NCBI GenBank assembly: GCA_016215105.1
Contig: JACRLJ010000106.1
Span: 1 to 64,000 of the forward strand
Length of the DNA: 64,000 nucleotides
Source of the DNA: Candidatus Hydrogenedentota bacterium
GTDB lineage: Bacteria; Hydrogenedentota; Hydrogenedentia; Hydrogenedentales; SLHB01
Direction: 5' to 3'
Shown here: piece after piece, positions 1 through 64,000 of the stretch
Layout: each line of letters starts with the position of its first letter
How positions within the stretch are numbered: the stretch's first letter is position 1
The notes under the pieces: model-generated
What the model was told of the DNA's origin: nothing
The model's input: the letters and a program-made list of their open reading frames with translations, nothing else
Databases searched by the model: none
Made by a program: the position numbers and the translations under genes

Positions 1-1201
1 GAATGAAGACGTCTCGAAGCTTGGACGCCTCGATCTCGATATTGAAATCCCCCTCCACCTTCTCTCGTCCGGCTCGCCCAAAACGCGCGCGAAGTTCCCC
101 ATCGGAGAGTACCGTCTCTAAACGATTCGCAAGCGATCCCGGATCGCCCGGCGGCGTGAGGAAACCTGACACGCCTTCTTCAACCAGCTCCCCCACACCC
201 GCAATACGCGTCGCGATCACGGGTACCCCTGTGGCCATCGCCTCCATCAACACCACCGGTACCCCTTCGGCGAAACTCGACATCACAAATACATCCGTTT
301 CCCGCAGCAACGCCCGCACCTGCTCGGCCGACTGATACCCAAGGAATCGGACCTGACTTTCGATTCCGAGGTCCCTCGCCATGTCAGCCAGGAATGCCCG
401 ATCCGGACCATCGCCGGCGAGCGATAAGATCAGGTCAGGCCACCGCTCCTTTAGTTTGGCAACGGCTTCAAAGAGCACCGGAAGCCCCTTCACCGCGGCA
501 ATACGGCCCGTAAACAGAAGCCGCGAACCTCGCCCGCTATGTTGAATCGGAGAGAACTCTGCCGGGTTCACTGCGCAGTGAATAATGTGCAGGCGATTCC
601 ACCGCTCCGGAGGGGTGTAAATCATGATCTGACTTCGACAGAAATGACTGATACAGCACACAAACTGCGCGCGCTTGAACTTCTCGTCAATGCGCCACCA
701 GTACGGCGCAAAGAAGATCGCCGGGCCGTGCTCCGTCAGGCTGAAGGTAAAGCCGCCCAACTCCGCGGCAAGCATGGCCACCGTCCCGCTCGAACTGGCA
801 AAGTGGTTGTGCAGATGCGTCAACTCCCGCTCGTGCATACGCGCCGCCACAAGTCCGGCCTCAAAAAAATACGCCAGTTGACGAAGAAACGCCTTCAATC
901 CGGGCGGACGAATCGACCAAGCCAGACGAAGCGCCGAAACATACCGGCCCGGCGCACGCGCCAACAGGCGCAGGTGCGCCGCAACCAGCCGACTCGGAGA
1001 AACCGGCAACAGACAATAGGTCTGCGCCATTTCTGATCGTTGCTCGGCGTTGACGGCCTCGCTGGCGTCCTTCAGGCCCCGGATGGATATGGTTTCAACG
1101 TGAACTCCGAGTCGGCGCAGTCCATCCACCTCGCGGTAGATGAACATGAACGGAGATATCCGCAGATATTCGCCCGTCATGTACGCAATGCGAATGCTCA
1201 T
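1..1201 (-). CDS. Group 1 (GT4) glycosyltransferase, C-terminus cut by window edge
   Basis: My reading of the minus strand from the ATG at 1201 is open to the left edge, giving about 400 residues, so only a short C-terminal tail should be missing. The N-terminus (MSIRIAYMTGEY) has the Rossmann start of EPS-type GT4 enzymes that move a sugar from a nucleotide donor to a lipid-linked acceptor. Family marks are RLLFTGRIAAVKGLPVLFEA near residue 230 and the donor-binding EGVPVVLMEAMATGVPVIAT near residue 315. The ATG overlaps the stop of the upstream epimerase gene (ATGA, 1198-1201), so the two are probably translationally coupled in a three-gene sugar operon. The donor and acceptor sugars cannot be told from sequence. 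Confidence 0.9.
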   Translation of the reverse strand, partial: MSIRIAYMTGEYLRISPFMFIYREVDGLRRLGVHVETISIRGLKDASEAVNAEQRSEMAQTYCLLPVSPSRLVAAHLRLLARAPGRYVSALRLAWSIRPPGLKAFLRQLAYFFEAGLVAARMHERELTHLHNHFASSSGTVAMLAAELGGFTFSLTEHGPAIFFAPYWWRIDEKFKRAQFVCCISHFCRSQIMIYTPPERWNRLHIIHCAVNPAEFSPIQHSGRGSRLLFTGRIAAVKGLPVLFEAVAKLKERWPDLILSLAGDGPDRAFLADMARDLGIESQVRFLGYQSAEQVRALLRETDVFVMSSFAEGVPVVLMEAMATGVPVIATRIAGVGELVEEGVSGFLTPPGDPGSLANRLETVLSDGELRARFGRAGREKVEGDFNIEIEASKLRDVFI

Positions 1202-2220
1202 GCCGAATGACCGGAATCTGGCGCGTCGGGGCGCTCGCCATAGCACAATGCCAATGCCTGTTCCAGCGTATAGCGCGGGGTCCAGCCGAGCACGTCGCGC
1301 AACCGCGTGTTCGGATAGCGCAAGGGCTTGAAACGGGCGTGCTGACGGCATGGAACAAGAATACTCGGAAGACGCGCCTTATCCTTGAACACCAGCCGAT
1401 TGGTCCATACCGCAGTCCGCGCCAGCGCCCGCAACATCATCCACGGAACCGGAACCGGCACGGGCCTCGGATACAGATACTTGCTCACGCGCGAAATATA
1501 TCCCCACTGCGTCGGCGGATTATCGTCCACCACGTTTATCGATTCCCCAGCCGCAGCGTCCGTCTCCGCCGCCAATACGATTGCGAGAGCGCAATGTTCG
1601 ACGTAGGTCAGCGGAACGCGCGCCCATCCGGTAAACGTAAACCAAAAGTCCTTGGTCTGCATCCCCAGACGCGCGTTTACGGTCTTGCCCGGGCCAAAAA
1701 TGACGCCCGGACGCAGCACCGTTAGCTTCCAGTTGTGTTCGTCTGAAAAACGCCGCGCCAATTGCTCCTGCGCCAGCTTCGAGAAGGTGTATGCGTCACG
1801 ATCCAGCGGACGACTCTCCAACGGAGACCGTTCGTTCACCGTCGCGAAGCTCCATCGGTGAAGGTACTCATACACCGAAAACGAACTCACCAATATGAGC
1901 CGGTTAATACCGGCATCCTGCATTGCGACCAGCAGATTCTCCGTCGCGACGACGGTCCCCTCCATCTGAGCGTACACGTCTCCGCTTGTCTTCGCAGCCA
2001 CGTGCAAGACCGCGTCTACACCCGCGATAGCGTCCGCCAGCCCCCGGCGAGACCGCAGGTCCACCCTCGCGTAGTCCAAGCGCTCATGGCCGTCCCACGG
2101 CAATTCCCCCACGTCAACACCGGGACGAACCATGGCGCGCACGCTGTGGCCGCGGCTTAGCGCCTCCGCCACCACGTATTTCCCCAGGAATCCCGACGCG
2201 CCCGTCACGAGCAGCTTCAT
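1198..2220 (-). CDS. NAD-dependent epimerase/dehydratase
   Basis: This 340-residue protein is an extended short-chain dehydrogenase of the type that epimerises or reduces nucleotide-activated sugars in the cytoplasm. It shows the NAD-binding glycine motif GASGFLG at residues 7-13, an SSFSVY segment near 112-117 that supplies the catalytic Ser, and Y144-x3-K148 as the catalytic YxxxK. The length is normal for the family. It lies between a Gfo/Idh/MocA oxidoreductase and a GT4 gene with ATGA overlaps on both sides, which supports making or modifying a sugar for the same glycan. The substrate is not predictable; a sterol-type 3-beta-hydroxysteroid dehydrogenase branch is a less likely alternative. 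Confidence 0.88.
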   Translation of the reverse strand: MKLLVTGASGFLGKYVVAEALSRGHSVRAMVRPGVDVGELPWDGHERLDYARVDLRSRRGLADAIAGVDAVLHVAAKTSGDVYAQMEGTVVATENLLVAMQDAGINRLILVSSFSVYEYLHRWSFATVNERSPLESRPLDRDAYTFSKLAQEQLARRFSDEHNWKLTVLRPGVIFGPGKTVNARLGMQTKDFWFTFTGWARVPLTYVEHCALAIVLAAETDAAAGESINVVDDNPPTQWGYISRVSKYLYPRPVPVPVPWMMLRALARTAVWTNRLVFKDKARLPSILVPCRQHARFKPLRYPNTRLRDVLGWTPRYTLEQALALCYGERPDAPDSGHSA

Positions 2221-3290
2221 ACCTGGTTCTCCTTGCGCAGCATATCGTCCAACAACCGCGTCGAACGGTCCATGTCATCGAACGACACCGGCAGCGGCGT
2301 CCCCTCGCGGAGCGCCGTGTAAGTCTGATGCAAGAAGGTGTGTATGCCTTCGTACAGATTCTTCTGAATGATCTTGTTGCGGAATCCGACCGCGCTGGCT
2401 CGCACGTACGCCAATCCGTTCGCCAAGTGATTCACCAGCGGCATAAGCTGCGCGCCCCCAGGACGCGGCCCCACGACGCGCAAGCATGGGTGATAAAGGT
2501 CCGTCTCGACCCACGCCTTTGTGCCTCGCACGGCAATGGAGAATCCGTCGGGCGCCTGATAGCACGTCATACGAATGCGCCCATGCGCATCCCCTGCCAC
2601 AACGATGCAATCCAAATCGTCATACTTGAATAGGTTGCTCTTTCCGTGCTTGGTCCATGCCGCGCCAACGCGATCCACGGGCGGCAGAAACCGCAGGGCC
2701 AAGTAGCATAAGTGAGGCATGAACTCATGCAGAGCGCCTGCGGGAAGACCATGACTCGGATGCGGCAGATTCGGGTCATTGTAACGCGACCCCGGACCCG
2801 CCAACGGCAACGCAAGCCGTACCTCGACTTCCCGAACGTCTCCCAAGCGTCCTTGCGCGATCATCTTCTCGATGGCCAGAACCGGTTCGCTGAATCGCGC
2901 GTTGTGATCCTCGAGCAGCGCCCGTCCACGGCTCCGCGCCAACTCCCACAACTCCCGGAACTCAGCGTTCGACGGCGCGATCGGCTTCTCCACAATGACG
3001 TGGGCGTCCGCGTGGAGACAGTCCCTAATTAGGGTCGTGTGAGTATGCGGCGGGGTCATAATATGGACCACATCCGGCTTGACCTCCGTCAACATCCGTT
3101 TGTAGTCGGTATAGTGCGATTCCGCGTTGAACCGGTCCGCCGCAAACTCCGCCATCGCCGAGGAAAGGTCACATACCGCAGCGAGAACCGCCTGAGGACT
3201 CGCGCTCAAGAAACGAAGATGCTCTTCGGAAATCCGGCCCGCGCCAATCGCCGCCACCCGAAGAACCCGTGAGCTATTGCGCTCAATCAC
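2217..3290 (-). CDS. Gfo/Idh/MocA family oxidoreductase
   Basis: A 357-residue NAD(P)-dependent sugar oxidoreductase. The Rossmann start contains GAGRIS at residues 16-21, and the family signature EKP is at 101-103 (HVIVEKPIAPS). In this family the Lys of EKP helps hydride transfer at a sugar carbon. The C-terminal half has the expected alpha/beta substrate domain (HEFMPHLCYL near 190). It is the first gene of the leftward trio and its stop overlaps the epimerase start by ATGA (2217-2220). The divergent partner begins at 3532, so a promoter should lie in the roughly 240-nt gap. Together with the epimerase it probably supplies a modified sugar nucleotide; the exact sugar is unknown. Confidence 0.88.
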   Translation of the reverse strand: MIERNSSRVLRVAAIGAGRISEEHLRFLSASPQAVLAAVCDLSSAMAEFAADRFNAESHYTDYKRMLTEVKPDVVHIMTPPHTHTTLIRDCLHADAHVIVEKPIAPSNAEFRELWELARSRGRALLEDHNARFSEPVLAIEKMIAQGRLGDVREVEVRLALPLAGPGSRYNDPNLPHPSHGLPAGALHEFMPHLCYLALRFLPPVDRVGAAWTKHGKSNLFKYDDLDCIVVAGDAHGRIRMTCYQAPDGFSIAVRGTKAWVETDLYHPCLRVVGPRPGGAQLMPLVNHLANGLAYVRASAVGFRNKIIQKNLYEGIHTFLHQTYTALREGTPLPVSFDDMDRSTRLLDDMLRKENQV

Positions 3291-3445
3291 CCTGGATTAC
3301 TCCTCAAATTCCACGCGCGGAAGCGGTACTGCACCATCCGCGCGGCAATTGGACTCTTGCCATCCCGTGCCGCCCGGATGACGATCGTGCGCCCACCGAA
3401 CGCCACGCCGCCCAGCAGGGACGGCGAATGCGGATAGACTATAAC

Positions 3446-3478
3446 ACCGCCGGAAATCGCCTTGCAAAACCCGGCGGT
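3446..3478. promoter_or_regulatory. Inverted repeat in divergent spacer, with a -10-like box
   Basis: ACCGCCGG (3446-3453) and CCGGCGGT (3471-3478) form an 8-bp perfect inverted repeat with a 17-nt spacer, just downstream of TATAAC at 3440-3445. It sits between the divergent sugar operon (start 3290) and the rightward glycosyltransferase operon (start 3532). It could be an operator or a leader hairpin. No convincing -35 box is visible, so the promoter reading is weak. Confidence 0.3.
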
Positions 3479-3531
3479 AAATGGAATACTCTGCCCGCTT
3501 CAGGTACTCTATCCACGGAGGATTCCGATAC

Positions 3532-4479
3532 ATGTCCAGCGAGACTCGCGCCCCGGCGCCGAGCCGCCGTTACGTCTTGATTATGCCGACGCGCGACGAG
3601 GAGCAGTTCATCCAGAACACCCTCGATTGTGTGGCGAAACAAACTGTGCTGCCAGTCGAATGCGTTGTCGTAAACGATGGCTCGACCGACCGCACTGCCG
3701 AGATCGCCGACGCCAACGCCGCCCAATACCCGTGGCTCCGGGTGGTCCACCGGTCCAATCGCGGCGAACGCAAGGTGGGAGGCGGCGTGATTGACGCGTT
3801 CTACGCCGGTTATGACACGCTCGTTACGAACGACTACGACTACCTCTGCAAACTCGACGCCGATCTGACCCTGCCGCCCGACTATTTCGAGAACATCATG
3901 AAGAAACTCGAGGAAGACCCCCAATTGGGCTCCGCCAGCGGCAAAGTCTTCAACCCGTCGCTGGGCATGGACAAATTGTTCGAAGAACGCATTATCGACG
4001 AACAGGTCTCCGGCGCCGCCAAGTTCTACCGGCGGGAATGCTTCGAGGATATCGGTGGCCTCGTCCGCGAAGTCATGTGGGATGGCATCGATTTCCACCG
4101 CGCACGTATGTTCGGTTGGAAAACGCGCAGCTTCCGCGAGCCCAACCTCCGCATCCTGCATCATCGTCTCATGGGCTCATCGCACAAGAGTATCCGCCAC
4201 GGGCGCCTGCGCTGGGGGCGCGGCCAGTGGTTTATGGGAACACATCCCCTCTATATCATCGCCAGTGGCGTGTTCCGTATGGTCGAACGTCCTTTCATCA
4301 TCGGCGGCCTGCTCATCATTGCGGGATTCTTCGAAGGCATGATCAAAGGCCAGCCCCGCTATGATGATCTCTGGTTCCGGAAGAACCTCCATCACTGGCA
4401 GCTTAGCCGGCTTGGCTTGGGCTGGCTCGCCGCAAGGCCGGAATATGCGTCCAAGACTCGAGGCGCCGCCAAACCGTGA
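3532..4479 (+). CDS. Family 2 glycosyltransferase
   Basis: A 315-residue GT-A fold glycosyltransferase. NDGSTD at residues 48-53 and the metal/nucleotide-binding LDADL around 109-111 are the classic GT2 motifs. A hydrophobic stretch near the C-terminus (FIIGGLLIIAGFFEGMI) suggests membrane association. I chose the ATG at 3532 because GGAGGA at 3517-3522 lies 9 nt upstream; an in-frame ATG at 3481 would add 17 residues without family support. Its stop overlaps the GTG start of the next GT2 (GTGA, 4476-4479). It is the first gene of a three-gene unit (GT2, GT2, asparagine-synthase-like) that presumably builds and decorates one glycan. Confidence 0.9.
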   Translation: MSSETRAPAPSRRYVLIMPTRDEEQFIQNTLDCVAKQTVLPVECVVVNDGSTDRTAEIADANAAQYPWLRVVHRSNRGERKVGGGVIDAFYAGYDTLVTNDYDYLCKLDADLTLPPDYFENIMKKLEEDPQLGSASGKVFNPSLGMDKLFEERIIDEQVSGAAKFYRRECFEDIGGLVREVMWDGIDFHRARMFGWKTRSFREPNLRILHHRLMGSSHKSIRHGRLRWGRGQWFMGTHPLYIIASGVFRMVERPFIIGGLLIIAGFFEGMIKGQPRYDDLWFRKNLHHWQLSRLGLGWLAARPEYASKTRGAAKP

Positions 4480-5468
4480 CCAACGGTCAGCAAAATGGCG
4501 AACCCGATGTAACGATTGTGGTCATTGGCTACAACGAGGCGGCTACACTGCGCGCATGCCTCGAATCCGCCCACGCCGCCGATCTGGACGGAATCCCCCA
4601 TGAGCTCATCTATGTGGACGGCGGCTCCACCGATGACAGCATGCGTATAGCCCATACCGCCGGGACCGACAAAATTCTCGGCGGTGACCGCCGAAGGCGT
4701 GCTGCCGAGAACCGCAACCTCGGTCTGCGCGCGGCGCGCGGGCAGTACGTCCAATTCGTGGACGGGGATATGGCCATGGACCCCGGCTGGCCACGAGCCG
4801 CCCTCGCCTTCCTCCGCGAACACGACGAGTACGCCGCGGTATGTGGCAATCTGCGCGAGGCCAATCAGTCCCCCCTTTTCCGCGCCCTGCAATTGGAATG
4901 GGCGCCGCGGGAAGGCGTAATTCGCCATTGCGGAGGCGCCGCCATGTACCGCCGAGACGTCTTGAACGAGATTGGCGGCTTTCCTGAAGACGTGGTCTAC
5001 GGCGAAGAACCCTACCTTTGCTGGCGCATTCGCAACGAACTGGGCAAGAAGATTTATCAGATCAATCGCCTTATGGCGGATCACGACCTCGGCTTTGCGG
5101 GTTGGCGCGACTTCTGGAAGCGCCAAGTCCGCTGTGGCGCCACCTACGCCGAGATAGCGGTACGCTGCTACCACTCCAACGACAGGCTCTGGTTCAAGGA
5201 AGCCATCATGAACGCTGCGTGGTTTGGCGCCATCCTCGTCGCGCTCGCCGTGCTCATCACCGGGCCGGTCCCGGCGCGCTGGTTCGTCCTCATCGCCGCG
5301 CTCGCGTTATTCCAGCGCAAATTCTCACAGACCATCCGCGCGGGACACCCCGCCGACGTCGCCGCCATCTATGCACTCCAAACCTACTACGCGAAAATCC
5401 CCATTGCCATAGGCGAGATCAAGTGGTTGATATCGCGTTTATCCAAACCATCGAGGAAATCCTCATGA
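4476..5468 (+). CDS. Family 2 glycosyltransferase with C-terminal membrane segments
   Basis: A 330-residue GT2 enzyme starting with GTG, coupled to the preceding gene by a GTGA overlap. VDGGSTDD lies at residues 47-54 and the DxD-type DGD at 96-98. After the catalytic domain, residues about 245-285 hold two hydrophobic segments (AAWFGAILVALAVLITG and WFVLIAALALF), so the enzyme is probably anchored at the inner membrane. Its stop overlaps the ATG of the asparagine-synthase-like gene (ATGA, 5465-5468). The role is sugar transfer during polysaccharide or lipid-linked glycan assembly; the specificity is not visible. Confidence 0.9.
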   Translation: MTNGQQNGEPDVTIVVIGYNEAATLRACLESAHAADLDGIPHELIYVDGGSTDDSMRIAHTAGTDKILGGDRRRRAAENRNLGLRAARGQYVQFVDGDMAMDPGWPRAALAFLREHDEYAAVCGNLREANQSPLFRALQLEWAPREGVIRHCGGAAMYRRDVLNEIGGFPEDVVYGEEPYLCWRIRNELGKKIYQINRLMADHDLGFAGWRDFWKRQVRCGATYAEIAVRCYHSNDRLWFKEAIMNAAWFGAILVALAVLITGPVPARWFVLIAALALFQRKFSQTIRAGHPADVAAIYALQTYYAKIPIAIGEIKWLISRLSKPSRKSS

Positions 5469-7348
5469 GCGGCGCCTATTTTGCTCAGACCGTCCCCGGT
5501 GATGACCCGCGCGCGCTGGCCCAACTCTTGTCCTCGCAAATCGCATTTGGCGGTGAGCAGGTCAACCACTTTGCCGTCTCGAGCCCCGCCGCCATGGGTC
5601 TCGTCTCGCCCGACAACCTCAAGCAAGGCGTCATGCCGCGCTATCTTCACCAGCAACAGTTGTGGGGTGTACACGAAGGAGAACTCTACGCAAGCGATTT
5701 CCTCGACATTTGGCGTCAGGCCCATCCCGATATCCAGGACGATCTATCCGTCTTTGCTGAGATGTATCGGGGAGGATCGTTGCGCATTAGTCTTCCCCAT
5801 CTCAACGGCGCGTTCTTTTTCCTCCTGTGGGATCCCGAGACGCAGACCCTCGTCGCCGCCAACGACCGCTTCGGCATGTACCCCATGTACTGGGCCCAAC
5901 GCGGCGAGCGTTTTTGCCTCGCCAGCCGCGTGTTGTGCAGCGTTCTGTCTGGCGCCTCCACCGGAGAGTGGAATACGGCCGCGGTCGCGAATTTCCTCAC
6001 CATCGACGACTTCCTTGGCGAGGCCACCCTGGTCCGCGACGTGGAGGCCTTCCCGCAGGCAACACTTCTCATCAAGCATACGGACAAGCTCCAGTGGGAG
6101 CGCTACTGGCGTTATGACTACACTCCGCGCAAGGCAGGAACGCGTCTAGACGCGCTGGGCCATGACGTCGGCGAAAAGTTCGTGCATGCCGTCAAACGCC
6201 AATGCGCGAGGAAGAACGCCGTCGGCATTACCCTCAGCGGGGGCCTTGACTCGCGCTGTATCCTGGCCGCCACCGCCAAACTTGGCATTCCAGTCAACAC
6301 CTACACCTGGGGCAACTCCCGCTGTTTCGACCGCCTCTTCGCCAAGGACGCAGCAGCCCACTTCGGCTCGAATCATCACGATGTCGAGTACGACTACGAC
6401 GGTTTCGCAAAATGCACAGCCGATGGCGCGCGCGTTGCCGAAGGCCTGGTCAACGTCTTCGACTTTCACATGCTGGCTCACCTCAGCGTGATGGCCGGCA
6501 AATCGTCCGTGATCCTGAACGGATTTGCCGGTGACCTCGTGCTGGGTGGCTCTTTTCTGCGCCCTGCGTGGCTGAAAGCGCCGTCGTCCGAAGAACTCGC
6601 GCGCCTGCTGTACGCGTGGCGCAATACGCTGCTTCCCGAGTCAGCGCTTTCGTCCGCAATGCCCGCGGAATCGATCCCCTCTTCCGACGGTCTCGCGGCG
6701 GCGCAATTCGTCACGTTCTTGGATAATCCGGACAAGATTTCCACGCCCGACCTGACCGACCGATTCTTCCTCGAAAATCGTGAACGCCGTATGATCGCCA
6801 TGGGCACCGTACTTACGCGCTGCGCAGTCGAGTCCGCCGCCAGCTTCTTCGACTACGATCTCATCGATCTCACCACCGCTGTCCCCGCCGAGCTCCGCTA
6901 CGAGCACGGAGTCTACCGCGCGATGATGGAAACGGTTCTACCCGACACGCTCAAGATCCGCTGGCAACGCACACTGCTCCCCGCAGGCGCACCGCCATGG
7001 ATGGTCATCGGCGCCAAAGGGTTCCTCAAAGGATGCCGCATCCTCGAAAAGCGGATTGGATGGCCGCGCATCGCTTCGCGTCAATCGCCCGTCGATCTCG
7101 ACCGGCGGCTCCGCAACACGCTACGGCCCTGGATGGAACGCATTTGCCGCGACCCCCATCCCGCATCCGAATCGGTTTTGCGCCACGACTTCTGCGAGCG
7201 CGTCTGGCAGGAACAACTTGCGGGAAACAGCCGCGCACGCCTGCTCGGCGTCATCGCCGCGATACGCGAATTCGGCGTCACCCTGGACCGCGCCCGCGCC
7301 AAAACACCCTCCTCCAACGTAGCTCCGACCGAAGTCCAGATCTCGTAA
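5465..7348 (+). CDS. Asparagine synthase-like protein lacking the catalytic N-terminal Cys
   Basis: A 627-residue protein of the AsnB architecture. The ATP-pyrophosphatase motif SGGLDS is at residues 258-263, and the N-terminal half has the glutaminase-fold segment NGAFFFLLWD followed by RFGMYPMYW. The chosen ATG (5465) overlaps the upstream stop (ATGA). Active class II glutaminases begin Met-Cys-Gly; here the start reads Met-Ser-Gly, so glutamine hydrolysis is probably lost or severely weakened. Such proteins in glycan clusters are thought to amidate or otherwise activate carboxylates, perhaps using free ammonia or another amine. A longer in-frame opening runs back to 5018, but it overlaps the GT2 gene and is not believable. 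The substrate is unknown. Confidence 0.85.
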   Translation: MSGAYFAQTVPGDDPRALAQLLSSQIAFGGEQVNHFAVSSPAAMGLVSPDNLKQGVMPRYLHQQQLWGVHEGELYASDFLDIWRQAHPDIQDDLSVFAEMYRGGSLRISLPHLNGAFFFLLWDPETQTLVAANDRFGMYPMYWAQRGERFCLASRVLCSVLSGASTGEWNTAAVANFLTIDDFLGEATLVRDVEAFPQATLLIKHTDKLQWERYWRYDYTPRKAGTRLDALGHDVGEKFVHAVKRQCARKNAVGITLSGGLDSRCILAATAKLGIPVNTYTWGNSRCFDRLFAKDAAAHFGSNHHDVEYDYDGFAKCTADGARVAEGLVNVFDFHMLAHLSVMAGKSSVILNGFAGDLVLGGSFLRPAWLKAPSSEELARLLYAWRNTLLPESALSSAMPAESIPSSDGLAAAQFVTFLDNPDKISTPDLTDRFFLENRERRMIAMGTVLTRCAVESAASFFDYDLIDLTTAVPAELRYEHGVYRAMMETVLPDTLKIRWQRTLLPAGAPPWMVIGAKGFLKGCRILEKRIGWPRIASRQSPVDLDRRLRNTLRPWMERICRDPHPASESVLRHDFCERVWQEQLAGNSRARLLGVIAAIREFGVTLDRARAKTPSSNVAPTEVQIS

Positions 7349-7485
7349 CCCAGCTTCTTCCCGGTAGTCTGGTCTTCTCGACACCGGACAGTCCCGCGGA
7401 GAAACTTCCACCCGAAAAGGCAAGTCCTGATTTCAGAAAAACCGGGCAACCTCAGCGCCCGAACCGGCATACGCAATAAAAGTTG

Positions 7486-7516
7486 TTGACAAATCACTAC
7501 CCAGTGTGTCTAAATA
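7486..7516 (+). promoter_or_regulatory. Candidate promoter of the padR-like gene
   Basis: TTGACA (7486-7491) is a perfect -35 box. A TAAATA -10-like box lies at 7511-7516 with a 19-nt spacer; TCTAAA at 7509-7514 would give a 17-nt spacer. Transcription would start near the ATG at 7523, and no Shine-Dalgarno sequence is visible, so the mRNA may be leaderless. CACT-N4-AGTG (7495-7506) between the boxes could be a PadR operator half-site pair. Confidence 0.5.
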
Positions 7517-7522
7517 TATAGC

Positions 7523-7861
7523 ATGGATGAGATCAAAGGCAACGAACTGCGCGGGCACCTCGAAACCATGGTGCTCTCCGTGCTCGAACGCGGCGAGGCC
7601 CATGGCTACGAGATCCTCCAGCGCCTCGAAGACGCCGGCTGCGGCGCGCTGAAACTAAAGGAAGGCACCCTCTACCCGGCTCTCTATCGCCTTGAAGGAC
7701 TCGGATTCCTCGCTGCCCGTTGGGAAGCCAATGAAGAATCCCGCCGGGGCCCGCGGCGGCGAAACTACCGCCTCACTCGTAAAGGCACAGCTGAATTGGC
7801 GCGGCGCCGCGCGTCGTGGCGGAGCTTTGTGACCATCATCGGCAACATTGTGGAGGCATGA
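7523..7861 (+). CDS. PadR family transcriptional regulator
   Basis: A 112-residue winged-helix regulator of the short PadR type. The conserved core YEILQRLEDAG, LKEGTLYPALYRLE and GFLAARW covers residues about 32-75 and forms the DNA-binding domain, followed by RNYRLTRKG. Such regulators usually repress their own promoter and an adjacent membrane protein gene until a small molecule or stress signal binds. Here the stop is next to the start of a membrane protein gene with a permease-prefix-like segment, the standard PadR partner. A strong -35 box and a -10-like box sit immediately upstream, leaving little or no 5' leader. Confidence 0.92.
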   Translation: MDEIKGNELRGHLETMVLSVLERGEAHGYEILQRLEDAGCGALKLKEGTLYPALYRLEGLGFLAARWEANEESRRGPRRRNYRLTRKGTAELARRRASWRSFVTIIGNIVEA

Positions 7862-7863
7862 CC

Positions 7864-8679
7864 ATGGAAACTCTGAGAATTCACGTCGAGCGTGTTGTGC
7901 GCCCCATACGCGCCAGTGTTCGGCGCAAGAACACGATGCGCGAGGAGCTCTTGGGCCATCTCACGCGGAAGGCTCAGACCAGCCTATCCAATGGCGCGAC
8001 GGAGGCCGACGCCTGCGCCGCGGCCGTCGAACAACTCGGAGACCCCTCGGTATTGCGTCAGGAACTCCAAGCCACCGTGCCCCGCTTGGAACGCTTGATG
8101 TACGCGCATATGCCCTGCTCCGCTATCGCGGATGGCTGGTACGACAGACAAACCGGTGAAACTGCGGTACGGTTCGCACTGCGTCGCGCGGCATACACCA
8201 CGCTGTTTCTGGTCATTGTACTGGGCGCAATACTGGCCACGGCCGCGATTGCGCAATCCTTCGGAATCACGCTTCACTCCGCCCATCGGAGTCCCGCCAG
8301 CCTTGCTGAGCGCGCGCTGACAATTGCTGCCCTGTGCGCCCTCCAGGCGGCCGCGGCATTCATCGCCTATCTACTCGCGGACGTCTCCGGTCTGCGCGGA
8401 ATTCTCGCACGCACCAACAACTCCGGCGCATGGCGAAAGGCCGCCGCGCTGTTTCTGTTCCTGGTGGGTTATCTTTTGCTCTTTCTGGCGCCGTCGTTCG
8501 CCGCTCTCTCGGCTTTCAAGCCGGAAGCGCTGGCTGCCTTACTGTCCGAGAAAGGGCTGCGGCAACCCCTGCTGTTTGGGTCGCTCTTTATCGTTGGGGG
8601 CTTCCCTCTGATAGGCTGGGCAATGACCAAAGAACACGAGCAGTATGAGAAGTGGGGCCGGCTAAGGCTCGACGAATAG
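7864..8679 (+). CDS. PadR-linked membrane protein with permease-prefix-like N-terminus
   Basis: A protein of about 271 residues. Residues 1-75 resemble the alpha-helical permease prefix domain found next to PadR regulators (MREELLGHL...ATEADACAAAVEQLGDPSVL). Four hydrophobic segments follow: TLFLVIVLGAILATAAIA, ALCALQAAAAFIAYLLA, ALFLFLVGYLLLFLA and LFGSLFIVGGFPLIGWA. GGAGG at 7852-7856 is 7 nt from the ATG at 7864, so I prefer that start over the ATG at 7858, which overlaps the padR stop but is too close to the ribosome site. It probably answers to the PadR protein. Transport or signalling function is unknown. Confidence 0.8.
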   Translation: METLRIHVERVVRPIRASVRRKNTMREELLGHLTRKAQTSLSNGATEADACAAAVEQLGDPSVLRQELQATVPRLERLMYAHMPCSAIADGWYDRQTGETAVRFALRRAAYTTLFLVIVLGAILATAAIAQSFGITLHSAHRSPASLAERALTIAALCALQAAAAFIAYLLADVSGLRGILARTNNSGAWRKAAALFLFLVGYLLLFLAPSFAALSAFKPEALAALLSEKGLRQPLLFGSLFIVGGFPLIGWAMTKEHEQYEKWGRLRLDE

Positions 8680-8687
8680 ACCACCCC

Positions 8688-9629
8688 TTACCTCGTTGGG
8701 CGCCCCCGCAACGGAAGAAACGACTCGCGAAATGCCCGGCGGTATATGGCCAATCTCGCCGCCGCCGGGTGCTGCTTTCCGCGCAATTTTGCCACCAGCG
8801 CGGACGTATCCAGGATTGCGCGATCAGACCACCACGCAACACGCGCCGCCCACGCCCCGTAGTGCTTTCTGAAGCAGTAGTACTTGCTCCGGCACGCGTG
8901 AAATAACGAAAACTCGCGCAGATCGTTCTGCTCGACGCTGCTTCCCTTCCCGTGGATGACTACCGCCTCACCGCAGAAACCCACCTCCAACCCCCGCCGC
9001 CGCGCAGGCAAAAAAACGTCCGTCTCTTCCTCGTACATGAACAGATTTTCGTCGAACCGACCAACGGACTCCAAAAAGTCCCGCCGCGCCAAGAAACACG
9101 CGCCCGAAACCATGTCCACGGACATACCCGACACGTGCTCCGCCTCAGTCATGAAATTCTGTAACACGCGAAAGCGATTGGGAAAGCGCGCCTGAAACCC
9201 CGACAGATTCCAGAAATTGCGTATCGGATTGGGAAAGCGGCGGCACGAAGACTGAAAGGCGCCCCCAGGAAAAACCAATCGCGGTCCCACCGCCACACAA
9301 TTCGGACGCGCCTTCAGATAGGCCATTAGAGCGGGCAAGGCGCCCGAAGTCAGTTGAGCGTCCGAATTCAGCAACAACACATACTCCGCCGTCGCCACCG
9401 CCAGCCCCCGGTTGTTTCCGGGCCCAAACCCGATGTTCTCGCTTAACCGGATGAGTTGCGCGTCCGGAAACTCCGCCGCCACCATCTCTGGCGACCCGTC
9501 GTGGCTCGCGTTGTCCACCACAATCGCGCGCACGCCGGACGTTTCCCCGCCTGCCTCGAGCACCGACTGGAGACACGCGCGCAGCAATTCGCACGTATTG
9601 TAGCTGACGATAATAATGTCGACGCTCAT
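8688..9629 (-). CDS. Family 2 glycosyltransferase (rhamnosyltransferase-like)
   Basis: A 313-residue GT2 enzyme of the WbbL/rhamnosyltransferase type. The motifs are VDNASHDGS at residues 38-46, the ENIGFGPGNNRG block at 64-75 and the LNSDAQL metal site at 87-93. The region near MYEEETDVFLPARRRG holds the ED acid pair typical of the acceptor side. It is the last gene of the leftward EPS operon, 21 nt after the flippase stop, and ends only 8 nt from the convergent PadR-partner gene. It likely adds one sugar to the EPS repeat unit on the cytoplasmic face of the inner membrane; donor identity is unknown. Confidence 0.9.
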   Translation of the reverse strand: MSVDIIIVSYNTCELLRACLQSVLEAGGETSGVRAIVVDNASHDGSPEMVAAEFPDAQLIRLSENIGFGPGNNRGLAVATAEYVLLLNSDAQLTSGALPALMAYLKARPNCVAVGPRLVFPGGAFQSSCRRFPNPIRNFWNLSGFQARFPNRFRVLQNFMTEAEHVSGMSVDMVSGACFLARRDFLESVGRFDENLFMYEEETDVFLPARRRGLEVGFCGEAVVIHGKGSSVEQNDLREFSLFHACRSKYYCFRKHYGAWAARVAWWSDRAILDTSALVAKLRGKQHPAAARLAIYRRAFRESFLPLRGRPTR

Positions 9630-9650
9630 ATCCGTCCTGTCGGCATCCGA

Positions 9651-10997
9651 CTAGAAGTATCCCAGATTGTGCAATTCCAACCCCGCCCCTATGGCAGTCA
9701 AAGAGACAACGAACAGCGCGCCATCCAGCCATGGCAACCACATACCGTGCTTTCGCACACAATAGGCGAGCATCGGATAGTTCAGCAATTCCGCTACAGC
9801 AGTACTCAACAAGATGCCCGGAACGCCATATAGCTTTCCTGCGACGGTCATGCTTACAATCAGAAGGCACGATCGCGAAACCAACAACAACATGAATCGG
9901 AAGGAGTCGCCCACCGCCAACAAGGTCTGACTGATCGAGTTGGTGATAGCGGGAACCGTCGCGCCCCCCGCGATTAGTGTGAGCATCCACGTCGCGTCAT
10001 CATAGCGCTTGTCGTAGCACAAACGGATCAGTAAAGGTCCGAAAACCGAAAGACCACAAAGCAACGGCAAAGACAAGGCCGCTGTTCCGGCGCGCGCCCG
10101 GAGCACCTTCCGCCGCAGATCAGCAGGGTTGTGATGGATTAACTGCGCATACAACGGATAGAGGATGCGGCTTGAAAGCGTCGCAGCCACGTCTATCGGC
10201 GCTTGGGTCAGATTATAGGCCAGCGACGAAACACCCAGTGTGCCAATGCCAAGGTATCCGAGCACCAGCCTGTCACTGCGGCTAAGAATGAATCCAAGCA
10301 CACTGCTCAACAGCAGCCACTTGCCAAAATGGAAAAGCTCCGCGCGAGCCTGTGCCTCCCAGCGCAGCCCCATCCGTACTCCGCCATAGACCTTGTGACT
10401 CACCACCAATTTCACGATAGCTGTCGTGTACGACCCGACAAGCAGCGACCAGACCGATGGGAACAGGTAGCAGACACAAATGGTCGCGACTATGCCCGCA
10501 AGTTGCGTCCCCACTTCGATACGCGTCTGTTTGCCAACAATGAGATTCTTGTCGAGCGTCGCGAGGACCGTCGAGTGAAATCCCTCGATCACGGACACAA
10601 ACGCCGCGGCGCTTAGCAGTCCTATTATCTCGGGCTGCCCATACGCCATCGCCGCCGGCCACGCTATCGCGCACGCGCACAGCCAAATTATGAATCCCCG
10701 AACAATCTGAACGGTCCAGGCCGTGCGCAGAAACTCCGGCTCATTTCCTCGCTTGTTCTGAATGATGCTCGTGCCAATGCTGAAGTCCAGGAACATATGC
10801 AGTCCCTGCATGAAGATCGTAACGACCAGCATCTGCCCCAGCGCTTCCGGAAACAGCAGGCGCGTCAAGATCAAACTGCTGGCGAAACGCGCGCCCTGGC
10901 TTATCCCCGTGCCACCAATCACCCAAAACGACCCCCGAATGGCGCGCCTCTTCAGCGAAGGCCCCGTCGAAACCGACGCATCCGTCGTTTCAGTCAT
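9651..10997 (-). CDS. Oligosaccharide flippase, Wzx/MATE-like
   Basis: A roughly 448-residue polytopic membrane protein of the polysaccharide transporter family that flips undecaprenyl-linked repeat units across the inner membrane. The start RAIRGSFWVIGGTGISQGARF resembles Wzx first helices, and about twelve hydrophobic segments run to the C-terminus. I place the start at the ATG at 10997 because AGGGGG at 11010-11005 is 7 nt upstream. The next ATG out (11003) is too close to that site, and the longest frame begins at a TTG (11060). It sits between the polymerase-like gene and the last GT2 of the EPS operon, where a flippase is expected. Confidence 0.87.
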   Translation of the reverse strand: MTETTDASVSTGPSLKRRAIRGSFWVIGGTGISQGARFASSLILTRLLFPEALGQMLVVTIFMQGLHMFLDFSIGTSIIQNKRGNEPEFLRTAWTVQIVRGFIIWLCACAIAWPAAMAYGQPEIIGLLSAAAFVSVIEGFHSTVLATLDKNLIVGKQTRIEVGTQLAGIVATICVCYLFPSVWSLLVGSYTTAIVKLVVSHKVYGGVRMGLRWEAQARAELFHFGKWLLLSSVLGFILSRSDRLVLGYLGIGTLGVSSLAYNLTQAPIDVAATLSSRILYPLYAQLIHHNPADLRRKVLRARAGTAALSLPLLCGLSVFGPLLIRLCYDKRYDDATWMLTLIAGGATVPAITNSISQTLLAVGDSFRFMLLLVSRSCLLIVSMTVAGKLYGVPGILLSTAVAELLNYPMLAYCVRKHGMWLPWLDGALFVVSLTAIGAGLELHNLGYF

Positions 10998-11075
10998 TTC
11001 CATTCCCCCTGGCCAACCCGCGCTTTCGGAAGAATCCACGCGCACCCTCGGACCTGACAAGTCCCAGGTATCTCA

Positions 11076-12458
11076 TCAAGTCGCTTTCTGCGGCCGGCGG
11101 GGAACGAAGCCGCGCGGACGCGGCCTCGGGCCAGGACCAGGCGTCTGCGAAGGTTCGGGCCGGCGCGGCGCGATGCGAACCGGCGCCGCCTGAAGCGAAA
11201 GCGGAAAGATCGCGATAATGCCCCCTGCAATCCACTTGATATGCGGATCGAGCGCGGCGTCAAAAACGGCGAACGCCAAGCAGATTGGCAACACCCCCGC
11301 CATCCCGTAGGCGAGCCGGCCAAAGCGCACCCGCGCCGTCTTGGCCGCCAATCGGTGAGCCGTAAACATCGTCCAGAACCACCACCCGTAAATGCACGTC
11401 ACACCCACGAGTCCTCGTGACAACATATCAATGAGCACTTTCGAGTCCGTGGCCAAGCCTTGAATGCGGCCACGGCCCCAATTCCCGTAGCCAAAGATGA
11501 TCTGCTGGCGAATCACGTGACTGTACTGCGCAAAGGCATCAAGACGATACTGCAGCGACGCCGCTCGCTCCGGATTGTACCGAGCCAGAACGTCCACAAC
11601 CGGGTTCAAGACCTGAATGTCCATAAACAACAGAATCACCCAGAGAAACGCCGCCGCGGGAATCACGTACGCCAGCATCGCGAATTGCCGCGGCGTGTAG
11701 TACAGACCGACTAGGACCACAAACATCAGATACGGCCCGTACGACATCGAAATGATCAAGCCCACGAGCGGCGCCACGAACATCCATTTCCCGTAGGGAT
11801 ATCGCCGCGCAAGATCCTGCCGTAGCGGGAACGCCGCGAGAAAAGTACACAAAGCAAAGAAGCGCCCCAAGTCAAGCGCGTGCGGAAAACAAACCACCGG
11901 ACGCCAAAAACCGTTGCGGTAGAACTGCACGAACACATGCTGAAAGTATCCGTACATCATCGTGTGAATTTGCGGGCTCATGCGGAATTCGTACAGCGCA
12001 AACGGCAGATAACACACGCTGGCAAGCACTAAGTAGATGAGAAATGCCCGGAAGCGTTCCGGGGTGTTTAGGTGGAGGCGCCCGAGACAAATCGGAATCA
12101 CAATTTCCGTGGAGCGGAAGAATGCGTTCGAGATGCCGTCGTACACTCCGAGACCGTTGACCACGGACGTGGTCATCGAGCAGATCAACAGTCCCACAAG
12201 GAGCGCATCCAGCGGGTGAGGGCGAAACTTCACGATCAGCTCAGGGTGAAATACGAACGATCCGATCAGAACGCCCAACACGACCACTTCGGTCTTGGCA
12301 AGATTGGGCAGGACCGAGATCTTCGTCGCCCATATCTCTGGCAGGAAGAACTGCCCCAAAATCATTGCCAACGCAAAACCGCGAACGGAGTTGCGATCGA
12401 TCATAAGAAAGAACGAGAAAACTATCCACCCCAACAAAGCGATATCTGGAGGAATCAT
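11076..12458 (-). CDS. O-antigen ligase/polymerase-like membrane protein (Wzy candidate)
   Basis: A protein of about 460 residues with ten or more hydrophobic segments and a larger loop between late helices (QVLNPVVDVLARYNPERAAS), the topology of Wzy polymerases and WaaL ligases. The C-terminal 40 residues are Pro/Arg-rich and probably cytoplasmic. A GGGAGG ribosome site about 7 nt before the ATG at 12458 supports that start over the TTG at 12494. Its place between the TPR lipoprotein and the flippase supports polymerisation of EPS repeat units on the periplasmic side. A ligase role cannot be excluded because the families share the fold and diverge strongly in sequence. Confidence 0.78.
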   Translation of the reverse strand: MIPPDIALLGWIVFSFFLMIDRNSVRGFALAMILGQFFLPEIWATKISVLPNLAKTEVVVLGVLIGSFVFHPELIVKFRPHPLDALLVGLLICSMTTSVVNGLGVYDGISNAFFRSTEIVIPICLGRLHLNTPERFRAFLIYLVLASVCYLPFALYEFRMSPQIHTMMYGYFQHVFVQFYRNGFWRPVVCFPHALDLGRFFALCTFLAAFPLRQDLARRYPYGKWMFVAPLVGLIISMSYGPYLMFVVLVGLYYTPRQFAMLAYVIPAAAFLWVILLFMDIQVLNPVVDVLARYNPERAASLQYRLDAFAQYSHVIRQQIIFGYGNWGRGRIQGLATDSKVLIDMLSRGLVGVTCIYGWWFWTMFTAHRLAAKTARVRFGRLAYGMAGVLPICLAFAVFDAALDPHIKWIAGGIIAIFPLSLQAAPVRIAPRRPEPSQTPGPGPRPRPRGFVPRRPQKAT

Positions 12459-12530
12459 AGATGTCCCTCCCCGAGCCAAGGCGAGGCGTGCCAAGAAATC
12501 GCAATCTGCCCCGCCTGACGAGTCCTGAAC

Positions 12531-15410
12531 TTACGAGGCGCCAATGAGCTTCTCCGCTTCGGCGCGCCGGGGAAAATCAACTCCAAGTTGGTCCGCGTAC
12601 TGCACTGCAAGGCGGGCGTGCTCCTTGCCCTTTTCCGCGTCCCCGCTCGCAATGAGCATTTGACCATAGTCCAACAGAATGGTCGGGTCGCCGGGCTGGA
12701 GGTCCAACGCAATCGCCAAATGCTCCCGGGCGCCTTCCTTGTCGCCCGACCGCAGTTGCGCCAAACCCAGCGTATGCAGAACGTTTGGGTTATTCTTCAT
12801 CTTCTCCAGCGCTCTGGTCGAGCGGTCCACAGCCTCTTTCGCATCGCCCCCCGTCTCCAAAACGTAATACGCCAGATTGTTGTTCACAACGGGATCGTCT
12901 GGCGTAAGAACGGCTAGCTTGCGATAGGCCTCTAACGCAGACGTATTGTCCTTGCGGTCACTTGCGAACCGCGCGCACTGCTGCCAGGTGGTTATGGAAT
13001 CGGGCGCAATCTCCTTCGCCTTCGTAAGCGCCTTCTCGGCTTGGTCGTCATTGCCCGCCGAGTGATAAACTTCCGCCAACCCAATCCAGGCCGCCTCTAG
13101 ACGCGGATAGGCGCGCGTAAAATCCGTGGCCATTTCCAGCGTCTTGGTCTCAGAAGGCAGATGCGAAAGAGAGGCCAGCGCCATGGAAATCAAATCGGGC
13201 TGTTGCGGCGCGGCCGCATCCGCCTCCTTGAACGCAGCGAATGCCGTCGAGAACAAACGACTCTCGTACGACGCAAATCCATACGCGCTCGCGCTCAACG
13301 CTTCCGGATTTGCGCTCAACGCCTTTCCAAGCGTTGCGGCCGGCCCATCCTCCGGGGATTTTCCCAGCGCAACGACGATGGCGCGCCCAAGCCCTAACCC
13401 GTCGATCGGCGCGCCTTCTTTCGTCAGGAGCGGGCCGGCGGCCTCAGACACGCGGTTGGTGCGAAGCAGGGCAGCGACACACAAATACCGCATTCCCAAC
13501 GAATACGCTGACGCTTCATCCTTTCCGCAAATCTCGGCGACTCGGGGCCATTCGCCTTTCGCGGCCGACGCAAATGCGGCTAGTTCACTCGCATAACGCG
13601 ACGTTGCGGGCGTGGGCGAAGCCTTTCCGAGCGCATCCAGACACTCGTCCGCTTTGCCCGCGGCCAGGAAGGTCTCTGCCTGCATGAGGTGAGCTACAAC
13701 ACTATCCGGGTGTGATTCGACACCGCGCCGCGCCGCCAATATCGCCGAATCGTAGTCTCCGGCGTCAATGTATAGTCGCGCCAGGTGGACAAGAACGGTC
13801 TCATCTTTAGGAAACAGCGCAAATGTCGTCTGGGCGACTTCCCGCGCGCGGTCGGCGTTTCCCGAAGCGCGGTACACGCCAACCAGCGACGACCGGGCCT
13901 CGACATTCGCTGGAAACTGACCTATAAGCTTATACAACGCCCGAGCCTGGAACTCCGGCATTTTCGCCGCGCCATACATCGTCGCCAGGTTATACAGCGC
14001 CACGCCGTTCTCCGGAAAACGCTTTAGCGTTTCGGAGTACTTCAGCAGCGCCTGCGACCGGCGGTTCATTAGCGCGTACACAAATCCCGCCGCGTTTTCC
14101 CGCAAGATTTGCCGGTCGCGGTCGTCTGGCTCGTTCCATTTGTCCACTGCGGCCAGCATATCCTGCAGCTTCTTGGCCTGAAACGCCTGAACATAGTCTC
14201 GAAGCGGTGACGACGCGGGAAGCCCCTTCGCCAATTCGTCCAGCGCGCTCGTCCTCAGACTAAACAGGCACGCCAATACCAGCGTCTCCGGCAGATTGGC
14301 CCCGCCTTCCGCTACCGCCTCTTTTTCGCGGGCAAGCAGCCGCTCCAGCCTGGCTTGACGCCATAGCGCCGGCCAATGCTCGTCCGCCAAATCCGTTTCA
14401 ACCGCGGCGGGCGCCGCTTGCGCTCCCGGATCTCGTGACTTCTGCGGCTCTCGGCCTTCGCCCCTCTTTGCAATCTCGAGCAATCGAACTACGGACGACT
14501 GACGCGGCAGCGCGGCTGCCGCTTTCTGCAGATACACCTGCGCATCGGTAGGTTTGCCGCGCTTCAAAAAGCACCCACCGAGAACGTAATTTCCCCAAGG
14601 GGAGTCCGGACGCCGTTCCAGGACCGGCTTGAGCACGGCCTCGGCGTCGTCCACCGCGTCGGTCTCCATCAACGCTCGCGCAAACGCCAGTTGAACCGCC
14701 GCGTTCTTGGCCTCTGTCACAGACCGCGCCTTTAGCTTGGCCACCTCTTGCGCCAGCGTACCCTTGTCAATGAACACGTCGAGCAACGCCATCCATGCGG
14801 CCTCGGATTCCGTATCGAGACCGTCCACGACTGTTCTCAACTCCTGCTCTGCCTTGTCATACTGTTTCGCGGCCAGGCAGGCCTCCCCGAGGGCCGTCCG
14901 AACCGCCGCTACCGTTGGGTTCTTGTCGCGTAACGCGCCCAGTGTCTCGATCGCCTTGTCAAGGCGGTTCGTGTCCTTGTACACCTGCGCGGCAAGTAAC
15001 GCCCCATCGTCCGCATCGACTTTGGTCCGCTGTTCCGCCAACGCGTCGGCCTCGTCCGCTTTGCCCGCCGCAACCAGCAACGACGCTGCGCTGATATAGG
15101 CTTCCTTCAACGCGGGATCGAGTTTGATTGATTCCCTGTAAGCGGATAACGCTTCGTCGCTCTTTTTGTCCAACTCCAGAAGCCGGCCTTCCCCGTACTT
15201 CGCGCGCGCGTTGCCCGGGTTCAGCTCCAGCGCGCGCTTGAACGCCGCCTCGGCTTCCTTTGTCTTGCCGATTTTGATAAGGGTGTCGCCCTCCTGCCGC
15301 GCCTGCTCGCTTCGCCGTGCGCCGCAACCGGCCCCCGTAAACATAAGAGCGCACAACACCGCCGTCAGCGTGCAACGCCGCCAAACCGGGCCTCGCGAAA
15401 TTTCGTTCAT
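12531..15410 (-). CDS. Large TPR-repeat lipoprotein of the exosortase/EPS operon
   Basis: A roughly 959-residue protein. The signal peptide ends in a lipobox (LMFTGAGC), putting the lipidated Cys at residue 29. TPR helices follow throughout, for example EAEAAFKRALELNPGNARAK early and GAREHLAIALDLQPGDPTIL late. Similar large TPR lipoproteins accompany exosortases in PEP-CTERM/EPS loci, where they are thought to scaffold the periplasmic export machinery. The ATG at 15410 is preceded by AGGCAGG. An ATG at 15428 overlapping the epsI stop is also possible and would add six residues before the signal peptide. No catalytic motif is visible. Confidence 0.85.
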   Translation of the reverse strand: MNEISRGPVWRRCTLTAVLCALMFTGAGCGARRSEQARQEGDTLIKIGKTKEAEAAFKRALELNPGNARAKYGEGRLLELDKKSDEALSAYRESIKLDPALKEAYISAASLLVAAGKADEADALAEQRTKVDADDGALLAAQVYKDTNRLDKAIETLGALRDKNPTVAAVRTALGEACLAAKQYDKAEQELRTVVDGLDTESEAAWMALLDVFIDKGTLAQEVAKLKARSVTEAKNAAVQLAFARALMETDAVDDAEAVLKPVLERRPDSPWGNYVLGGCFLKRGKPTDAQVYLQKAAAALPRQSSVVRLLEIAKRGEGREPQKSRDPGAQAAPAAVETDLADEHWPALWRQARLERLLAREKEAVAEGGANLPETLVLACLFSLRTSALDELAKGLPASSPLRDYVQAFQAKKLQDMLAAVDKWNEPDDRDRQILRENAAGFVYALMNRRSQALLKYSETLKRFPENGVALYNLATMYGAAKMPEFQARALYKLIGQFPANVEARSSLVGVYRASGNADRAREVAQTTFALFPKDETVLVHLARLYIDAGDYDSAILAARRGVESHPDSVVAHLMQAETFLAAGKADECLDALGKASPTPATSRYASELAAFASAAKGEWPRVAEICGKDEASAYSLGMRYLCVAALLRTNRVSEAAGPLLTKEGAPIDGLGLGRAIVVALGKSPEDGPAATLGKALSANPEALSASAYGFASYESRLFSTAFAAFKEADAAAPQQPDLISMALASLSHLPSETKTLEMATDFTRAYPRLEAAWIGLAEVYHSAGNDDQAEKALTKAKEIAPDSITTWQQCARFASDRKDNTSALEAYRKLAVLTPDDPVVNNNLAYYVLETGGDAKEAVDRSTRALEKMKNNPNVLHTLGLAQLRSGDKEGAREHLAIALDLQPGDPTILLDYGQMLIASGDAEKGKEHARLAVQYADQLGVDFPRRAEAEKLIGAS

Positions 15411-15427
15411 GTACCTGCCTCGCGCCA

Positions 15428-16057
15428 TCACTTGATCCGATCCCGCACAATAGGCGTCAACTTCTCAGCGAAATCTTCCAGAGTCGCAAACGCCGCCTCA
15501 CGGCCCTGAGGGCCGACGCGCATAGTCAACTTGATCATTGACGAAGTCGGGGCGCCGCGGGTGAATTGCTCCATCGCCCAGTCCATCGCGTTGAGAAAGA
15601 AGTTTCCCGTGAAATCGTCACCAGTCTTAAACCAATACAACACCGCTTCCGTCTGATTCCCTTTTGCCAGCACCAAACGCTTCGCGGTAAATAATATCCC
15701 GACCGGGTACGGCGCCTGTTCTTGAATGTCCCAGCCGTCTCCAACCAAACACACTTCCGGAAAATGCAGGCTCCGGCGCGTGGTTCCGGCATAGACAATA
15801 GTCAGTTGCACCGGCGCGCCACGGGGAGACAGATAGTTGCGAACGAAAATGGTGCTGGTTTGAAGCACGTCCACGGTGTGGGCGTCCACACCAACCTGGT
15901 TGCCCAGTGCGCGGTACGCGCCAATCTGCTCCGGCATGTCCAGCGTCTGCATTACGGCGTCTTTCTTGACGACATCCTCTTCCTGTGCGGCAAGAAAAGA
16001 GAAGTGCCCCGCAGACGCGGCTGCAAGCAACACCAAAGTAATCACATAGTGCTTCAT
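15428..16057 (-). CDS. epsI: EpsI-family exosortase-associated protein
   Basis: A 209-residue protein with an N-terminal signal peptide or anchor (YVITLVLLAAASAGHFSFLA) and an EpsI domain. The diagnostic HxPExC segment is LHFPEVC at residues 97-103 followed by GDGW. EpsI domains occur fused to or next to exosortases of EPS loci. Here the gene is separate and its start overlaps the exosortase stop (ATGA, 16054-16057). It probably works with the exosortase in the periplasm on a membrane-linked substrate; its biochemical activity is not established. Later segments VLYWFKTGDDFTGNFF and RGAPTSSMIKLTM also match the family pattern. Confidence 0.9.
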   Translation of the reverse strand: MKHYVITLVLLAAASAGHFSFLAAQEEDVVKKDAVMQTLDMPEQIGAYRALGNQVGVDAHTVDVLQTSTIFVRNYLSPRGAPVQLTIVYAGTTRRSLHFPEVCLVGDGWDIQEQAPYPVGILFTAKRLVLAKGNQTEAVLYWFKTGDDFTGNFFLNAMDWAMEQFTRGAPTSSMIKLTMRVGPQGREAAFATLEDFAEKLTPIVRDRIK

Positions 16058-16965
16058 TCGCGGCCCTCGCCCGTCGAAGCCGCCGGCGCCCAGCGCCGCA
16101 ACTGCGTTTCAATCGCGAAAAACATGATGAACGCAACCACAAAGATCATCATACCGGAAATGTCGTGAAACTTGCCGGCGGCGACGTCGCTACCCCAAAA
16201 ATAGCCCACGATGCACAGCGCAAAAATGCGCAGTACGTTCGTTATTACGGCCACTGGGCCGGACATCAACAGCAGCGCTGCGCGCGCCCAGGGCTTTGTC
16301 TTGCTGATATAGGCCATCAACGCGCCGAACGCCAGCAGCGCGATCAATGACCGCAGCCCTCCGCACACTTCGCCGACTTGAAGTTTGTCGTTGTTAAAGT
16401 GAATGAAGGAGCCGTCCCGCACCATCGGAAGCGTACACCAATTCGCCAGCGCCACCGCGCACTGCGTCGCAAGCAACTTCAGTTTCAGCGCCACGCTCTG
16501 GGTCAGCGAGGCGGGTATGGGAACCATGAAAATCAAGAACGCTATCGGGAACCACAGCAGCCCTGTGCGGCGCCGGCCAAGTGTAACGGCGGCCACGCCG
16601 AAAAGCATTGGTATGAGAGAAAACTCCCCTGCCACGCGGAAGCCGAGAAAGTCGCTTGCCAGCAACACAAGAATCGAGGCCACAATAAGCGCATAGCCCC
16701 AGCCCGCGGGTTCGTCGTCCGATCTCATTAACCCCGCGCGCTGTTTCCAAACGAAGAAAAGGCTAATGAACGGAATGAGAAATCCGTGGGAATAGTACGA
16801 GTCCACAATTACCCATGCTTTGTACATCTCGAAACCGGAAAACCAGTAGAGCGCCGTCAGAGACGCCAGGACCAGAATGCCCAAGGGGTACCGCAGATCA
16901 AAGCGTACGCCTGCCCGGGGGACGGATCGTGACTCTCGGGCGGCTGAATTCCGGGGGGTGGTCAT
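16054..16965 (-). CDS. Exosortase (EpsH/XrtA-like transpeptidase)
   Basis: A 303-residue polytopic membrane protein with about eight hydrophobic segments. The three catalytic residues of the exosortase/archaeosortase family are all present: C201 in EVCGGLRSLIALL, R246 in VITNVLRIFAL and H267 in KFHDISGMM. The family cleaves C-terminal sorting signals such as PEP-CTERM and hands the protein to a lipid or glycan. Adjacent EpsI, TPR proteins and Wza/Wzz genes place this enzyme in the EPS-linked class. I see no PEP-CTERM-like tail in any protein of the window, so its substrates lie elsewhere or use a different signal. It overlaps both neighbours by 4 nt. Confidence 0.95.
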   Translation of the reverse strand: MTTPRNSAARESRSVPRAGVRFDLRYPLGILVLASLTALYWFSGFEMYKAWVIVDSYYSHGFLIPFISLFFVWKQRAGLMRSDDEPAGWGYALIVASILVLLASDFLGFRVAGEFSLIPMLFGVAAVTLGRRRTGLLWFPIAFLIFMVPIPASLTQSVALKLKLLATQCAVALANWCTLPMVRDGSFIHFNNDKLQVGEVCGGLRSLIALLAFGALMAYISKTKPWARAALLLMSGPVAVITNVLRIFALCIVGYFWGSDVAAGKFHDISGMMIFVVAFIMFFAIETQLRRWAPAASTGEGRE

Positions 16966-19900
16966 GATGCGCCGGCTTCCTTCGACAGTCCCTGCTCGAT
17001 TCGGAGAAGGCGGCTCTTGTCCACTCGCTCTCCCGCGTCCGCTTTCTTGCGCGCTATCTCATAGTGGTCGCGCGCCATCTTGACGTTCTTCAGACCCAGG
17101 TACGCTTCCGCAAGTCCCGCCTCCAATTGAGCCGAGCTCTCCTTCTCGGAATTCGCCAGTGGCTGCAGGTCGTCTATTGCCTGCTGATACTGACCGAGTC
17201 CGATAAGAACCAGACCCCGGAGCGCGACGAATTCGCTCTCCTTGCGCAACGCCAGCGCCTGATTAATCGACTCCAGCGCCTTCGCTAGCGTCGCCGGACT
17301 CTGCGCCTGAATGGACGCTCTGGCGTATAGCACGTCCGGGTCCTCGGGATGCGTCGCGAGGTAGCGATTGCACAGCGCCATTACTTCGATCGGGTTATTA
17401 CGGCGCACATTGATTTGAATCATGTCGCGCAGGACAGTGGCGTTCTCCGGATCGATCAGAAGCACGCGCATCAACGCCTGTGCCGCGTGCTTGAGCGTCG
17501 CGTCGTCCTTGCGCGTCAAGTAGAACTCCGCCAGGGTCAACCACCCTTGTGTCGAGTCAGAGTGCTTCTGTACGTAAGACGTCAGCAACTCTTCGGCGTC
17601 GCTCGTCCGTCCCTGCTGATCCATCGCGCGCGCCAAGTCTCGCAGAACGCCCAGGTCATCCGGATTCTTTTCCGCCTGCTCACGAAGGATGGCCTCCGCT
17701 TCTTCGCCTGCCCCTTTGGCCACCATCAGCCGCCCGCGCAGGGTCTTCACCAGGTCCGCCAGTTGCGAATCCTGGGCGGCCTTCTCCTCCAAGCGGGGCA
17801 ACAACTTACCGGCTTGCTGGATCTGGCCACTTTCAAAGTAACTCACCATCAGCATCCGCATGGCGTCCACCGAATCCGGATTGCGCTCGAGCGTCTGCTC
17901 GAGGGTCCGTTGCGCGTCCGCATGCAGCTTCAAGATCCCTTGGAGCCGCGCCAAGCGCAGTTGCGCCCCGAGCTGCATCGGCGCCTCCTCGGCTGCCCGC
18001 TTCACGTGCGCAATCGCCTTGTCAGTCTCATTCTTGCGCGACTCGATCTCGGCCAGCCACAAAAGCGCATTCACATTGGCGACGTCTCCGCTAATGGCTT
18101 TCTCAAGCAGTTCCTGCGCGGCGTCGAGGGCCGGCGGCTGCTGCTGCAACAGAATCTGCGCCTGCAACGCCAGTGCGTTCGAATTATTCGGATCGGTCTT
18201 GGCCACGTCGTCAATGAGACGCTTCGCCGTTTCACGCTGCTCCGGCGTATTCTGTTCCAGCAATTGCTGCGCTACGGACAGCTTGGCCGACAACAACGGT
18301 TGCGCGGCCACTTGCGCGGTTTCCGGCTTCGACTCAAGGTCGTTGAGAAGCTGAAGAGCGCCTCCCATATCGCCCGAACGCGCCAACATTAGAATCTTTT
18401 CGGTCAGCAACGTAATGCGCTGAGGACCCTCGACCTTCTCAGACCCTTGCGAAAGCATCTCTACTGCGACATCCGCGTGACCGCGCACCGCCATGAAACG
18501 CGCCCACCCCTGAATCTCGTCGGCCGTTACTTGCCCCTTGGCCAGCACTTGCGCAAATTGGGCCTTCGCGCCGTCCAGGTTGCGCTCCTCTAACAAAACT
18601 GCGGCGCGATTCAAATAGAACTGCTCCTCATTAATTCCGGCCGCTATTCCCCGCTCGATCACCGCCTTGGCGCCTGCCGGGTCGTGAACCGCCACCAGCA
18701 CGTCTGCCAACGTCTTGTAAGACAACCCCAACGAAGGGGATTTCACAATCGCTTTCTCCAGGGACTCCTTCACCAAGTCCAGGTTCTTCTCCGGCTTGCC
18801 TTGCTGAATCGACGCCTCGAACAGCACACGCGCCGCCGTAACCAAATCCTCGGGTTGCGCGGATTCATTCGCAAGCAAGGCGCGGGCATGCTTCTGAGCT
18901 TCCTCAGGAGATCGCTTCTGCTGGGAATCCATTTCGAGCAGCGACCGCGCGCGCTCGTCACCAGGAAAAGTCTTGACGTACGCTTCGAGTGTCGCTCGGC
19001 CCTTGTCCGCTTGCCCCGAACGCAAGTACGCTACGCCCAGCAAGAATCTCGCCGACCCAAAATCCGGCCGCTGTTGGACTAGTGTAGCAAGGCGCGCCGC
19101 GGCCCCCGAAGAATCGCCGCTTACCAGCAGTTCGCGCGATTCGAAATACTCCGCGATGTGCCCACTTTCCGGATAGGCCCGCTTGTACTGGTCAAGATAC
19201 TTCCGCGCCTCGTCCAGCTTGTTTCCCGTGATGAGCGTCTCAATCGTAGCGAAATACAGCGATTGGCTATCGAGCAGTACCGGCGCCGGCGCGCTCGTGA
19301 GTACTTCGATCGCTTTATCGAGTTGGTTCTTGCCCTGATAAACCACGCTCGCGACAATATACGCGCCCGCGTTGTCCGGCGCGCGTTCCAATGCTTTGTC
19401 CGCCAGAACTTGGGCGCGCCCCCATTCACGCTTCTTGGCGGCGAATTCGCCAGCCTCGAGCAAAATGTCGGGATCCTCCGGAGCCAATTCCAGCGCCTTG
19501 TTCAACGCGCCCTCCGCTCCCGCCGAATCACCCGCAAGCCGGAAATACTTCGCGCGTTCGAGTTGCACCCGCGCGCTATCCGGATACTTCTTGACCGCAT
19601 CGTCGAGCGTCTGCAAGGCCTGCTGCTGCAGACCGCGCTCCCGCAGCAGACGCGCAACATTTCCGTAGACGGACATGTTTGGCGCGCCTTCTTCGATCAG
19701 CGCCCGATAGGCCGCGATCGCTTCGTCCTGCCGCTGCATACCATCCTTCGCGCGCGCGCTCGCATACTTCGCCTTCGCGTCATCCGGATGCCGATCCAAT
19801 ATGTCCTTCGCATAGTATTCGAGATCTGGCCACAACTGAAGACGCTCCAGCGTGTCCAGCAGCTTGTCCTGAATTTCCGTGTTATCGGGTTGGTATTGCA

Positions 19901-20204
19901 GAATCTGCGCATACGCTATTACCGCGTCATGCTGGGTCTTGGGCCGGTTGTCCCGAACTTTCATGCAGGCGTCCGCGTACTTCAACAGTATCGCCACATC
20001 ACCCCGGTGCTGCTTCTTCTGCAGGTATAGTCCATAGGTGCGGGCGGCCTCGAACCACCTGCCGTCGCGATACAAACTTTCCGCCGCCGCCAGATTGTTC
20101 TGCGCCTTCCGCTCGCTGTACACAAAGTACCCGGCCAGAGCTGCGCCGGCCGCCGCCAACAACACGACGTGCGCAATAATGACGTATATCCAGATTCTCT
20201 TCAT
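16962..20204 (-). CDS. Membrane-anchored giant TPR-repeat protein
   Basis: About 1080 residues: a short cytoplasmic start, one membrane helix (IWIYVIIAHVVLLAAAGAALA, residues about 4-25), then tetratricopeptide repeats to the end (for example ALNKALELAPEDPDILLEAG, ALERAPDNAGAYIVA, TLEQTLERNPDSVDAM). This matches the PrsT-type TPR proteins of PEP-CTERM/exosortase EPS loci, which probably act as periplasmic scaffolds. The ATG at 20204 is preceded by AGGAA about 10 nt upstream; a longer reading to 20270 would run into the wecG-like gene and lacks support. The stop overlaps the exosortase start (16962-16965). No enzymatic motif is visible. Confidence 0.87.
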   Translation of the reverse strand: MKRIWIYVIIAHVVLLAAAGAALAGYFVYSERKAQNNLAAAESLYRDGRWFEAARTYGLYLQKKQHRGDVAILLKYADACMKVRDNRPKTQHDAVIAYAQILQYQPDNTEIQDKLLDTLERLQLWPDLEYYAKDILDRHPDDAKAKYASARAKDGMQRQDEAIAAYRALIEEGAPNMSVYGNVARLLRERGLQQQALQTLDDAVKKYPDSARVQLERAKYFRLAGDSAGAEGALNKALELAPEDPDILLEAGEFAAKKREWGRAQVLADKALERAPDNAGAYIVASVVYQGKNQLDKAIEVLTSAPAPVLLDSQSLYFATIETLITGNKLDEARKYLDQYKRAYPESGHIAEYFESRELLVSGDSSGAAARLATLVQQRPDFGSARFLLGVAYLRSGQADKGRATLEAYVKTFPGDERARSLLEMDSQQKRSPEEAQKHARALLANESAQPEDLVTAARVLFEASIQQGKPEKNLDLVKESLEKAIVKSPSLGLSYKTLADVLVAVHDPAGAKAVIERGIAAGINEEQFYLNRAAVLLEERNLDGAKAQFAQVLAKGQVTADEIQGWARFMAVRGHADVAVEMLSQGSEKVEGPQRITLLTEKILMLARSGDMGGALQLLNDLESKPETAQVAAQPLLSAKLSVAQQLLEQNTPEQRETAKRLIDDVAKTDPNNSNALALQAQILLQQQPPALDAAQELLEKAISGDVANVNALLWLAEIESRKNETDKAIAHVKRAAEEAPMQLGAQLRLARLQGILKLHADAQRTLEQTLERNPDSVDAMRMLMVSYFESGQIQQAGKLLPRLEEKAAQDSQLADLVKTLRGRLMVAKGAGEEAEAILREQAEKNPDDLGVLRDLARAMDQQGRTSDAEELLTSYVQKHSDSTQGWLTLAEFYLTRKDDATLKHAAQALMRVLLIDPENATVLRDMIQINVRRNNPIEVMALCNRYLATHPEDPDVLYARASIQAQSPATLAKALESINQALALRKESEFVALRGLVLIGLGQYQQAIDDLQPLANSEKESSAQLEAGLAEAYLGLKNVKMARDHYEIARKKADAGERVDKSRLLRIEQGLSKEAGAS

Positions 20205-20218
20205 GCGGGAATCAGTTC

Positions 20219-21199
20219 CTACTTTCCTGCTGGTCTCTCGGCCCGGCGCGACTTCCAAAATTCGCGCCACGCCAGCGCTAGAAACAAGCTATCTTCAATC
20301 AGATAACGCCGCCAAAGCCGCCGAGGCTCCATGCATAGCCGCCAAGACCACTCCAGGCCGAACCGCTGCATCCATACTGGCGCCCGGCGTACTCGGCCCG
20401 CCACAAAATCCAAACCGGCGCCAACCCCAATCATAACCGGAACTCCGCTCGCCACGCTGTGGCCGCGCATCCACGTTTCCTGACGAGGAGACCCCAGCGC
20501 AACAAAACAAATGTCCGGAGCGGAATCCCGCAGGAGCGCGATCACCCGTGAATTCTCCCGCTCGTCGCGCTCAAAATACAGTGGCGGGCTATAAACACCC
20601 GTCACCCGCAATCCCGGATACCGCCGGCAGAGACGCTGGCTGGCCTCCGCCGCGACACCCTCCGCGGCGCCCAGGAAGAACACCGAATAACCGTGGCCCG
20701 CCGCGTATTCCGAAAGAAGCGGCACCATGTCCGACCCGCTCAACTTCTCCTTTAGCGGCCTGCCGAGCAGCTTCGCCGCCCACATCAGTGGCATTCCGTC
20801 GGGAAGCGACAAGAACGCCGCGGAATAGGCCTCCCGAAACGTCTCATCCGAATGACAGCGGCAGATATGATCCACGTTCGGGGTAACGATGATGCCCGGA
20901 GCCCGGCGCTCGATGCGCTCGCCGATTCGCTGAAAAACTTCCGCCCGGCTGAGATTCGATATCCGCAATCCAAATAACTCGACCGTGTCCCCATTGGAAA
21001 CAACACACGACTCCGCCGCCGGAGTTCCCGGCTGCAAGGAAGTGCGCTCGTAACGGACTCCGTCGGAATTGATCGTATCCACCTCGCGTTCCACTAACTC
21101 TTGCGGCGCCACGATAGTCTCTTCCCCGCCTTTGTCACGGCTTGCGTACACCAAGCGGTCGAGCAGGAACTCCTCCGACCACTGCGTACGGCGAAACAT
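20219..21199 (-). CDS. WecG/TagA/CpsF family glycosyltransferase
   Basis: This protein has up to 326 residues. The catalytic domain (residues about 75-300) has the family pattern GIIVTPNVDHI, FLSLPDGMPLMWAAKLLG, YSVFFLGAAEGVA and ICFVALGSPRQETWM, as in UDP-ManNAcA or ManNAc transferases (GT26) that add the second sugar to undecaprenyl-PP-linked intermediates. The ATG at 21199 overlaps the acyltransferase gene by 65 nt and adds about 75 residues before the usual domain. A GTG at 21112 with GGGGA upstream would avoid the overlap, so the start is uncertain. It lies in the EPS operon between the acyltransferase and the giant TPR gene. Confidence 0.88.
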   Translation of the reverse strand: MFRRTQWSEEFLLDRLVYASRDKGGEETIVAPQELVEREVDTINSDGVRYERTSLQPGTPAAESCVVSNGDTVELFGLRISNLSRAEVFQRIGERIERRAPGIIVTPNVDHICRCHSDETFREAYSAAFLSLPDGMPLMWAAKLLGRPLKEKLSGSDMVPLLSEYAAGHGYSVFFLGAAEGVAAEASQRLCRRYPGLRVTGVYSPPLYFERDERENSRVIALLRDSAPDICFVALGSPRQETWMRGHSVASGVPVMIGVGAGLDFVAGRVRRAPVWMQRFGLEWSWRLCMEPRRLWRRYLIEDSLFLALAWREFWKSRRAERPAGK

Positions 21200-21740
21200 C
21201 CTTGGTGACTACCGCATTGGCGCCTACAACCGCGCCGTCCCCTACCGTCACGCCGCGCAATACACACACGCCTCGGCCCAGCCAGGCATCACTGCCAATC
21301 GACACCGGCGCCACGTCGTAGGGTTGGCTGCGAACCAATTCTCCGCGCCGGGAACCGTGATTCTGGTCGCGAATCGTCACATACTCGCCAATCATCGTAT
21401 TGTCGCCAATTCGGACTTCCTGATACGCCACGATGGTCGCGCCATCATTGATGGTCACATGTCTTCCGATTTCGATGCGGCCTGCTCCATCCGTCTTGAG
21501 ATAGGTCCGCCGGCCGACCCGCGTTCCAGCGCCAATATGCACGTTGCGCGTGCCTTCCACGGTAATCACACCGATGAACTGGGCCCCAGCTTCGACCCGG
21601 CCCCGGATTTGACCGCGGCCCCAGATCTCGTACAGGAATCGGGCCAAGCGCAAACGCAACGGCGCCGCCACTCGCAGAGGCCAGCCAAGTAACGCCGCCA
21701 ACCGCGAACGAAACACCACCAAAGGACCGGGAAGTCGCAT
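21135..21740 (-). CDS. Hexapeptide-repeat acyltransferase (WcaF/maltose O-acetyltransferase-like)
   Basis: A 201-residue left-handed beta-helix acyltransferase. Hexapeptide repeats cover residues about 60-185 (IEIGRHVTINDGATIVA, VRIGDNTMIGEYVTI, VSIGSDAWLGRGVCVLRGV, VTVGDGAVVGANAVVTKDV). The loop with DQNHG holds the catalytic His expected in xenobiotic/WcaF-type acetyltransferases, and the protein ends with GVPARPLG. It most likely puts acetyl groups from acetyl-CoA on an EPS sugar in the cytoplasm. It precedes the WecG-like gene with a 65-nt overlap if that gene starts at its first ATG. The acceptor is unknown. Confidence 0.9.
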   Translation of the reverse strand: MRLPGPLVVFRSRLAALLGWPLRVAAPLRLRLARFLYEIWGRGQIRGRVEAGAQFIGVITVEGTRNVHIGAGTRVGRRTYLKTDGAGRIEIGRHVTINDGATIVAYQEVRIGDNTMIGEYVTIRDQNHGSRRGELVRSQPYDVAPVSIGSDAWLGRGVCVLRGVTVGDGAVVGANAVVTKDVSPYAVVGGVPARPLGVRKP

Positions 21741-21822
21741 AGCCGTTATCTAATCCCTGGCGCCGTCAAGCACGCGCCGTATCGGGCGCCGGGTCTGTCG
21801 AGACGAGCCAAATCTGTACGCA

Positions 21823-24159
21823 TCACGGCGCTGAACCGCCCGCCTGCTTCTGTTCCGAGTGGGCGTCATCAACTATTAATATCGCGGGAGGAATGTGCTC
21901 TTCGCCGTATTCCTCGTCCAATACCGCCATCTCCGGTAGTTCGGTGTCCAACTGAGCTCCGTCGCGTCCCTCGGAGTATGCGTAGTATTGCTCCATATTC
22001 CGGCTCAGGTAACCGCCTCGCGTCGGACGAATGCCATTGAGTACAACTCCAATAACGTTCGCGCCGCCCTGCTGAAGCTCCGTCAGGCACCGTTTGAGCA
22101 TTCCAATGGTAGAGACGCCAACGCCCGCAACGGCGATCACGCCGTCCACAATCGGCGCTAACAGCCGGGCGTCGGACATGATCAACGACGGCGGAGTGTC
22201 GATAATGACGTGTTCAAATGTCTCTTCGGCGTGCTCCAGGAACTCCACAATGTCCCGCGACGCCAGCTTGCCAATTAACTCGCTGCCCCGCAGTCCGGGT
22301 CCAAGCACAAACAGGTTCGGAAACTCCGTCGCCCGAACCAACTCCATGAAGTTATGTTTGGAACACAAGACCTCGCCCAAACCTTCCGCGGGCGCCAATC
22401 CAAATGAATGCTCGATACTCGGATGACGCACACTGATATCCACCAGGAGCACGCGCCGGTTGGCCTGCGCCAGCGACACCGCCAGATTGCTCGCCAACGC
22501 CGTCTTGCCATCGCCGCGCGAGGGACTCACCACCAGGCAGGTGTTCAACTCCGCGCTGCCTTCCGGCGGGTAAATAATCCGGGTCAGTATCCGCCGGTAC
22601 TCGTCCGCGGTAGTCGATGCCGGATGATCCGCCGTCAGTAGCGGGGTGTGAGTGTTCGACGGGAGCTGATCCGCGCTGACGTGCGGTACGGTAGCTAAGA
22701 TGGGAAGATTGGTGACATACGCAATGTCCTGGCCCGACCGTAACTGCTGGTCCGTCAATTCGCGCAAAAGCCCCGCGCCCAACGCGGCGCCCAGCGAACC
22801 CATGACCGCCATGATAATGAACTGAAAGCGGGTGCCAAAGTCTGGCCGCGTCGGTTTCGACGCCTGAGACGCAACCGTCACCGCCGCCGGCGCGGTGCGG
22901 TCCATGTCGATCTGATCGATCTGCCCCTGCATGCGATCGCGCATCTTCTTGGTCTCTTCACGCTTCTCCAGGAGTTCCTTGATCTGACTCTCGATCGCCG
23001 CCGCTTCCGAGCGCTCTTTCTTGTGGTCCGCGATCCGTCCCGCAAAATCGCTTGCGCGTTGCTTGGCGCCCTCCGCGATCTTCTCCGCCGCCGCCAGTTC
23101 CACGGTGTACTTGGCTTTGACCGATTGCAGCATCTCCCCGCGGACCTCGCGCTGGGTCTGAACCAGCTTGGATTTCAGGGACTCCAACTGGTGTTTCATC
23201 ACCTTGAGTTGCGGCGCGTCGGCCTGAAGAATGTTGCCCTTCTCCGCCAATTCCCCTTCTTGTCTCGTAATCTGACTCCGCAGCGACGCGACATTCATGT
23301 CCGCGATCACACGGTCTTCGATACCTTGGGCGAAGATTGCCGCGTCCGGCGTGCTCTTGTACTGGACCTGAAGTTCCTCAACCTGCGCAAGAAGGTTCTT
23401 CACACGCTCCACGTCCTTGTCGGCAGTCGTTTGGTCCGCTTGCGCTCTGGCGAGATTCTCATTAAACGACATCGTCTCGCTCAGGCCCAACTCCGTCCCC
23501 ACGCTGCTTTCCGGCATATCGAGCTTCTTCCGAAGCGTGCTAATGACGTCGTTATACTGCCGCAATTCAATATCACGCGACTGGACACTATCCGACAAGG
23601 TCTTGCGAATCCACCCCCCGGTCTCCGTGGTCTGCTGAGCGTCATAGTCAATGTATTCCTTGACGGTCTGCTGCACAATCAAATACGCCGCGTTGGGGTC
23701 CGTCAGCTTGCACGAAACCGTTACCAGTTCACTACCGGCCTGGTTGCGCGCCAAGACGTACTTGGAAAGAAACGCCAGCTGATCATCGGCCTTGTCGATC
23801 AGCGGCAGGTGCCGTATTCCTGCGTCATTGAGCACCCGCGCCTGGATCGTTGGGCCGGCGATGAGGCGAACCTGCGTTTCCAGATACTTGTCGTAGTTTG
23901 TGCCTCTGGAATTCGATTCCGTGGAACTCAGTGTGGGCCGACTGCTCGCAAACCGCAGAATCGCGGTCGCCTGATACTTCACCGGTGACAGCAGCCACGC
24001 AGCGATACTCCCCGGAATCGCCAGCGCCAGGAACACCACAATCATGAGCTTCGCGCGTAAGCGCAACAAACGCTTTATATTGATGGTCCGCGGTTGCACT
24101 GCGGCCGCGGGCGCATCGGAACCCCCCGCCGAAAACTCCGTCGAATACTCCGTGGTCAT
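21823..24159 (-). CDS. Polysaccharide co-polymerase with BY-kinase domain (Wzz/GumC plus Wzc-type kinase)
   Basis: About 778 residues. The N-terminal Wzz domain (residues about 25-130) starts with a membrane helix (LMIVVFLALAIPGSIAAWLL). A long coiled-coil follows, then a second helix (FQFIIMAVMGSLGAALGAGLL, near 450). The cytoplasmic kinase has Walker A GDGKT near residue 550, Walker A' VLLVDIS, where tyrosine kinases usually have a D-x-D, and Walker B HVIIDTPPS. A Tyr-rich tail (QYYAYSEG, EEYGEE) suits autophosphorylation. AAGGAG lies 5 nt from the ATG at 24159. It controls EPS chain length and export together with the Wza-like lipoprotein upstream; the 270-nt gap between them holds nothing I recognise. 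Confidence 0.92.
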   Translation of the reverse strand: MTTEYSTEFSAGGSDAPAAAVQPRTINIKRLLRLRAKLMIVVFLALAIPGSIAAWLLSPVKYQATAILRFASSRPTLSSTESNSRGTNYDKYLETQVRLIAGPTIQARVLNDAGIRHLPLIDKADDQLAFLSKYVLARNQAGSELVTVSCKLTDPNAAYLIVQQTVKEYIDYDAQQTTETGGWIRKTLSDSVQSRDIELRQYNDVISTLRKKLDMPESSVGTELGLSETMSFNENLARAQADQTTADKDVERVKNLLAQVEELQVQYKSTPDAAIFAQGIEDRVIADMNVASLRSQITRQEGELAEKGNILQADAPQLKVMKHQLESLKSKLVQTQREVRGEMLQSVKAKYTVELAAAEKIAEGAKQRASDFAGRIADHKKERSEAAAIESQIKELLEKREETKKMRDRMQGQIDQIDMDRTAPAAVTVASQASKPTRPDFGTRFQFIIMAVMGSLGAALGAGLLRELTDQQLRSGQDIAYVTNLPILATVPHVSADQLPSNTHTPLLTADHPASTTADEYRRILTRIIYPPEGSAELNTCLVVSPSRGDGKTALASNLAVSLAQANRRVLLVDISVRHPSIEHSFGLAPAEGLGEVLCSKHNFMELVRATEFPNLFVLGPGLRGSELIGKLASRDIVEFLEHAEETFEHVIIDTPPSLIMSDARLLAPIVDGVIAVAGVGVSTIGMLKRCLTELQQGGANVIGVVLNGIRPTRGGYLSRNMEQYYAYSEGRDGAQLDTELPEMAVLDEEYGEEHIPPAILIVDDAHSEQKQAGGSAP

Positions 24160-24429
24160 TAACACTCCTTATCAAATGATTTGCGGCCGCATGGACTCTG
24201 CTGAGCGCCTGCGTCCGCTCTTTCGCATCACTGCCACACTCGCGTGAGCCGTTGCTCATCTACCCACGGCACAACTCTAAACCGCGTCATACGATGAACC
24301 CGGTCGAAGAGAAGCCGCTACCTCGTTCCGGCCGCAAGCCAATTCTCGTAACCGGCGCAAAGCATACGGGTAGCGCATTTCGGCCGCGGGTAGCCGCCAG
24401 CCACATCCGCAGAGCGCCGTCAAGCAACT

Positions 24430-25665
24430 CTACGGTTTGAGAACACCCAAGCCGCTCAGCCCCGAAACGATCGAATTCGCATTCTGCAACTGTTGTATAT
24501 AGCCCTGAACACCGCCCAAGACCTTGTTGTCGAACGTGCGGTGGAATTGCGCCGCCGTGTAATACGTACTCCAAGCCTGGTTGTACAAGCCCATCAACGG
24601 CGACAACGATCCCGTGAACCGGCCCACAAACTCCTGGGCGCGGACCAAGTCCTTCCTGGGCACATACACCACGTCGCCCGGCTTCAGCGGAACGTCCTGG
24701 CCTGTGGAAAGAATGTGCTTCAAATCAACAATGAGGACTTCCGTATGAGTTTCGTCCACCTCACGCAGAAGTACAACGTGCTTCAACTTCGCCGTCGAAA
24801 AATCCGGGCCGCCAGTCCGAACGATCAACTCTAGCAACTTCATGCCTTCCGTCATCTGGAAAACGCCTGGAGAGCGTACCTCGCCTATCACGTAAATCAA
24901 GTTCACGCCTTCCGGCACATACACAATGTCGCCCGGATATACCGGTGTGTCCGAAGCATGGGGTCCCGGACTACTCAAGTTGCGCAGATCGTATTCCGTG
25001 ATCTGGCGCTCGTCGCCCACGTGCCGAATAATGAGCGCCTTGGTGAGTTGGCCTTGCTGACCCACAAACGTATCGCCTGAGCGCTGGTTTATCCGCAGAC
25101 CGCCCGCGGTGTTAATCGCGTCCAGCAAGGTGGTATCGCGCTTATAGGGAAATTCCGCCGCCTTGTTGACGTCGCCCATGACATAGAAAGACTTGCTGCG
25201 AGACTCGCGAATCGTCAATGAAACCTGCGGGTCCTTGAATACCTTCGAGTACGCCTTGCGAATCATGTCCTCCGCCTGGCTCCGCGTAGCGTTCTTCACC
25301 ACGAGATCCGGAACCAAGGGAAGCGATATGCATCCGTCGTACCGTACCGTGACCGAACTCGACAAGCTGGGATCGTCCAGCGAGCGAAAATCGAGCAAGT
25401 CGTCCGGTCCTATCGGGTATTCGTCGGGGTTGGGCGCGTTGGCGGCGGCGGCCGCCCCCGGTTCAGGCGTCCCACCAAGGGCCGGCGCCGGCGCTTGTTC
25501 GCCGCGCAGCTCCGACGTCGGAACCGTCGCCTTGTCCGACACCGCCGACATCGTCTTTACCTGCTTTACTGAGCCTTCAGCGCGATCGGGCGATCCGCCG
25601 CCGGACGTTGCACATCCCGCCGCCATCGCCAGCGCCGCCAGTATTCCCACCAACTTTATTCGCAT
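24430..25665 (-). CDS. Outer-membrane polysaccharide export lipoprotein (Wza/GfcE-like)
   Basis: About 411 residues. The signal peptide ends with the lipobox MAAGC, lipidated at C18. The polysaccharide-export domain begins at YPIGPDDLLDFRSLDDPSLS with the typical VRYDGCISLPLV...EDMIRKAYSKVFKDPQVSLTI. Soluble ligand-binding beta-grasp (SLBB) segments follow (FYVMGDVNKAAEFPY, IYVIGEVRSPGVFQM, LKPGDVVYVPRKDLV). GGGAG precedes the ATG at 25665. The protein should form the outer-membrane channel for EPS and dock with the Wzz/BY-kinase protein encoded next. It lies 36 nt downstream of the sigma-54 activator gene, so the two are very probably cotranscribed. Confidence 0.93.
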   Translation of the reverse strand: MRIKLVGILAALAMAAGCATSGGGSPDRAEGSVKQVKTMSAVSDKATVPTSELRGEQAPAPALGGTPEPGAAAAANAPNPDEYPIGPDDLLDFRSLDDPSLSSSVTVRYDGCISLPLVPDLVVKNATRSQAEDMIRKAYSKVFKDPQVSLTIRESRSKSFYVMGDVNKAAEFPYKRDTTLLDAINTAGGLRINQRSGDTFVGQQGQLTKALIIRHVGDERQITEYDLRNLSSPGPHASDTPVYPGDIVYVPEGVNLIYVIGEVRSPGVFQMTEGMKLLELIVRTGGPDFSTAKLKHVVLLREVDETHTEVLIVDLKHILSTGQDVPLKPGDVVYVPRKDLVRAQEFVGRFTGSLSPLMGLYNQAWSTYYTAAQFHRTFDNKVLGGVQGYIQQLQNANSIVSGLSGLGVLKP

Positions 25666-25701
25666 TTGGCCACTCCCTCGCTCCAACACGTCGTCGTTCC
25701 G

Positions 25702-26778
25702 CTATTCCGACTCGGACTTCCCAATGTTGTACGCTTCGATTCGCCTCAGTAACGAGCTGTAACTGATGTCCAGTAACTTCGCCGCCTTACGCCGATTCCA
25801 CAAGGTGTAGCGCAACGCCTCGCGGATTAGCGCCTGCTCGGTCGCCTCCACCGTGCGCCGCGTCGCTTCCTTCAACGATATAAACTTCCTCTTCGCAGTC
25901 TCTTCCGTCTCCTCACGGACCGGCGCCGGCGGCCGCAAGACCTCGGAAACCCGCCCAGATACCGGCTTCGCATCTCCTTCAAGCAACGCTTGAGGATCAC
26001 GCGTAGCCACATATTTCTTTACATGTGCGGCTAGCTCGCGAATGTTCCCTGGCCACGGAAATTGCTGGATACGTTCAATCAAATGCGGCGGAATCGGCTC
26101 GTACTCGCGGCCGGTCCGCTTACATAAATTATAGTTAAAATGTTCCGCCAAGAGCGGAATATCCTCGCGCCGCTCGCGCAGCGCCGGCATGTGAATTATA
26201 ACCTCGCTCAGCCGGAAATAGATATCCTCTCGCATCCGGCCTTCGCGCACCGCCGCTTCCAACGACATGTTGGTCGCCGCAATGATCCGCACATCAGTCC
26301 TGACCGGCGTCACCCCGCCAATCCGCATAAAGGGCTCGCCATCCAGCACTTGAAGTAACTTGCTTTGTACAGTATACGAAGTCTCCGCAATTTCGTCAAG
26401 AAATATCGTCCCGTTGTGCGCCAGTTCGAGGCGCCCAGGCTTGGAAGCGCCGGCGCCCGTAAATGCGCCACGCTCGTAGCCAAACAGTTCCGATTCCAGA
26501 ATGCTCTCCGGAATCGCCGGACAATTTACCTTCACAAACGGATTGCCATAGCGAGGTGAGAGCTTGTGTAAGAGTCTTGCGGCTATGTCTTTACCAACAC
26601 CGCTTTCCCCGGTGATAAGAACGGTGAGGTTCGACGCGGCTAGACGCCTAACCATTTCAGTCACTTCGCGTATGGCCGGACTAATTCCCAAGAGACTCTC
26701 ATGCAGGGGGGAACGTATGCTGTCCAGGGTCGTCTGCTCGATCTCGGAAGATGCGGGGTAGCTCACAGTGGTTGTCAT
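25702..26778 (-). CDS. Sigma-54-dependent transcriptional activator without receiver domain
   Basis: A 358-residue bacterial enhancer-binding protein. The AAA+ domain has Walker A GESGVGKD (57-64), the sigma-54-contacting GAFTGA loop (104-109) and Walker B TIFLDEI (124-130). The C-terminus is a Fis-type helix-turn-helix (NRRKAAKLLDISYSSLLRRI, about 330-350). Only about 28 residues precede the AAA+ domain, so there is no receiver, GAF or PAS input; activity may be set by protein amount or a partner. It is the first gene of the EPS/exosortase operon, and a GG-N10-GC sigma-54 promoter lies about 100 nt upstream, implying self-activation. EPS loci with exosortases often carry a related activator with a receiver. 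Confidence 0.93.
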   Translation of the reverse strand: MTTTVSYPASSEIEQTTLDSIRSPLHESLLGISPAIREVTEMVRRLAASNLTVLITGESGVGKDIAARLLHKLSPRYGNPFVKVNCPAIPESILESELFGYERGAFTGAGASKPGRLELAHNGTIFLDEIAETSYTVQSKLLQVLDGEPFMRIGGVTPVRTDVRIIAATNMSLEAAVREGRMREDIYFRLSEVIIHMPALRERREDIPLLAEHFNYNLCKRTGREYEPIPPHLIERIQQFPWPGNIRELAAHVKKYVATRDPQALLEGDAKPVSGRVSEVLRPPAPVREETEETAKRKFISLKEATRRTVEATEQALIREALRYTLWNRRKAAKLLDISYSSLLRRIEAYNIGKSESE

Positions 26779-26873
26779 AGTGTCCTCGACTTTACCAAGC
26801 TGATAAACTTCTCTTCACGCGAGCGGAGAATATAGTCTCCGCTCTCCCATAGTAGCGCTTCACGGACCAACAT

Positions 26874-26890
26874 CAGCACGTTCCGTGCCA
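26874..26890 (-). promoter_or_regulatory. Candidate sigma-54 (-24/-12) promoter of the EPS operon
   Basis: On the minus strand TGGCAC (26890-26885), a 5-nt spacer and GTGC (26879-26876) match the TGGCAC-N5-TTGC consensus with one mismatch. The invariant GG (26889-26888) and GC (26877-26876) are exactly 10 nt apart. Transcription would start near 26864, giving a leader of about 85 nt before the activator ATG at 26778. The neighbour encodes a sigma-54 activator, which makes the match much more credible. Confidence 0.65.
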
Positions 26891-26928
26891 TAGCAGGACG
26901 AGACGCAAGATGCGGAACCAAGTCTACA

Positions 26929-26960
26929 GAACCCACAACTGATTGGGTTCGAGACGTCTC
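26929..26960. promoter_or_regulatory. Inverted repeats upstream of the sigma-54 promoter (possible enhancer site)
   Basis: GAACCCA (26929-26935) and TGGGTTC (26944-26950) form a 7-bp inverted repeat with an 8-nt spacer, centred about 75 nt upstream of the predicted start. The 10-bp palindrome GAGACGTCTC follows at 26951-26960. Enhancer sites of sigma-54 activators usually lie 80-150 nt upstream, so either is a candidate binding site; this is inference only. Confidence 0.3.
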
Positions 26961-27005
26961 ACGCCGCCTCCGATTCCCCGGTTTCAGGTAAGATCCCTAT
27001 GCGCA

Positions 27006-27035
27006 TGTGATATCACAAGCGCTACTATTTGTCAA
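27006..27035 (-). promoter_or_regulatory. 12-bp palindrome over a candidate sigma-70 promoter
   Basis: On the minus strand TTGACA (27035-27030) and TATCAC (27012-27007) are 17 nt apart, a reasonable sigma-70 promoter. The perfect palindrome TGTGATATCACA (27006-27017) covers the -10 box and could be a repressor operator. Alternatively it is a distal enhancer site, about 145 nt upstream of the predicted sigma-54 start. It is not a CRP site, whose half-sites are 6 bp apart. Confidence 0.35.
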
Positions 27036-27283
27036 ACTTGATAAAGTGTTAGTCATATTATGTCCATCCATTGCTCCGGGTGATAACCTCGCTAGCCTAT
27101 CCGCCCGCAATGCGCCAACCGCCTTATTTGGGCTGACGTCAATCCGAGCCACTGAAAGACAAAACGCGAAACTCCACGATTCCCCGAACGACTGTCGGAG
27201 TCTGTGGAACTTCGCGTCAGTTCCCTTACATTGTGCTCGACGCCACACCGTAGATGGTGGCTCCAAGCCGTTCTAATGCAGAC

Positions 27284-30200
27284 CTACCGGGCTTCTGTTG
27301 CGCTCCTCTTCGGCAGGGCGCCTGCCGCAGCCTTCAACGACTTAGCCCCACTGGAAGTTGCAGCGCTTACGTCGGCAATGTACAGCAACCCGTCAGTATT
27401 GGTCGCATTGCTGATCGCCAACAGATGAACCGTGCAGAGGTCGCCATCCGGAATCACGCTGCCGACGCTACCCTTGGTTCCTATGGTCACAATGACCTTC
27501 CCGGCGCGCGGCTCGATGGATAGCACCGACTTGCCAGCCGAGGCCGCCGTCGCGCCAATCGAAACCTGCTCGTTCGGTGTGCCCGAGGTCTTTACCGCGA
27601 ACAACTTCGGCTCGAACTGCAAAGTGAATGTTACGCCGGTCGGCTTGCCAACTCCTGGAGTCGTCAACGTAACGGGAACATCCAGAACGCTGCCGGCGAC
27701 AACCTCCGCCGCGGGACTCATCTCGAGATACACGTCAGGAGTGAAGAAGCTGAATGCCTTCGTCAACGCGTTCGTTCCACCTGGCGCGCTTACCGTAACG
27801 TTGACTGTTCCCGTACCCACCGGCGTTATCGCCTGGATGGACGAACTCTTGACGTCGATACGGAACCACAGTGCGGGCTCTGCGCCGAATAGGATGTTAT
27901 CCACCGCATCCAAATTCGTGCACTTGATCGTAACCATCGTTCCTCCCGTGCTCGCGCCCGTCGCGGGAGAAATGCTGCTAAGCACCGGCGCGCCGGTCAC
28001 CGCCTGGAACTGCGAAGGAATGGCGCCATCATTCAATTCAGCGCCGTCCACGCTGAACGGCGCGCTGACACCCGCCGCTACCGTGCTGCGCGCCTTGAAC
28101 AACAGCACCGCCAATGACCCGGAACCTGACAGCGCTTTCACGCCGGCCCCGGCCACAAGTATTCGGCCTGGCTGCGGATTGACCGTTGGATCGCCCCATT
28201 CGCGCGTCAACGACCCTTTGTCAAGACTCACAAATTCCAGTCGGCTATCATCGTAGCTCACCTGGAAGAAGTACCCTTGCACGGCGTTCGCATCGTCCAG
28301 ACTAATCGGCAGCAACACCTGCGCATTGGGCGCCAGCGTTAGCGTACCCGCAGTGCTGATGATGCGCGGCGTCGCGGCCTTCTGAAGTCCTTCGATGATC
28401 TTTTGTGCGTCGGACGTCAGCTTGGCGCCCGCGGGGGCTGGCGGCTCCGGTCCCATGCTGTCACCATTGGCGTCAGCCGGGAACTTGGTTATCGCGCCAA
28501 TACTCTTCTTCAGAATCAGCGCCGCGTCCAGTGTGCCTATCGCGGACGGTGTATCACCGCTCACATCGGCAGCCGCCGGATCCGGCAGGGAGCCTGCCAA
28601 CTCCGTCTTGAACTTCAGAATCATGTCTGCGTCCAGCACGCCGACAGTCTTGTCACTATCCACGTCACCCCAAGTATACGTACCCCCTTGTATCGTAAGG
28701 TTTCCGTCCTGGGATACCGCCGTCAATTTGCCCGCATTCAACGACACGCCGACGAAGCGAATCGCCGTCTGTGTCGCGGGCGCGGCGCCATCCTTAACGC
28801 GCAGACGCAGCACCGCGAGACTTCCACTACCGCCGCCTAGAGCTGGGCCCGCGCCGCTTATCGTCACGGATCCCGCCGCAATGGCCGCCGTGGGATTACC
28901 CCACGAAGCCACTACTGTTCCCGGACTCACCGTCGTACAGTCAACAAGAGTCGAATCAAGGCCGATCTGAATCGAGTACGCCGTCAAACCCGTCGCATCG
29001 CTTAGTGATATGGCGCAATCCACCGGCTGACCCGGCGCTCCGGAAAGATTGGTCGGGGCCGATACCGTATACGTGGCCGACGTCGTGTACGTGCCCGAAA
29101 ACGGCGTCGTCGCGCCCTTGGCAAGGGTTGCAGACTGAGACGCCGGCGCAGTCATCCCCGAAATGGGCTTGTACACTATCGAAACCGCACCCGTCGGGAT
29201 CTTGGACAGCACTTGGGATCCCGTCCCGTCGTGGGTGGCATTATCCCCGTCCGTAACCGTCCACGTCGCCGACGCCGGAGTCACCGAAACCGACACGCTG
29301 CCCGTTTGCCGCGCCAATGTCACCGACACGTTTGCCGGCGCATTCGCGATAGTCAGATGCGCCAGGTTCGCGTTCGCCGCATCCTGGGTAGCGCCGGACC
29401 ACGCCGTCAGATCGTACGCGGCGGTGGTGTCGGGTTTATACGTAAAGGTAAGCGCGGCGCCTGTTCCGTACTTCCCATCGGTACCGGGAAGCGGGCTAAC
29501 CAGAATTGAACCGTGCGCGGGCTGGAAAATATTCACAGCAAACCGGGGCGCAGCGGCCACCGTCACCGTGCGAATCACTTGAGTCGCCGCATTGCCCGCG
29601 GCGTCACTGACGTTGTAGGTTACCGTGCAGACGCCCACGACCGCCGTATTCACGGAATTCACCGTCACCATCTTTGACGTCAGGTCACCGTCCTGCGCAT
29701 CTGCCGCCGTGGCGCCCGCGTCGGTATACGTCGAACCGACCTCGATTGTGACGTCGCCCCCCACCATCGCTATAACGGGCTTGGCCGTGTCATACACCAA
29801 CTGCGTGTCGCCCGCGCCGGCCGGATCGGCGGACTGATTGCCCGCGTTATCCTCGGCCTTCAGCGCAAAGCTGTACTGGCCATTGCCCAAGTCCGCACTG
29901 TACGTAAACGAACCAGACACGCCTGTCGAGGTCAGCCCGGTATCGCCCCATACGCCCGAAGCGCCATACTTCACCCAGAGGCCAACCGTCTTGATATTGC
30001 TTCCCCCGTCATCCGCCGCATTGGCATAGGCTATGGTCACGGGATTCGCATTGGCGTGCCCCGGAGCCGTCGCTATACCCGGCAGTGGTACCGTCGTGTC
30101 ATAAATCGCGCTCCCCGCATTGGGGACGAGCAGCCCGGTGTTCTTCTGTATCGCCACGGCGTTCTGCAGCCCGGTAGCCGTGTCCTTGGGAAGCGAAAGC

Positions 30201-30328
30201 GACTGAGCAGGATCGAATGCGCGCGCCCGGCCGGCGGACAACACCACAGCCGCCAAAATCATCGCGAGAAGAACTCCTGCGCGGCCTGTGAGCAGTCCAG
30301 GCCGATACAGCCGGCATTTTCGCCTCAT
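27284..30328 (-). CDS. Secreted multidomain protein with cohesin-like, dockerin-like and IPT/TIG domains
   Basis: About 1014 residues with an AGGAGG site before the ATG at 30328. The order is: signal peptide (VLLAMILAAVVLSAGRARA), an Ig-like HYR/DUF5011-type domain (about 190-257, TYTDAGATAADAQDGDLTSK), a first cohesin-like domain (about 425-545), a dockerin-like double EF-hand (about 552-628, GDVDSDKTVGVLDADMILK), a second cohesin-like domain (about 662-770, VSYDDSRLEFVSL), an IPT/TIG domain (about 782-862, ISPATGASTGGTMVTI) and a third cohesin-like domain to the end. Cohesin and dockerin bind each other in calcium-dependent extracellular assemblies. No PEP-CTERM tail is present. It is transcribed alone; its upstream region shares an element with the other dockerin gene. 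Confidence 0.82.
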   Translation of the reverse strand: MRRKCRLYRPGLLTGRAGVLLAMILAAVVLSAGRARAFDPAQSLSLPKDTATGLQNAVAIQKNTGLLVPNAGSAIYDTTVPLPGIATAPGHANANPVTIAYANAADDGGSNIKTVGLWVKYGASGVWGDTGLTSTGVSGSFTYSADLGNGQYSFALKAEDNAGNQSADPAGAGDTQLVYDTAKPVIAMVGGDVTIEVGSTYTDAGATAADAQDGDLTSKMVTVNSVNTAVVGVCTVTYNVSDAAGNAATQVIRTVTVAAAPRFAVNIFQPAHGSILVSPLPGTDGKYGTGAALTFTYKPDTTAAYDLTAWSGATQDAANANLAHLTIANAPANVSVTLARQTGSVSVSVTPASATWTVTDGDNATHDGTGSQVLSKIPTGAVSIVYKPISGMTAPASQSATLAKGATTPFSGTYTTSATYTVSAPTNLSGAPGQPVDCAISLSDATGLTAYSIQIGLDSTLVDCTTVSPGTVVASWGNPTAAIAAGSVTISGAGPALGGGSGSLAVLRLRVKDGAAPATQTAIRFVGVSLNAGKLTAVSQDGNLTIQGGTYTWGDVDSDKTVGVLDADMILKFKTELAGSLPDPAAADVSGDTPSAIGTLDAALILKKSIGAITKFPADANGDSMGPEPPAPAGAKLTSDAQKIIEGLQKAATPRIISTAGTLTLAPNAQVLLPISLDDANAVQGYFFQVSYDDSRLEFVSLDKGSLTREWGDPTVNPQPGRILVAGAGVKALSGSGSLAVLLFKARSTVAAGVSAPFSVDGAELNDGAIPSQFQAVTGAPVLSSISPATGASTGGTMVTIKCTNLDAVDNILFGAEPALWFRIDVKSSSIQAITPVGTGTVNVTVSAPGGTNALTKAFSFFTPDVYLEMSPAAEVVAGSVLDVPVTLTTPGVGKPTGVTFTLQFEPKLFAVKTSGTPNEQVSIGATAASAGKSVLSIEPRAGKVIVTIGTKGSVGSVIPDGDLCTVHLLAISNATNTDGLLYIADVSAATSSGAKSLKAAAGALPKRSATEAR

Positions 30329-30373
30329 AGTCTCAATCCTCCTCGTCCACAATCTGCGCGCTCACGTCCTAGA

Positions 30374-30460
30374 GGCGCGGCCAGAAAGCCTCCGCTTACC
30401 AAGACCCGACAAAAGCGAGCGCCGGTGTTAAACAACTTACAGATGCTTTCTGGCCGCGCC
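30374..30460. repeat. 16-bp perfect inverted repeat in the leader of the cohesin/dockerin gene
   Basis: GGCGCGGCCAGAAAGC (30374-30389) is the exact reverse complement of GCTTTCTGGCCGCGCC (30445-30460), with 55 nt between. It lies 46-132 nt upstream of the ATG at 30328. In RNA it would make a long GC-rich stem with an internal domain, so a leader control structure is possible. Confidence 0.55.
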
Positions 30461-30493
30461 GCGTCAAGTAGCCGGCTTCCTGACCGTACTCCT
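30454..30493 (-). promoter_or_regulatory. Shared 40-nt upstream element, copy 1
   Basis: This 40-nt block matches 40732-40771 at 32 of 40 positions by my alignment, with a 14-nt identical start (CCGCGCCGCGTCAA on the plus strand) and no gaps. It ends 126 nt before the ATG of the cohesin/dockerin gene. The minus-strand form contains TTGACG, but no -10 box at a proper distance. It may be a regulator-binding site, promoter part or RNA structure. Confidence 0.5.
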
Positions 30494-30731
30494 AGCGTAC
30501 CACGAAGTTCGGGCGCGCGCCAGCGCGTAAGTACCTTGTCGACCGCATCGAAACACGGATCGACCGGGCCTCTCACATAGTGAACCGGGAATTACTGCGC
30601 AAAGCGCATGCCAGATTATCAGCCCTTCTCCGTCTCGCCCGTCCCACCAGCTTAAATCATTATGAGACAACCCGTTATGGCGCTTCTTAGACTCTGGATG
30701 GACAATTTGGCAGGAGGGAGAATCGGCTCCA

Positions 30732-30760
30732 TTTATCCGGCGTGTCGGTCGTTCCGTCAA
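30732..30760 (-). promoter_or_regulatory. Weak sigma-70-like promoter upstream of the cohesin/dockerin gene
   Basis: On the minus strand TTGACG (30760-30755) and GATAAA (30737-30732) are 17 nt apart. It would give a leader of about 400 nt that contains the inverted repeat and shared element. The match is modest and could be chance. Confidence 0.25.
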
Positions 30761-30823
30761 GCATTCGTCACCTATGACACGTTCTCACGCGGGGTATGCG
30801 ATTGAGACCAACGGCGCGAATGC

Positions 30824-31636
30824 CTACTTGCCGTTGGGCGTCCGCTTACCCGGCTGCTCCACTATCGCCCCATACAAGTCCGGACGCCGATCTTTCAGAT
30901 GGTTGTTGTCCTTGGCCTGGCTGAGGTCAACATCACAGAAGAGTACCGCAGGCGCCTCGCCTTCGGCCTTGGCGATCACCGCGCCGCTCGGGTCGGTCAC
31001 GAGCCCCGTACGAGGATGCGCAAACGCAATGAAGCACTGATTTTCATACGCCCGCGTACGCATCATCGCTTCGTTCAAGTCTCCCGAAAAACCATACGTC
31101 GGATTTAGTATCAGCCGCGCTCCCTGAAGCCGCAGACACCGGGCCGTCTCCGGCCAGCGCCGGTCCGCGCAGATCATAATCCCCACCGGCCCCCAGGGCG
31201 TCGGCCACACTGGCAACGCCGAGCCGCGCGCAAATTGCAGGTCATGCCTCTGCAGATGCGTCTTGTGGTAGATCCCGATTAGCTCCCCGCTCGGACTCCA
31301 CAATCCCGCCGCGTTCAAGACCTCACCCTTCTCCAGCGAGGTAAAACCGAAACATACGTGCATTTTCCGGTCTCTGGCCTCATGCGATACGTGACTGATA
31401 TACGGGCTGGTCTCCAAGTCTTGCGCGACCGACCGCAAGCGTTCCGGGCTTGATTCCTTATCTGCGGCTGCGTAACCGTCCAGCCAGCACTCCGGCGTGA
31501 TGAACACATCCGCGCCGCCCTGCGCCGCGTCGCGAATCAAGCGCAAGAATGTCGCGAAGTTCCCCGCCAAGTCCCATTTGGTCGGCTCGCCACGCATCAG
31601 CGCTAGCCGCAACGTCGTTTTCTGTTCGCTATCCAT
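30824..31636 (-). CDS. Nitrilase-superfamily carbon-nitrogen hydrolase
   Basis: A 270-residue cytoplasmic amidase or nitrilase. The catalytic triad is visible: E49 in FITPECWLDGY, K125 in GIYHKTHLQRHD and C156 in VGIMICADRRWPE. The superfamily hydrolyses amides, carbamoyl groups or nitriles. I chose the ATG at 31636, preceded by GAGGG 4 nt away. The open frame continues upstream through a low-complexity tandem repeat that would give an unreal Arg-Thr-Gly stretch, so longer starts are rejected. It is divergent from the zinc-ribbon/coiled-coil gene at 31887. The substrate cannot be inferred from context; omega-amidase and N-carbamoyl amidohydrolase types are possible. Confidence 0.9.
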   Translation of the reverse strand: MDSEQKTTLRLALMRGEPTKWDLAGNFATFLRLIRDAAQGGADVFITPECWLDGYAAADKESSPERLRSVAQDLETSPYISHVSHEARDRKMHVCFGFTSLEKGEVLNAAGLWSPSGELIGIYHKTHLQRHDLQFARGSALPVWPTPWGPVGIMICADRRWPETARCLRLQGARLILNPTYGFSGDLNEAMMRTRAYENQCFIAFAHPRTGLVTDPSGAVIAKAEGEAPAVLFCDVDLSQAKDNNHLKDRRPDLYGAIVEQPGKRTPNGK

Positions 31637-31734
31637 AGTCCCTCGCTTCATACACGCCAGCAGCGCCCTCTCGAATTCCCCCGCCACCGCCGAATAGTAC
31701 CACAGTAGCTTCTTAGCCTTCCTACACCTGCGTC

Positions 31735-31816
31735 CTCCCATCCCTCCCATCCGTCCCATCCCTCCCATCCAACCTGTCCGACCTGTCCGACCTGTCCGAC
31801 CTGTCCGAACCGTCCG
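31735..31816. repeat. Pyrimidine-rich tandem repeat (CCCATC-type, then 9-bp ACCTGTCCG)
   Basis: Imperfect CCCATCC units (about 31735-31771) run into four perfect copies of ACCTGTCCG (31772-31807) and one degenerate copy (31808-31816). It lies in the divergent spacer between the nitrilase and zinc-ribbon genes. Two related 9-bp arrays occur at 46631-46693 and near 60908-61051. Confidence 0.85.
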
Positions 31817-31839
31817 AAAAACACCCACCACCACATCTC

Positions 31840-31848
31840 TGTTATAAT
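31840..31848 (+). promoter_or_regulatory. Extended -10 promoter of the zinc-ribbon operon
   Basis: TGTTATAAT at 31840-31848 is a perfect extended -10 box (TG-N-TATAAT). No good -35 box is visible, as is usual for this class. Transcription would begin near 31855, 32 nt before the ATG at 31887, with GAGGTGA at 31871-31877 as ribosome site. Confidence 0.5.
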
Positions 31849-31886
31849 GGCCCCGGCAACGTCTGCAACAGAGGTGACACCATATC

Positions 31887-33461
31887 ATGATCGAGTTCAA
31901 CTGCCCCGCGTGCGGAAACCCGTTCCGCGTTCAACCGGACGTGGCGGGGCGGCACGGTTGGTGCAAGATATGTCACGGTTTTATCCTCGTCCCTACCCTC
32001 AATACCGACGGAAGTTCAAAGCCGGTCACGATCGAGGACCGCGAACACCGCCTCGAACTCTTGCTTCGCGAAGCTGCCACGCGCTACGAACGTCTCACCA
32101 TCAAAATCGCGCTCATCGCAAGGAAATACCGCGAATCAAGAGAAAAAGCGGCCAAAGCCGATGCCATCCAAACCGAACTAACCGAAACAAAGACGCGCTA
32201 TGCCGAAGTCGAAAGCATTCTCGGACGTCAAACCGCGGACTTGCGCGACGCGGTACTGGCGCTGAGGAGGGCCTCCAGCGAACTAGACCGCCTATCGCTC
32301 GCGGCAAGAACTTCGAGCGAGACGGAATCGGGTCAGTCCGGGACGCAACCGCGCACGCCTTATCATTCTGACGTATCGAAGGTCGGTCCAGAGGCGGCGC
32401 CAGTCGTGACGGCCAGTGAATCCCGTCTTCACGAGGAACTCGCACAGATCGCCACAGAGCTTTCGCGAGTTACCAACGGCAGAGCGGAAAGCGCTTCCGC
32501 ACTGCGAGACATCGAAACTCAATTGGGCGCCGCTCAACGCCAATACGAATCGCTGTTCGCGAACCTGGATGAGAAATCACGCGCATTGGGTGCCGCGGAA
32601 GCGTCCGCCAAGACGGCAAGACACGACCTCGAGCGGATCAACGGCGAACTCCAAACTGCGAGAAGCGCCCAACTCGCCTTGGAGGAACGTCTCATCGTTC
32701 TCGAACGCGAGGCGGCCCAAGCTGCGGCCTTGGAACGAGAGCGGATTTCCCTCTGCAACCGCCTCGAGCAATCGGACGCCCAACTCCAGAAACTCCGCGA
32801 AGAACTCACCAGCGTCGCGCTTCATTCCGAGAACGCATCGTCCCGCGCAGCTCAGGCGGCCCTCGACCTGGATCGACTTCACACTGACGCCCAGGAAGCC
32901 CGTGCCGCGCGCGCAACCGCCGAATTGGCCCTGCGCGACGCGCTCGTGCGCGCCGAACGCGCCGAGGCGCAACTCCCCCCACTCTCCGCCGAAATCCAGG
33001 AATTGAGACTGCGGGCCGGCCAAGCGCAAAATCTGGAAGACCAGTTGCGATCCGCAAATCTGCGGATGACCGAACTCGAGTCGCTCTTGGCGCGGCTGAC
33101 TCCCGACCTGTCCGCCGCGTCACAAGCCCTCGGCGCCTATGAGTCCCGAGCGGAGCAAACCGCACGCGATCTCGAACGCCTCAAGGCAGAGCTCGATAGT
33201 GAACGCCAGGCCAAGCTACACGCGGAAGCCGCGCTTCAGAGCCCGGCGATGAACAACTCCGCAAGAAAACATGCCTTCGCCGACCCGGACGTAATCACAC
33301 GCGAAGCCGACTCTCTCACCGGCTTCACCGACGAGAACCTGGATTTGGATAACGGGGAGTTGACCTTAGTTCCGGAAATCCTCGATGATACGGATGCTGA
33401 GCAATCGGAAATGGTCAATGTCTTGCTTCGCTTCCTCGAACCCGAAGAACGAGAACGATAA
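31887..33461 (+). CDS. Zinc-ribbon protein with long coiled coil
   Basis: This 524-residue protein belongs to no family I can name. The N-terminus carries a likely zinc ribbon with C6, C9, C26 and C29 (CPACG...CKICHG). Nearly all the rest (residues about 50-450) is charged heptad-rich helix with many Ala, Arg, Glu and Leu, predicted as coiled coil. The C-terminus is acidic (LTLVPEILDDTDAEQSE). GAGGTGA at 31871-31877 is 9 nt from the ATG. The next gene starts 12 nt downstream and also begins with a zinc ribbon, so the two form an operon and may form one complex. A structural or scaffolding role is inference. Confidence 0.8.
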   Translation: MIEFNCPACGNPFRVQPDVAGRHGWCKICHGFILVPTLNTDGSSKPVTIEDREHRLELLLREAATRYERLTIKIALIARKYRESREKAAKADAIQTELTETKTRYAEVESILGRQTADLRDAVLALRRASSELDRLSLAARTSSETESGQSGTQPRTPYHSDVSKVGPEAAPVVTASESRLHEELAQIATELSRVTNGRAESASALRDIETQLGAAQRQYESLFANLDEKSRALGAAEASAKTARHDLERINGELQTARSAQLALEERLIVLEREAAQAAALERERISLCNRLEQSDAQLQKLREELTSVALHSENASSRAAQAALDLDRLHTDAQEARAARATAELALRDALVRAERAEAQLPPLSAEIQELRLRAGQAQNLEDQLRSANLRMTELESLLARLTPDLSAASQALGAYESRAEQTARDLERLKAELDSERQAKLHAEAALQSPAMNNSARKHAFADPDVITREADSLTGFTDENLDLDNGELTLVPEILDDTDAEQSEMVNVLLRFLEPEERER

Positions 33462-33473
33462 GAAGGAAACTCG

Positions 33474-34166
33474 ATGCGCAAGTTAGTTGTGACGTGCCAG
33501 TGCGGTCAGCGCATGCAAGTGCCCCGTTCCGCTGTAGGGAAGACCGGCATGTGCCCCACCTGTGGCCAAACCGTGGTCATCACTACGGACAACACCCGGC
33601 CGGTCACCCCGACCCTCCAGGGACGCCTCTTTGGTCTCAAGAACACTTCATGGTGGCGTGGCGCCTCCGAACCTCCCGAGGACGCCAAGCGGCGTTTCGG
33701 ACAAGCTGTGGACTTGTACTGTACGCAGCGTTACGCGGAGGCCTTGGCCATCTTCAACTCGCTGGCGAAACAGTTTCCCGGCAACCCCGATATCGAGAAC
33801 GGCCGCGCGCAGTGCATCGCGGCGCTGAAACGCCCCCCCGCCCTCGCGCTCGAGCACAAGTCCGGGTCGAACACCCCCGCCAAACTCGACGAAACCACCG
33901 TCAAGGATATCGTCCTCGACAAACTCATTCGCGGCTCCAGCGAGTCCGTCCAGCTCCAAGCCGCCGAACTCGCGTGCCGCATGCTCGGACTCTTCGGCAA
34001 GAACGGGCACCTCACGCCAGAAGAATTGCGCCAAGCCGTCAATGAAGCCAAGAACAACTCTCAATCCGCCCCAAGCGCCGACTCATCCCCCGGTCCAGCG
34101 GAGAGCCCGGTCGAAACCGCCAACGAAGAGGGTGGAACCAAACCACAAGACCCGGCGTGGACCTGA
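33474..34166 (+). CDS. Small zinc-ribbon protein with TPR-like segment
   Basis: This 230-residue protein has a treble-clef or ribbon-type N-terminus with C8, C10, C27 and C30 (TCQCG...CPTCGQ), resembling the FHA/PEGA-linked ribbons of planctomycete-type genomes. A basic linker follows, then a TPR-like helix pair (RRFGQAVDLYCTQRYAEALAIF and SLAKQFPGNPDIENGRAQC, residues about 70-115). The C-terminus is low-complexity. AAGGAA lies a few nt before the ATG. It is cotranscribed with the coiled-coil zinc-ribbon gene 12 nt upstream. I cannot assign a function; the paired ribbons suggest that both bind the same partner or metal-dependent scaffold. Confidence 0.78.
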   Translation: MRKLVVTCQCGQRMQVPRSAVGKTGMCPTCGQTVVITTDNTRPVTPTLQGRLFGLKNTSWWRGASEPPEDAKRRFGQAVDLYCTQRYAEALAIFNSLAKQFPGNPDIENGRAQCIAALKRPPALALEHKSGSNTPAKLDETTVKDIVLDKLIRGSSESVQLQAAELACRMLGLFGKNGHLTPEELRQAVNEAKNNSQSAPSADSSPGPAESPVETANEEGGTKPQDPAWT

Positions 34167-34277
34167 CCTGCCCGCAAGTTGAGCTGCCCGCGTTTGATAG
34201 GGTGAATTCCTCTTCATCTTCAATCCGTACTATTCATCTCCGGCATTGCGCATTCTCGTCGCGATTCTTCTCTTTTC

Positions 34278-34304
34278 AATCTGTGAAAATCTGTGTAATC
34301 TGTG
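34278..34304. repeat. Three short AATCTGTG repeats
   Basis: AATCTGTG occurs at 34278-34285, 34288-34295 and 34297-34304, spaced 10 and 9 nt. Similar ATCTGTG-type repeats are common in intergenic DNA of many bacteria. It lies in the 200-nt gap before the broken glycosyltransferase gene. The role is unknown. Confidence 0.5.
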
Positions 34305-34321
34305 GACCACCTCTTAGTTCT

Positions 34322-34346
34322 CGTTCCCAAGTTGTACTTGGGAACG
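34322..34346. repeat. REP-like hairpin, 11-bp perfect stem
   Basis: CGTTCCCAAGT and ACTTGGGAACG form a perfect 11-bp stem with a TGT loop. This is a member of the widespread GTTCCCAAG palindromic repeat type. A degenerate relative lies at 40826-40856. It sits just upstream of the broken glycosyltransferase gene and could also serve as a weak terminator of the zinc-ribbon operon, although no T-run follows. Confidence 0.7.
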
Positions 34347-34368
34347 CACTTTGCGTAGGTCTCGCCCC

Positions 34369-35375
34369 ATGACCACCCCCGCGCTCCGCATCGCCATCGA
34401 CGCCAGTTGCGCCATGGAAACCCCCATGACCGGCGTAGGCTACGCCGCGCTCAATCTCCTGCGCGCCCTCTGCCGCAGCCCTCACGGATTCGATCTCAGA
34501 TTGTTCGGCACGCCGGACCGATCAACCCAGAACGCGCTCGACGATCTCCGTCCCCACTTTTCTACCTGGTACATTCGCCAAAACGCGCGCCAGCTCAAAT
34601 ACTTCCTTTGGCCCAGCCTGAACTGGCCGCCCATCGAATGGTTCTGCGGCGGCGTAGACATCGCCCACAACCTGTTTCACCAACTCCCCGCCGCGCGCAA
34701 CGCCCGCCGCATCGTCACGATCCACGATCTCTCATTCCTGTTCATGCCCGAGGTACACACGAAGCACAACGTCCAGAAGCAAACTCGCCTGGTCCGTCAC
34801 GGCGCGCGCCATGCCGACGCCATTGTCGCCGTCTCGGAACAGTGCCGCCACGAAATTATCGACACGCTGGGCGTCCCGGAAGATCGTGTGTACGTCGTAA
34901 GAAACGCCGTGGACCACACCGAATTCGCCGGCGCCCTCGATACCCCGCGGACCGAATCACTCAAGAAGCAACTTGGCCTCACCCACGAATACCTCATCCA
35001 CCTTGGCACGCTCGAACCGCGCAAGAACATCCCCCAACTCCTGCGCGCATACAACCGCCTCCGCGCGAAAATCGCCGACTGCCCCCAACTCCTCCTCGTC
35101 GGAAAACGCGGCTGGCTCTACTCGAAGCCATGGCTGCGGGTACGCCGGTAATCTGCTCCGACATCCCCGTCCTCCGCGAAGTCGCCGGTGATACTGCCAC
35201 CTACGCAAATCCAAAAGACGACGATGACCTCTATGCCGGTCTGGAAACCGCCATCCTCGAACCCGCCGCTGCCCGTGCCCGCGCGCAAACCGCCCTCGCC
35301 CGAGCCAAGTCCTTCACGTGGGACAACAGCGCAGACGCGTTGGCCCGCCTATATCGAACTCTCGTCTCAAAATAG
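34369..35375 (+). pseudogene. Broken group 1 (GT4) glycosyltransferase with internal deletion and frame change
   Basis: The first part (34369-35151, about 260 residues) has the GT4 N-terminal domain and linker, including IVTIHDLSFLFMP, DAIVAVSEQCRHEI and LIHLGTLEPRKNIPQLLRAY, but ends abnormally just after LLLVGKRGWLY. The missing family C-terminus continues in another frame from about 35118 (LLEAMAAGTPVICSDIPVL) to the stop at 35373-35375. Family members have roughly 60 residues between these motifs, so a deletion of perhaps 150-200 nt that is not a multiple of three probably removed part of the donor site. The junction reads GGCTGGCTCTACTCGAAGCC. The truncated product should be inactive, unless the break is an assembly error. 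Confidence 0.75.
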
Positions 35376-35404
35376 CCGCGTACCCCCGAAACGTATCATC
35401 GGCG

Positions 35405-35827
35405 CTATTTGACGCTCTTCTTGAGCGCGGCCTGGGCCTTCTTCGCGTCGTCGGCGCTGTCGAACGCAAAATACACCACGCACCGCTTGCCCAACGCCGC
35501 CGCTGAAATCCCCCGAACATTGATCCCGGCGTCGGCCAGCGCTCGCGTGATCTTGGCGCCCAACCCCGGCTTGTCGGGCCCTTCAAGACGCAACGACTGC
35601 AGGCTCGCGGCCTTCGCCAATCCCGCGGCGGCCGCGGCTTTGGTTTGTTTTGCGCCCTTCAGAGGAGCGACAAACGCGACACCCGTTCCCGGTTGAGCGC
35701 GCCGTGCTATCACAAATTCGAGTTCCGCGCCCGCCGCCGCCAACGCCTCAAGCTTGCCGGCCAACCCGCCAGGCCGGTCTTCAATCGTCCCCGCCCATAC
35801 ATCCACCTTCTGAATCGTGTACGCCAT
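35405..35827 (-). CDS. ACT-domain protein
   Basis: This 140-residue protein has two ACT-like regulatory folds. The first covers residues about 7-65 (VWAGTIEDRPGGLAGKLEAL), the second about 77-138 (LEGPDKPGLGAKITRALADAGINV). Both have the DxPGxL-type ligand turn. ACT domains bind amino acids or other small molecules and control metabolic enzymes, but no enzyme domain is attached here. GGAGG lies shortly before the ATG at 35827. It is convergent with the broken glycosyltransferase and stands alone. A free-standing sensor or an adaptor for an enzyme coded elsewhere is likely; the ligand is unknown. Confidence 0.85.
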   Translation of the reverse strand: MAYTIQKVDVWAGTIEDRPGGLAGKLEALAAAGAELEFVIARRAQPGTGVAFVAPLKGAKQTKAAAAAGLAKAASLQSLRLEGPDKPGLGAKITRALADAGINVRGISAAALGKRCVVYFAFDSADDAKKAQAALKKSVK

Positions 35828-36203
35828 GGCCTTTCCTCCTCTGTTGTGCCGTTCGGTGCTCCAACAAGAACACCGGTACGTACCCGGCGCCGCCGTTAGC
35901 GGACCGGCGACCCGGATAGCGTCACATCGCGCTACGCATCGATAGTATTATACGCCTCCTGAACGCTACCGATGCGATCAATCAGCACAGGCAAGTCCCA
36001 AGGGACGCCAGGATAGTAGCCCCCAAGCTCACGGATATCCCCACAATTGCGTCCCCGCATTTTCTGTTGCATCTAGCCAGCGCGCGGTTCTACTCTTGAT
36101 CTGCGGGGGATTCCGCGCCACGCCCCGCGAAAACCCAACGCTAGAGAAATGACTCCTTCCCGAGCGCAACTCTGGGGACGAGGAGAACAACGAAATCGGC
36201 CGC
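35828..36203. other. 376-nt intergenic region, no recognised feature
   Basis: This is the divergent spacer between the ACT gene and the secreted six-hairpin protein gene. I found no gene, clear promoter or strong hairpin. AGGAG occurs about 19 nt before the ATG at 36204, too far for a standard ribosome site. Confidence 0.5.
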
Positions 36204-37988
36204 ATGCGCCTGGCGTCAGAACAAAGACAGTGGAGAAGCCCCTTGCTCAGAGCTGTAATACTTGTGATTGCACTTACAACGCTTGGACTGACTCCGGGCA
36301 GCGCGCGGGCCGGCAGCGCCGAGGGCAATGGTCAACAACTATTCCGCGAGACAGGAACCGATAAGGCCGAGAGTTTTGCGGCGGTGTCCCCCGTTCACAC
36401 ATTCGATGTGATGAATTCCGGCGCGTCCTATCAGATGCTGACGTTTGAGGCGAGCGCCAGCGCGATACTCTCTCCCAGCATCGTCCGCAATGCTCCAGGC
36501 GAGCGCAAGACGGTGCAGATGACTATCGGACCCGGCGTCGAGTCGTTCGACCTGCGCTACGCGGTTTCGGTATCCACGACTCCGTTCGGCGCGCACACAA
36601 ACCGTTACCGCGCCTACTGCGAAGGCGAAACCTCTATGTGCGTCCCCGTCGCGCAAGATCTTTACGCCGCTATCCAAGCGCGGGCGGAATCCATCTGCAA
36701 GGAGTCCAAAGAACTCGTCACGGACAAAGACATGCCCGCCGGCACGCACATCTACACACCCGGTCCAGCATACAGGGCCGCCGGCCTATTCGCCCGGGAC
36801 TTTCTCTATCAACTGGAAGGCTCGTACCGCGACACCGTCACGGCCGACGAGGTAAAGCGCGCCGTGGATTACCTTACACTCAAACAACTCGCAGAGAACC
36901 GGAAAGTTGGCCCCTACACCTACCCGAAGGGCGCTATCCCGGATCACGTGTATCCCGACGGGCGCTATTGCTGGGGACCGGGGCTGTTCTACGGTAATGA
37001 CACGGCCCATTTCAATCGTCCTTCGATGGACGAGGCCATGTGCTACATCCTGCTGGCGTGGCATTATGGTTACAGGGCCGCTTGGGACAACGCATGGCAG
37101 GCGTGGTTTAATTCGAAGCCGGAGCGCTTCACGAATGCTTGGAACAGTGTGCCACGAAACCCCAAGACGGGTCTCGTAACGCAATGGACGACGCCCGGCC
37201 ATATCGGCGCCAACGGTGTCACGGAAACCACCGGGGCCTGTGTGATGTGGGGATTCCACGACTCCTACGCTTTCGGAGGCGATGACATGGGGACCTCGGT
37301 CTTGGCCTGCAACGCCGCTCGAGCCCTGGCGGACATGCATGATCACGTTTCCGATTCCGCATCCGCAAAGACGTGGGACCTCGCGGCCACATCCATGCGT
37401 GACGCGATTCGGACGCAGTTCAACCCTGCCGGATACCTCCCGTGGGGCGTCGGACCAGCGGCGCCGACGATGGCGTCTCCGGACGTCACGGGCTACGCAG
37501 TCTGGTCAGGAATACTCTCCGACGCACAGGCCGACGCCGCCTCGGATTGGTTTGCAGCGCGCTACAACGCCGACAAGGCGGCGGGTGGCGCCGCCGACCT
37601 CTTTCACATGGCGCCTGGGTTTAGAGGTTCAGTTCGTATGGCCCGCAAAGCCGATGACGTGACGCCCGGCCGCCATGTCTGGCCAGACATGTCCCCTCCG
37701 CATTGGGAGAACCTCGCCTACGGCTACAACGCCTACCAGGACGGAGGCTATTGGTACTACAGAAGTCTCGGAATCGCGGCGGCGCTCTGGCGCAAGCATC
37801 CAATAGAAGCCAAGGAGTGGGTGGAAAACACCTATGCCGACATAACGACCGCGGACGAAAACCACCCCTACGAACGCATCGACGGCGCCAAGCCGGTCAA
37901 CAACCGCTACAACGCGTCGGTCGGGCCTGTCCGTGGAATGGGAATGCCCGCAATCGCATATTCCGTGAACGTACACGTTCGCCGCTAA
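36204..37988 (+). CDS. Secreted protein with six-hairpin (alpha/alpha barrel) glycosidase-like fold
   Basis: A 594-residue protein. The signal peptide is at residues about 14-36 (LLRAVILVIALTTLGLTPGSARA). An N-terminal beta-rich part (about 40-140) precedes a domain rich in paired helices and aromatic residues, with a pattern like six-hairpin glycosidases (DEAMCYILLAWHYGYRAAW, TGACVMWGFHDSYAFGGDDMG, PPHWENLAYGYNAYQDGGYW). I cannot fix the GH family or the catalytic acids. The ATG at 36204 lacks a close ribosome site; a TTG 13 codons later with GGAG upstream is a possible alternative start. It is probably a periplasmic or secreted enzyme on plant or microbial polysaccharide, by fold analogy only. 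Confidence 0.72.
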   Translation: MRLASEQRQWRSPLLRAVILVIALTTLGLTPGSARAGSAEGNGQQLFRETGTDKAESFAAVSPVHTFDVMNSGASYQMLTFEASASAILSPSIVRNAPGERKTVQMTIGPGVESFDLRYAVSVSTTPFGAHTNRYRAYCEGETSMCVPVAQDLYAAIQARAESICKESKELVTDKDMPAGTHIYTPGPAYRAAGLFARDFLYQLEGSYRDTVTADEVKRAVDYLTLKQLAENRKVGPYTYPKGAIPDHVYPDGRYCWGPGLFYGNDTAHFNRPSMDEAMCYILLAWHYGYRAAWDNAWQAWFNSKPERFTNAWNSVPRNPKTGLVTQWTTPGHIGANGVTETTGACVMWGFHDSYAFGGDDMGTSVLACNAARALADMHDHVSDSASAKTWDLAATSMRDAIRTQFNPAGYLPWGVGPAAPTMASPDVTGYAVWSGILSDAQADAASDWFAARYNADKAAGGAADLFHMAPGFRGSVRMARKADDVTPGRHVWPDMSPPHWENLAYGYNAYQDGGYWYYRSLGIAAALWRKHPIEAKEWVENTYADITTADENHPYERIDGAKPVNNRYNASVGPVRGMGMPAIAYSVNVHVRR

Positions 37989-38291
37989 CACGAATTCGGC
38001 CCCCAACGAAGGCGCGATTGTCCCGCCACGCCGCGCCAACGCGCGCGCTTGCACTCCCTTGTGCGGTAAACGCGTTCTTGGCCCCATGGAACACGCCCTG
38101 GGCCCTATGGTTCGACCCGCAAGCCCGGGCGTCCCTTCTGCAGGCGCGGCCAGATTCCGCTCTTTGGCTGAAGTACTGGAACACACCAAAAGGATGGCGC
38201 AGTGCAAGAAGTATATCCGTAGTGTCCCAAATGGCGCTCCCGCGCACTTCCCATCTCAGCGAAAACATCCTCGCCGAGAAAGCTGCACCCA
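37989..38291. other. 303-nt convergent intergenic region
   Basis: This region lies between the six-hairpin protein gene and the sialidase-like/dockerin gene, which converge. It contains GGCGCGGCCAGA near 38137, which also forms part of the inverted repeat at 30374-30460. I saw no clear terminator hairpin with a T-run and no gene. Confidence 0.45.
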
Positions 38292-39779
38292 CTACCTTTC
38301 AAGGACAGCGTTGATAACGCGTTGAACGTCTACGGCGTTGATTTGACCATCGTTGTCTGTGTCGACGTTGAACGCGACCGCTAAACCCAACGCTCCATTG
38401 ATGACAAGTTGAACGTCGACCGCGTCGAGTAGATTGTCTAAGTTGACGTCGCCAACCATCCCTGCGGAGACAGGGGTGAGTACAAAGTTGACTTCAATTG
38501 AGTCCCCATTGGGTACGGAGTGGCTGACGGTACTGCTCTGAAAACCTTTGGCGCTTGCGTCAATCGAATAGCGCCCTTCAGGAATCGCAGGGATCGCGTA
38601 AAGACCCGCCGCATTCGTCTCCGTAGAAATATTGGACCGTCCCAAGAGTGTAATCCGCACGTTGGGTATGCCCTCGTTAGTAGCGGACGAAACGGCCGAT
38701 CCGGCGATCGTCCCAGGGAAAATGCCTTTGCTCAGTTGTGTGTCGGCCTCGGAGATCGCCCCGGGATTGAATACCACGTCCTGATCCTTAACGGTGTAAT
38801 TGGGGAGTCTAAATTGCAGCTTCACGGACACCGATGCTTTCAGCGTCGGCAGATTGCGAAACGCATATTCGCCATCGCCGCAGGTATAGGTCTCATCCGT
38901 TGGCGTTCCATCAATCGAAGCCATAACATGCACGCCGACGAGAGGCTTACCGTTATCGACGTCGGTAACGACGCCCCGGATACCTTGCGTGAACGTGGCC
39001 AGATTCACTGGAAAATGGACAAAAACGGTCTTCCCCTCCTCGATAGTGACTGATTTGACGGCGGACTCGTGCGTCGCTGAGTAGAGACGAATGACGTAAT
39101 TCCCTGGCGCAAGGTTGGGCGCTTCGAATTCGCCAACTTTGTTGGCGGGTACGATGCGCATGGCTTCGATATCCGGTTCCACATCCGTGATGACGAGCGC
39201 GGCGCAGTCCACGAGAGCGCTCGTCGCGGCGTCTTGCACGACACCGCGCAGGGTCCCCGTAACGGCCGTGGTCGCGAAAAGAATATCCGGATCCGAACCG
39301 ATGGTGTTGTCGAGCGAATTGTATGATCGCCACGCTGCCACCCACGTCCCGCGCCCATCCGTGGTCAAATCCGCTGCCGTATCATGGTCGGACGGGCTGT
39401 CCGCCGCAGCGGTCGAATTTACGGGTTGGGGCGCGGACCATGTTTCGCCGTTGTCGGCCGAGCAGAGGCTGAATATGTCATAGTCGGCGCCGAACGTTCC
39501 GTCAATAGTATCCCCCGTCCAAAACAACATCAGCCAATTCCCAAGCGTGTCCGTAGCCAGCGCGCTGCACGCGTCCCCTTCCGTATCAGTGTCAAAATGG
39601 GGGTGGGGCGGATAGCGTTTCACAAATGTAAAATCATTGCTGTAACTCTGGCCGAAATAAATGTCGGTTTCCTCGTTGCCGCAGCAATCACCCCGGCTCC
39701 ACGTCACCGTCCACGTTCCTTTCGCATCCGTGGCGAGGCGCGGCTCCAGGTCCCGGCGCGTCGCGCCAATGGTCGTCAT
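38292..39779 (-). CDS. C-terminal half of a split sialidase-like/dockerin protein
   Basis: A 495-residue frame. Residues about 1-172 continue the sialidase (BNR)-type beta-propeller of the upstream frame (ATDAKGTWTVTWSRG, DGRGTWVAAWRSYNSLDN). Three carboxypeptidase-regulatory-like or transthyretin-like domains follow (about 175-435; GVVQDAATSALVDCA, GVVTDVDNGKPLVGV, GSAVSSATNEGIPNV). The last 55 residues are a type I dockerin-like pair (GDVNLDNLLDAVDVQLVI and VDTDNDGQINAVDVQRVI). It has no signal peptide and its ATG overlaps the previous stop as ATGA, so either a one-nucleotide frameshift has split one gene or the halves are coupled. I favour a frameshift because the propeller repeats run across the join. 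Confidence 0.8.
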   Translation of the reverse strand: MTTIGATRRDLEPRLATDAKGTWTVTWSRGDCCGNEETDIYFGQSYSNDFTFVKRYPPHPHFDTDTEGDACSALATDTLGNWLMLFWTGDTIDGTFGADYDIFSLCSADNGETWSAPQPVNSTAAADSPSDHDTAADLTTDGRGTWVAAWRSYNSLDNTIGSDPDILFATTAVTGTLRGVVQDAATSALVDCAALVITDVEPDIEAMRIVPANKVGEFEAPNLAPGNYVIRLYSATHESAVKSVTIEEGKTVFVHFPVNLATFTQGIRGVVTDVDNGKPLVGVHVMASIDGTPTDETYTCGDGEYAFRNLPTLKASVSVKLQFRLPNYTVKDQDVVFNPGAISEADTQLSKGIFPGTIAGSAVSSATNEGIPNVRITLLGRSNISTETNAAGLYAIPAIPEGRYSIDASAKGFQSSTVSHSVPNGDSIEVNFVLTPVSAGMVGDVNLDNLLDAVDVQLVINGALGLAVAFNVDTDNDGQINAVDVQRVINAVLER

Positions 39780-40585
39780 GGGATTCGTAAGATAATTCGG
39801 TCGTCATAAATACCGTTGAGCGCGCCGAAGTGCGACCACACGACAAGCCAATTGCCGGCGCCATCTGTGGAAACGCGGGGTTGAACGTTATCCGGCAATG
39901 TTCGGGGCGTCGTGATAAGGGTCGTAGGCGCGCCCCAGGAAACGCCATTGTTCGTCGAACGAGTCCAAAAGATACCCCCTTGCTGCGACCACACCGCTAC
40001 CCACGTTCCCCGGCCGTCGCTGGCAGCATGCGGCTGGTCCATTATGCTGACGCTATAGCCGAATGTGGTGGGCACGGGCGTGCTCAAAGCATATGGCGCA
40101 TTCCAACTCTGCCCGCCGTCCACCGATCGCGCGCCCGCGATAAAGGAATTCGTGATGTCACTGCGTACCCAAAACGCAAGCCAAACCGAACTCGACCCCG
40201 CCGCGGCAAACGGAGCAGTATCGTTCGTCGAGTCCGTGCCGGCGTCCGTATTCAATGACGCTACAGCGGACCAACTCGCAGCTTTGTCCGTCGAACGAGC
40301 AAACAGAATATCCCAGTCCGTCTCGTTGCCGACAGTAGACCGATGAGCTTGCCACACCGTGAGCCATGTACCGGCGCCATCATTCCCTATGGCAGGCGCC
40401 GAATCGTCAATCTGGAAGTCGTCAGCGGCGGTCGAGTTTAGCGCCTTCGCGGCTGACCAGTGAATGCCCGCGCCGCTGGCAAAGGTGTTGAGACTAGACA
40501 GGATGAACATGCCCCCGAGAAACAGGAACCTGTCTCCTATTCTTCCTCGCGTCGTTCTACGTATATGATCCTTCTTACGGTTCAT
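39776..40585 (-). CDS. N-terminal half of a split sialidase-like secreted protein
   Basis: About 269 residues from the ATG at 40585. A signal peptide (FLFLGGMFILSSLNTFASGA) leads into four sialidase-type repeats (GAGTWLTVWQAHRS, DILFARSTDKAASWSAV, GGQSWNAPYAL, GAGNWLVVWSHFG). The frame stops after GIYDDRIILRIP, but the expected next repeat (TTIGATRRDLEPRLATD) continues directly in the neighbouring frame. Thus it is most likely the front of one protein of about 765 residues with the partner at 38292-39779. It could be a real frameshift, a sequencing error or recoding at the ATGA overlap. Sialidase catalytic residues are not evident, so the propeller may bind sugars or proteins. Confidence 0.78.
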   Translation of the reverse strand: MNRKKDHIRRTTRGRIGDRFLFLGGMFILSSLNTFASGAGIHWSAAKALNSTAADDFQIDDSAPAIGNDGAGTWLTVWQAHRSTVGNETDWDILFARSTDKAASWSAVASLNTDAGTDSTNDTAPFAAAGSSSVWLAFWVRSDITNSFIAGARSVDGGQSWNAPYALSTPVPTTFGYSVSIMDQPHAASDGRGTWVAVWSQQGGIFWTRSTNNGVSWGAPTTLITTPRTLPDNVQPRVSTDGAGNWLVVWSHFGALNGIYDDRIILRIP

Positions 40586-40731
40586 ATCGAGTGTGACACC
40601 AGTCCCCAATTGCTTCTGTCGCGGCTGTCTACAATCGGGCTGAATCAGCGCGCCAGCGCCCCATCGAATACGCTTCTGGCTTCATTATGGGCCGCTGAAT
40701 GTCGCCTGTCAAGGAGCTAGGGTTGAACTAT

Positions 40732-40771
40732 CCGCGCCGCGTCAAACGACCGGCTTTCCGTCCGAACTCCT
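40732..40771 (-). promoter_or_regulatory. Shared 40-nt upstream element, copy 2
   Basis: This block matches 30454-30493 at 32 of 40 positions, ungapped. It lies 147 nt upstream of the ATG of the sialidase-like/dockerin gene, close to the 126-nt distance of copy 1 from its own gene. Both genes are on the minus strand and both encode secreted proteins with dockerin-like repeats, which suggests common regulation. Confidence 0.5.
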
Positions 40772-40825
40772 GGATCGAGTGCTGAGATTGAGGGAAACTA
40801 GGGGGAATTGGGAAGAGATGTGACT

Positions 40826-40856
40826 CGTTCCCACGTTGCGCTTTGGGACGTGAACG
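40826..40856. repeat. Degenerate REP-like hairpin
   Basis: CGTTCCCACGTTGCGC and TTTGGGACGTGAACG form an imperfect stem related to the perfect hairpin at 34322-34346. It lies in the spacer upstream of the alcohol dehydrogenase pseudogene. Confidence 0.4.
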
Positions 40857-40996
40857 CCCAATAAACGGACTGGCGCTGCGATCATGCCAGTTTTGTTTAA
40901 CCTAGCCGGTGCCGGCGGCGGGAGAAACTACTACAATTCTGACCAACAGAACTGCTAGATTAACTTGCACTCAGCAGCACGGAGGAACGTAAACTC

Positions 40997-42017
40997 ATGA
41001 AGGCCATCCACATCAACGAAACCGGCGACCTCAATCGCCTCGTCTACGGCGAAGTCCCTTCTCCTCGCCCCGCGCCTGGAGAAGTCGTTATCAACGTTCG
41101 CGCCGCCGCCCTGAACCATCTCGATATCCGCGTGCGCCGCGGTAGGCCCGGTGTTCCAATTCAAGCCCCTCACGTCCTCGGTAGCGACGCATCTGGAACC
41201 ATCTCCGAACTCGGCCCAAGTGTGACCGGCCTGCATATCGGCGACGAGGTAATTCTGAACCCCGGCGTGAGTTGCGGCCATTGCGAGTTCTGTCTGCGCG
41301 GCGAGCAAAGTGAGTGCCCCGCTTTCGGAATCGTCGGCATGAGCCGCCCCGGAACCTTCGCCGAGCAGGTTTCCGTTCCCGCCGTAAACGTCCACCCCAA
41401 ACCTGCTCACCTCAACTTCGAGGAAGCCGCCGCGCTCCCCCTAGCCTACGTTACCGCATGGCGTCTCATCATGACGCGAGGCGGTCTCAAGGCCGGTGAA
41501 ACCGCGCTCATTCACGGTATTGGAGGCGGCGTGGCCATCGCCGCGCTTCAACTCGCCAAGCTCGCCGGCGCAACCGCTATCGTCACCTCGTCGTCGGACC
41601 ACAAACTCGCGCGGGCTCGCGCCCTCGGCGCCGATCACGGCGTCAACTACCGCAAGGTCGGGGACATCGCCACCGAAATAAAGAAGCTCACCGATGGCCG
41701 CGGCGTCTGACTCCGTCGGCGGCGCGACGTGGTCCGTCAATTTCGGTTCCGTGCGGCGCGGCGGACGAATCGTCATCTGCGGCATAACCGCAGGGGCCGA
41801 AGTCACCGCCAACTTGTCCCAGCTCTATTGGAACCAGATTTCCGTCATCGGCTCGACCATGGGTTCCAGCGAAGACTTCCGCAGCATGGTCGCCGCCGTC
41901 TCCGCCGCGCAACTGAAGCCCGTCATTGATTCGAAGTACGCCCTGCGCGATGCGAAGGAGGCCCAATCCCGCATGGAATCCGGCCAACAATTTGGAAAAC
42001 TGGCCCTCACTCCGTAA
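40997..42017 (+). pseudogene. Broken zinc-type alcohol dehydrogenase (MDR family)
   Basis: The first frame (40997-41710, 237 residues) has a good GGAGG site and the MDR N-terminus: NHLDIRVRRG, GSDASGTI, the structural-zinc-like cysteines CGHCEFCLRGEQSEC and the start of the NAD(P) site (GIGGGVAIAALQLAKLAGA). It stops at DGRGV followed by TGA. The rest of the domain continues in another frame from about 41705 (DSVGGATWSVNFGSVRRGGRIVICG) to the stop at 42015-42017. Relatives have about four more residues between DGRGV and DSVGG, so a deletion of roughly 10-14 nt is likely. The enzyme would be inactive. A sequence error cannot be ruled out. Confidence 0.75.
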
Positions 42018-42066
42018 GTGAATTTCGGACTGTCCCGCGGCTGCGGGAGGGAAGGCGTAGCAAGCG

Positions 42067-42702
42067 ATGGAGAGCTTCGTACTCAGACTGCGCGCAGTAA
42101 TCGAATGCGGCAATGCCGCCCACGCATTGAAAGATGTCGAGGGATTCCTGATGGACCCCGAAGGATACGCCCTGATGCTCTTGGCGGCGGAAGGCTACGG
42201 AGTCGGCGAAATCCTCGAGGTCGGCAGCTACATGGGCCGCTCCACCTGCTGGCTAGCCCTCGGAGCCAAACACGCCCACCGCGAGAAGGTCACCGCGGTC
42301 GACCATTTCAAAGGCTCTCCCGAACACCAATCCGGACGTGAGTGCGAAAGCCTTGCCCTCGTCGAAGAAGGAACCACGTTCAACCGTTTCATGGAAAACC
42401 TCCGCACTGCCGGTGTCCAGGATTACGTCGAGCCTATTATCGCCTCGTCCGAAGAGGCCGTTCGCAATTGGAATAAGCCCATCCGTCTGCTCTTTATCGA
42501 GGGCGACCATTCCTACGCAGCGTCTCGACGCGACTACGAACTCTGGTCCCCGTTTGTCGTCCCCGGCGGGTATATTTGCTTTCACGACATCGGCAATGCC
42601 CCAGGTGTGACCCTGTTCCACCAGGAACTTCTCAAGCAATCCTCGCAATACTCGCATATCGTTTCCGTTGTCAGTTTGTCCGTCCTCCAGAAAAACGCAT
42701 AG
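42067..42702 (+). CDS. Class I SAM-dependent methyltransferase (Methyltransf_24-like)
   Basis: A 211-residue Rossmann methyltransferase. The SAM-binding start is EVGSYMGRSTCWLA (residues about 51-64), the acidic strand after it ends in VTAVDHF, and the later IEGDHSYAASRRDYELW and PGGYICFHDIG match the Methyltransf_24/cephalosporin-hydroxylase-like group, where a metal may be held by Asp and His. Such enzymes often methylate sugars or small metabolites. The gene lies 49 nt after the broken alcohol dehydrogenase in the same direction. It is the usual length for the group. The substrate is unknown. Confidence 0.85.
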   Translation: MESFVLRLRAVIECGNAAHALKDVEGFLMDPEGYALMLLAAEGYGVGEILEVGSYMGRSTCWLALGAKHAHREKVTAVDHFKGSPEHQSGRECESLALVEEGTTFNRFMENLRTAGVQDYVEPIIASSEEAVRNWNKPIRLLFIEGDHSYAASRRDYELWSPFVVPGGYICFHDIGNAPGVTLFHQELLKQSSQYSHIVSVVSLSVLQKNA

Positions 42703-42749
42703 CCCCAAGAGGATCCCATGTTTTCAGATCGGAGACGCGCCTGCTAACA

Positions 42750-42797
42750 TGTCATTCTGAGCGGTAGCGAAGAATCCGCTACCAACGTGCGAGAGCC
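42750..42797. repeat. TGTCATTCTGA-type dispersed repeat, copy 1
   Basis: This 48-nt block matches 50137-50184 at 41 of 48 positions. It begins TGTCATTCTGAGCGGTAGCG and includes the 7-bp stem GGTAGCG/CGCTACC. Similar TCATTCTGAGCGAAGCGAAG repeats occur in intergenic DNA of many phyla. The role is unknown. Confidence 0.7.
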
Positions 42798-42882
42798 TTC
42801 CGCAGGAAGCAGGGCGTCTGGTATGCGCGGACTAAAGCATTCGCAAGGCCATACCCCGCAGGACGCGTCTGGAGGTGACCAA

Positions 42883-44013
42883 ATGGTAACAGACCAACTC
42901 GCTGGCAATGATACAACGCCGCCCGCGCCCTCCATTCTCGTGGTCGAGGACAATATCGCCAGCCAGAGAATTGCCGTTCTAATGCTCCAAAGGCTCGGCT
43001 GCCGTTGCGACGTGAGCCACAACGGGCTGGAAGCCATCACGGCTACTCTCGCGCGCGGCTATGACCTGGTATTGATGGACCTGCAATTGCCCGACATGTG
43101 CGGAGCGGAAGCCGCCCGGCAAATCCGCCAGAATGAAAAGGACGGCGTTCGTACCCCGATCGTGGCCATGACTGCCGAGGCGCTTCACGAAGATCGCGAG
43201 AAATGCGTCAAAGCCGGCATGGATGGCTTCCTGTCAAAGCCGGTCTCACTGGACGCCTTGCGCGAAGCGCTGGCCCGCCACCTATGCGTCAGATCTCCCG
43301 CCAAGTCTCGTCCGAGCGAAACCGGTGCCTCGGAGCTTGTCGATATCGCGCGCATTCGCAGCGCCGCCAACGGCGATATCGCGCTCGAACGCGAACTCAT
43401 AGACCTTTTTTTGGCCGACTCCGAGACACGACTCGACAGTGTCGAGCTAGCTTTGATGGCCCGCAACATCACAATCGCCCGACGCGAGATCCACACCATC
43501 AAGGGCGCCAGTGGCAGTGTCGGCGCGAACGAAATGCAGCAACGAGCGCTCGATCTCGAAGGCCTGAATGACGTTGAACTGGCCGATACGTCACATCCAG
43601 CGTTGCGCGCGCTAAACATGGCGTTTGCGGCCACGCGCGAGTTCCTCCTGCACCACATCGAGGAACGAGAGGCTGCGTCCTCCCAAGTCGCCGACTCGCG
43701 CATCGAGACGGTCTTCGCCTACGGCACGCTTCTGGACAGCGCCGTGCAGGTCTCATTGTTTGGCAGGATATTGACGGGCGCCTCCGATGCGCTCACGGGA
43801 TATAAGGCGGCCTCGGTAACCCAGGACGGTCAAACCTATCCGAATCTGGCGCCAGACAAGGACGGACGAATTAACGGAGTGCTCCTTGAGCTTACTCCTC
43901 ACGAACTAGCCACGGCCGACGCCTACGAAGGTGAGCCCTATTCACGGATCAGAGTTCTAACGGACGCCGGAAGAACCGCCTGGCTATACATCGCCGGCGC
44001 CCCCGGCGATTGA
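42883..44013 (+). CDS. Response regulator-HPt-gamma-glutamylcyclotransferase-like fusion
   Basis: A 376-residue protein with a near-perfect ribosome site, GGAGGTGA at 42871-42878, before the ATG at 42883. Residues about 15-135 are a receiver domain (ILVVEDNIASQ, phospho-acceptor D66 in LMDLQLPDM, K119 in LSKPVS). Residues about 145-245 are a histidine phosphotransfer domain with H204 in REIHTIKGASGSVG. Residues about 275-376 are a GGCT/AIG2-like fold with YGTL at 280-283 and the likely catalytic E349 in YEGEPY. GGCT enzymes release 5-oxoproline from gamma-glutamyl amines. Phosphotransfer control of such an enzyme, or use of its fold as a ligand sensor, are both possible. No histidine kinase is adjacent; one hybrid kinase lies at 57568. 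Confidence 0.88.
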   Translation: MVTDQLAGNDTTPPAPSILVVEDNIASQRIAVLMLQRLGCRCDVSHNGLEAITATLARGYDLVLMDLQLPDMCGAEAARQIRQNEKDGVRTPIVAMTAEALHEDREKCVKAGMDGFLSKPVSLDALREALARHLCVRSPAKSRPSETGASELVDIARIRSAANGDIALERELIDLFLADSETRLDSVELALMARNITIARREIHTIKGASGSVGANEMQQRALDLEGLNDVELADTSHPALRALNMAFAATREFLLHHIEEREAASSQVADSRIETVFAYGTLLDSAVQVSLFGRILTGASDALTGYKAASVTQDGQTYPNLAPDKDGRINGVLLELTPHELATADAYEGEPYSRIRVLTDAGRTAWLYIAGAPGD

Positions 44014-44051
44014 GCGGTTCTAGGAAAACCCGAGTCGGGCCGGACGGGGAG

Positions 44052-44071
44052 GGCGAATGTCCTCATTCGCC
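44052..44071. repeat. GGCGAATG hairpin, copy 1
   Basis: GGCGAATG-TCCT-CATTCGCC is a perfect 8-bp stem with a 4-nt loop, 39 nt after the fusion protein stop. An identical hairpin lies at 46762-46781, so the two flank the rhamnosidase-like gene. No T-run follows, so it is a repeat first and a terminator only possibly. Confidence 0.7.
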
Positions 44072-44238
44072 GGCCGCACAGAGATAAATCATTTTGTTAG
44101 GCGCTCCCTCCGCATGCTCAACCTCATGTTCCCGGTGCGTGTCCAGCCCGCGGCATTCCGCAAGGTGAACTACTGAAGACTTCCGTGCTAACGTGTCCCG
44201 CTACGCACAACAGAAAACTCCAAACAGAAAGGCTCCAA

Positions 44239-46572
44239 ATGACGACGACTTTGGTGGCGCTGCTCATGACCTCAGCGCTGAGCATGGTTCCCAATCCTCA
44301 ATTTCAATCGGCAAAACCCATCTGGCCATCCGGACGCGAAGCCGAAAAAAATCTCTGCGTCGGATTTCGCGCTGAGTTCACCGCTGCGGCCGGACAGCGC
44401 GTGTCGCTCCGGCTCACGGCCTCGACGCTCTACCGGCTCTACGTGAACGGCGTTCACACCGGCTACGGCCCCGCGCGCGGACCACATGGATTCTATCGTC
44501 TCGACGAACTCGACATCACGGACCGCCTCGCGCCCGGCGCCAACGTTGTCGCCGTTGAAGTCGCCGGATACAACGTCAACAGCTACTACCTCATCGATCA
44601 GCCCTCGTTCCTCCAGGCTGAAGTAACGTCAAACGGAAAGGTCATCGCTTCCACCGCCGGTGACGGAGCGCAATTCATCGCCCACATCCTCACCGAACGC
44701 GTGCAAAAAGCCCAGCGCTACAGTTTCCAGCGGCCCTTCGCAGAGGTTTATCACCTCGCTCCGGGTTACGACGCATGGCGCGTCTCCGGTTCGCCCGCCC
44801 CGCCCGCGGTCGAGTGCGCAGTCCAACCCGCCAAATCGCTGTTGACGCGTGGCGTGCCCTATCCCACGTTCACCGCGCGCCCGGCAATATGGGACATCGC
44901 GTCGGGCAGCGCCGAAGCAGGCGCCAAGCCGGAAAAACCATGGGCGGACCGTGTACTTACCGGCATTAGCGACAAAGTCAAAGGCTATCCGCAGTCCGAA
45001 CTCGAGGTAATTCCATCCCTGGATCTACAGGCCGTTCACAACTCATCGACCCCGGCGATTAATCAGCCCCTGGATTCGGGGCGCCCCATCACCCTAGGCC
45101 CCAACTCCTTTCACATCGTAGACTTTGGCGTGAACTATACCGGCTTCATCGGAGTGCGCATCACCGCGCGTAAACCCACCCGTCTCTACCTCACGTTCGA
45201 CGAAATCCTCTCCGACAACGACGTGAACTTCATGCGTATGGGCTGCGTCAACATTATCCAGCTCGACATCGCCCCCGGAACCCCGGTCCAATTGACCGCC
45301 ACCCCGTCCGACATCCACTTCGAATCCTACGAGCCCTACACCTTCCGTTACCTCAAGGCCATCGTCCTCGACGGCGACTGCGACATCACCTCGCTCACCG
45401 TCCGCGATTACACCAACCCCGATGTCTACCAGGCCCACTTCGCGTGCAGCGACCCGCGCCTCAACACCCTTTTCAACGCCGGACGAGAAACGTATCGCCA
45501 AAACGCCGTCGACGTCTTCACCGACTGCCCCTCCCGCGAACGCGCCGGATGGCTCTGCGACAGCTTTTTCACCGCACGCGTCGAGCCCGACCTTTCCGGG
45601 ACGACCGCCGTCGAAAAGAACTTCTTCGAGAACTTCCTCCTTCCCCCGAAGTTCGAGCATCTCCCCGGCGGCATGCTCCCCATGTGTTACCCCTCTGACC
45701 ACAACGACGGCGTGTTTATCCCCAACTGGGCCCTGTGGTTCGTCGTTCAACTCGACGAATACCGCGCGCGTAGCGGCGACACCGCCTTCATCGAGTGGTC
45801 CAAAGCCAACGAGTTCGTCCAGGATGTGAACTACCCCAGCAACATGCTCTACGCCAAAGCCCTCGAATGCGCTGGACGTCTCTACAACGCGCCTGACCTC
45901 ACCGCAGAAGCCGCCCGCATACGCGACGTCATCCGTCAACAATCCTTCGATGGTCAGTTCTTCGTCGACAACGCCCTGCGCAAAGACGGTAAACTCGAAA
46001 TAACCAAGAATCGCAGCGAAGTCTGCCAATACTTCGCCTTCTTCTTCGACGTGGCCACACCGGCCTCACAGCCGGATTTGTGGAAAGCGCTCACCGAACA
46101 GTTCGGCCCGGACCGCAAGAACACCAAGGCCTTCCCCGAGATCCACGCCGCCAATTCCTTCGTCGGCAACATGCTCCGCTTCGAGATCCTCTCCCGCTAC
46201 GGCAAGTCCCAGCAAATCCTCCAGGAATCCATCGGCTATCTCCTCTACATGGCCGAGCGCACCGGAACACTATGGGAAAACGACGGCCCCTACGCGAGTT
46301 GCGACCACGGCTTCGCGTCCCACATCGTCCACACCCTCTACCGCGACGTCCTCGGCGCATATTCCGTTGACACCGTAAACAAGGTCGTCCACCTCCGCTT
46401 CTCCGGCCTCGACCTTACCTGGTGCGAAGGCCGCATCCCCGTCCCCGGCGGCGCCATCGACCTCCACTGGTGGAAAGATAACGACACGCTCAACTACCGC
46501 GTTACTGCCCCGGCTGGCTACAAAGTTGAGACCGAAAATACCGGCGCACTCAAGCTCGTGCGCCATCCATAA
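44239..46572 (+). CDS. Secreted alpha-L-rhamnosidase-like glycosidase (GH78-like)
   Basis: A 777-residue protein from the ATG at 44239, preceded by AAAGG; the open frame also extends to 44185 but without a signal peptide at its start. A signal peptide (TTLVALLMTSALSMV) leads into N-terminal beta-sandwich domains with sugar-binding features (YRLYVNGVHTGYGPARG, residues about 70-90), typical of GH78 enzymes. The six-hairpin catalytic domain begins near residue 400; DCPSRERAGWLCD at 429-441 matches the GH78 block DCPqREReGW, and the late GTLWENDGP holds the expected second Glu. It probably cleaves terminal rhamnose from polysaccharide or glycoside outside the cytoplasm. Substrate detail is not predictable. 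Confidence 0.85.
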   Translation: MTTTLVALLMTSALSMVPNPQFQSAKPIWPSGREAEKNLCVGFRAEFTAAAGQRVSLRLTASTLYRLYVNGVHTGYGPARGPHGFYRLDELDITDRLAPGANVVAVEVAGYNVNSYYLIDQPSFLQAEVTSNGKVIASTAGDGAQFIAHILTERVQKAQRYSFQRPFAEVYHLAPGYDAWRVSGSPAPPAVECAVQPAKSLLTRGVPYPTFTARPAIWDIASGSAEAGAKPEKPWADRVLTGISDKVKGYPQSELEVIPSLDLQAVHNSSTPAINQPLDSGRPITLGPNSFHIVDFGVNYTGFIGVRITARKPTRLYLTFDEILSDNDVNFMRMGCVNIIQLDIAPGTPVQLTATPSDIHFESYEPYTFRYLKAIVLDGDCDITSLTVRDYTNPDVYQAHFACSDPRLNTLFNAGRETYRQNAVDVFTDCPSRERAGWLCDSFFTARVEPDLSGTTAVEKNFFENFLLPPKFEHLPGGMLPMCYPSDHNDGVFIPNWALWFVVQLDEYRARSGDTAFIEWSKANEFVQDVNYPSNMLYAKALECAGRLYNAPDLTAEAARIRDVIRQQSFDGQFFVDNALRKDGKLEITKNRSEVCQYFAFFFDVATPASQPDLWKALTEQFGPDRKNTKAFPEIHAANSFVGNMLRFEILSRYGKSQQILQESIGYLLYMAERTGTLWENDGPYASCDHGFASHIVHTLYRDVLGAYSVDTVNKVVHLRFSGLDLTWCEGRIPVPGGAIDLHWWKDNDTLNYRVTAPAGYKVETENTGALKLVRHP

Positions 46573-46630
46573 TTCGAAGATGATTGGACGCCACTGCCTA
46601 GCCGCGGCTTACCTCGGTTGAGGCGCCACC

Positions 46631-46693
46631 CCTATCCGACCTATCCGACCTATCCGACCTATCCGACCTATCCGACCTATCCGACCTATCCGA
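46631..46693. repeat. 9-bp tandem repeat, seven perfect copies of CCTATCCGA
   Basis: CCTATCCGA is repeated seven times without error from 46631 to 46693, then decays (CCCGTCCC). The unit is a one-base relative of CCTGTCCGA at 31773-31808. It lies 58 nt after the rhamnosidase-like gene in intergenic DNA. Confidence 0.95.
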
Positions 46694-46761
46694 CCCGTCC
46701 CAGTACGCCCGCGCTCGATGAGCGCGAGCCGCCGGGGCGCCAGAAATGCAGAGAGCGGGAG

Positions 46762-46781
46762 GGCGAATGTCCTCATTCGCC
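46762..46781. repeat. GGCGAATG hairpin, copy 2
   Basis: This is identical to 44052-44071, including the flanking GGGAGG before and CGG after it. It lies 68 nt after the 9-bp tandem array in the same intergenic space. Confidence 0.7.
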
Positions 46782-46912
46782 GGTCGGAGCGCAAAGATCG
46801 GTACCTATTCAATTGTGTCCTCAGAAGCCACAGCGAGGAATCTACTCGCGCGACACCCACGACGGTCGCTTTCGTCGTAGACTAACCGCGCGCAGCCCTG
46901 CACGGGGCGGCG

Positions 46913-47449
46913 TCAACGTCCTTGCTCAACGGGAGTCGAAGACACGGTCGGTAACGTCCCATCCGCCGTGTACCGAATAATGCCCGATTCATCTAGATAA
47001 TAGCGGAGATACCCTGTACGTCCAGGCGACAAAGGGTCCGCCAGTACGCGATACGCGGGCTTGGTGTCTCCTTTCTGTTGAGTAACGACTACCGTGAACA
47101 CGTAACCATTCTTTTCCCCGGCGCCAAGAGTCGTGTCACTCAAAGCCGGCGCCTTACCCATACCGTCCAGATTCAGCAATTGCTCGAGTGTTCCGTAATC
47201 ACCAACACCGTCCTTGTCGGAGTCCGCATAACAGGACGCTTGAAACTTCGTCTCCGCAATGTAAAGACTATGCAAGACACCCAAAGCGCTCAGTTCGTTC
47301 TTCCCCAATACCTGACGTCTTATCTCCACCTGAATCTGCGACCAGAGTAACGCAATGGCCCCGCCCATCAGAATCACAAGAATGACGAGCAGGACCATGA
47401 CAGCCACGGTCCATCCTGGCAGTCGCGTCTCGCGCACTGTATGGCTCAT
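46913..47449 (-). CDS. Pseudopilin-like membrane-anchored protein
   Basis: This 178-residue protein has one N-terminal membrane helix (WTVAVMVLLVILVILMGGAIALLW, residues about 13-36), then a soluble part. The segments YADSDKDGVGDYGTLEQLL, GYVFTVVVTQ, AYRVLADPLSPGRTGYLRYY and GIIRYTADG are typical of type II secretion or type IV pilin-like proteins of planctomycete-type bacteria. It lacks the GFxxxE prepilin cleavage motif, so it may remain an anchored relative. GGGGAGG lies before the ATG at 47449. It is a single gene without pilus or secretion neighbours. Function is unknown beyond a periplasmic location. Confidence 0.75.
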   Translation of the reverse strand: MSHTVRETRLPGWTVAVMVLLVILVILMGGAIALLWSQIQVEIRRQVLGKNELSALGVLHSLYIAETKFQASCYADSDKDGVGDYGTLEQLLNLDGMGKAPALSDTTLGAGEKNGYVFTVVVTQQKGDTKPAYRVLADPLSPGRTGYLRYYLDESGIIRYTADGTLPTVSSTPVEQGR

Positions 47450-47586
47450 TCTGACCTCCCCGTATTACTTACCGTCATTCAGGAAGCGCAAGTAAACAGC
47501 GCCTCTAAAATGTAGTCTGCCAAAACACGCATTCACACTAGCACACCGCCAACCTGAATCCGTGCGCCCCAATCCGAGAGTGTAGG

Positions 47587-48189
47587 CTATAGTCTCGCGA
47601 GATCATCACCACTTCCTCCCGGCGCAATCCCAGACGGGGCGTCGTCACCTTCATTCACCATTCTCCAAAGCGCCCAGACACAGCAGTCGGTGTGACTCAC
47701 GTCCGGATAATTCGTCCTTAGCGAACACTGAATATCGAACGCGCAACCATATGAATCGATAAGTCCGACTCGTGAAAGCTCGCTGTTTTCAAAAGACGCC
47801 GGAAATCCACCGCAGTTTGTCAGAACGCTGATTCCACCCCTCTTATCGACCAGATCATACCCTTCGAAAACAAACCGTCGGTCGCTGAGTTCGCCTGCGC
47901 AGTCAAGACCCGGCTCGCGGAGCGCCGCAAGAACTTGCACGTCTGTGATAGCGCGAACGCGCTCGAGCAAGTAATCGAGGTCCCAGAAAAAATCACTCAA
48001 GAAGTCCTCGTGGACATTGTGATTCCAATCCTCATCACTTATCTCGTCGATAACGTTTGGACAGAGAAGCTCATCAAGCGATACCACCTCGGTCAATTGA
48101 GTCAATCCGGACCATTTGACATAGTTGCCCCATCGGCCCCCAGCATCCGGGCCAAATGGTTGGCACGCGATAAACATTGGCTTGATCAT
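47587..48189 (-). CDS. Hypothetical protein, acidic, 200 residues
   Basis: I do not recognise this family. The protein is acidic and rich in Trp, Asp and Cys (RWGNYVKWSGL, SDEDWNHNVHEDFLSDFFWDLDYLLERV, SHTDCCVWALW). It has no signal peptide or membrane helix, so it should be cytoplasmic. Codon use resembles that of its neighbours only in part; the DNA is less GC-rich than the adjacent gene. The ATG at 48189 has no strong ribosome site. It lies 137 nt upstream of the pseudopilin-like gene in the same direction. Toxin-immunity or phage-derived proteins sometimes look like this, but there is no evidence for either here. Confidence 0.65.
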   Translation of the reverse strand: MIKPMFIACQPFGPDAGGRWGNYVKWSGLTQLTEVVSLDELLCPNVIDEISDEDWNHNVHEDFLSDFFWDLDYLLERVRAITDVQVLAALREPGLDCAGELSDRRFVFEGYDLVDKRGGISVLTNCGGFPASFENSELSRVGLIDSYGCAFDIQCSLRTNYPDVSHTDCCVWALWRMVNEGDDAPSGIAPGGSGDDLARL

Positions 48190-48258
48190 TCAGTCAATGC
48201 TCCCAGACTCTTCCTGCACGCCTTCCAAATCGAAATCAGTCCAATACCCCGCGCCTAC

Positions 48259-48480
48259 TCACATATACTTCCGCATCACCCAGTACAACACGCCCACCCC
48301 CACCGACACCGCCGCCGCGCCCCAGCCCGACTCGATCACCATAGGGACAATGCCAATGACAATCCCGAACACCAACGGCAACGGCTCCTTCTGCCGCACG
48401 CCATACACAAACATCGCCGTCCCCACCGCCCCCGTAACGATCACCACCATCCACCACAACCCGTCGCCTTCAGCGTTCAC
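48259..48480 (-). CDS. Small two-helix membrane protein
   Basis: This 73-residue protein consists almost only of membrane helices (LWWMVVIVTGAVGTAMFVYGV and LPLVFGIVIGIVPMVI, then GAAAVSVGVGVLYWVM). It starts with GTG at 48480, preceded by AAGGGAG, and overlaps the end of the larger membrane protein gene by 11 nt, so the two are probably translated together. I recognise no family. It may be a partner subunit of the upstream protein. Confidence 0.65.
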   Translation of the reverse strand: MNAEGDGLWWMVVIVTGAVGTAMFVYGVRQKEPLPLVFGIVIGIVPMVIESGWGAAAVSVGVGVLYWVMRKYM

Positions 48481-49987
48481 GCGCGCTCCCTTCCGCCACC
48501 CTCGTCCGGACCCGAACCAAGAACGGAGCCAATAATACCAGCGGCGCGCCCAAGGGTGTATTCGAATAGACTGTCAGCGCCACGCCCGCCACGGCCAATA
48601 CTAACCACGCGCCGACTTGCCTACTGGAAAGCGTCTCAGTTGCCGCCCGCGCCTTCCGCCAGCGCCTCACCAAAACCAGCCCGCACATCACGCACCACAA
48701 CCCAAACCCAACGCATACCGCGACGCCAATCCAAACCACCCAAGGCGTCCTGCCGGCCTTCTCCGCGCGCGAATCCGCAAGCGCCGTACGAGTCAAACTG
48801 AACAGCATCCCAGTCTCCCCCACATACGGTGCGTCCGATGCGCTCGAGAGCATACGCGGCCCCAGCATCGATCCATCCGGCAGCGGCCACGACGCGGCCA
48901 GCGCCTCAGCGCTCAGCGCATAGGCGTGGTCGGGCCGGCCGTGTACGCGCGCCGCCGCAACGCCGAATGCGCTCGCCGCCGTCCCAAACCCGCCAATCAC
49001 CGGACCCGCGTCCACTTCCATCTGCCACGCCGATTCACGAGCTTCTCTCGAAAACTCGCGGAACCCCGCCAACATAGGCCGCTGCTCCCAGAAGCGCCTC
49101 TCGTACGCCGCGTACCACTGCGCCGCCGTATCCGGCCAAAGCTCCGGCGACCAAACCAGCATGAACGATATCCCCACGCCACGCGCCGGACCCATGCCGC
49201 GCCCGGACCGCGAATTCGCCCGATAGGAAGGCAGCCCCGTCTCCGCGTCCAAGGCCTTGCCCTCAAACGCGCGCACCGCGCGCGCGACAAACGCCGAACG
49301 ATCGGTTCCCAATACCGCATCGGCCCGCCGTATCGCCGCCACCGCCGACAACACATCAACCGGATAGCACTCGCCCGGATAATCGTCCAACAACCCGTGC
49401 GCCGACGCATCCATCTCGTTGGATAGCGATTCCACCTGACTCGACAGCAACTCCCGATACCGCGCGTCCCCCGTCAACTTCTCATAACTGGTCAGCCCAC
49501 TGATCAAAAGCATCCGATAGAACAGATTCTCCCGCGTCAGATACCCGTCGCCCCAATAGTCCCGCACCCACTTCGCATGATTGGGATCGGCGATCAGCGC
49601 GGCCGCCGCCTCAATCGTCTCGCGCGCACACACCTTCGGCGCCACAGCCGCAAGTGACCTGTCCTTCTCCCACGCCTCTTGCAGGGATTCCGTCGCCCAC
49701 AAATAGAACACCGCGCTGAACACCGGCCACTCCGTCGTCGTTACGTTGACATGATCCTGCCGCGTCGCCCTGCCCGACGCCACGCGCGCCCGCGCCCAAG
49801 GCCCAAACTTCTCGGTCAGCGTCTTGTGCCAGCCGTACGTGAACCGGGGAATCTCCCCGGTCGCCAAACCGGGGTCGCGAAGCTCACGAATCACGATCAC
49901 CGGAGGCGCCACGAAGTAATACAGCCCCAGCCCCGCCAGAACGACCGCGTTGACATACATGCAGACTCGCAGCCCTTTGCTCACCAT
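48470..49987 (-). CDS. Membrane protein with alpha/alpha-toroid-like domain, unknown function
   Basis: About 505 residues. One N-terminal helix (VCMYVNAVVLAGLGLYYFVA), a soluble region of roughly 380 residues rich in helix pairs and Trp/Tyr, then two or three C-terminal helices (WVVWIGVAVCVGFGLWCVMCGLVLV, GAWLVLAVAGVALTVYS). The soluble part (NLFYRMLLISGLTSYEKLTGD, LLDDYPGECYPVDVLSAVAAI, GMGPARGVGISFMLVW) recalls linalool dehydratase/isomerase-type alpha6/alpha6 barrels, but I cannot confirm this. AGGAG lies 11 nt before the ATG at 49987. The 73-residue membrane protein gene overlaps its end. A periplasmic enzyme or sensor role is a guess. Confidence 0.7.
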   Translation of the reverse strand: MVSKGLRVCMYVNAVVLAGLGLYYFVAPPVIVIRELRDPGLATGEIPRFTYGWHKTLTEKFGPWARARVASGRATRQDHVNVTTTEWPVFSAVFYLWATESLQEAWEKDRSLAAVAPKVCARETIEAAAALIADPNHAKWVRDYWGDGYLTRENLFYRMLLISGLTSYEKLTGDARYRELLSSQVESLSNEMDASAHGLLDDYPGECYPVDVLSAVAAIRRADAVLGTDRSAFVARAVRAFEGKALDAETGLPSYRANSRSGRGMGPARGVGISFMLVWSPELWPDTAAQWYAAYERRFWEQRPMLAGFREFSREARESAWQMEVDAGPVIGGFGTAASAFGVAAARVHGRPDHAYALSAEALAASWPLPDGSMLGPRMLSSASDAPYVGETGMLFSLTRTALADSRAEKAGRTPWVVWIGVAVCVGFGLWCVMCGLVLVRRWRKARAATETLSSRQVGAWLVLAVAGVALTVYSNTPLGAPLVLLAPFLVRVRTRVAEGSARER

Positions 49988-50136
49988 TCCCTCGCTCTCT
50001 CCTATACCACGTGTTTGGCCCACGCAGCTCCCCACACGGCCCCATCAGCGCATAATCGCCAAAGTCCCTGCTAACGCCTCTTCAGACCATGTCAAGCCAT
50101 GTCGTTTCTTCGTCTCCCCGCAATACCCTCACAACG

Positions 50137-50184
50137 TGTCATTCTGAACGTAAGTGAAGAATCCGCGGCCAACGTGCGAGCGCC
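50137..50184. repeat. TGTCATTCTGA-type dispersed repeat, copy 2
   Basis: It matches 42750-42797 at 41 of 48 positions. It lies upstream of the membrane protein gene in a 586-nt spacer. Confidence 0.7.
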
Positions 50185-50428
50185 GCACACTTCGCTCCAA
50201 ACGCCCGTCTCGCACGGATTGACGTCTCAAACCCACGCGTTCGACTCCAAATGACCAACACCCACGTGAATCGTCACACCCATACTATACCACCAATAAC
50301 AACGTCGTAGCAAGGACTTTTCTATACAAAGACATAAGAAAAGATCTAGCGTAGTGAGGTATAACTAGGTTGCCATATCATCTTCTGTGGAGACTGCGTC
50401 TGGCACCGTTAGGCGCGCCAGATCTTAG

Positions 50429-50483
50429 CCCACGGCGTGAGCCGTGGGATCAGCCCAAGCATGAGTGTCAGCCCTGTAAGGGC
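50429..50483. repeat. Two short palindromic repeats
   Basis: CCCACGGC-GTGA-GCCGTGGG (50429-50448) is a perfect 8-bp hairpin, followed by GCCCT-GTA-AGGGC (50471-50483), a 5-bp hairpin. Both belong to common intergenic palindrome types. They lie about 90-145 nt after the end of the BtrH-like gene and could act as transcription-end structures, but no T-run is present. Confidence 0.55.
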
Positions 50484-50573
50484 GAAAGACAACTTTGCCC
50501 CGTGGACGTCACGCCGGCGTACTAAGATGCCAACAACACGAAACAATACGCTAAGTTCGTTCGCGCTTCCCGC

Positions 50574-51488
50574 CTAGCTCCCCGCTCGAAACACCGCCGA
50601 GAACGCCCCCGCCGCCGAAACTGCCGCTGCCTCCTTCGCCTGCGCCTCCCGCAACAATCCCACCTTCGTGTCGCTATCCATATCCTTGTCGCTAACCCGC
50701 TGAAGAAGACTCGCCAGATCCCGGTAGACCTCCGCCAATTCCGCCGCAAGCGCCGATGTCCCGGCGTACTCCCGCTGTATCTCGCCAAAATACTCGGACG
50801 CCATGGCCCGGCACTCCGACCACACCGTCGCGTTCCACCAATTCCCGTGGCTCGCCCCAAACTTCGGCGCCGCGGCTATCCAATTCGCATACGCGTCAGG
50901 ACCAACCCCATACCCGTCCATGCTGTACTGCGATGGATTCTTCTGAAGGTCAATCGCAAAATCCAGGCTCTGCAAAATGATCGTCCTGCGATCCGACGGC
51001 CGCGCCTTTTCAAATGCGAAGAAGCTCGCGTGAACGCGATCGCCGAACTCCTTCCAACTCCCAAACGACAATCGCGCCGGAGGAAAATCATTAACGCACA
51101 CCCACGGCTGCGCGGTGAAGAACCCCTCCGCGTCGTATCCGGTAATCAGCTGATTCTCCAAGTTCAGCAGCGCGCACGGCGTCCCCACGTCCAGCGCCGC
51201 GCACAACCGGCGTTCCACCTTGGCCCTTTCCTCCGCGCTGCTAGCGCGCGAGTAGAACCCCAAGTCTCTCACCTGCACGCCCAGATTACCCAGCAACCGA
51301 TCGAACTCCGCCCGCTTCCAGCAGTAAGGCCCGCTCGGACACAGTTCCTTGTGGATGTTAATCAGAAACGCATGCCCGGTTCCCCCAAACACCGTCGCGG
51401 GACTCGCCTCGATCCCAAAATAGTCCACGACCCCTTTCACGACCCCCATCAACGTCGTGTTGAATCCCGGCATCGCCAAGTTCGTCAT
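50574..51488 (-). CDS. BtrH N-terminal-like / C39-like protein
   Basis: About 304 residues. The N-terminal 130 residues (NTTLMGVVKGVVDYFGIEASPATVFGGTGHAFLINI, HKELCPSGPYCW, CALLNLENQLITGYDAEGF) resemble the BtrH N-terminal domain of butirosin biosynthesis, a papain-like fold related to C39 peptidases that transfers acyl groups or binds peptides. The C-terminal half is helical (AAELAEVYRDLASLLQRVSDK). I do not see a clear Cys-His pair, so an inactive or different role is possible. The ATG at 51488 has GGAGG about 12-15 nt upstream; the frame opens further to 51560 without support. It stands alone between large intergenic spaces. Confidence 0.7.
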   Translation of the reverse strand: MTNLAMPGFNTTLMGVVKGVVDYFGIEASPATVFGGTGHAFLINIHKELCPSGPYCWKRAEFDRLLGNLGVQVRDLGFYSRASSAEERAKVERRLCAALDVGTPCALLNLENQLITGYDAEGFFTAQPWVCVNDFPPARLSFGSWKEFGDRVHASFFAFEKARPSDRRTIILQSLDFAIDLQKNPSQYSMDGYGVGPDAYANWIAAAPKFGASHGNWWNATVWSECRAMASEYFGEIQREYAGTSALAAELAEVYRDLASLLQRVSDKDMDSDTKVGLLREAQAKEAAAVSAAGAFSAVFRAGS

Positions 51489-52312
51489 CTTCACGCCACG
51501 CCTCCTTCCCGTAGTCGCACACCCTTCAGACAAACACGCCAGGAGCGGCGCCCCCGACACGCGCCCTAGAAAACTTCGGCGGCTCAGTTACGTGCATCGC
51601 GGATTGTGAGTCACTCAGGATTCCCCGCGCTCACTGGATTGAATCACGGTTCGTGACATAGTCAACCCCACTCCCCAGCGCCCCGTTTCCCGACACCTCT
51701 CCACAATACCACCGTGTCAGAGATTCGGCAATAGCCACAACGTATACCGGATGAACATAAATTCATCTGACATTCACGAAGCAATCATATTGGCCCCCTA
51801 TAATCCAATCGAAGTAAAGAACCACGAATTGCGGGGAAGCCCCGCGTGCGTTCCTGAGGGCTTGCCGAATAGCCGCCAATCTTTTGCCGGAGAATAGTCT
51901 GATTCTTGCCCAACGGCAAAAGCAAAAGGAAAGAGTTGAAGCCGATGAGAGTTAGTTGCATCACTATGATAATTCTGGTCGCAAGTATCATCCTGCCGAC
52001 TGTCGTGCTCGGTATCATGTCATCGCAGGCAGACGCGAACCCATCCGCGGCTCTCAGCCCTCGATTTCGAGATTGCCAAACACATACAAGCGAAACGTCT
52101 GCAAGAAGACAAACCGAAAAACAGTAAGGATAGCGTTAACATAAGACGGTTTACTGTGAGAGTCTCGCTACTCACGCTGGCGCTATACCCATTGGCGCAC
52201 GCCTGCGGCCGGCGAAAGCACGGGCCGTGACGGTACCTGCGACAGCGGCGCCAGCGTCACGGAAACGGCCTCACTGGGAAACTTCCAGGAGTCCAGGCAC
52301 CGGTGAAGCCTC
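51489..52312. other. 824-nt mostly non-coding region
   Basis: This space lies between the BtrH-like gene start and the end of the broken GT39 gene. It is AT-richer around 51700-52000 than the rest of the window. It contains only the possible small peptide at 51945-52127. I see no repeats, tRNA or clear promoter. Confidence 0.45.
51945..52127 (+). CDS. Possible small secreted peptide
   Basis: A 60-residue open frame begins MRVSCITMIILVASIILPTVV, a plausible signal peptide or membrane anchor, with AGGAAAG about 10 nt before the ATG. The rest is polar with no known motif. It could be a remnant of a longer gene. Only the signal-like start and ribosome site support it. Confidence 0.3.
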   Translation: MRVSCITMIILVASIILPTVVLGIMSSQADANPSAALSPRFRDCQTHTSETSARRQTEKQ

Positions 52313-53714
52313 CTAGTAGTACGCCTTGAACCGAGGCCAGAGCGCATCAAGCCTCGCTACCGGCCTGCGGCACAGGAATATCGGACGTCCGGTCCTCGAC
52401 GCATTGCGCCACGGGTTGGGCGCTTCCGCCACGACACGCACATCTTGAAAGCAAGCTTTGAGCAAATCTTCCTTGTAACCGAATGCAATGACGCACTCTC
52501 CCGTCGCCCCTTGCGATCCCCAAAGGTAGTAGGAATTGTTACCGCTAATGGCGTCCGGAAGCCCCATTTCCCGCCCCAGGACGTTCACATTTGACGCGCT
52601 GTCGTATTCGTTCGTCAAGATGACGCACCGCCTCTGTTCTTCCGTGTCTAGACCCCGGTACACGCCGAGATACGCCTGAAGTTCCTCGGGCCGGCGAAGT
52701 TGGTAGCGAAAGTCGAACGTCAGATCCGACGGGTCGTCTACCAATCGCAGCCGATAGCCCCGCGCGCGCATAGTATCCCCGCAGCCGCGTAAGGCGCCGT
52801 TCGAGCAGCACGGCGCCGCCCGCCATGAGCATGGGGTAGGCTGGGGCGAGGTAATATATCTTGGCCTTGAATGCCAGCATGACGGACAATACCGTGATGA
52901 ATATCCATCCAGTAAGGCGATAAGAACGTCCTGCCTCACTCGTAAGGAAATAGACCAAGCCCGCTATCCAGACAATCGCTCCGAAAACGTTCAAGAACAC
53001 GAACTGCGCGAGAAGGAATTCAAAGCGGGATGTACGTTGCATCGCGTTAGCGTTGATGCTTCGAACGAAGTCGAGCGTCGCCCAATCGTGCTGGTATTGC
53101 CAAAGAAGATTGGGCAGGAAGATTAGAAACGAGATTACCGCCCCAAGCCACGGCCAAGCCGTAGCCAGGTCCTTTCGTCGGTGCGTGAGAGCAAGCCCAA
53201 CCGCCATGCCGGTCCCCAGAAAGAGAGTTGTGTGCTTATTGAGAAGCGATACGCCCGCGAGCACGCCAATCGCTAGCCACCATCGCGGCTCATCGCGCTT
53301 TTCGAGAGTTACGAGGAGATGGACGGCTATAAGCCAGAAGAGCACTTCGAAACAAGGGATATTCAGGAAGGCGCCGAAGCGAACCATCATCGGAGCGCAC
53401 ACGAAGCTTAGCGCCGCCAGGAATTCGCCAAACAAACCAGCCCCCAGCCTTCGCGCCAGCCAACCGGTAAGTATGCAGCTCACGCCCAGCGCCAGAGCAG
53501 GAAAAAGCCGCAACGCAAACACGTTCACACCCATCAACTCAGTGGCAAACCGCGCGGCCAGCGGAACGAATGGCGGGTGGTCTACGTACCCCCACGCCGG
53601 CCTCTCTCCACACGCGATGAAATAGAGCTCGTCGCCGTGGAATCCGTACTGCCGATTCACCAAGAGGTGAAAGATAAAGAGACCAATCCCCATGGCGCCT
53701 GCACACCAAGGCAT
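52313..53714 (-). pseudogene. Broken GT39/ArnT-like membrane glycosyltransferase
   Basis: The first frame (from 53714) has the family N-terminus: GFHGDELYFIACGERPAWGY with the acidic residues of the active loop, then YVDHPPFVPLAARFATELMG and seven or more membrane helices up to FKAKIYYLAPAYPMLMAGGAVLLERRL. Near 52770-52790 it loses sense and ends at 52545. The family C-terminus (AYLGVYRGLDTEEQRRCVILTNEY, LPDAISGNNSYYLWG, LDALWPRFKAYY) continues in another frame to 52313. Relatives have some 50-60 more residues, including a helix, at the join, so a deletion that is not a multiple of three has probably inactivated the gene. Intact members transfer a sugar or aminosugar from a polyprenyl carrier in the periplasm. 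Confidence 0.72.
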
Positions 53715-53928
53715 TCTCTCAAGGGAGTTGGTCCTGACCTCGCCTCTCAAAGAGGTTCTCCCCCTGTACGCATCGAGTCCATAGCGCGGCAGCTCAGGCC
53801 AGCCACGACATTGACTAATCCCGAGATTCGAGCATTCCTCAGGATTCGCGATAACGGCACGGATGGTCGTCTCATGGTAGCCATCGTGCCGGTACTATAC
53901 GAGACTGTTGGCGCCCAAACAAAGGTAG

Positions 53929-56766
53929 CTACTTCTGAAGCAAGGTCTTCGCCGTCACCAGTAAGTTAATGAACTCTGCGCGCTGGCCGCGCGGGTCGAA
54001 GCCGTTGGAGCCTTCGGCGATAGCGCGTGCGCTGTCGATCGTAGCTGTGCCTTTGAATTGCGAGTCGCGCAACACCATGCCGTACTCCGCGACGGCAGCG
54101 GCCCAGCGATAGTCACGCGAAGATTGGTCGTAGCCCTGCCCCGGATCAGTTACCGGCGCGTCGATGCGCTTGCTTGCATCCGCATTGGGATCCTTATAAC
54201 GAATTTTGATGGTCATCAACTCGCCGCTCGCTGCGGCTGCCCTCGGATCTTCTTTAAGCTGACGCGTTTGACTCGTTAGGTCGTCTAGCGTCTGCCCCGG
54301 ACCTTGAGGCGCATACTTCAGTGGATCCAACCCCGGCCCCGAATACGCCACGCCCGCGGGCACGATCTCATACAACGCCGTCACTGCGTGCCCCGCGCCC
54401 ATCTCACCGGCGTCCTTGCGGTCATCGTTGAAATCCTGAGGCGCAAGCAACCGGTCATCGTACCCAACGAGCCGGTACAGATTGACCTTGGCCGGATTGA
54501 ACTCGACCTGAACTTTGACGTCTTTCGCAACCGTCACCAAAGTCGCTCCCGTCTGCTCGCCCAACACACGGTTCGCCTCATTGAAGTTGTCAATGTAAAC
54601 ATAATGCCCGTGCCCCTTGTCCGCCAACGCTTCGAGCCGGTCGTCCTTGATATTGCCGGACCCAAAACCCAACACCGTGAGAAAGATGTTCGACTTGGCG
54701 CGATCTTTGAGCGTCTGCACGAGAGCGTCATTTTCAGTGACCCCGACGTTGAAGTCACCGTCGGTCGCCAAGAGGACCCGGTTGATACCGCCAGGAATGA
54801 GATTCGCGTTAGCGACCGTGTAGCCAAGCTGAATCCCGCCCTCACCATTCGTCGACCCGTCGGCGTGCAAACTTTCAATCGCGGCAAGAATCGTGTTCTT
54901 GTCTTCACACGGCATTGACGCCAGCGCAATGCTCGCCGAATCCCGGTAGGTCACGATCCCCACCCGGTCACGCGCATTGAGCTTGCGAACCAGGAGCTTC
55001 ATCGATTCCTTGAGCAACGGCAACTTGTTGGCGTCGGCCATCGAGCCGGACACGTCAATCACAAACACGAAATTACCCGCCGCACGATCACTCATTGGCA
55101 CATCCCTGGCCTTGAGCGCCACCCGCGCCAAACGATGCTCCGGCGCCCACGGACACGGCGCCACCTCCACGCGTACCGCAATCGGGTCGGCGCCGGTCGG
55201 CCCCGCATATTCGTAACCAAAGTAGTTCAGCAGTTCCTCAATCCGCACCGCTTCCCTCGGGGGCAAATGGCCCTGGGTCAGGAAGCGACGGACGTTGGTG
55301 TACGACGCCGTATCCACATCAATCGAGAATGTGGACAGGGGCGCTTGTAGAGGCGACTGGAAACCAGACTCTGCCGTTACCGGATAACTCCCAGAACCAC
55401 TCCACCTGAGGCTGGTCTGGCCACTCTCTAGACCCGAACCCTGTGATCGGTACGTATAGAACGGGATTTGGCTATTCACCCCATCACCATTGACGTCATA
55501 GCTCCATTCCTCCCTCCTACTAATTCCCCAAACGTTGCCCACAGAAGAACCGCCGCCGCCAAAGCCGCCGCCAAAGCTTTCGCCGCCGAAGCCACCTCCG
55601 CCGCCGGTATTTCTCCCCGAATTTCCGTGCGTAGTTTCGGCGCCAGCATTTTTCGTCTCAATATAACCTTGGTAGAGATCCACGCCGTTCCGCGGCGCCT
55701 CTACCTGCATCTTGTAAGGCTTAATTCCGGACGAATCGGTGCCCAAAGCCAATTGCTTTTGCGATTCAACGTCCTTCATGATTCGTGCGCGATCTTCATC
55801 AGTCTTCCTCTGGGAAGTCGTTCTGTCGGCCAATTGAAGCTCAACTTCTTCGACTGACCGCTGGGCTAACTGGAGCGAAGGGGCCGAAGCCTTAGGGGCA
55901 ACGGTCGCCTTGGGAGCGCCCGACGTCGCTGACGTGGCGACTCCCGTTGCCGACACATTCTTCTTGGCTGACAGTGTCTTATCCACCAAAACCGATGCCG
56001 AATCGGCTGGCGCTTTGGCTTTGGACGAAGGCGATGCGATTGACGCATGTTCTGATACTGTTGGTGGCGCGGGTTGTACGGCGACCTCGCTGCTTTCCTT
56101 TTGAGCCTGCCCATCAGTCTCCTGCAGGTTTCCTAGAGTCTCGGTATCTACCATCGGTTCATCAGGCGGCTTTACGGCCTCTGTAACCGCGTTTGACGCC
56201 GCTGGCGACGCGGTACTGGTAGCAGCTATCTCATCGATCTTCTTCCCATTTCCCCCCGGCGCCAATGCGGATTCAATCGCCAACGCAGTGACCTTTGCGA
56301 GGTCAAATGATTTCTCGTCGTCTGCTTTCGACGTTGATTCAGGCGCACGTGTGTTCGGCAGGACCGAATTGATGGAGTCAATTGTTTCTGTAAGCGCCGA
56401 TTGTGCACGCTGGTCCCAATTCAATTCCGATACAAAGAATGTGATCGAAATAAGAATTGCGGCAGCGGCCGCAACGCCCCAGCCAACCCGTACGTACCAA
56501 AACCTGGTTTTCGTGGCCTCGGTGCCACGGCGTGCCCCCTTGTCCGCCGATAGAAGAATCGCTTGCCGTTGGTCTTCTGACAACGACTCCGCAGCTCCCA
56601 GTTGCAGCGCCGCGCGAGAGACCTCTGCCGCTCTCTGAATCTCTTGGACCGCCGCCTGCGCGGCGTCATCATCGGCCAGGGCCTGTTCAAATTCGTTTCG
56701 CTCCGAATCATCCAATTCGCCCAAGGCGTAGGCCGTAAGACGGGGATCGTCCTGTTCGATGTTCAT
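53929..56766 (-). CDS. Anti-sigma-like von Willebrand factor A (YfbK-type) protein
   Basis: 945 residues. The N-terminus (DPRLTAYALGELDDSERNEFEQAL) is like the anti-sigma segment of planctomycete-type VWA proteins; it lacks the zinc-finger HxxxCxxC. A membrane helix follows (GWGVAAAAAILISITFFVS, about 95-113), then a low-complexity and Gly-rich stretch, a VWA domain with the MIDAS motif DVSGS near residue 567, and a C-terminal DUF3520-like domain (to residue 940). The start ATG overlaps the sigma factor stop (ATGA, 56763-56766), so the pair is coupled: the sigma factor is probably held at the membrane by the N-terminus and released when the extracytoplasmic VWA part senses a signal. The role is inferred. 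Confidence 0.85.
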   Translation of the reverse strand: MNIEQDDPRLTAYALGELDDSERNEFEQALADDDAAQAAVQEIQRAAEVSRAALQLGAAESLSEDQRQAILLSADKGARRGTEATKTRFWYVRVGWGVAAAAAILISITFFVSELNWDQRAQSALTETIDSINSVLPNTRAPESTSKADDEKSFDLAKVTALAIESALAPGGNGKKIDEIAATSTASPAASNAVTEAVKPPDEPMVDTETLGNLQETDGQAQKESSEVAVQPAPPTVSEHASIASPSSKAKAPADSASVLVDKTLSAKKNVSATGVATSATSGAPKATVAPKASAPSLQLAQRSVEEVELQLADRTTSQRKTDEDRARIMKDVESQKQLALGTDSSGIKPYKMQVEAPRNGVDLYQGYIETKNAGAETTHGNSGRNTGGGGGFGGESFGGGFGGGGSSVGNVWGISRREEWSYDVNGDGVNSQIPFYTYRSQGSGLESGQTSLRWSGSGSYPVTAESGFQSPLQAPLSTFSIDVDTASYTNVRRFLTQGHLPPREAVRIEELLNYFGYEYAGPTGADPIAVRVEVAPCPWAPEHRLARVALKARDVPMSDRAAGNFVFVIDVSGSMADANKLPLLKESMKLLVRKLNARDRVGIVTYRDSASIALASMPCEDKNTILAAIESLHADGSTNGEGGIQLGYTVANANLIPGGINRVLLATDGDFNVGVTENDALVQTLKDRAKSNIFLTVLGFGSGNIKDDRLEALADKGHGHYVYIDNFNEANRVLGEQTGATLVTVAKDVKVQVEFNPAKVNLYRLVGYDDRLLAPQDFNDDRKDAGEMGAGHAVTALYEIVPAGVAYSGPGLDPLKYAPQGPGQTLDDLTSQTRQLKEDPRAAAASGELMTIKIRYKDPNADASKRIDAPVTDPGQGYDQSSRDYRWAAAVAEYGMVLRDSQFKGTATIDSARAIAEGSNGFDPRGQRAEFINLLVTAKTLLQK

Positions 56767-57311
56767 GGTGTCAATCCTTGTCGTTCGGGGGTAAGCACGG
56801 CGCAGGCGCGCAGGCGTTCCCGGATAGTTTGAAGCGCCGTGTGGACGTGCAAGCTCACGGTCGTGTGCGGCATACCCAGGACCTGCCCGATCTCCCGGTA
56901 GCTGAGCCCGTCCTGGAATTTCAGCCGGAACACTTCCTGTTCCCGCTCCGGTAAGGTCTCCAGCGCCGCCAACACCATGGCGTGCGTCTCATTCTGTTCC
57001 GCCCGAACCGACGGTCCCGGCGCCGGACACGCCTGCAACTGCTCCTGCCGCTCCGCGAGCCCCTCCATACGGCCTTCCTTCTTGCGCACGTCCAGCGCGC
57101 GGTTTCGGCAAACCGTGTAGAGCCATGCGGCCATATGGCCGTCGATCCGCGCGCGGTCCGCCTGACAGAGTTGGAGAAACGTGTCCTGAACGACATCGCG
57201 CGCCGCCTCGAGGTTGCCGGTAAACCGCAGGGCATAGTTCAGCAAGGCGCGCTCATAGCGCTCCAATACCGCTCCTACCCATTCCTCCTGGCGTGACGCG
57301 TCGTCGCTCAT
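56763..57311 (-). CDS. ECF-type RNA polymerase sigma factor
   Basis: About 182 residues. Sigma region 2 covers residues about 12-80 (NYALRFTGNLEAARDVVQDTFLQL), with the aromatic and basic DNA-melting part AAWLYTVCRNRALDVRKKEG. Region 4 covers about 115-170 (LETLPEREQEVFRLKFQDGLSYREIGQVLGMPHTTV). GGGAG precedes the ATG at 57311; the frame opens further upstream without support. It is translationally coupled to the VWA protein gene, which begins with an anti-sigma-like segment, so they form a sigma/anti-sigma pair. Its target promoters are unknown. Confidence 0.9.
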   Translation of the reverse strand: MSDDASRQEEWVGAVLERYERALLNYALRFTGNLEAARDVVQDTFLQLCQADRARIDGHMAAWLYTVCRNRALDVRKKEGRMEGLAERQEQLQACPAPGPSVRAEQNETHAMVLAALETLPEREQEVFRLKFQDGLSYREIGQVLGMPHTTVSLHVHTALQTIRERLRACAVLTPERQGLTP

Positions 57312-57567
57312 CGCGAACTCCCGGGTATCCACGTGCTTCTCAGTTATATAACGATTGGGTCCGCAAACTGTACATGCTGTTCCCCGCCCTCTTGGGCAAA
57401 TACTCTTCCTAGGGCATCGCAACCTTCCTGCGTCGATTTCTTGCGAACCAATAGGCGAGCTTGTCCTGTCTCAACCCTTCATGTAACCTCAACTCCCTGC
57501 ACACTTCTCGGGCGGAAGACTGCGCATAATCGTTTCAGGTCCACCGCACGATAGGGAGGAACTTTCT

Positions 57568-60500
57568 GTGAGCCTCGATAGGAGCGGCGGACTCGACCAC
57601 GCCGAACAAGACGAGACGCTGGCCGGGCTGAGGGCCACCGTATTGAACTGGATACTACGGGCCGCGGCAATCGGCGGCGTCCTGCTGGTGGCTAACGGCA
57701 TCTTCGATGAGTTGAGCGAACACCGAGGCGTTACAACCATCATCATTTATCTCGTCTGCTATGCCGCCGTAGTTGTTGCGGCGGTGGGCAAGCGCCTGGG
57801 CAATCGCATCCGGGGCGCAGTGTTTCTCCTTGTTTTGTACACCTTGGCAGGCTCCGAACTGTGGTTCTTTGGGCTCACCAGCATCACAAGCCTCTACCTG
57901 TTCGCGTTCGTCATGTTCTCCGGAATTCTCCTCGGACTCGAGGTGGGCTTGGCGGCCTTTGTTGTATCAATGTTAACGATGGGCGCCGTCGCCTGGCTCT
58001 TCCTGTCGGGAGTGTGGACCTACGATGGCCGATCCAATGTTCCCCTGACCACCGCAATTATGCCCTGGGTGACGTCCGCCATGTCGCTCGCCTTTACCTC
58101 GGGAGCCGCACTCATTTCGTTCACGCTGATCCTGAGGAGCCTGGATCGTAGTATGCGATCGGCGCGTCAATCGCTGGAGGACCTCCGAAACGAGATACGT
58201 GAGCGGGAGCGGATCGAGAATACGGTGCGCCGCGGCAAGGAGCGGTTCCGTTCGTTGATCGAGAATTCGTCCGACGTAATCGTATTGACGGACACGGACG
58301 GCGCGATACAGTACGTCAGCCCCGCCGTGGAACGTGTTCTCGGATACCCTCCGGTCCAGTACGCCGGAATGAATTTGTTCGAATGCATGTATCCCGATGA
58401 CCTCGTCAGCACACGGGAATTGTTCAATCGCTTGCTCGACGACCAGTCGAATATCGCGCGGACGTTCGAGTGCCGCTTGCGCCACGGAAATGGGAGTTGG
58501 CGCATGGTTGAAGCCGTAGGAAAAAGCACGGAGGAACCCGAGGGAAGGCGCTCGATCGTATTCAACTTTCGTGATGTGACCGATCGCAATCGCGTGGCGG
58601 CCGAGCTTGAACACATCTATGCCCATGCGCGCTGTCTTCTCTGGCACGCGGACGTCGCAATGCGCGACGGAGAATACGTATGGTCTATCGACGTGCCCAA
58701 CGTAGACGCCGCGCAGCGCTATCTGCCCTTGGAGATTAAACCCGGTCAAAGCTACGTCGTCGCCCTGGCCGAAAACCGGGCGCAATTCGACGGACAAAAC
58801 GAACGCATTCTGGCCGCGTCCACCCGCGCCTTTGAGGAAGGACGCCCAAGTTATCACCACGAATTCGCGTGCCGACGCAGCGACGGGGAAATCCGGTGGC
58901 TATACGAAGACGCCTACATTCAGGTCATAGCCGAGCGCCGCTGGCGCGTCGTGGGCGTCTGCACCGACATCACCGAACGCAGACAGGCCGAAGAAGCGCT
59001 GCGGGAAAGTGAATCGGAATTGCGCCAGGTAATCGATCTCGTCCCGCACTCCATCTATGCAAAGGATGAAGAAAGCCGGTTCATTTTTTGCAACCGGCGC
59101 AGCGCTGAACTCATGGGCTCCACCCCGCAAGAAGCCGTGGGGAAAACTCAGTTTGAACTCACCCCGATCACCGCCGAGGCCGAAATTCTCGTGGCCGAAG
59201 ACAGAGAGGTCATCCAGCGCCAAACGCCCATTTTCGGTCGCGAGCATGTCTACACCGACCCCCAGGGCGTGGAGCATGTCGAGGAAGTCTCGAAAATACC
59301 GTTCACCACGCGCCGTTCCCACGGTGTGGCGGTGCTCGGAATATCGGTGGACATTACCGAGCGCAAACGCGCCGAAGAGGAACGGGTGCGCCTCATGTCG
59401 GCTATCGAGCAAGCCGCGGAAACCATCGTCATCACCGATACCGCCGGCGCCATTCAATACGTCAATCCCGCCTTCGAACGAAACACGGGCTACGCGCGTG
59501 ACGAAGTCATCGGACGAAACCCGCGTGTGCTCAAGAGCGGAATGCACGACGAAACTTTCTACGCCGAAATGTGGGATACGATCTCGCGCGGCAACGTCTG
59601 GATTGGCCGGACTATCAACAAGAAGAAAGACGGCGCCTTGTTCACTGAAGAGGCCACCATCTCACCCGTGCGCAGCGCCACCGGACAAATTGTCAACTAT
59701 GTCGCCGTCAAGCGCGATATTACGCATGAGGCGGAGCTCGAGGCCCAGCTTCGGCAGGCGCAGAAGATGGAATCCGTCGGAAGGCTCGCGGGCGGAGTCG
59801 CCCACGACTTCAACAACATGCTGAGCGTAATTATGGGCAATGCGGAATTGGCCTTGGAGGATGTCGATCCCGCCCAGCCGCTCCACCACAGGCTCGAGGA
59901 AATCCGGTCGGCCACCCGGCGCTCCGCCGATCTCACGCGGCAACTCCTGGCCTTTGCCCGCATACAGACCGCAACGCCGCAAGTGCTCGATCTGAACGAG
60001 GCCGTGCAGGGAATGTTGAAAATGCTGCGGCGCCTAATCGGTGAAAACATTGATCTCGCCTGGATGCCGGGTGCAGACCCCTGGTCGGTCAAGATCGACC
60101 CATCCCAGGTTGACCAAATACTGGCCAATCTGTGCGTCAATGCCCGAGACGCCATCGACGGCGTGGGCAAAGTGACTATCGAGACGGAAAACGTCGCGCT
60201 CGACGAGACCTATTGCGCCGATCGAATGGGGTCAGTTCCCGGCGACTACGTCATGCTCGCCATCAGCGACGACGGCTGCGGCATGAACGCGGACACGCAG
60301 TCCCACATGTTCGAGCCCTTCTTTACCACCAAGGAAGTCGGACAAGGCACCGGACTCGGACTCTCCACCGTGTACGGCATCGTGAAACAGAACGGGGGCT
60401 ACATCGATGCCTACAGCGAGCCGGGAATCGGTACAACCTTCAAGATCTATCTGCCGCGATTCGCCGGCGAGACTCCGGCTGCGGCTTCGGCCACTTCCGC

Positions 60501-60888
60501 AAGACTGCCGCTTGGCCACGGGGAAACCGTCCTGCTTGTCGAGGACGATCCCGCGCTCCTGTCGCTCTGTACCGGAATGCTCCAACGGCTGCAATACACC
60601 GTGCTGACCGCCGGCAAGCCCAGCGATGCGATACGCCTAACGGAGACCCGCGCCCAATCCATCGCCCTGCTCATTACGGATGTGATCATGCCCGAAATGA
60701 ACGGAAGGGAACTGGCGCAACAACTCACCGCCATTCAACCCGGCCTCAAATGTCTGTACATGTCCGGCTACCCCTCCGACGTGATGGCCTCCGGCGGTCT
60801 CCTCGACGAAAACGTGGAATTCCTCCAGAAGCCAATCTCAATCTACAACTTGGCCACCAAAGTCCAACAAGCCATGACGCGCCAATAA
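57568..60888 (+). CDS. Membrane-bound hybrid sensor histidine kinase with multiple PAS domains
   Basis: A 1106-residue protein starting with GTG, with GGGAGGA about 7 nt upstream. Five or six N-terminal membrane helices (residues about 28-195) form a sensory membrane part. Then come roughly four PAS domains (about 220-345, 350-480, 490-610, 620-735; for example SSDVIVLTDTDGAIQYVS and AETIVITDTAGAIQYVN). HisKA has H746 in GGVAHDFNNMLSV, and the ATPase has N and G boxes (NLCVNARDAIDG, GQGTGLGLSTVYG). A C-terminal receiver has D1038 in LLITDVIMPEMNG. It is divergent from the sigma factor gene. The cognate output is not adjacent; the REC-HPt protein at 42883 is a conceivable phosphorelay partner, but only by inference. 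Confidence 0.93.
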   Translation: MSLDRSGGLDHAEQDETLAGLRATVLNWILRAAAIGGVLLVANGIFDELSEHRGVTTIIIYLVCYAAVVVAAVGKRLGNRIRGAVFLLVLYTLAGSELWFFGLTSITSLYLFAFVMFSGILLGLEVGLAAFVVSMLTMGAVAWLFLSGVWTYDGRSNVPLTTAIMPWVTSAMSLAFTSGAALISFTLILRSLDRSMRSARQSLEDLRNEIRERERIENTVRRGKERFRSLIENSSDVIVLTDTDGAIQYVSPAVERVLGYPPVQYAGMNLFECMYPDDLVSTRELFNRLLDDQSNIARTFECRLRHGNGSWRMVEAVGKSTEEPEGRRSIVFNFRDVTDRNRVAAELEHIYAHARCLLWHADVAMRDGEYVWSIDVPNVDAAQRYLPLEIKPGQSYVVALAENRAQFDGQNERILAASTRAFEEGRPSYHHEFACRRSDGEIRWLYEDAYIQVIAERRWRVVGVCTDITERRQAEEALRESESELRQVIDLVPHSIYAKDEESRFIFCNRRSAELMGSTPQEAVGKTQFELTPITAEAEILVAEDREVIQRQTPIFGREHVYTDPQGVEHVEEVSKIPFTTRRSHGVAVLGISVDITERKRAEEERVRLMSAIEQAAETIVITDTAGAIQYVNPAFERNTGYARDEVIGRNPRVLKSGMHDETFYAEMWDTISRGNVWIGRTINKKKDGALFTEEATISPVRSATGQIVNYVAVKRDITHEAELEAQLRQAQKMESVGRLAGGVAHDFNNMLSVIMGNAELALEDVDPAQPLHHRLEEIRSATRRSADLTRQLLAFARIQTATPQVLDLNEAVQGMLKMLRRLIGENIDLAWMPGADPWSVKIDPSQVDQILANLCVNARDAIDGVGKVTIETENVALDETYCADRMGSVPGDYVMLAISDDGCGMNADTQSHMFEPFFTTKEVGQGTGLGLSTVYGIVKQNGGYIDAYSEPGIGTTFKIYLPRFAGETPAAASATSARLPLGHGETVLLVEDDPALLSLCTGMLQRLQYTVLTAGKPSDAIRLTETRAQSIALLITDVIMPEMNGRELAQQLTAIQPGLKCLYMSGYPSDVMASGGLLDENVEFLQKPISIYNLATKVQQAMTRQ

Positions 60889-60907
60889 CCACCAAAGCGA
60901 CCGTCCA

Positions 60908-61051
60908 CTCTGTCCCTCTGTCCCTCTGTCCCTCTCGTCCCTTCCGTCCCTTCCGTCCCTTTCGTCCCTTTCCCCTTCATTCCCTTCCGTTTCGTCTCCT
61001 CCGTCTCCTCCGTCTCCTCCGTCTCCTCGGTCCACTCCGTCCACTCCGTCC
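60908..61051. repeat. Pyrimidine-rich tandem repeats, mixed 8-9-bp units
   Basis: Units of TCTGTCCC, GTCCCTTCC and four perfect copies of CGTCTCCTC (60993-61028) follow one another over about 144 nt. The period is mostly 9 bp, as in the arrays at 31735-31816 and 46631-46693, and again the pyrimidine-rich strand is the plus strand. It fills the spacer between the hybrid kinase and the ECF fusion gene. Confidence 0.85.
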
Positions 61052-61141
61052 GTCCCGCCAAGGCAATCTCTTTCAATAGTTTGGCCTCAGGCGGGGTCTA
61101 TACGTAGAATCCCTCATGGGGAGGGTGGGAGCTACCCAATC

Positions 61142-64000
61142 ATGAACGAAGCAGACGCCGTAATCCTGAAGCAATGGTATGCCCAGCGCGACGCCGAGGC
61201 GTTCAACACCATCCTCGCGCGCTATTCCGCCATGGTCTACGCGACGTGCCTTCGCATCCTGCGAAACTCGACGCAAGCGGCGGACGTGACCCAGGAATGC
61301 TTCGAGTCCCTGGTCACGGCAACTCGGCCTCCCGACAGGCATCTCGGCAGTTGGCTGCACCGCGTCGCGACAAACCTGTCCCTCAAACATATCCGCGCAG
61401 ACCAAAGACGAAGAACCCGCGAAGCAGTGTTCACCGCCAACCAGGCAACGCGCGTCGAAGCGTCCTGGGACGACATCTACGAATACGTCGACCAGGCCAT
61501 CGCCGAACTTCCCGAGCGCTACCGCGTACCGCTCGTAGCCTACTACCTCGAGCGCCGCCCCCAATCCGCCATCGCGGCTGAACTCGGCGTTACCCAATCC
61601 ACGATCGCCTACCGCATCAACCAAGGCGTCGAACGCATCGGTAAAGCGCTACGGAAGCGGGGCATAATCGTCCCCGCCACACTAGCGGCGCTCCTCACCG
61701 CAAACCTCGCCCAAGCGGAATCCTTTCCGCTACCCCTGGCAGCCTCCCTGGGAAAGCTCGCGCTGTCGCAGTCGGCAAAAGCAGTCGCAGCCGACTCAGT
61801 CGCTACGACGAATGTGGGCAGCGCGTCGTTGGCGGCGATAACCATAAAGAAAGCGCTGCTAGCCGCAGCGATCATCGCGCTCGCTCTGACGTATCTGTAC
61901 GTGCCCCGTTTGGAACAATGGATGGCCAAGAGAGGTGAATCTCCCACTCCAGCGCCCACCGTCACGGCGCCGTCTCTCCCGGCGAAGGCCAAGATCCCTT
62001 CTGCTGGCGCGACCGCGTCTGTCCAGCAACCCACCCCGCAGGGCCCATCCATTACTGGAACTGTGGTCGACTCGGTAGGCAATCCAGTCGCAGGGGCAAG
62101 TGTGGATGTTGTGGACTGGCAACGATACAAAGGTTGGGTGATGCCCGACGGTAGCTACAAAACCGCCCCAGGATGTAAGTTCGGCGCCATTTCCGGAACG
62201 GATGGCTCCTTCCAGATCGTAAACGTCAAGCCCTCGCGAAAGCTGAGGATCTCCGCCGAGAAGAAGGGAATGTTGTCAGCGCCCGGTCTTCCGACCGAGT
62301 GCGAACTGACCACTGACGGCCTGGACGTGGTCATCACTCTGTACGAACCAGCGTCGGTCGAGGGCGTTGTAGTCGACTCCGGCGGCCGACCGCTCGCGGA
62401 CAAAGAAGTGACCGCCCGGTATCAAGCGAAATACTTGCCTGCTGAATCAGCAAGAACAGACAAAGAGGGCCGCTTCAAAATTGAAGGTCTCCTGCCGGGC
62501 ACACAGGGTCTCGTGGCCATGCCCGAAGAACAATATGCTCCAGGACTCGAGGACAAACGGGTTGAACTGAGTCCTGGGCAGACGCTTTCGGGAATACGCT
62601 TGGTATACGCTGGCGACGACTACGTCTTGGCGGGCCGCGTCACGAATGAACGAGATGAACCCATCAAAGGCGCCCACGTTCAAATAAGTGGAATCTATAG
62701 CTCGACGTCCCCATACGTTTACACGGACTCAGATGGCCGGTACTCGTTTGTGCGGCTTCCCGACGGAAAATGGGAACTGTGGGTAATGCATCAGGCGTAC
62801 AAGGCATCGGGAATCCACTTGGCCAAGGCCGGACGGAAAGACGCCGACCTGGTGATGAAGGACCGGGAGCGCGTCAGCATTGCGGGAAAAGTGGTTGATG
62901 ACAGCACCGGCCAGCCTCTCCCTGAGTTCGAGATTCAACCCGTGAATGACTCGGTCGCTATGCTCGACCCAAGTCTTTACGGTGAGTTCCGGACTATTCA
63001 TGATAAGGACGGGCGATTCACCTTGGAAAATGTGTTGCTGGGACCAACGACCATCGTCGCGCGGGCGTCTGGGTATGGACTCCGATGCAAGATGATTAAC
63101 AACCTCGAAGTAATCAAAGAACGGGACTTCGTTGTCGACCTTTCCCGCATAAACCTTAACGGTGAAGCGTCCAATGAGCCTGCGGAAGAAAACCCGGCGG
63201 AACCCCTTGTCGAAGGAATGATCCTTACCCAGACCGGAGCGCCCGTCCCGAATGCCTACGTATTCGTGGGGGATATCCCCTGGATCAGGAGCAGCTCCAC
63301 GTACTCTTGGGATCTGGTGAAGCAGTCCTTCGAGGATACCGCTGCTGCCCGGTCCAAGGACGACGGGACGTTCCAAGCCGGCTCACTCAAACCGGAAACG
63401 CAAACAATCTCCGCCTACGATCCCGAAATGGGTCTTGGCTCGGTGACCGTGACGCCGAACAGGCCCCGGACCACGGGCGTGCGAATTGCACTATCGCCTG
63501 CGGGAATACTTGAAGGCCTAATTACCGCCGACGGGAATCCTGTCGATCACGCGTGGGTGACCGTCTTTCCAACCGAGTCGTTTGAAGATGTAAGAGGGGA
63601 AGCGTTCACCAAGATGGACGGGGCGTACCTGGTAGGACAACTCGCCGCGGGTTCTGTACACGTCCGGGCCCAGTTGCCTCACTCGGGTAAAACACTGATA
63701 CGACAAATCACGCAAGAAGCCGCTGTCGCGAGTGGTCAAAAGACATTAGTCACCTTTGACTTCCCATCTACCAAAGGTATTCTGGAAGGCGGCATTTCCG
63801 TTCATGGAAAGTCGGCGCGAACGGCCCATCTCCAGTTGCGTATAGTGGTTCCAGCCGGGGTTGAAGAACAGACTCTGGAACTCGATGAGGATTCCAGCGG
63901 ACGATATCGATTCGAAGACCTACCCTCGGGTTCAGCTTCGTTGACGGTCACCGCAGTCGTTGATGCAGTTGCCTGTCGACAAGAGTTCCAGTTGGCGCTG
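61142..64000 (+). CDS. ECF sigma factor fused to membrane anchor and carboxypeptidase-regulatory-like repeats, cut by window edge
   Basis: Translation from the ATG at 61142 stays open for 953 codons to the right edge. Residues about 10-85 are sigma region 2 (EAFNTILARYSAMVYATCLRIL, then DVTQECFESLV and GSWLHRVATNLSLKHIR). Region 4 covers about 115-170 (AELPERYRVPLVAYYL, SAIAAELGVTQSTIAYR). A membrane helix lies at about 236-254 (KALLAAAIIALALTYLY), then a Pro/Ala linker, then at least six carboxypeptidase-regulatory or transthyretin-like domains (GTVVDSVGNPVAGASV, GVVVDSGGRPLADKEV, GRVTNERDEPIKGAHV and others). GGGAG is about 10 nt before the ATG. The protein thus links a transcription factor to a periplasmic sensor in one chain. 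Planctomycete-type genomes contain related fusions. Confidence 0.9.
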   Translation, partial: MNEADAVILKQWYAQRDAEAFNTILARYSAMVYATCLRILRNSTQAADVTQECFESLVTATRPPDRHLGSWLHRVATNLSLKHIRADQRRRTREAVFTANQATRVEASWDDIYEYVDQAIAELPERYRVPLVAYYLERRPQSAIAAELGVTQSTIAYRINQGVERIGKALRKRGIIVPATLAALLTANLAQAESFPLPLAASLGKLALSQSAKAVAADSVATTNVGSASLAAITIKKALLAAAIIALALTYLYVPRLEQWMAKRGESPTPAPTVTAPSLPAKAKIPSAGATASVQQPTPQGPSITGTVVDSVGNPVAGASVDVVDWQRYKGWVMPDGSYKTAPGCKFGAISGTDGSFQIVNVKPSRKLRISAEKKGMLSAPGLPTECELTTDGLDVVITLYEPASVEGVVVDSGGRPLADKEVTARYQAKYLPAESARTDKEGRFKIEGLLPGTQGLVAMPEEQYAPGLEDKRVELSPGQTLSGIRLVYAGDDYVLAGRVTNERDEPIKGAHVQISGIYSSTSPYVYTDSDGRYSFVRLPDGKWELWVMHQAYKASGIHLAKAGRKDADLVMKDRERVSIAGKVVDDSTGQPLPEFEIQPVNDSVAMLDPSLYGEFRTIHDKDGRFTLENVLLGPTTIVARASGYGLRCKMINNLEVIKERDFVVDLSRINLNGEASNEPAEENPAEPLVEGMILTQTGAPVPNAYVFVGDIPWIRSSSTYSWDLVKQSFEDTAAARSKDDGTFQAGSLKPETQTISAYDPEMGLGSVTVTPNRPRTTGVRIALSPAGILEGLITADGNPVDHAWVTVFPTESFEDVRGEAFTKMDGAYLVGQLAAGSVHVRAQLPHSGKTLIRQITQEAAVASGQKTLVTFDFPSTKGILEGGISVHGKSARTAHLQLRIVVPAGVEEQTLELDEDSSGRYRFEDLPSGSASLTVTAVVDAVACRQEFQLAL

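Follow-up and report, generated by a model that had tools for sequence, protein, structure and literature searches.

A predicted sigma-54 promoter and enhancer of a receiver-less activator gene, and a candidate regulon linking EPS/exosortase genes to PEP-CTERM genes in Hydrogenedentota

Introduction

A link of PEP-CTERM genes to PrsK/PrsR and sigma-54 was described by Haft et al. (2006), with motifs in Proteobacteria only (PMC1569441). The Proteobacterial PrsK/PrsR motif has 17 nt and ends in TTTACA, and its mean spacer is 63 (PMC1569441). The same authors expected that further regulators and motifs would be found (PMC1569441). In addition, pepA, a PEP-CTERM gene of Aquincola, is rpoN1-dependent (PMC9850573). 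In established sigma-54 transcription, an activator bound to a dyad loops to the sigma-54 closed complex and opens it (PMC7057263). PspF and HrpR/HrpS are receiver-less EBPs of type Ic (PMC3162934; PMC7057263), and HrpR/HrpS are a precedent for mixed hexamers (PMC7057263).

Here, we studied the DNA upstream of a receiver-less activator gene in a Candidatus Hydrogenedentota bacterium (contig JACRLJ010000106.1). The whole stretch that was analysed, of 64,000 nucleotides, is called the window. A first-pass annotation of positions 26779-27035 had described a self-governed EPS/exosortase operon, with a sigma-54 promoter and palindromes in front of the activator gene. Our literature search, which covered few subscription papers, returned no paper that describes this regulator or motif. 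What is new here is a candidate regulator, together with a predicted binding motif and regulon, for a lineage outside Proteobacteria.

Results

The Pfam domains of the activator are AAA+ (residues 30-195), lid (201-263) and HTH_8 (310-350), and the absence of any input domain is thereby confirmed. Our comparison set consisted of the window activator and 29 orthologues from relatives, which are 52-71% identical to it, are all receiver-less and align to it only from about residue 9-20. One more genome, G038, is the 31st with an orthologue, and its locus lies outside the 30-locus set. Of the 68 genomes of this phylum that we examined, 31 thus carried the receiver-less activator; all 68 belong to one order, and many of the relatives are incomplete metagenome-assembled genomes. 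In the phylogenetic tree, the receiver-less activators were monophyletic with a support of 100/100. Their HTH is nearly invariant, which fits the requirement set by a conserved dyad (see below). The GAFTGA contact loop reads GAFTDA and GAFTSA in the orthologues L010 and L033.

The activator gene is the first of 12 consecutive genes on one strand (Table 1), as the first-pass annotation had stated for a twelve-gene EPS operon. The run has one 264-bp gap (24166-24429) after the export gene, so that the operon may be split. The export gene adjoins the activator gene in 29 of the 30 loci. In the genome as a whole, the exosortase (TIGR02602), EpsI (TIGR02914) and PEP-CTERM (PF07589) models of the exosortase/PEP-CTERM system are all matched above cut-off, and the exosortase stays below the cut-off of the XrtA subtype (184.5 vs 208).

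Table 1. Coordinates of the features in the window
Feature	Position	Strand	Basis
Enhancer (UAS) dyad TTTATCA-AGTT-TGACAAA (predicted)	27028..27045	-	symmetric-PWM discovery, kept spacing, motif before PEP-CTERM genes
Sigma-54 -24/-12 promoter box TGGCACGGAACGTGCT (predicted)	26875..26890	-	consensus match, orthologue conservation, rpoN present
Predicted 5' leader	26779..26864	-	start near 26864 from distance rule, counted from -12 element
Receiver-less NtrC-family sigma-54 activator, 358 aa	25702..26778	-	AAA+ with GAFTGA, lid, Fis-type HTH
Outer-membrane polysaccharide export protein (Poly_export/SLBB)	24430..25689	-	profile match
Chain-length determinant / tyrosine autokinase	21823..24165	-	profile match
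Hexapeptide acyltransferase	21135..21740	-	profile match
WecG/TagA/CpsF glycosyltransferase	20219..21199	-	TIGR00696 above cut-off
TPR protein, PrsT-like	16962..20270	-	under PrsT cut-off
Exosortase (EpsH family)	16054..16965	-	TIGR02602 and PF09721 above cut-off
EpsI-family exosortase-associated protein	15428..16057	-	TIGR02914 above cut-off
Second PrsT-like TPR protein	12531..15431	-	profile match
Multi-pass membrane protein, probable polysaccharide polymerase or ligase	11076..12494	-	sequence only; no NCBIfam match
Polysaccharide flippase	9651..11060	-	profile match
Family 2 glycosyltransferase, last gene of the run	8688..9629	-	profile match

To the minus strand of the upstream region belongs a -24/-12 box of the TGGCAC-N5-TTGC type, TGGCACGGAACGTGCT (26890-26875), which keeps the invariant GG and GC and matches TGGCACGNNNNTTGCW at 15 of 16 positions. 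It contains the GG-N10-GC at 26889-26876 that had been proposed as a sigma-54 promoter element. The distance from the box to the ATG of the activator gene is 112 bp; start codons were assigned mechanically, so such ATG distances may be off, and the UAS-to-box gaps given below are unaffected. The genome has one copy of rpoN, at C98 (PF04552). A single box with at most one mismatch is poor evidence when it comes without conservation. For instance, there were 49 such boxes in 6.68 Mb compared with 62 for a reversed control pattern, and we rejected these genome-wide counts as a proof of promoters, because the control pattern is as frequent and the counts are uninformative. With box and motif thresholds chosen by hand, 19 of the 30 orthologous promoters had a strong box in the 300 bp ahead of the gene, against 1.6 in dinucleotide shuffles. 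This is the conservation that the first-pass annotation had asked to be checked, and because of it we take the predicted box upstream of the activator gene to be real and conserved.

A strong box was missing in the other 11 promoters. Among these, G010 and G021 carry TGGCATGACAATTGTT instead, in which GT replaces GC at -12. Furthermore, in G010, G015 and G021 the immediate upstream neighbour is a PEP-CTERM gene that has a UAS and a box for itself.

A hairpin in the leader (26821-26844) was rejected as a conserved RNA element, since 19 orthologous leaders were folded and no excess structure was found. The identical 16-base box occurs elsewhere in the genome (C97:23081-23096, L068), between two other sigma-54 activator genes and without UAS. 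A second good sigma-54 box of the window, TGGCATGCGCTTTGCG (30598-30613, minus), has no UAS of at least 12 bits nearby and is found some 250 bp ahead of the gene preceding the activator, which codes for a cohesin/IPT-domain surface protein (27284-30352).

Symmetric motif discovery in the 400 bp upstream of the 30 loci gave a single dyad, TTtgTCAaattTGAcaAA, i.e. TTTGTCA-N4-TGACAAA, with a motif score of 200 compared with 48-57 in eight shuffled sets. At a threshold of at least 12 bits, the dyad was present in 25 of the 30 orthologous promoters (0.5 expected) and in none of 27 far-upstream controls. In the window it reads TTTATCAAGTTTGACAAA (27045-27028, minus) and scores 21.1 bits with the window left out of training. 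Its near end is 137 bp from the box, within the roughly 100-150 bp expected for the activator site of a sigma-54 promoter, and its centre is some 172 bp upstream of the predicted start. It crosses the upper edge of the interval 26779-27035. The spacing is also kept: the UAS-to-box gap is 133-143 bp in 12 of 17 measurable loci (exactly 139 in six), and the remaining gaps are near 115, 150, 160 and 183 bp. For the GT-type boxes of G010 and G021, the gaps are 159 and 162 bp. We therefore regard the conserved dyad as the true enhancer, as predicted from these comparisons; it had been overlooked in the first-pass annotation.

The first-pass annotation had pointed to three inverted repeats at enhancer-like distances. 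They are present exactly as described, namely GAACCC-N10-GGGTTC (26929-26950), GAGACGTCTC (26951-26960) and TGTGATATCACA (27006-27017), and they are slightly above chance (two perfect palindromes of at least 10 bp, p = 0.026; longest 12 bp, p = 0.056). However, when up to two mismatches were allowed, they recurred in 0, 4 and 0 of the 29 orthologues, compared with 1.0, 4.3 and 1.3 in shuffles. The proposed conservation of the palindromes thus failed, and we rejected them as the enhancer. The idea that the 27006 palindrome or a sigma-70 promoter sets the basal level is unsupported too. The palindrome is unconserved, and the sigma-70-like site at 27086-27057 is no better than expected from shuffles. 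The existence of that site, and of boxes with at most one mismatch that are no commoner genome-wide than the control pattern, could suggest that the box and the palindromes arose by chance and that transcription of the operon starts from a sigma-70 promoter. We consider this highly improbable: the box, the dyad and their spacing are conserved, the motif carries over to PEP-CTERM genes, and the sigma-70-like site is within expectation.

The UAS-to-box gaps cluster near 97, 107, 117 and 139 bp. A strict 10.5-bp helical phasing was not adopted; it is only suggestive, because a period closer to 10 fits the PEP-CTERM gaps best and we tested it post hoc. Between UAS and box, some orthologues (L019, L020, L027 and L028) have a second possible dyad, CACTA-N0-4-TAGTG. 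A further UAS match (C74:2910-2927, L072; 20.2 bits) lies between two genes, ahead of a DegT-like aminotransferase gene (family assigned by eye), and was rejected as a target because no recognisable sigma-54 box is nearby. The matches at C55:718 and at 28217-28234 of the window are within coding sequence and were taken as chance.

Outside the activator promoter, the dyad was found at PEP-CTERM genes. When 30 sigma-54 boxes of the same genome were examined, only two others had a UAS upstream, and both lie ahead of genes with a PEP-CTERM signal. The genome has ten PEP-CTERM genes, eight of them with readable upstream sequence, and the box score is at least 22.5 in all eight. Five of the eight have both UAS and box (gaps of 77, 96, 129, 140 and 218 bp), compared with 0 of 27 other sigma-54 boxes (p = 0.00017). 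The three others (L080, L082 and L089) have a sigma-54 box without UAS and may therefore answer to a different sigma-54 activator.

For an independent test, we used the PEP-CTERM genes of 20 relatives and a motif trained solely on activator promoters. Among 29 assessable genes, 24 had a box, 20 a UAS and 20 both, against 1.6, 0.7 and 0.0 in shuffles that keep single-base composition only. In addition, PEP-CTERM proteins were found in 20 of 20 genomes with the activator and in 5 of 19 without it (p = 8e-7). In G005 (83% complete), UAS sites precede PEP-CTERM genes and the receiver-less orthologue was not found. By these predicted sites, the activator promoter belongs to a regulon that joins the EPS/exosortase operon to exosortase substrates, and the surface proteins of the regulon are the expected cargo of the operon's exosortase.

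A paralogue with receiver, AAA+ and HTH, here called the sister activator, is encoded in the same genome (C110:34917-36482; L251, L269). Over 60 genomes, both activators were present in 27, the receiver-less one alone in four and the sister alone in three (Fisher p = 2e-9), and most genomes with only one of the pair are incomplete. In the tree, the sister clade (100/100) groups with the receiver-less clade and one further response regulator of the same genome, and this joint group is separated from all other activators of the genome that the tree contains (100/100). The recognition helices of the two activators are similar (SYQTLRRRI vs SYSSLLRRI). In G004, G010 and G015, the gene order is sister activator, site, box, PEP-CTERM gene, receiver-less activator and export gene.

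Just upstream of the sister gene lies a gene for a kinase-like protein with an N-terminal receiver, for which a weak HisKA match was seen in one of two copies scanned. Divergent from it, a sigma-54 box stands 106-108 bp from a UAS in 7 of 7 same-family genomes examined, and this box precedes the gene of a small degenerate-GGDEF protein (L299:3974-4573 on the genome's own C110, and the same place in L301-L305). We read 15 receivers among the sister and its orthologues (L270-L298), and in every one of them Glu (xELLPEAGL or similar) stands where the phospho-acceptor Asp is expected; this Glu is possibly a natural phospho-mimic.

These results raise the question of which activator reads the dyad. 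The sister, fed by the kinase-like protein, could be the reader and the receiver-less activator one of its targets that acts downstream, in a feed-forward cascade without autoregulation. The co-occurrence of the two activators, their shared clade and similar HTH, the sister gene beside UAS sites, the UAS at the kinase-like gene in 7 of 7 genomes and the sites of G005 without a receiver-less gene all argue for this possibility, which we nevertheless find doubtful. As the sole reader, the sister is at odds with G011 (93% complete), in which the receiver-less activator is present and no sister orthologue was found. It is also at odds with four genomes of the same order and another family (G055, G037, G053 and G047), in which no UAS was found at the kinase/sister operon and which keep the UAS at the receiver-less promoters. 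Furthermore, the end bases of the sites differ: all seven sites of the GGDEF gene, at the kinase/sister operon, begin and end with G/C, which holds for 0 of 24 sites of the receiver-less activator (p = 4e-7, with orthologous sites being non-independent observations). The PEP-CTERM sites are mixed, with G/C at both ends in 3 of 30 and at 13 of 60 ends. This split suggests two related readers with overlapping preference.

The mixed end bases of the overlapping PEP-CTERM sites, together with the co-occurrence and the common clade, would also fit mixed hexamers of the HrpR/HrpS kind, in which both activators bind the same sites and neither works alone. We think this improbable, given the four genomes with only the receiver-less activator and the three with only the sister, mostly incomplete as they are.

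Discussion

Taken together, the region is probably the control of a sigma-54 regulon that couples EPS synthesis and exosortase sorting to PEP-CTERM substrates, with the receiver-less activator as the likeliest reader of the dyad. The box, the dyad, their fixed spacing, the regulon and the co-occurrence are established at the level of sequence. RNA polymerase-sigma54 would wait at 26890-26875, and an activator bound to the dyad would loop to the polymerase and open the promoter of the receiver-less activator and the EPS/exosortase genes. What we infer is the identity of the dyad-binding protein, that the feedback is positive, and the timing. If the receiver-less activator is the reader, a positive feedback loop would result, and the UAS-plus-box pairs before distant PEP-CTERM genes would add a feed-forward to the cargo. 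Because the activator is sensor-less, its control must then lie in its amount, in a partner or in the sister activator, and it is probably partnered with, or first fired by, the receiver-bearing sister.

Autoregulation of the activator's own promoter is likely. The positive feedback switch proposed in the first-pass annotation gains a box and an enhancer at the right distance, while the binder and the sign are those of our model. The term self-governed is only partly supported: a sigma-54 promoter and a UAS do lie at the receiver-less activator gene, but the same pair precedes PEP-CTERM genes genome-wide, and the sister could read the dyad too.

A more speculative idea, which we hold to be unlikely, is a phosphorylation-independent two-activator switch. 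Here the receiver-less EBP and the sister, with a permanently phospho-mimicking Glu in its receiver, would act on overlapping enhancers, perhaps as mixed hexamers. How strongly they are expressed, and the degenerate GGDEF protein that they control, would set their activity. If true, this would tie PEP-CTERM/EPS production to c-di-GMP signalling.

On the main reading, a single small activator without a sensor, probably partnered, appears to turn on slime, sorting enzyme and cargo together. Testable predictions follow for the binding site, the spacing and the targets. How the switch is thrown remains a puzzle, as one activator is without a receiver and the other without a phospho-acceptor.

In comparison with NtrC-type two-component systems, the sister likewise has receiver, AAA+ and HTH, and a kinase-like gene with a receiver lies just upstream. 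The difference is the Glu at the phospho-acceptor position in 15 of 15 orthologues read.

Like PspF and HrpR/HrpS, the activator has a central AAA+ domain with GAFTGA and a Fis-type HTH, and lacks an N-terminal sensor; its control is expected to act in trans or through its amount. It differs in its targets, and a PspA- or HrpV-like partner was not met in an unsystematic look. We rejected its identity with PspF, as it scored 273.6 bits against 443.55 for TIGR02974 and 229 against 529 for NF008622.

PrsK/PrsR was rejected as the regulator, since neither model reaches its cut-off. For the PrsK kinase (TIGR02916), 0 of 60 genomes were above cut-off and the best match had about 127 bits vs 300. For PrsR (TIGR02915, cut-off 502.6), the activator had 267 bits and four receiver-bearing EBPs, two of them from the same genome, had 308-315. 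Nevertheless, the likeness to the PrsK/PrsR system is clear in its layout. In both, an activator site and then a -24/-12 box lie ahead of dispersed PEP-CTERM genes, the regulator gene is near EPS/exosortase genes, and PrsT-like TPR proteins occur. In contrast, the activator at the head of the operon is here without a receiver, the motif TTTGTCA-N4-TGACAAA stands at gaps that are mostly near 97, 107, 117 or 139 bp, and the site also occurs at the EPS/exosortase operon of the activator itself.

Follow-up and report, generated by a model that had tools for sequence, protein, structure and literature searches.

A gene encoding a three-domain fusion of a receiver (REC), a phosphotransfer domain (HPt) and a gamma-glutamyl cyclotransferase/AIG2-like domain (GGCT) was identified at 42883..44013 (+) of the window, which is the whole 64,000-nucleotide stretch of Candidatus Hydrogenedentota contig JACRLJ010000106.1 analysed here. 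With a probability of roughly 0.55, this is a real lineage-specific fusion in which a short stand-alone GGCT-like gene of the same family became the C-terminal domain of a REC-HPt phosphorelay protein, working according to the model set out below. The open reading frame (ORF) starts with ATG and is open throughout, encoding 376 amino acids plus a stop, and its translation gives matches to three Pfam domains. An earlier note on this DNA had listed these coordinates and this length together with D66, K119, H204, YGTL at 280-283 and E349, and each was found at its position. The good ribosome site described there was also recovered, as a Shine-Dalgarno-like GGAGGTGA read from the sequence at 42872..42879 (+), a few bases 5' of the ATG. 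The surroundings of the gene yielded neither a sigma-70-like promoter nor an intrinsic terminator, which is a weak indicator for such an organism. Pfam scores of 87.3 bits (Response_reg), 45.4 bits (Hpt) and 46.7 bits (GGACT) were obtained; because each is well over its curated cut-off, the three-domain assignment is far beyond chance. Profiles, alignments and fold evidence all back the reading of three domains with intact key residues, and the covalent joining of a receiver to an enzyme domain in a single ORF depends on the assembly being correct.

The receiver domain occupies aa 18-130 (42934..43272, +) and was assigned by its Pfam match (PF00072, 1e-24), by alignment and by a receiver fold in the AlphaFold model. 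It carries the acid pair, phospho-acceptor Asp (D66), Thr/Ser and Lys (K119) of such domains, and the alignment refined the earlier reading by placing the acid pair at E22-D23 and the conserved Thr at T97. In the AlphaFold model of the full-length protein the receiver is the only confident domain, with pLDDT mostly >85, and the relative placement of the domains carries no confidence. The HPt domain was located at aa 171-236 (43393..43590, +) by Pfam (PF01627, 9.5e-12) and by an Hpt search of the organism's own genome. Its phospho-acceptor H204 lies in HTIKGASGSVGA, where the HxxKGxxxxxG motif reads HTIKGASGSVG; the helices were predicted with low pLDDT, the final one running on to about aa 264.

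No HisKA or HATPase_c domain was matched by Pfam in the fusion protein, so that it does not class as a hybrid histidine kinase. Nearly all REC-HPt pairs in the related-genome loci that were fetched form the end of long frames that carry another receiver further upstream, a layout resembling that of hybrid kinases. The REC-HPt half sits on a long branch in the tree and has no settled placement; the HPt alone is sister, in the HPt tree, to the stand-alone HPt of an order-mate (G002, loci L071/L081) with moderate support (88/85). No kinase gene adjoins the fusion gene. The only kinase among the scanned window genes is a hybrid kinase at 57568-60888, 13.5 kb away, and no evidence of a partnership between it and the fusion protein was seen.

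The GGCT/AIG2-like domain, at aa 277-371 (43711..43995, +), was assigned by Pfam (PF06094, 5.8e-12), invariant alignment columns, PDB fold matches and the tree, and contains Y280-G-T-L283, D346, Y348, E349, Y353 and R355. Similarity to GGCT after residue 270, whose absence had been named beforehand as a refutation, is therefore present, and the YGTL/YGSL loop and the catalytic Glu that mark this group within the GGCT fold are found as Y280GTL283 and E349. The domain is of a short form: of the 120 positions in the Pfam profile it covers 1-102. Among 13 aligned relatives, no variation is seen at Y280, G281 or E349 and almost none at L283, and position 282 is occupied by Thr or Ser. A sequence search of solved structures with the last domain matched two AIG2-like proteins from plants, at 2e-5 and 8e-5. 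An AlphaFold model of this domain, built on a shallow alignment of phage cyclotransferases, had a mean pLDDT of 88.5 and a pTM of 0.80; a mixed alignment for folding was dropped, its GGCT part being misaligned. The 25 best PDB matches of the model (probability 0.97-1.00) are all GGCT-superfamily or related structures, including AIG2-like, human GGCT, ChaC2, mouse and human GGACT and the C-domain of allophanate hydrolase, and among the matches shown none outside this group rose above 0.2. The catalytic site of mouse GGACT (A2LD1) includes Tyr7-Gly8-Thr9-Leu10 and Glu82 (PMC2954230). It is improbable that the fold instead serves, without catalysis, to sense a ligand or mediate an interaction and so tune the phosphorelay: fold members do occur within other proteins among the PDB matches (the allophanate hydrolase domain and a Paulinella transit-peptide part) and this short form lacks the final profile positions, but the domain has kept YGTL and a catalytic Glu equivalent to E82 of mouse A2LD1 (PMC2954230), as have the stand-alone relatives.

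The fused domain is the sole GGACT match of its genome, and such a match was found in 24 of the 68 genomes of the phylum. In the tree, the fused GGCT falls inside a clade (99/97) that also holds stand-alone copies of six genomes of its family, next to the copy of genome G054 (96/75). The single genomic copy and this supported nesting indicate that the gene added to the receiver-HPt module was the family's own, and the last domain shares a common origin with the stand-alone genes of the family. It is 37-47% identical to seven stand-alone copies and lies on a long branch (0.73) within the family clade. The stand-alone copies have 23 invariant positions, of which the fused domain retains 20, the catalytic ones included; the altered three (V330I, V368L and L360T) are in none of the catalytic motifs. 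The gene neighbourhoods of stand-alone GGCT in eight family genomes have nothing in common with the window, and viral contigs yielded only distant phage GGCTs. Genome G049 of the same family has a REC-HD-GYP-like gene and, 51 bp further downstream in the same orientation, a stand-alone GGCT (L061:7072-8613, -); the receiver protein is a different one, and this proximity is a lead only.

Whether the join itself is genuine was considered from its immediate sequence and its surroundings. The linker, about aa 263-276 (43669..43710, +), contains no stop and no possible start codon in any frame, and ATG, GTG and TTG are absent in every frame between 43628 and 43743. Several stand-alone relatives start, according to the alignment, a few residues ahead of FAYGTLL, so that no single sequencing indel can be concealing a separate GGCT gene here; the last domain has no independent start. 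Codon use, GC and GC3 are even over the three segments, and codon use and GC resemble those of the neighbouring genes. Three other genes of the window appear to be broken by internal deletions or frameshifts: a GT4 glycosyltransferase (34351-35375, +), interrupted near 35110, its catalytic domain seemingly incomplete; a zinc-binding dehydrogenase (40997-42017, +), interrupted near 41708; and a PMT_2-type gene (52313-53750, -), interrupted within 52663-52896. They could be pseudogenes of natural origin or errors of the assembly; if deletions are common here, one of them, natural or from assembly, could likewise have made the join. An assembly or sequencing artefact, in which in silico joining linked a REC-HPt gene to a GGCT gene, either a neighbouring or an unrelated one, would fit with these broken genes and with the occurrence of the fusion in one genome only, a draft of 171 contigs; it is nevertheless quite unlikely, as the join lies well inside a 93.9-kb contig, in frame and within a linker of even GC and codon use, the GGCT half comes from the same bacterial family, and no start ahead of it would allow a single indel to restore a separate gene. 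The earlier note had named a lone occurrence together with a chimeric join as grounds against the fusion; the domain order was indeed found in no other genome, and a chimeric join was not shown.

Repeats were observed in the surroundings of the gene. A repeat of the form GTCATTCTGAGCG-N0-4-GCGAAGAATC is present at 42750-42776 (+) and 50137-50163 (+), with 34 exact copies genome-wide and 0 matches to a reversed control, and many of the copies form inverted pairs about 84 bp apart, resembling REP/BIME elements. The intergenic region 46631-46695 holds a perfect 9-bp tandem array of CCTATCCGA in 7.2 copies.

Recurrence of this domain order across independent lineages, which would have spoken for a real system, was sought without success. 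An HPt-GGCT query was run against 386 genomes of relatives and other bacteria, 386 and 397 of two other phyla, and 133 of a third, about 1,290 distinct genomes in all; it returned no other protein matching both halves, in a search with one genome per species, a one-subfamily query and the best <=7 matches per genome, which rare fusions could escape. PF06094 gave well over 100 matches in 386 genomes, and neither receiver nor HPt was found when most of the long frames among them were scanned with both profiles. No place covering 80% of the fusion protein was present in 72,556 plasmids. Long frames in genomes G143, G194 and G282, among others, were considered as second fusions and rejected, having no receiver or HPt; the GGCT domains of the other genomes examined are stand-alone or fused otherwise, and a conserved REC-HPt-GGCT family is not supported.

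Other fusions of the domain were encountered. One 387-aa ORF (L077:2121-3284, G143) apparently joins an RsmI-like rRNA methyltransferase, assigned by sequence only, to a GGCT domain at the C-terminus, GGCT is C-terminal to DUF488 at L089, and in two genomes of one genus (G1112 and G919) GGCT is followed in one frame by an SGNH/GDSL-type hydrolase, recognised by motif only (L119:916-1851, -, and L120:916-2031, -). Fusions to RsmI-like, DUF488 and SGNH-type proteins indicate that lone fusions of the GGCT domain are not rare; the domain looks prone to fusion, and the REC-HPt-GGCT instance looks lineage-specific. It is possible to read the fusion as real and the cyclotransferase as an uncoupled passenger that works as the stand-alone gene does in the relatives, its attachment to REC-HPt having no regulatory meaning. 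These unrelated partners, the single occurrence of the order and the differing neighbourhoods of the stand-alone genes agree with such a passenger, which we still regard as unlikely: D66, K119, H204 and E349 are all kept and no part is visibly decaying, although coupling is not thereby shown.

Receiver Asp residues are phosphorylated by kinases, HPt His residues exchange phosphoryl groups with receivers, and GGCT proteins use a catalytic Glu to cleave gamma-glutamyl compounds to 5-oxoproline. For the lineage-specific fusion preferred here, we infer phosphotransfer, catalysis, substrate and coupling as follows. A histidine kinase encoded elsewhere in the genome would phosphorylate D66; D66 would exchange the phosphoryl group with H204 in the attached HPt, and another receiver would take it up or be drained of it. 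As the enzymatic output, the cyclotransferase would act on gamma-glutamyl amines or peptides, its activity or partner contacts tracking the phosphorylation state. That a phosphorelay intermediate directly controls a gamma-glutamyl cyclotransferase in this way, coupling two-component signalling to gamma-glutamyl amine or peptide turnover, is a tentative and rather doubtful proposal. If the domain is active and controlled, gamma-glutamyl cyclotransferase would join the metabolic enzymes under receiver control, and this would hint at the function of short AIG2-like proteins in bacteria, few of which have, to our knowledge, a known substrate. At present there is one example, a well-formed fusion from a single draft genome.

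Response regulators with a metabolic enzyme fused to the REC domain form an accepted class (PMC5847659). The fusion protein resembles these in having a receiver covalently linked to a metabolic-enzyme-like domain, but here the output is GGCT/AIG2-like and an HPt lies in between; no report of a REC-HPt-GGCT architecture or of a GGCT output was found in the open literature searched, the main output-domain reviews aside. The best NCBIfam similarity, over aa 5-226, is to the C-terminal REC-HPt of hybrid histidine kinases of the ArcB and BarA type, in which the order is alike, as it is in related genomes, whereas the fusion protein is without a HisKA/HATPase match, has its own ORF and ribosome site, and scores far under the equivalog cut-offs. 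The HPt is 42% identical to the stand-alone HPt of G002 (L071/L081), which is by contrast a single-domain protein of 118 aa. With the short GGACT/AIG2-like (PF06094) proteins of the same family, the last domain has the motifs FAYGTLL and DxYEGxxY in common at 37-47% identity, but in those relatives a gene of its own encodes about 95-105 aa, and here the domain is fused. The kind of protein, a receiver with a metabolic enzyme, is a known one, and the putative GGCT output is the new element.
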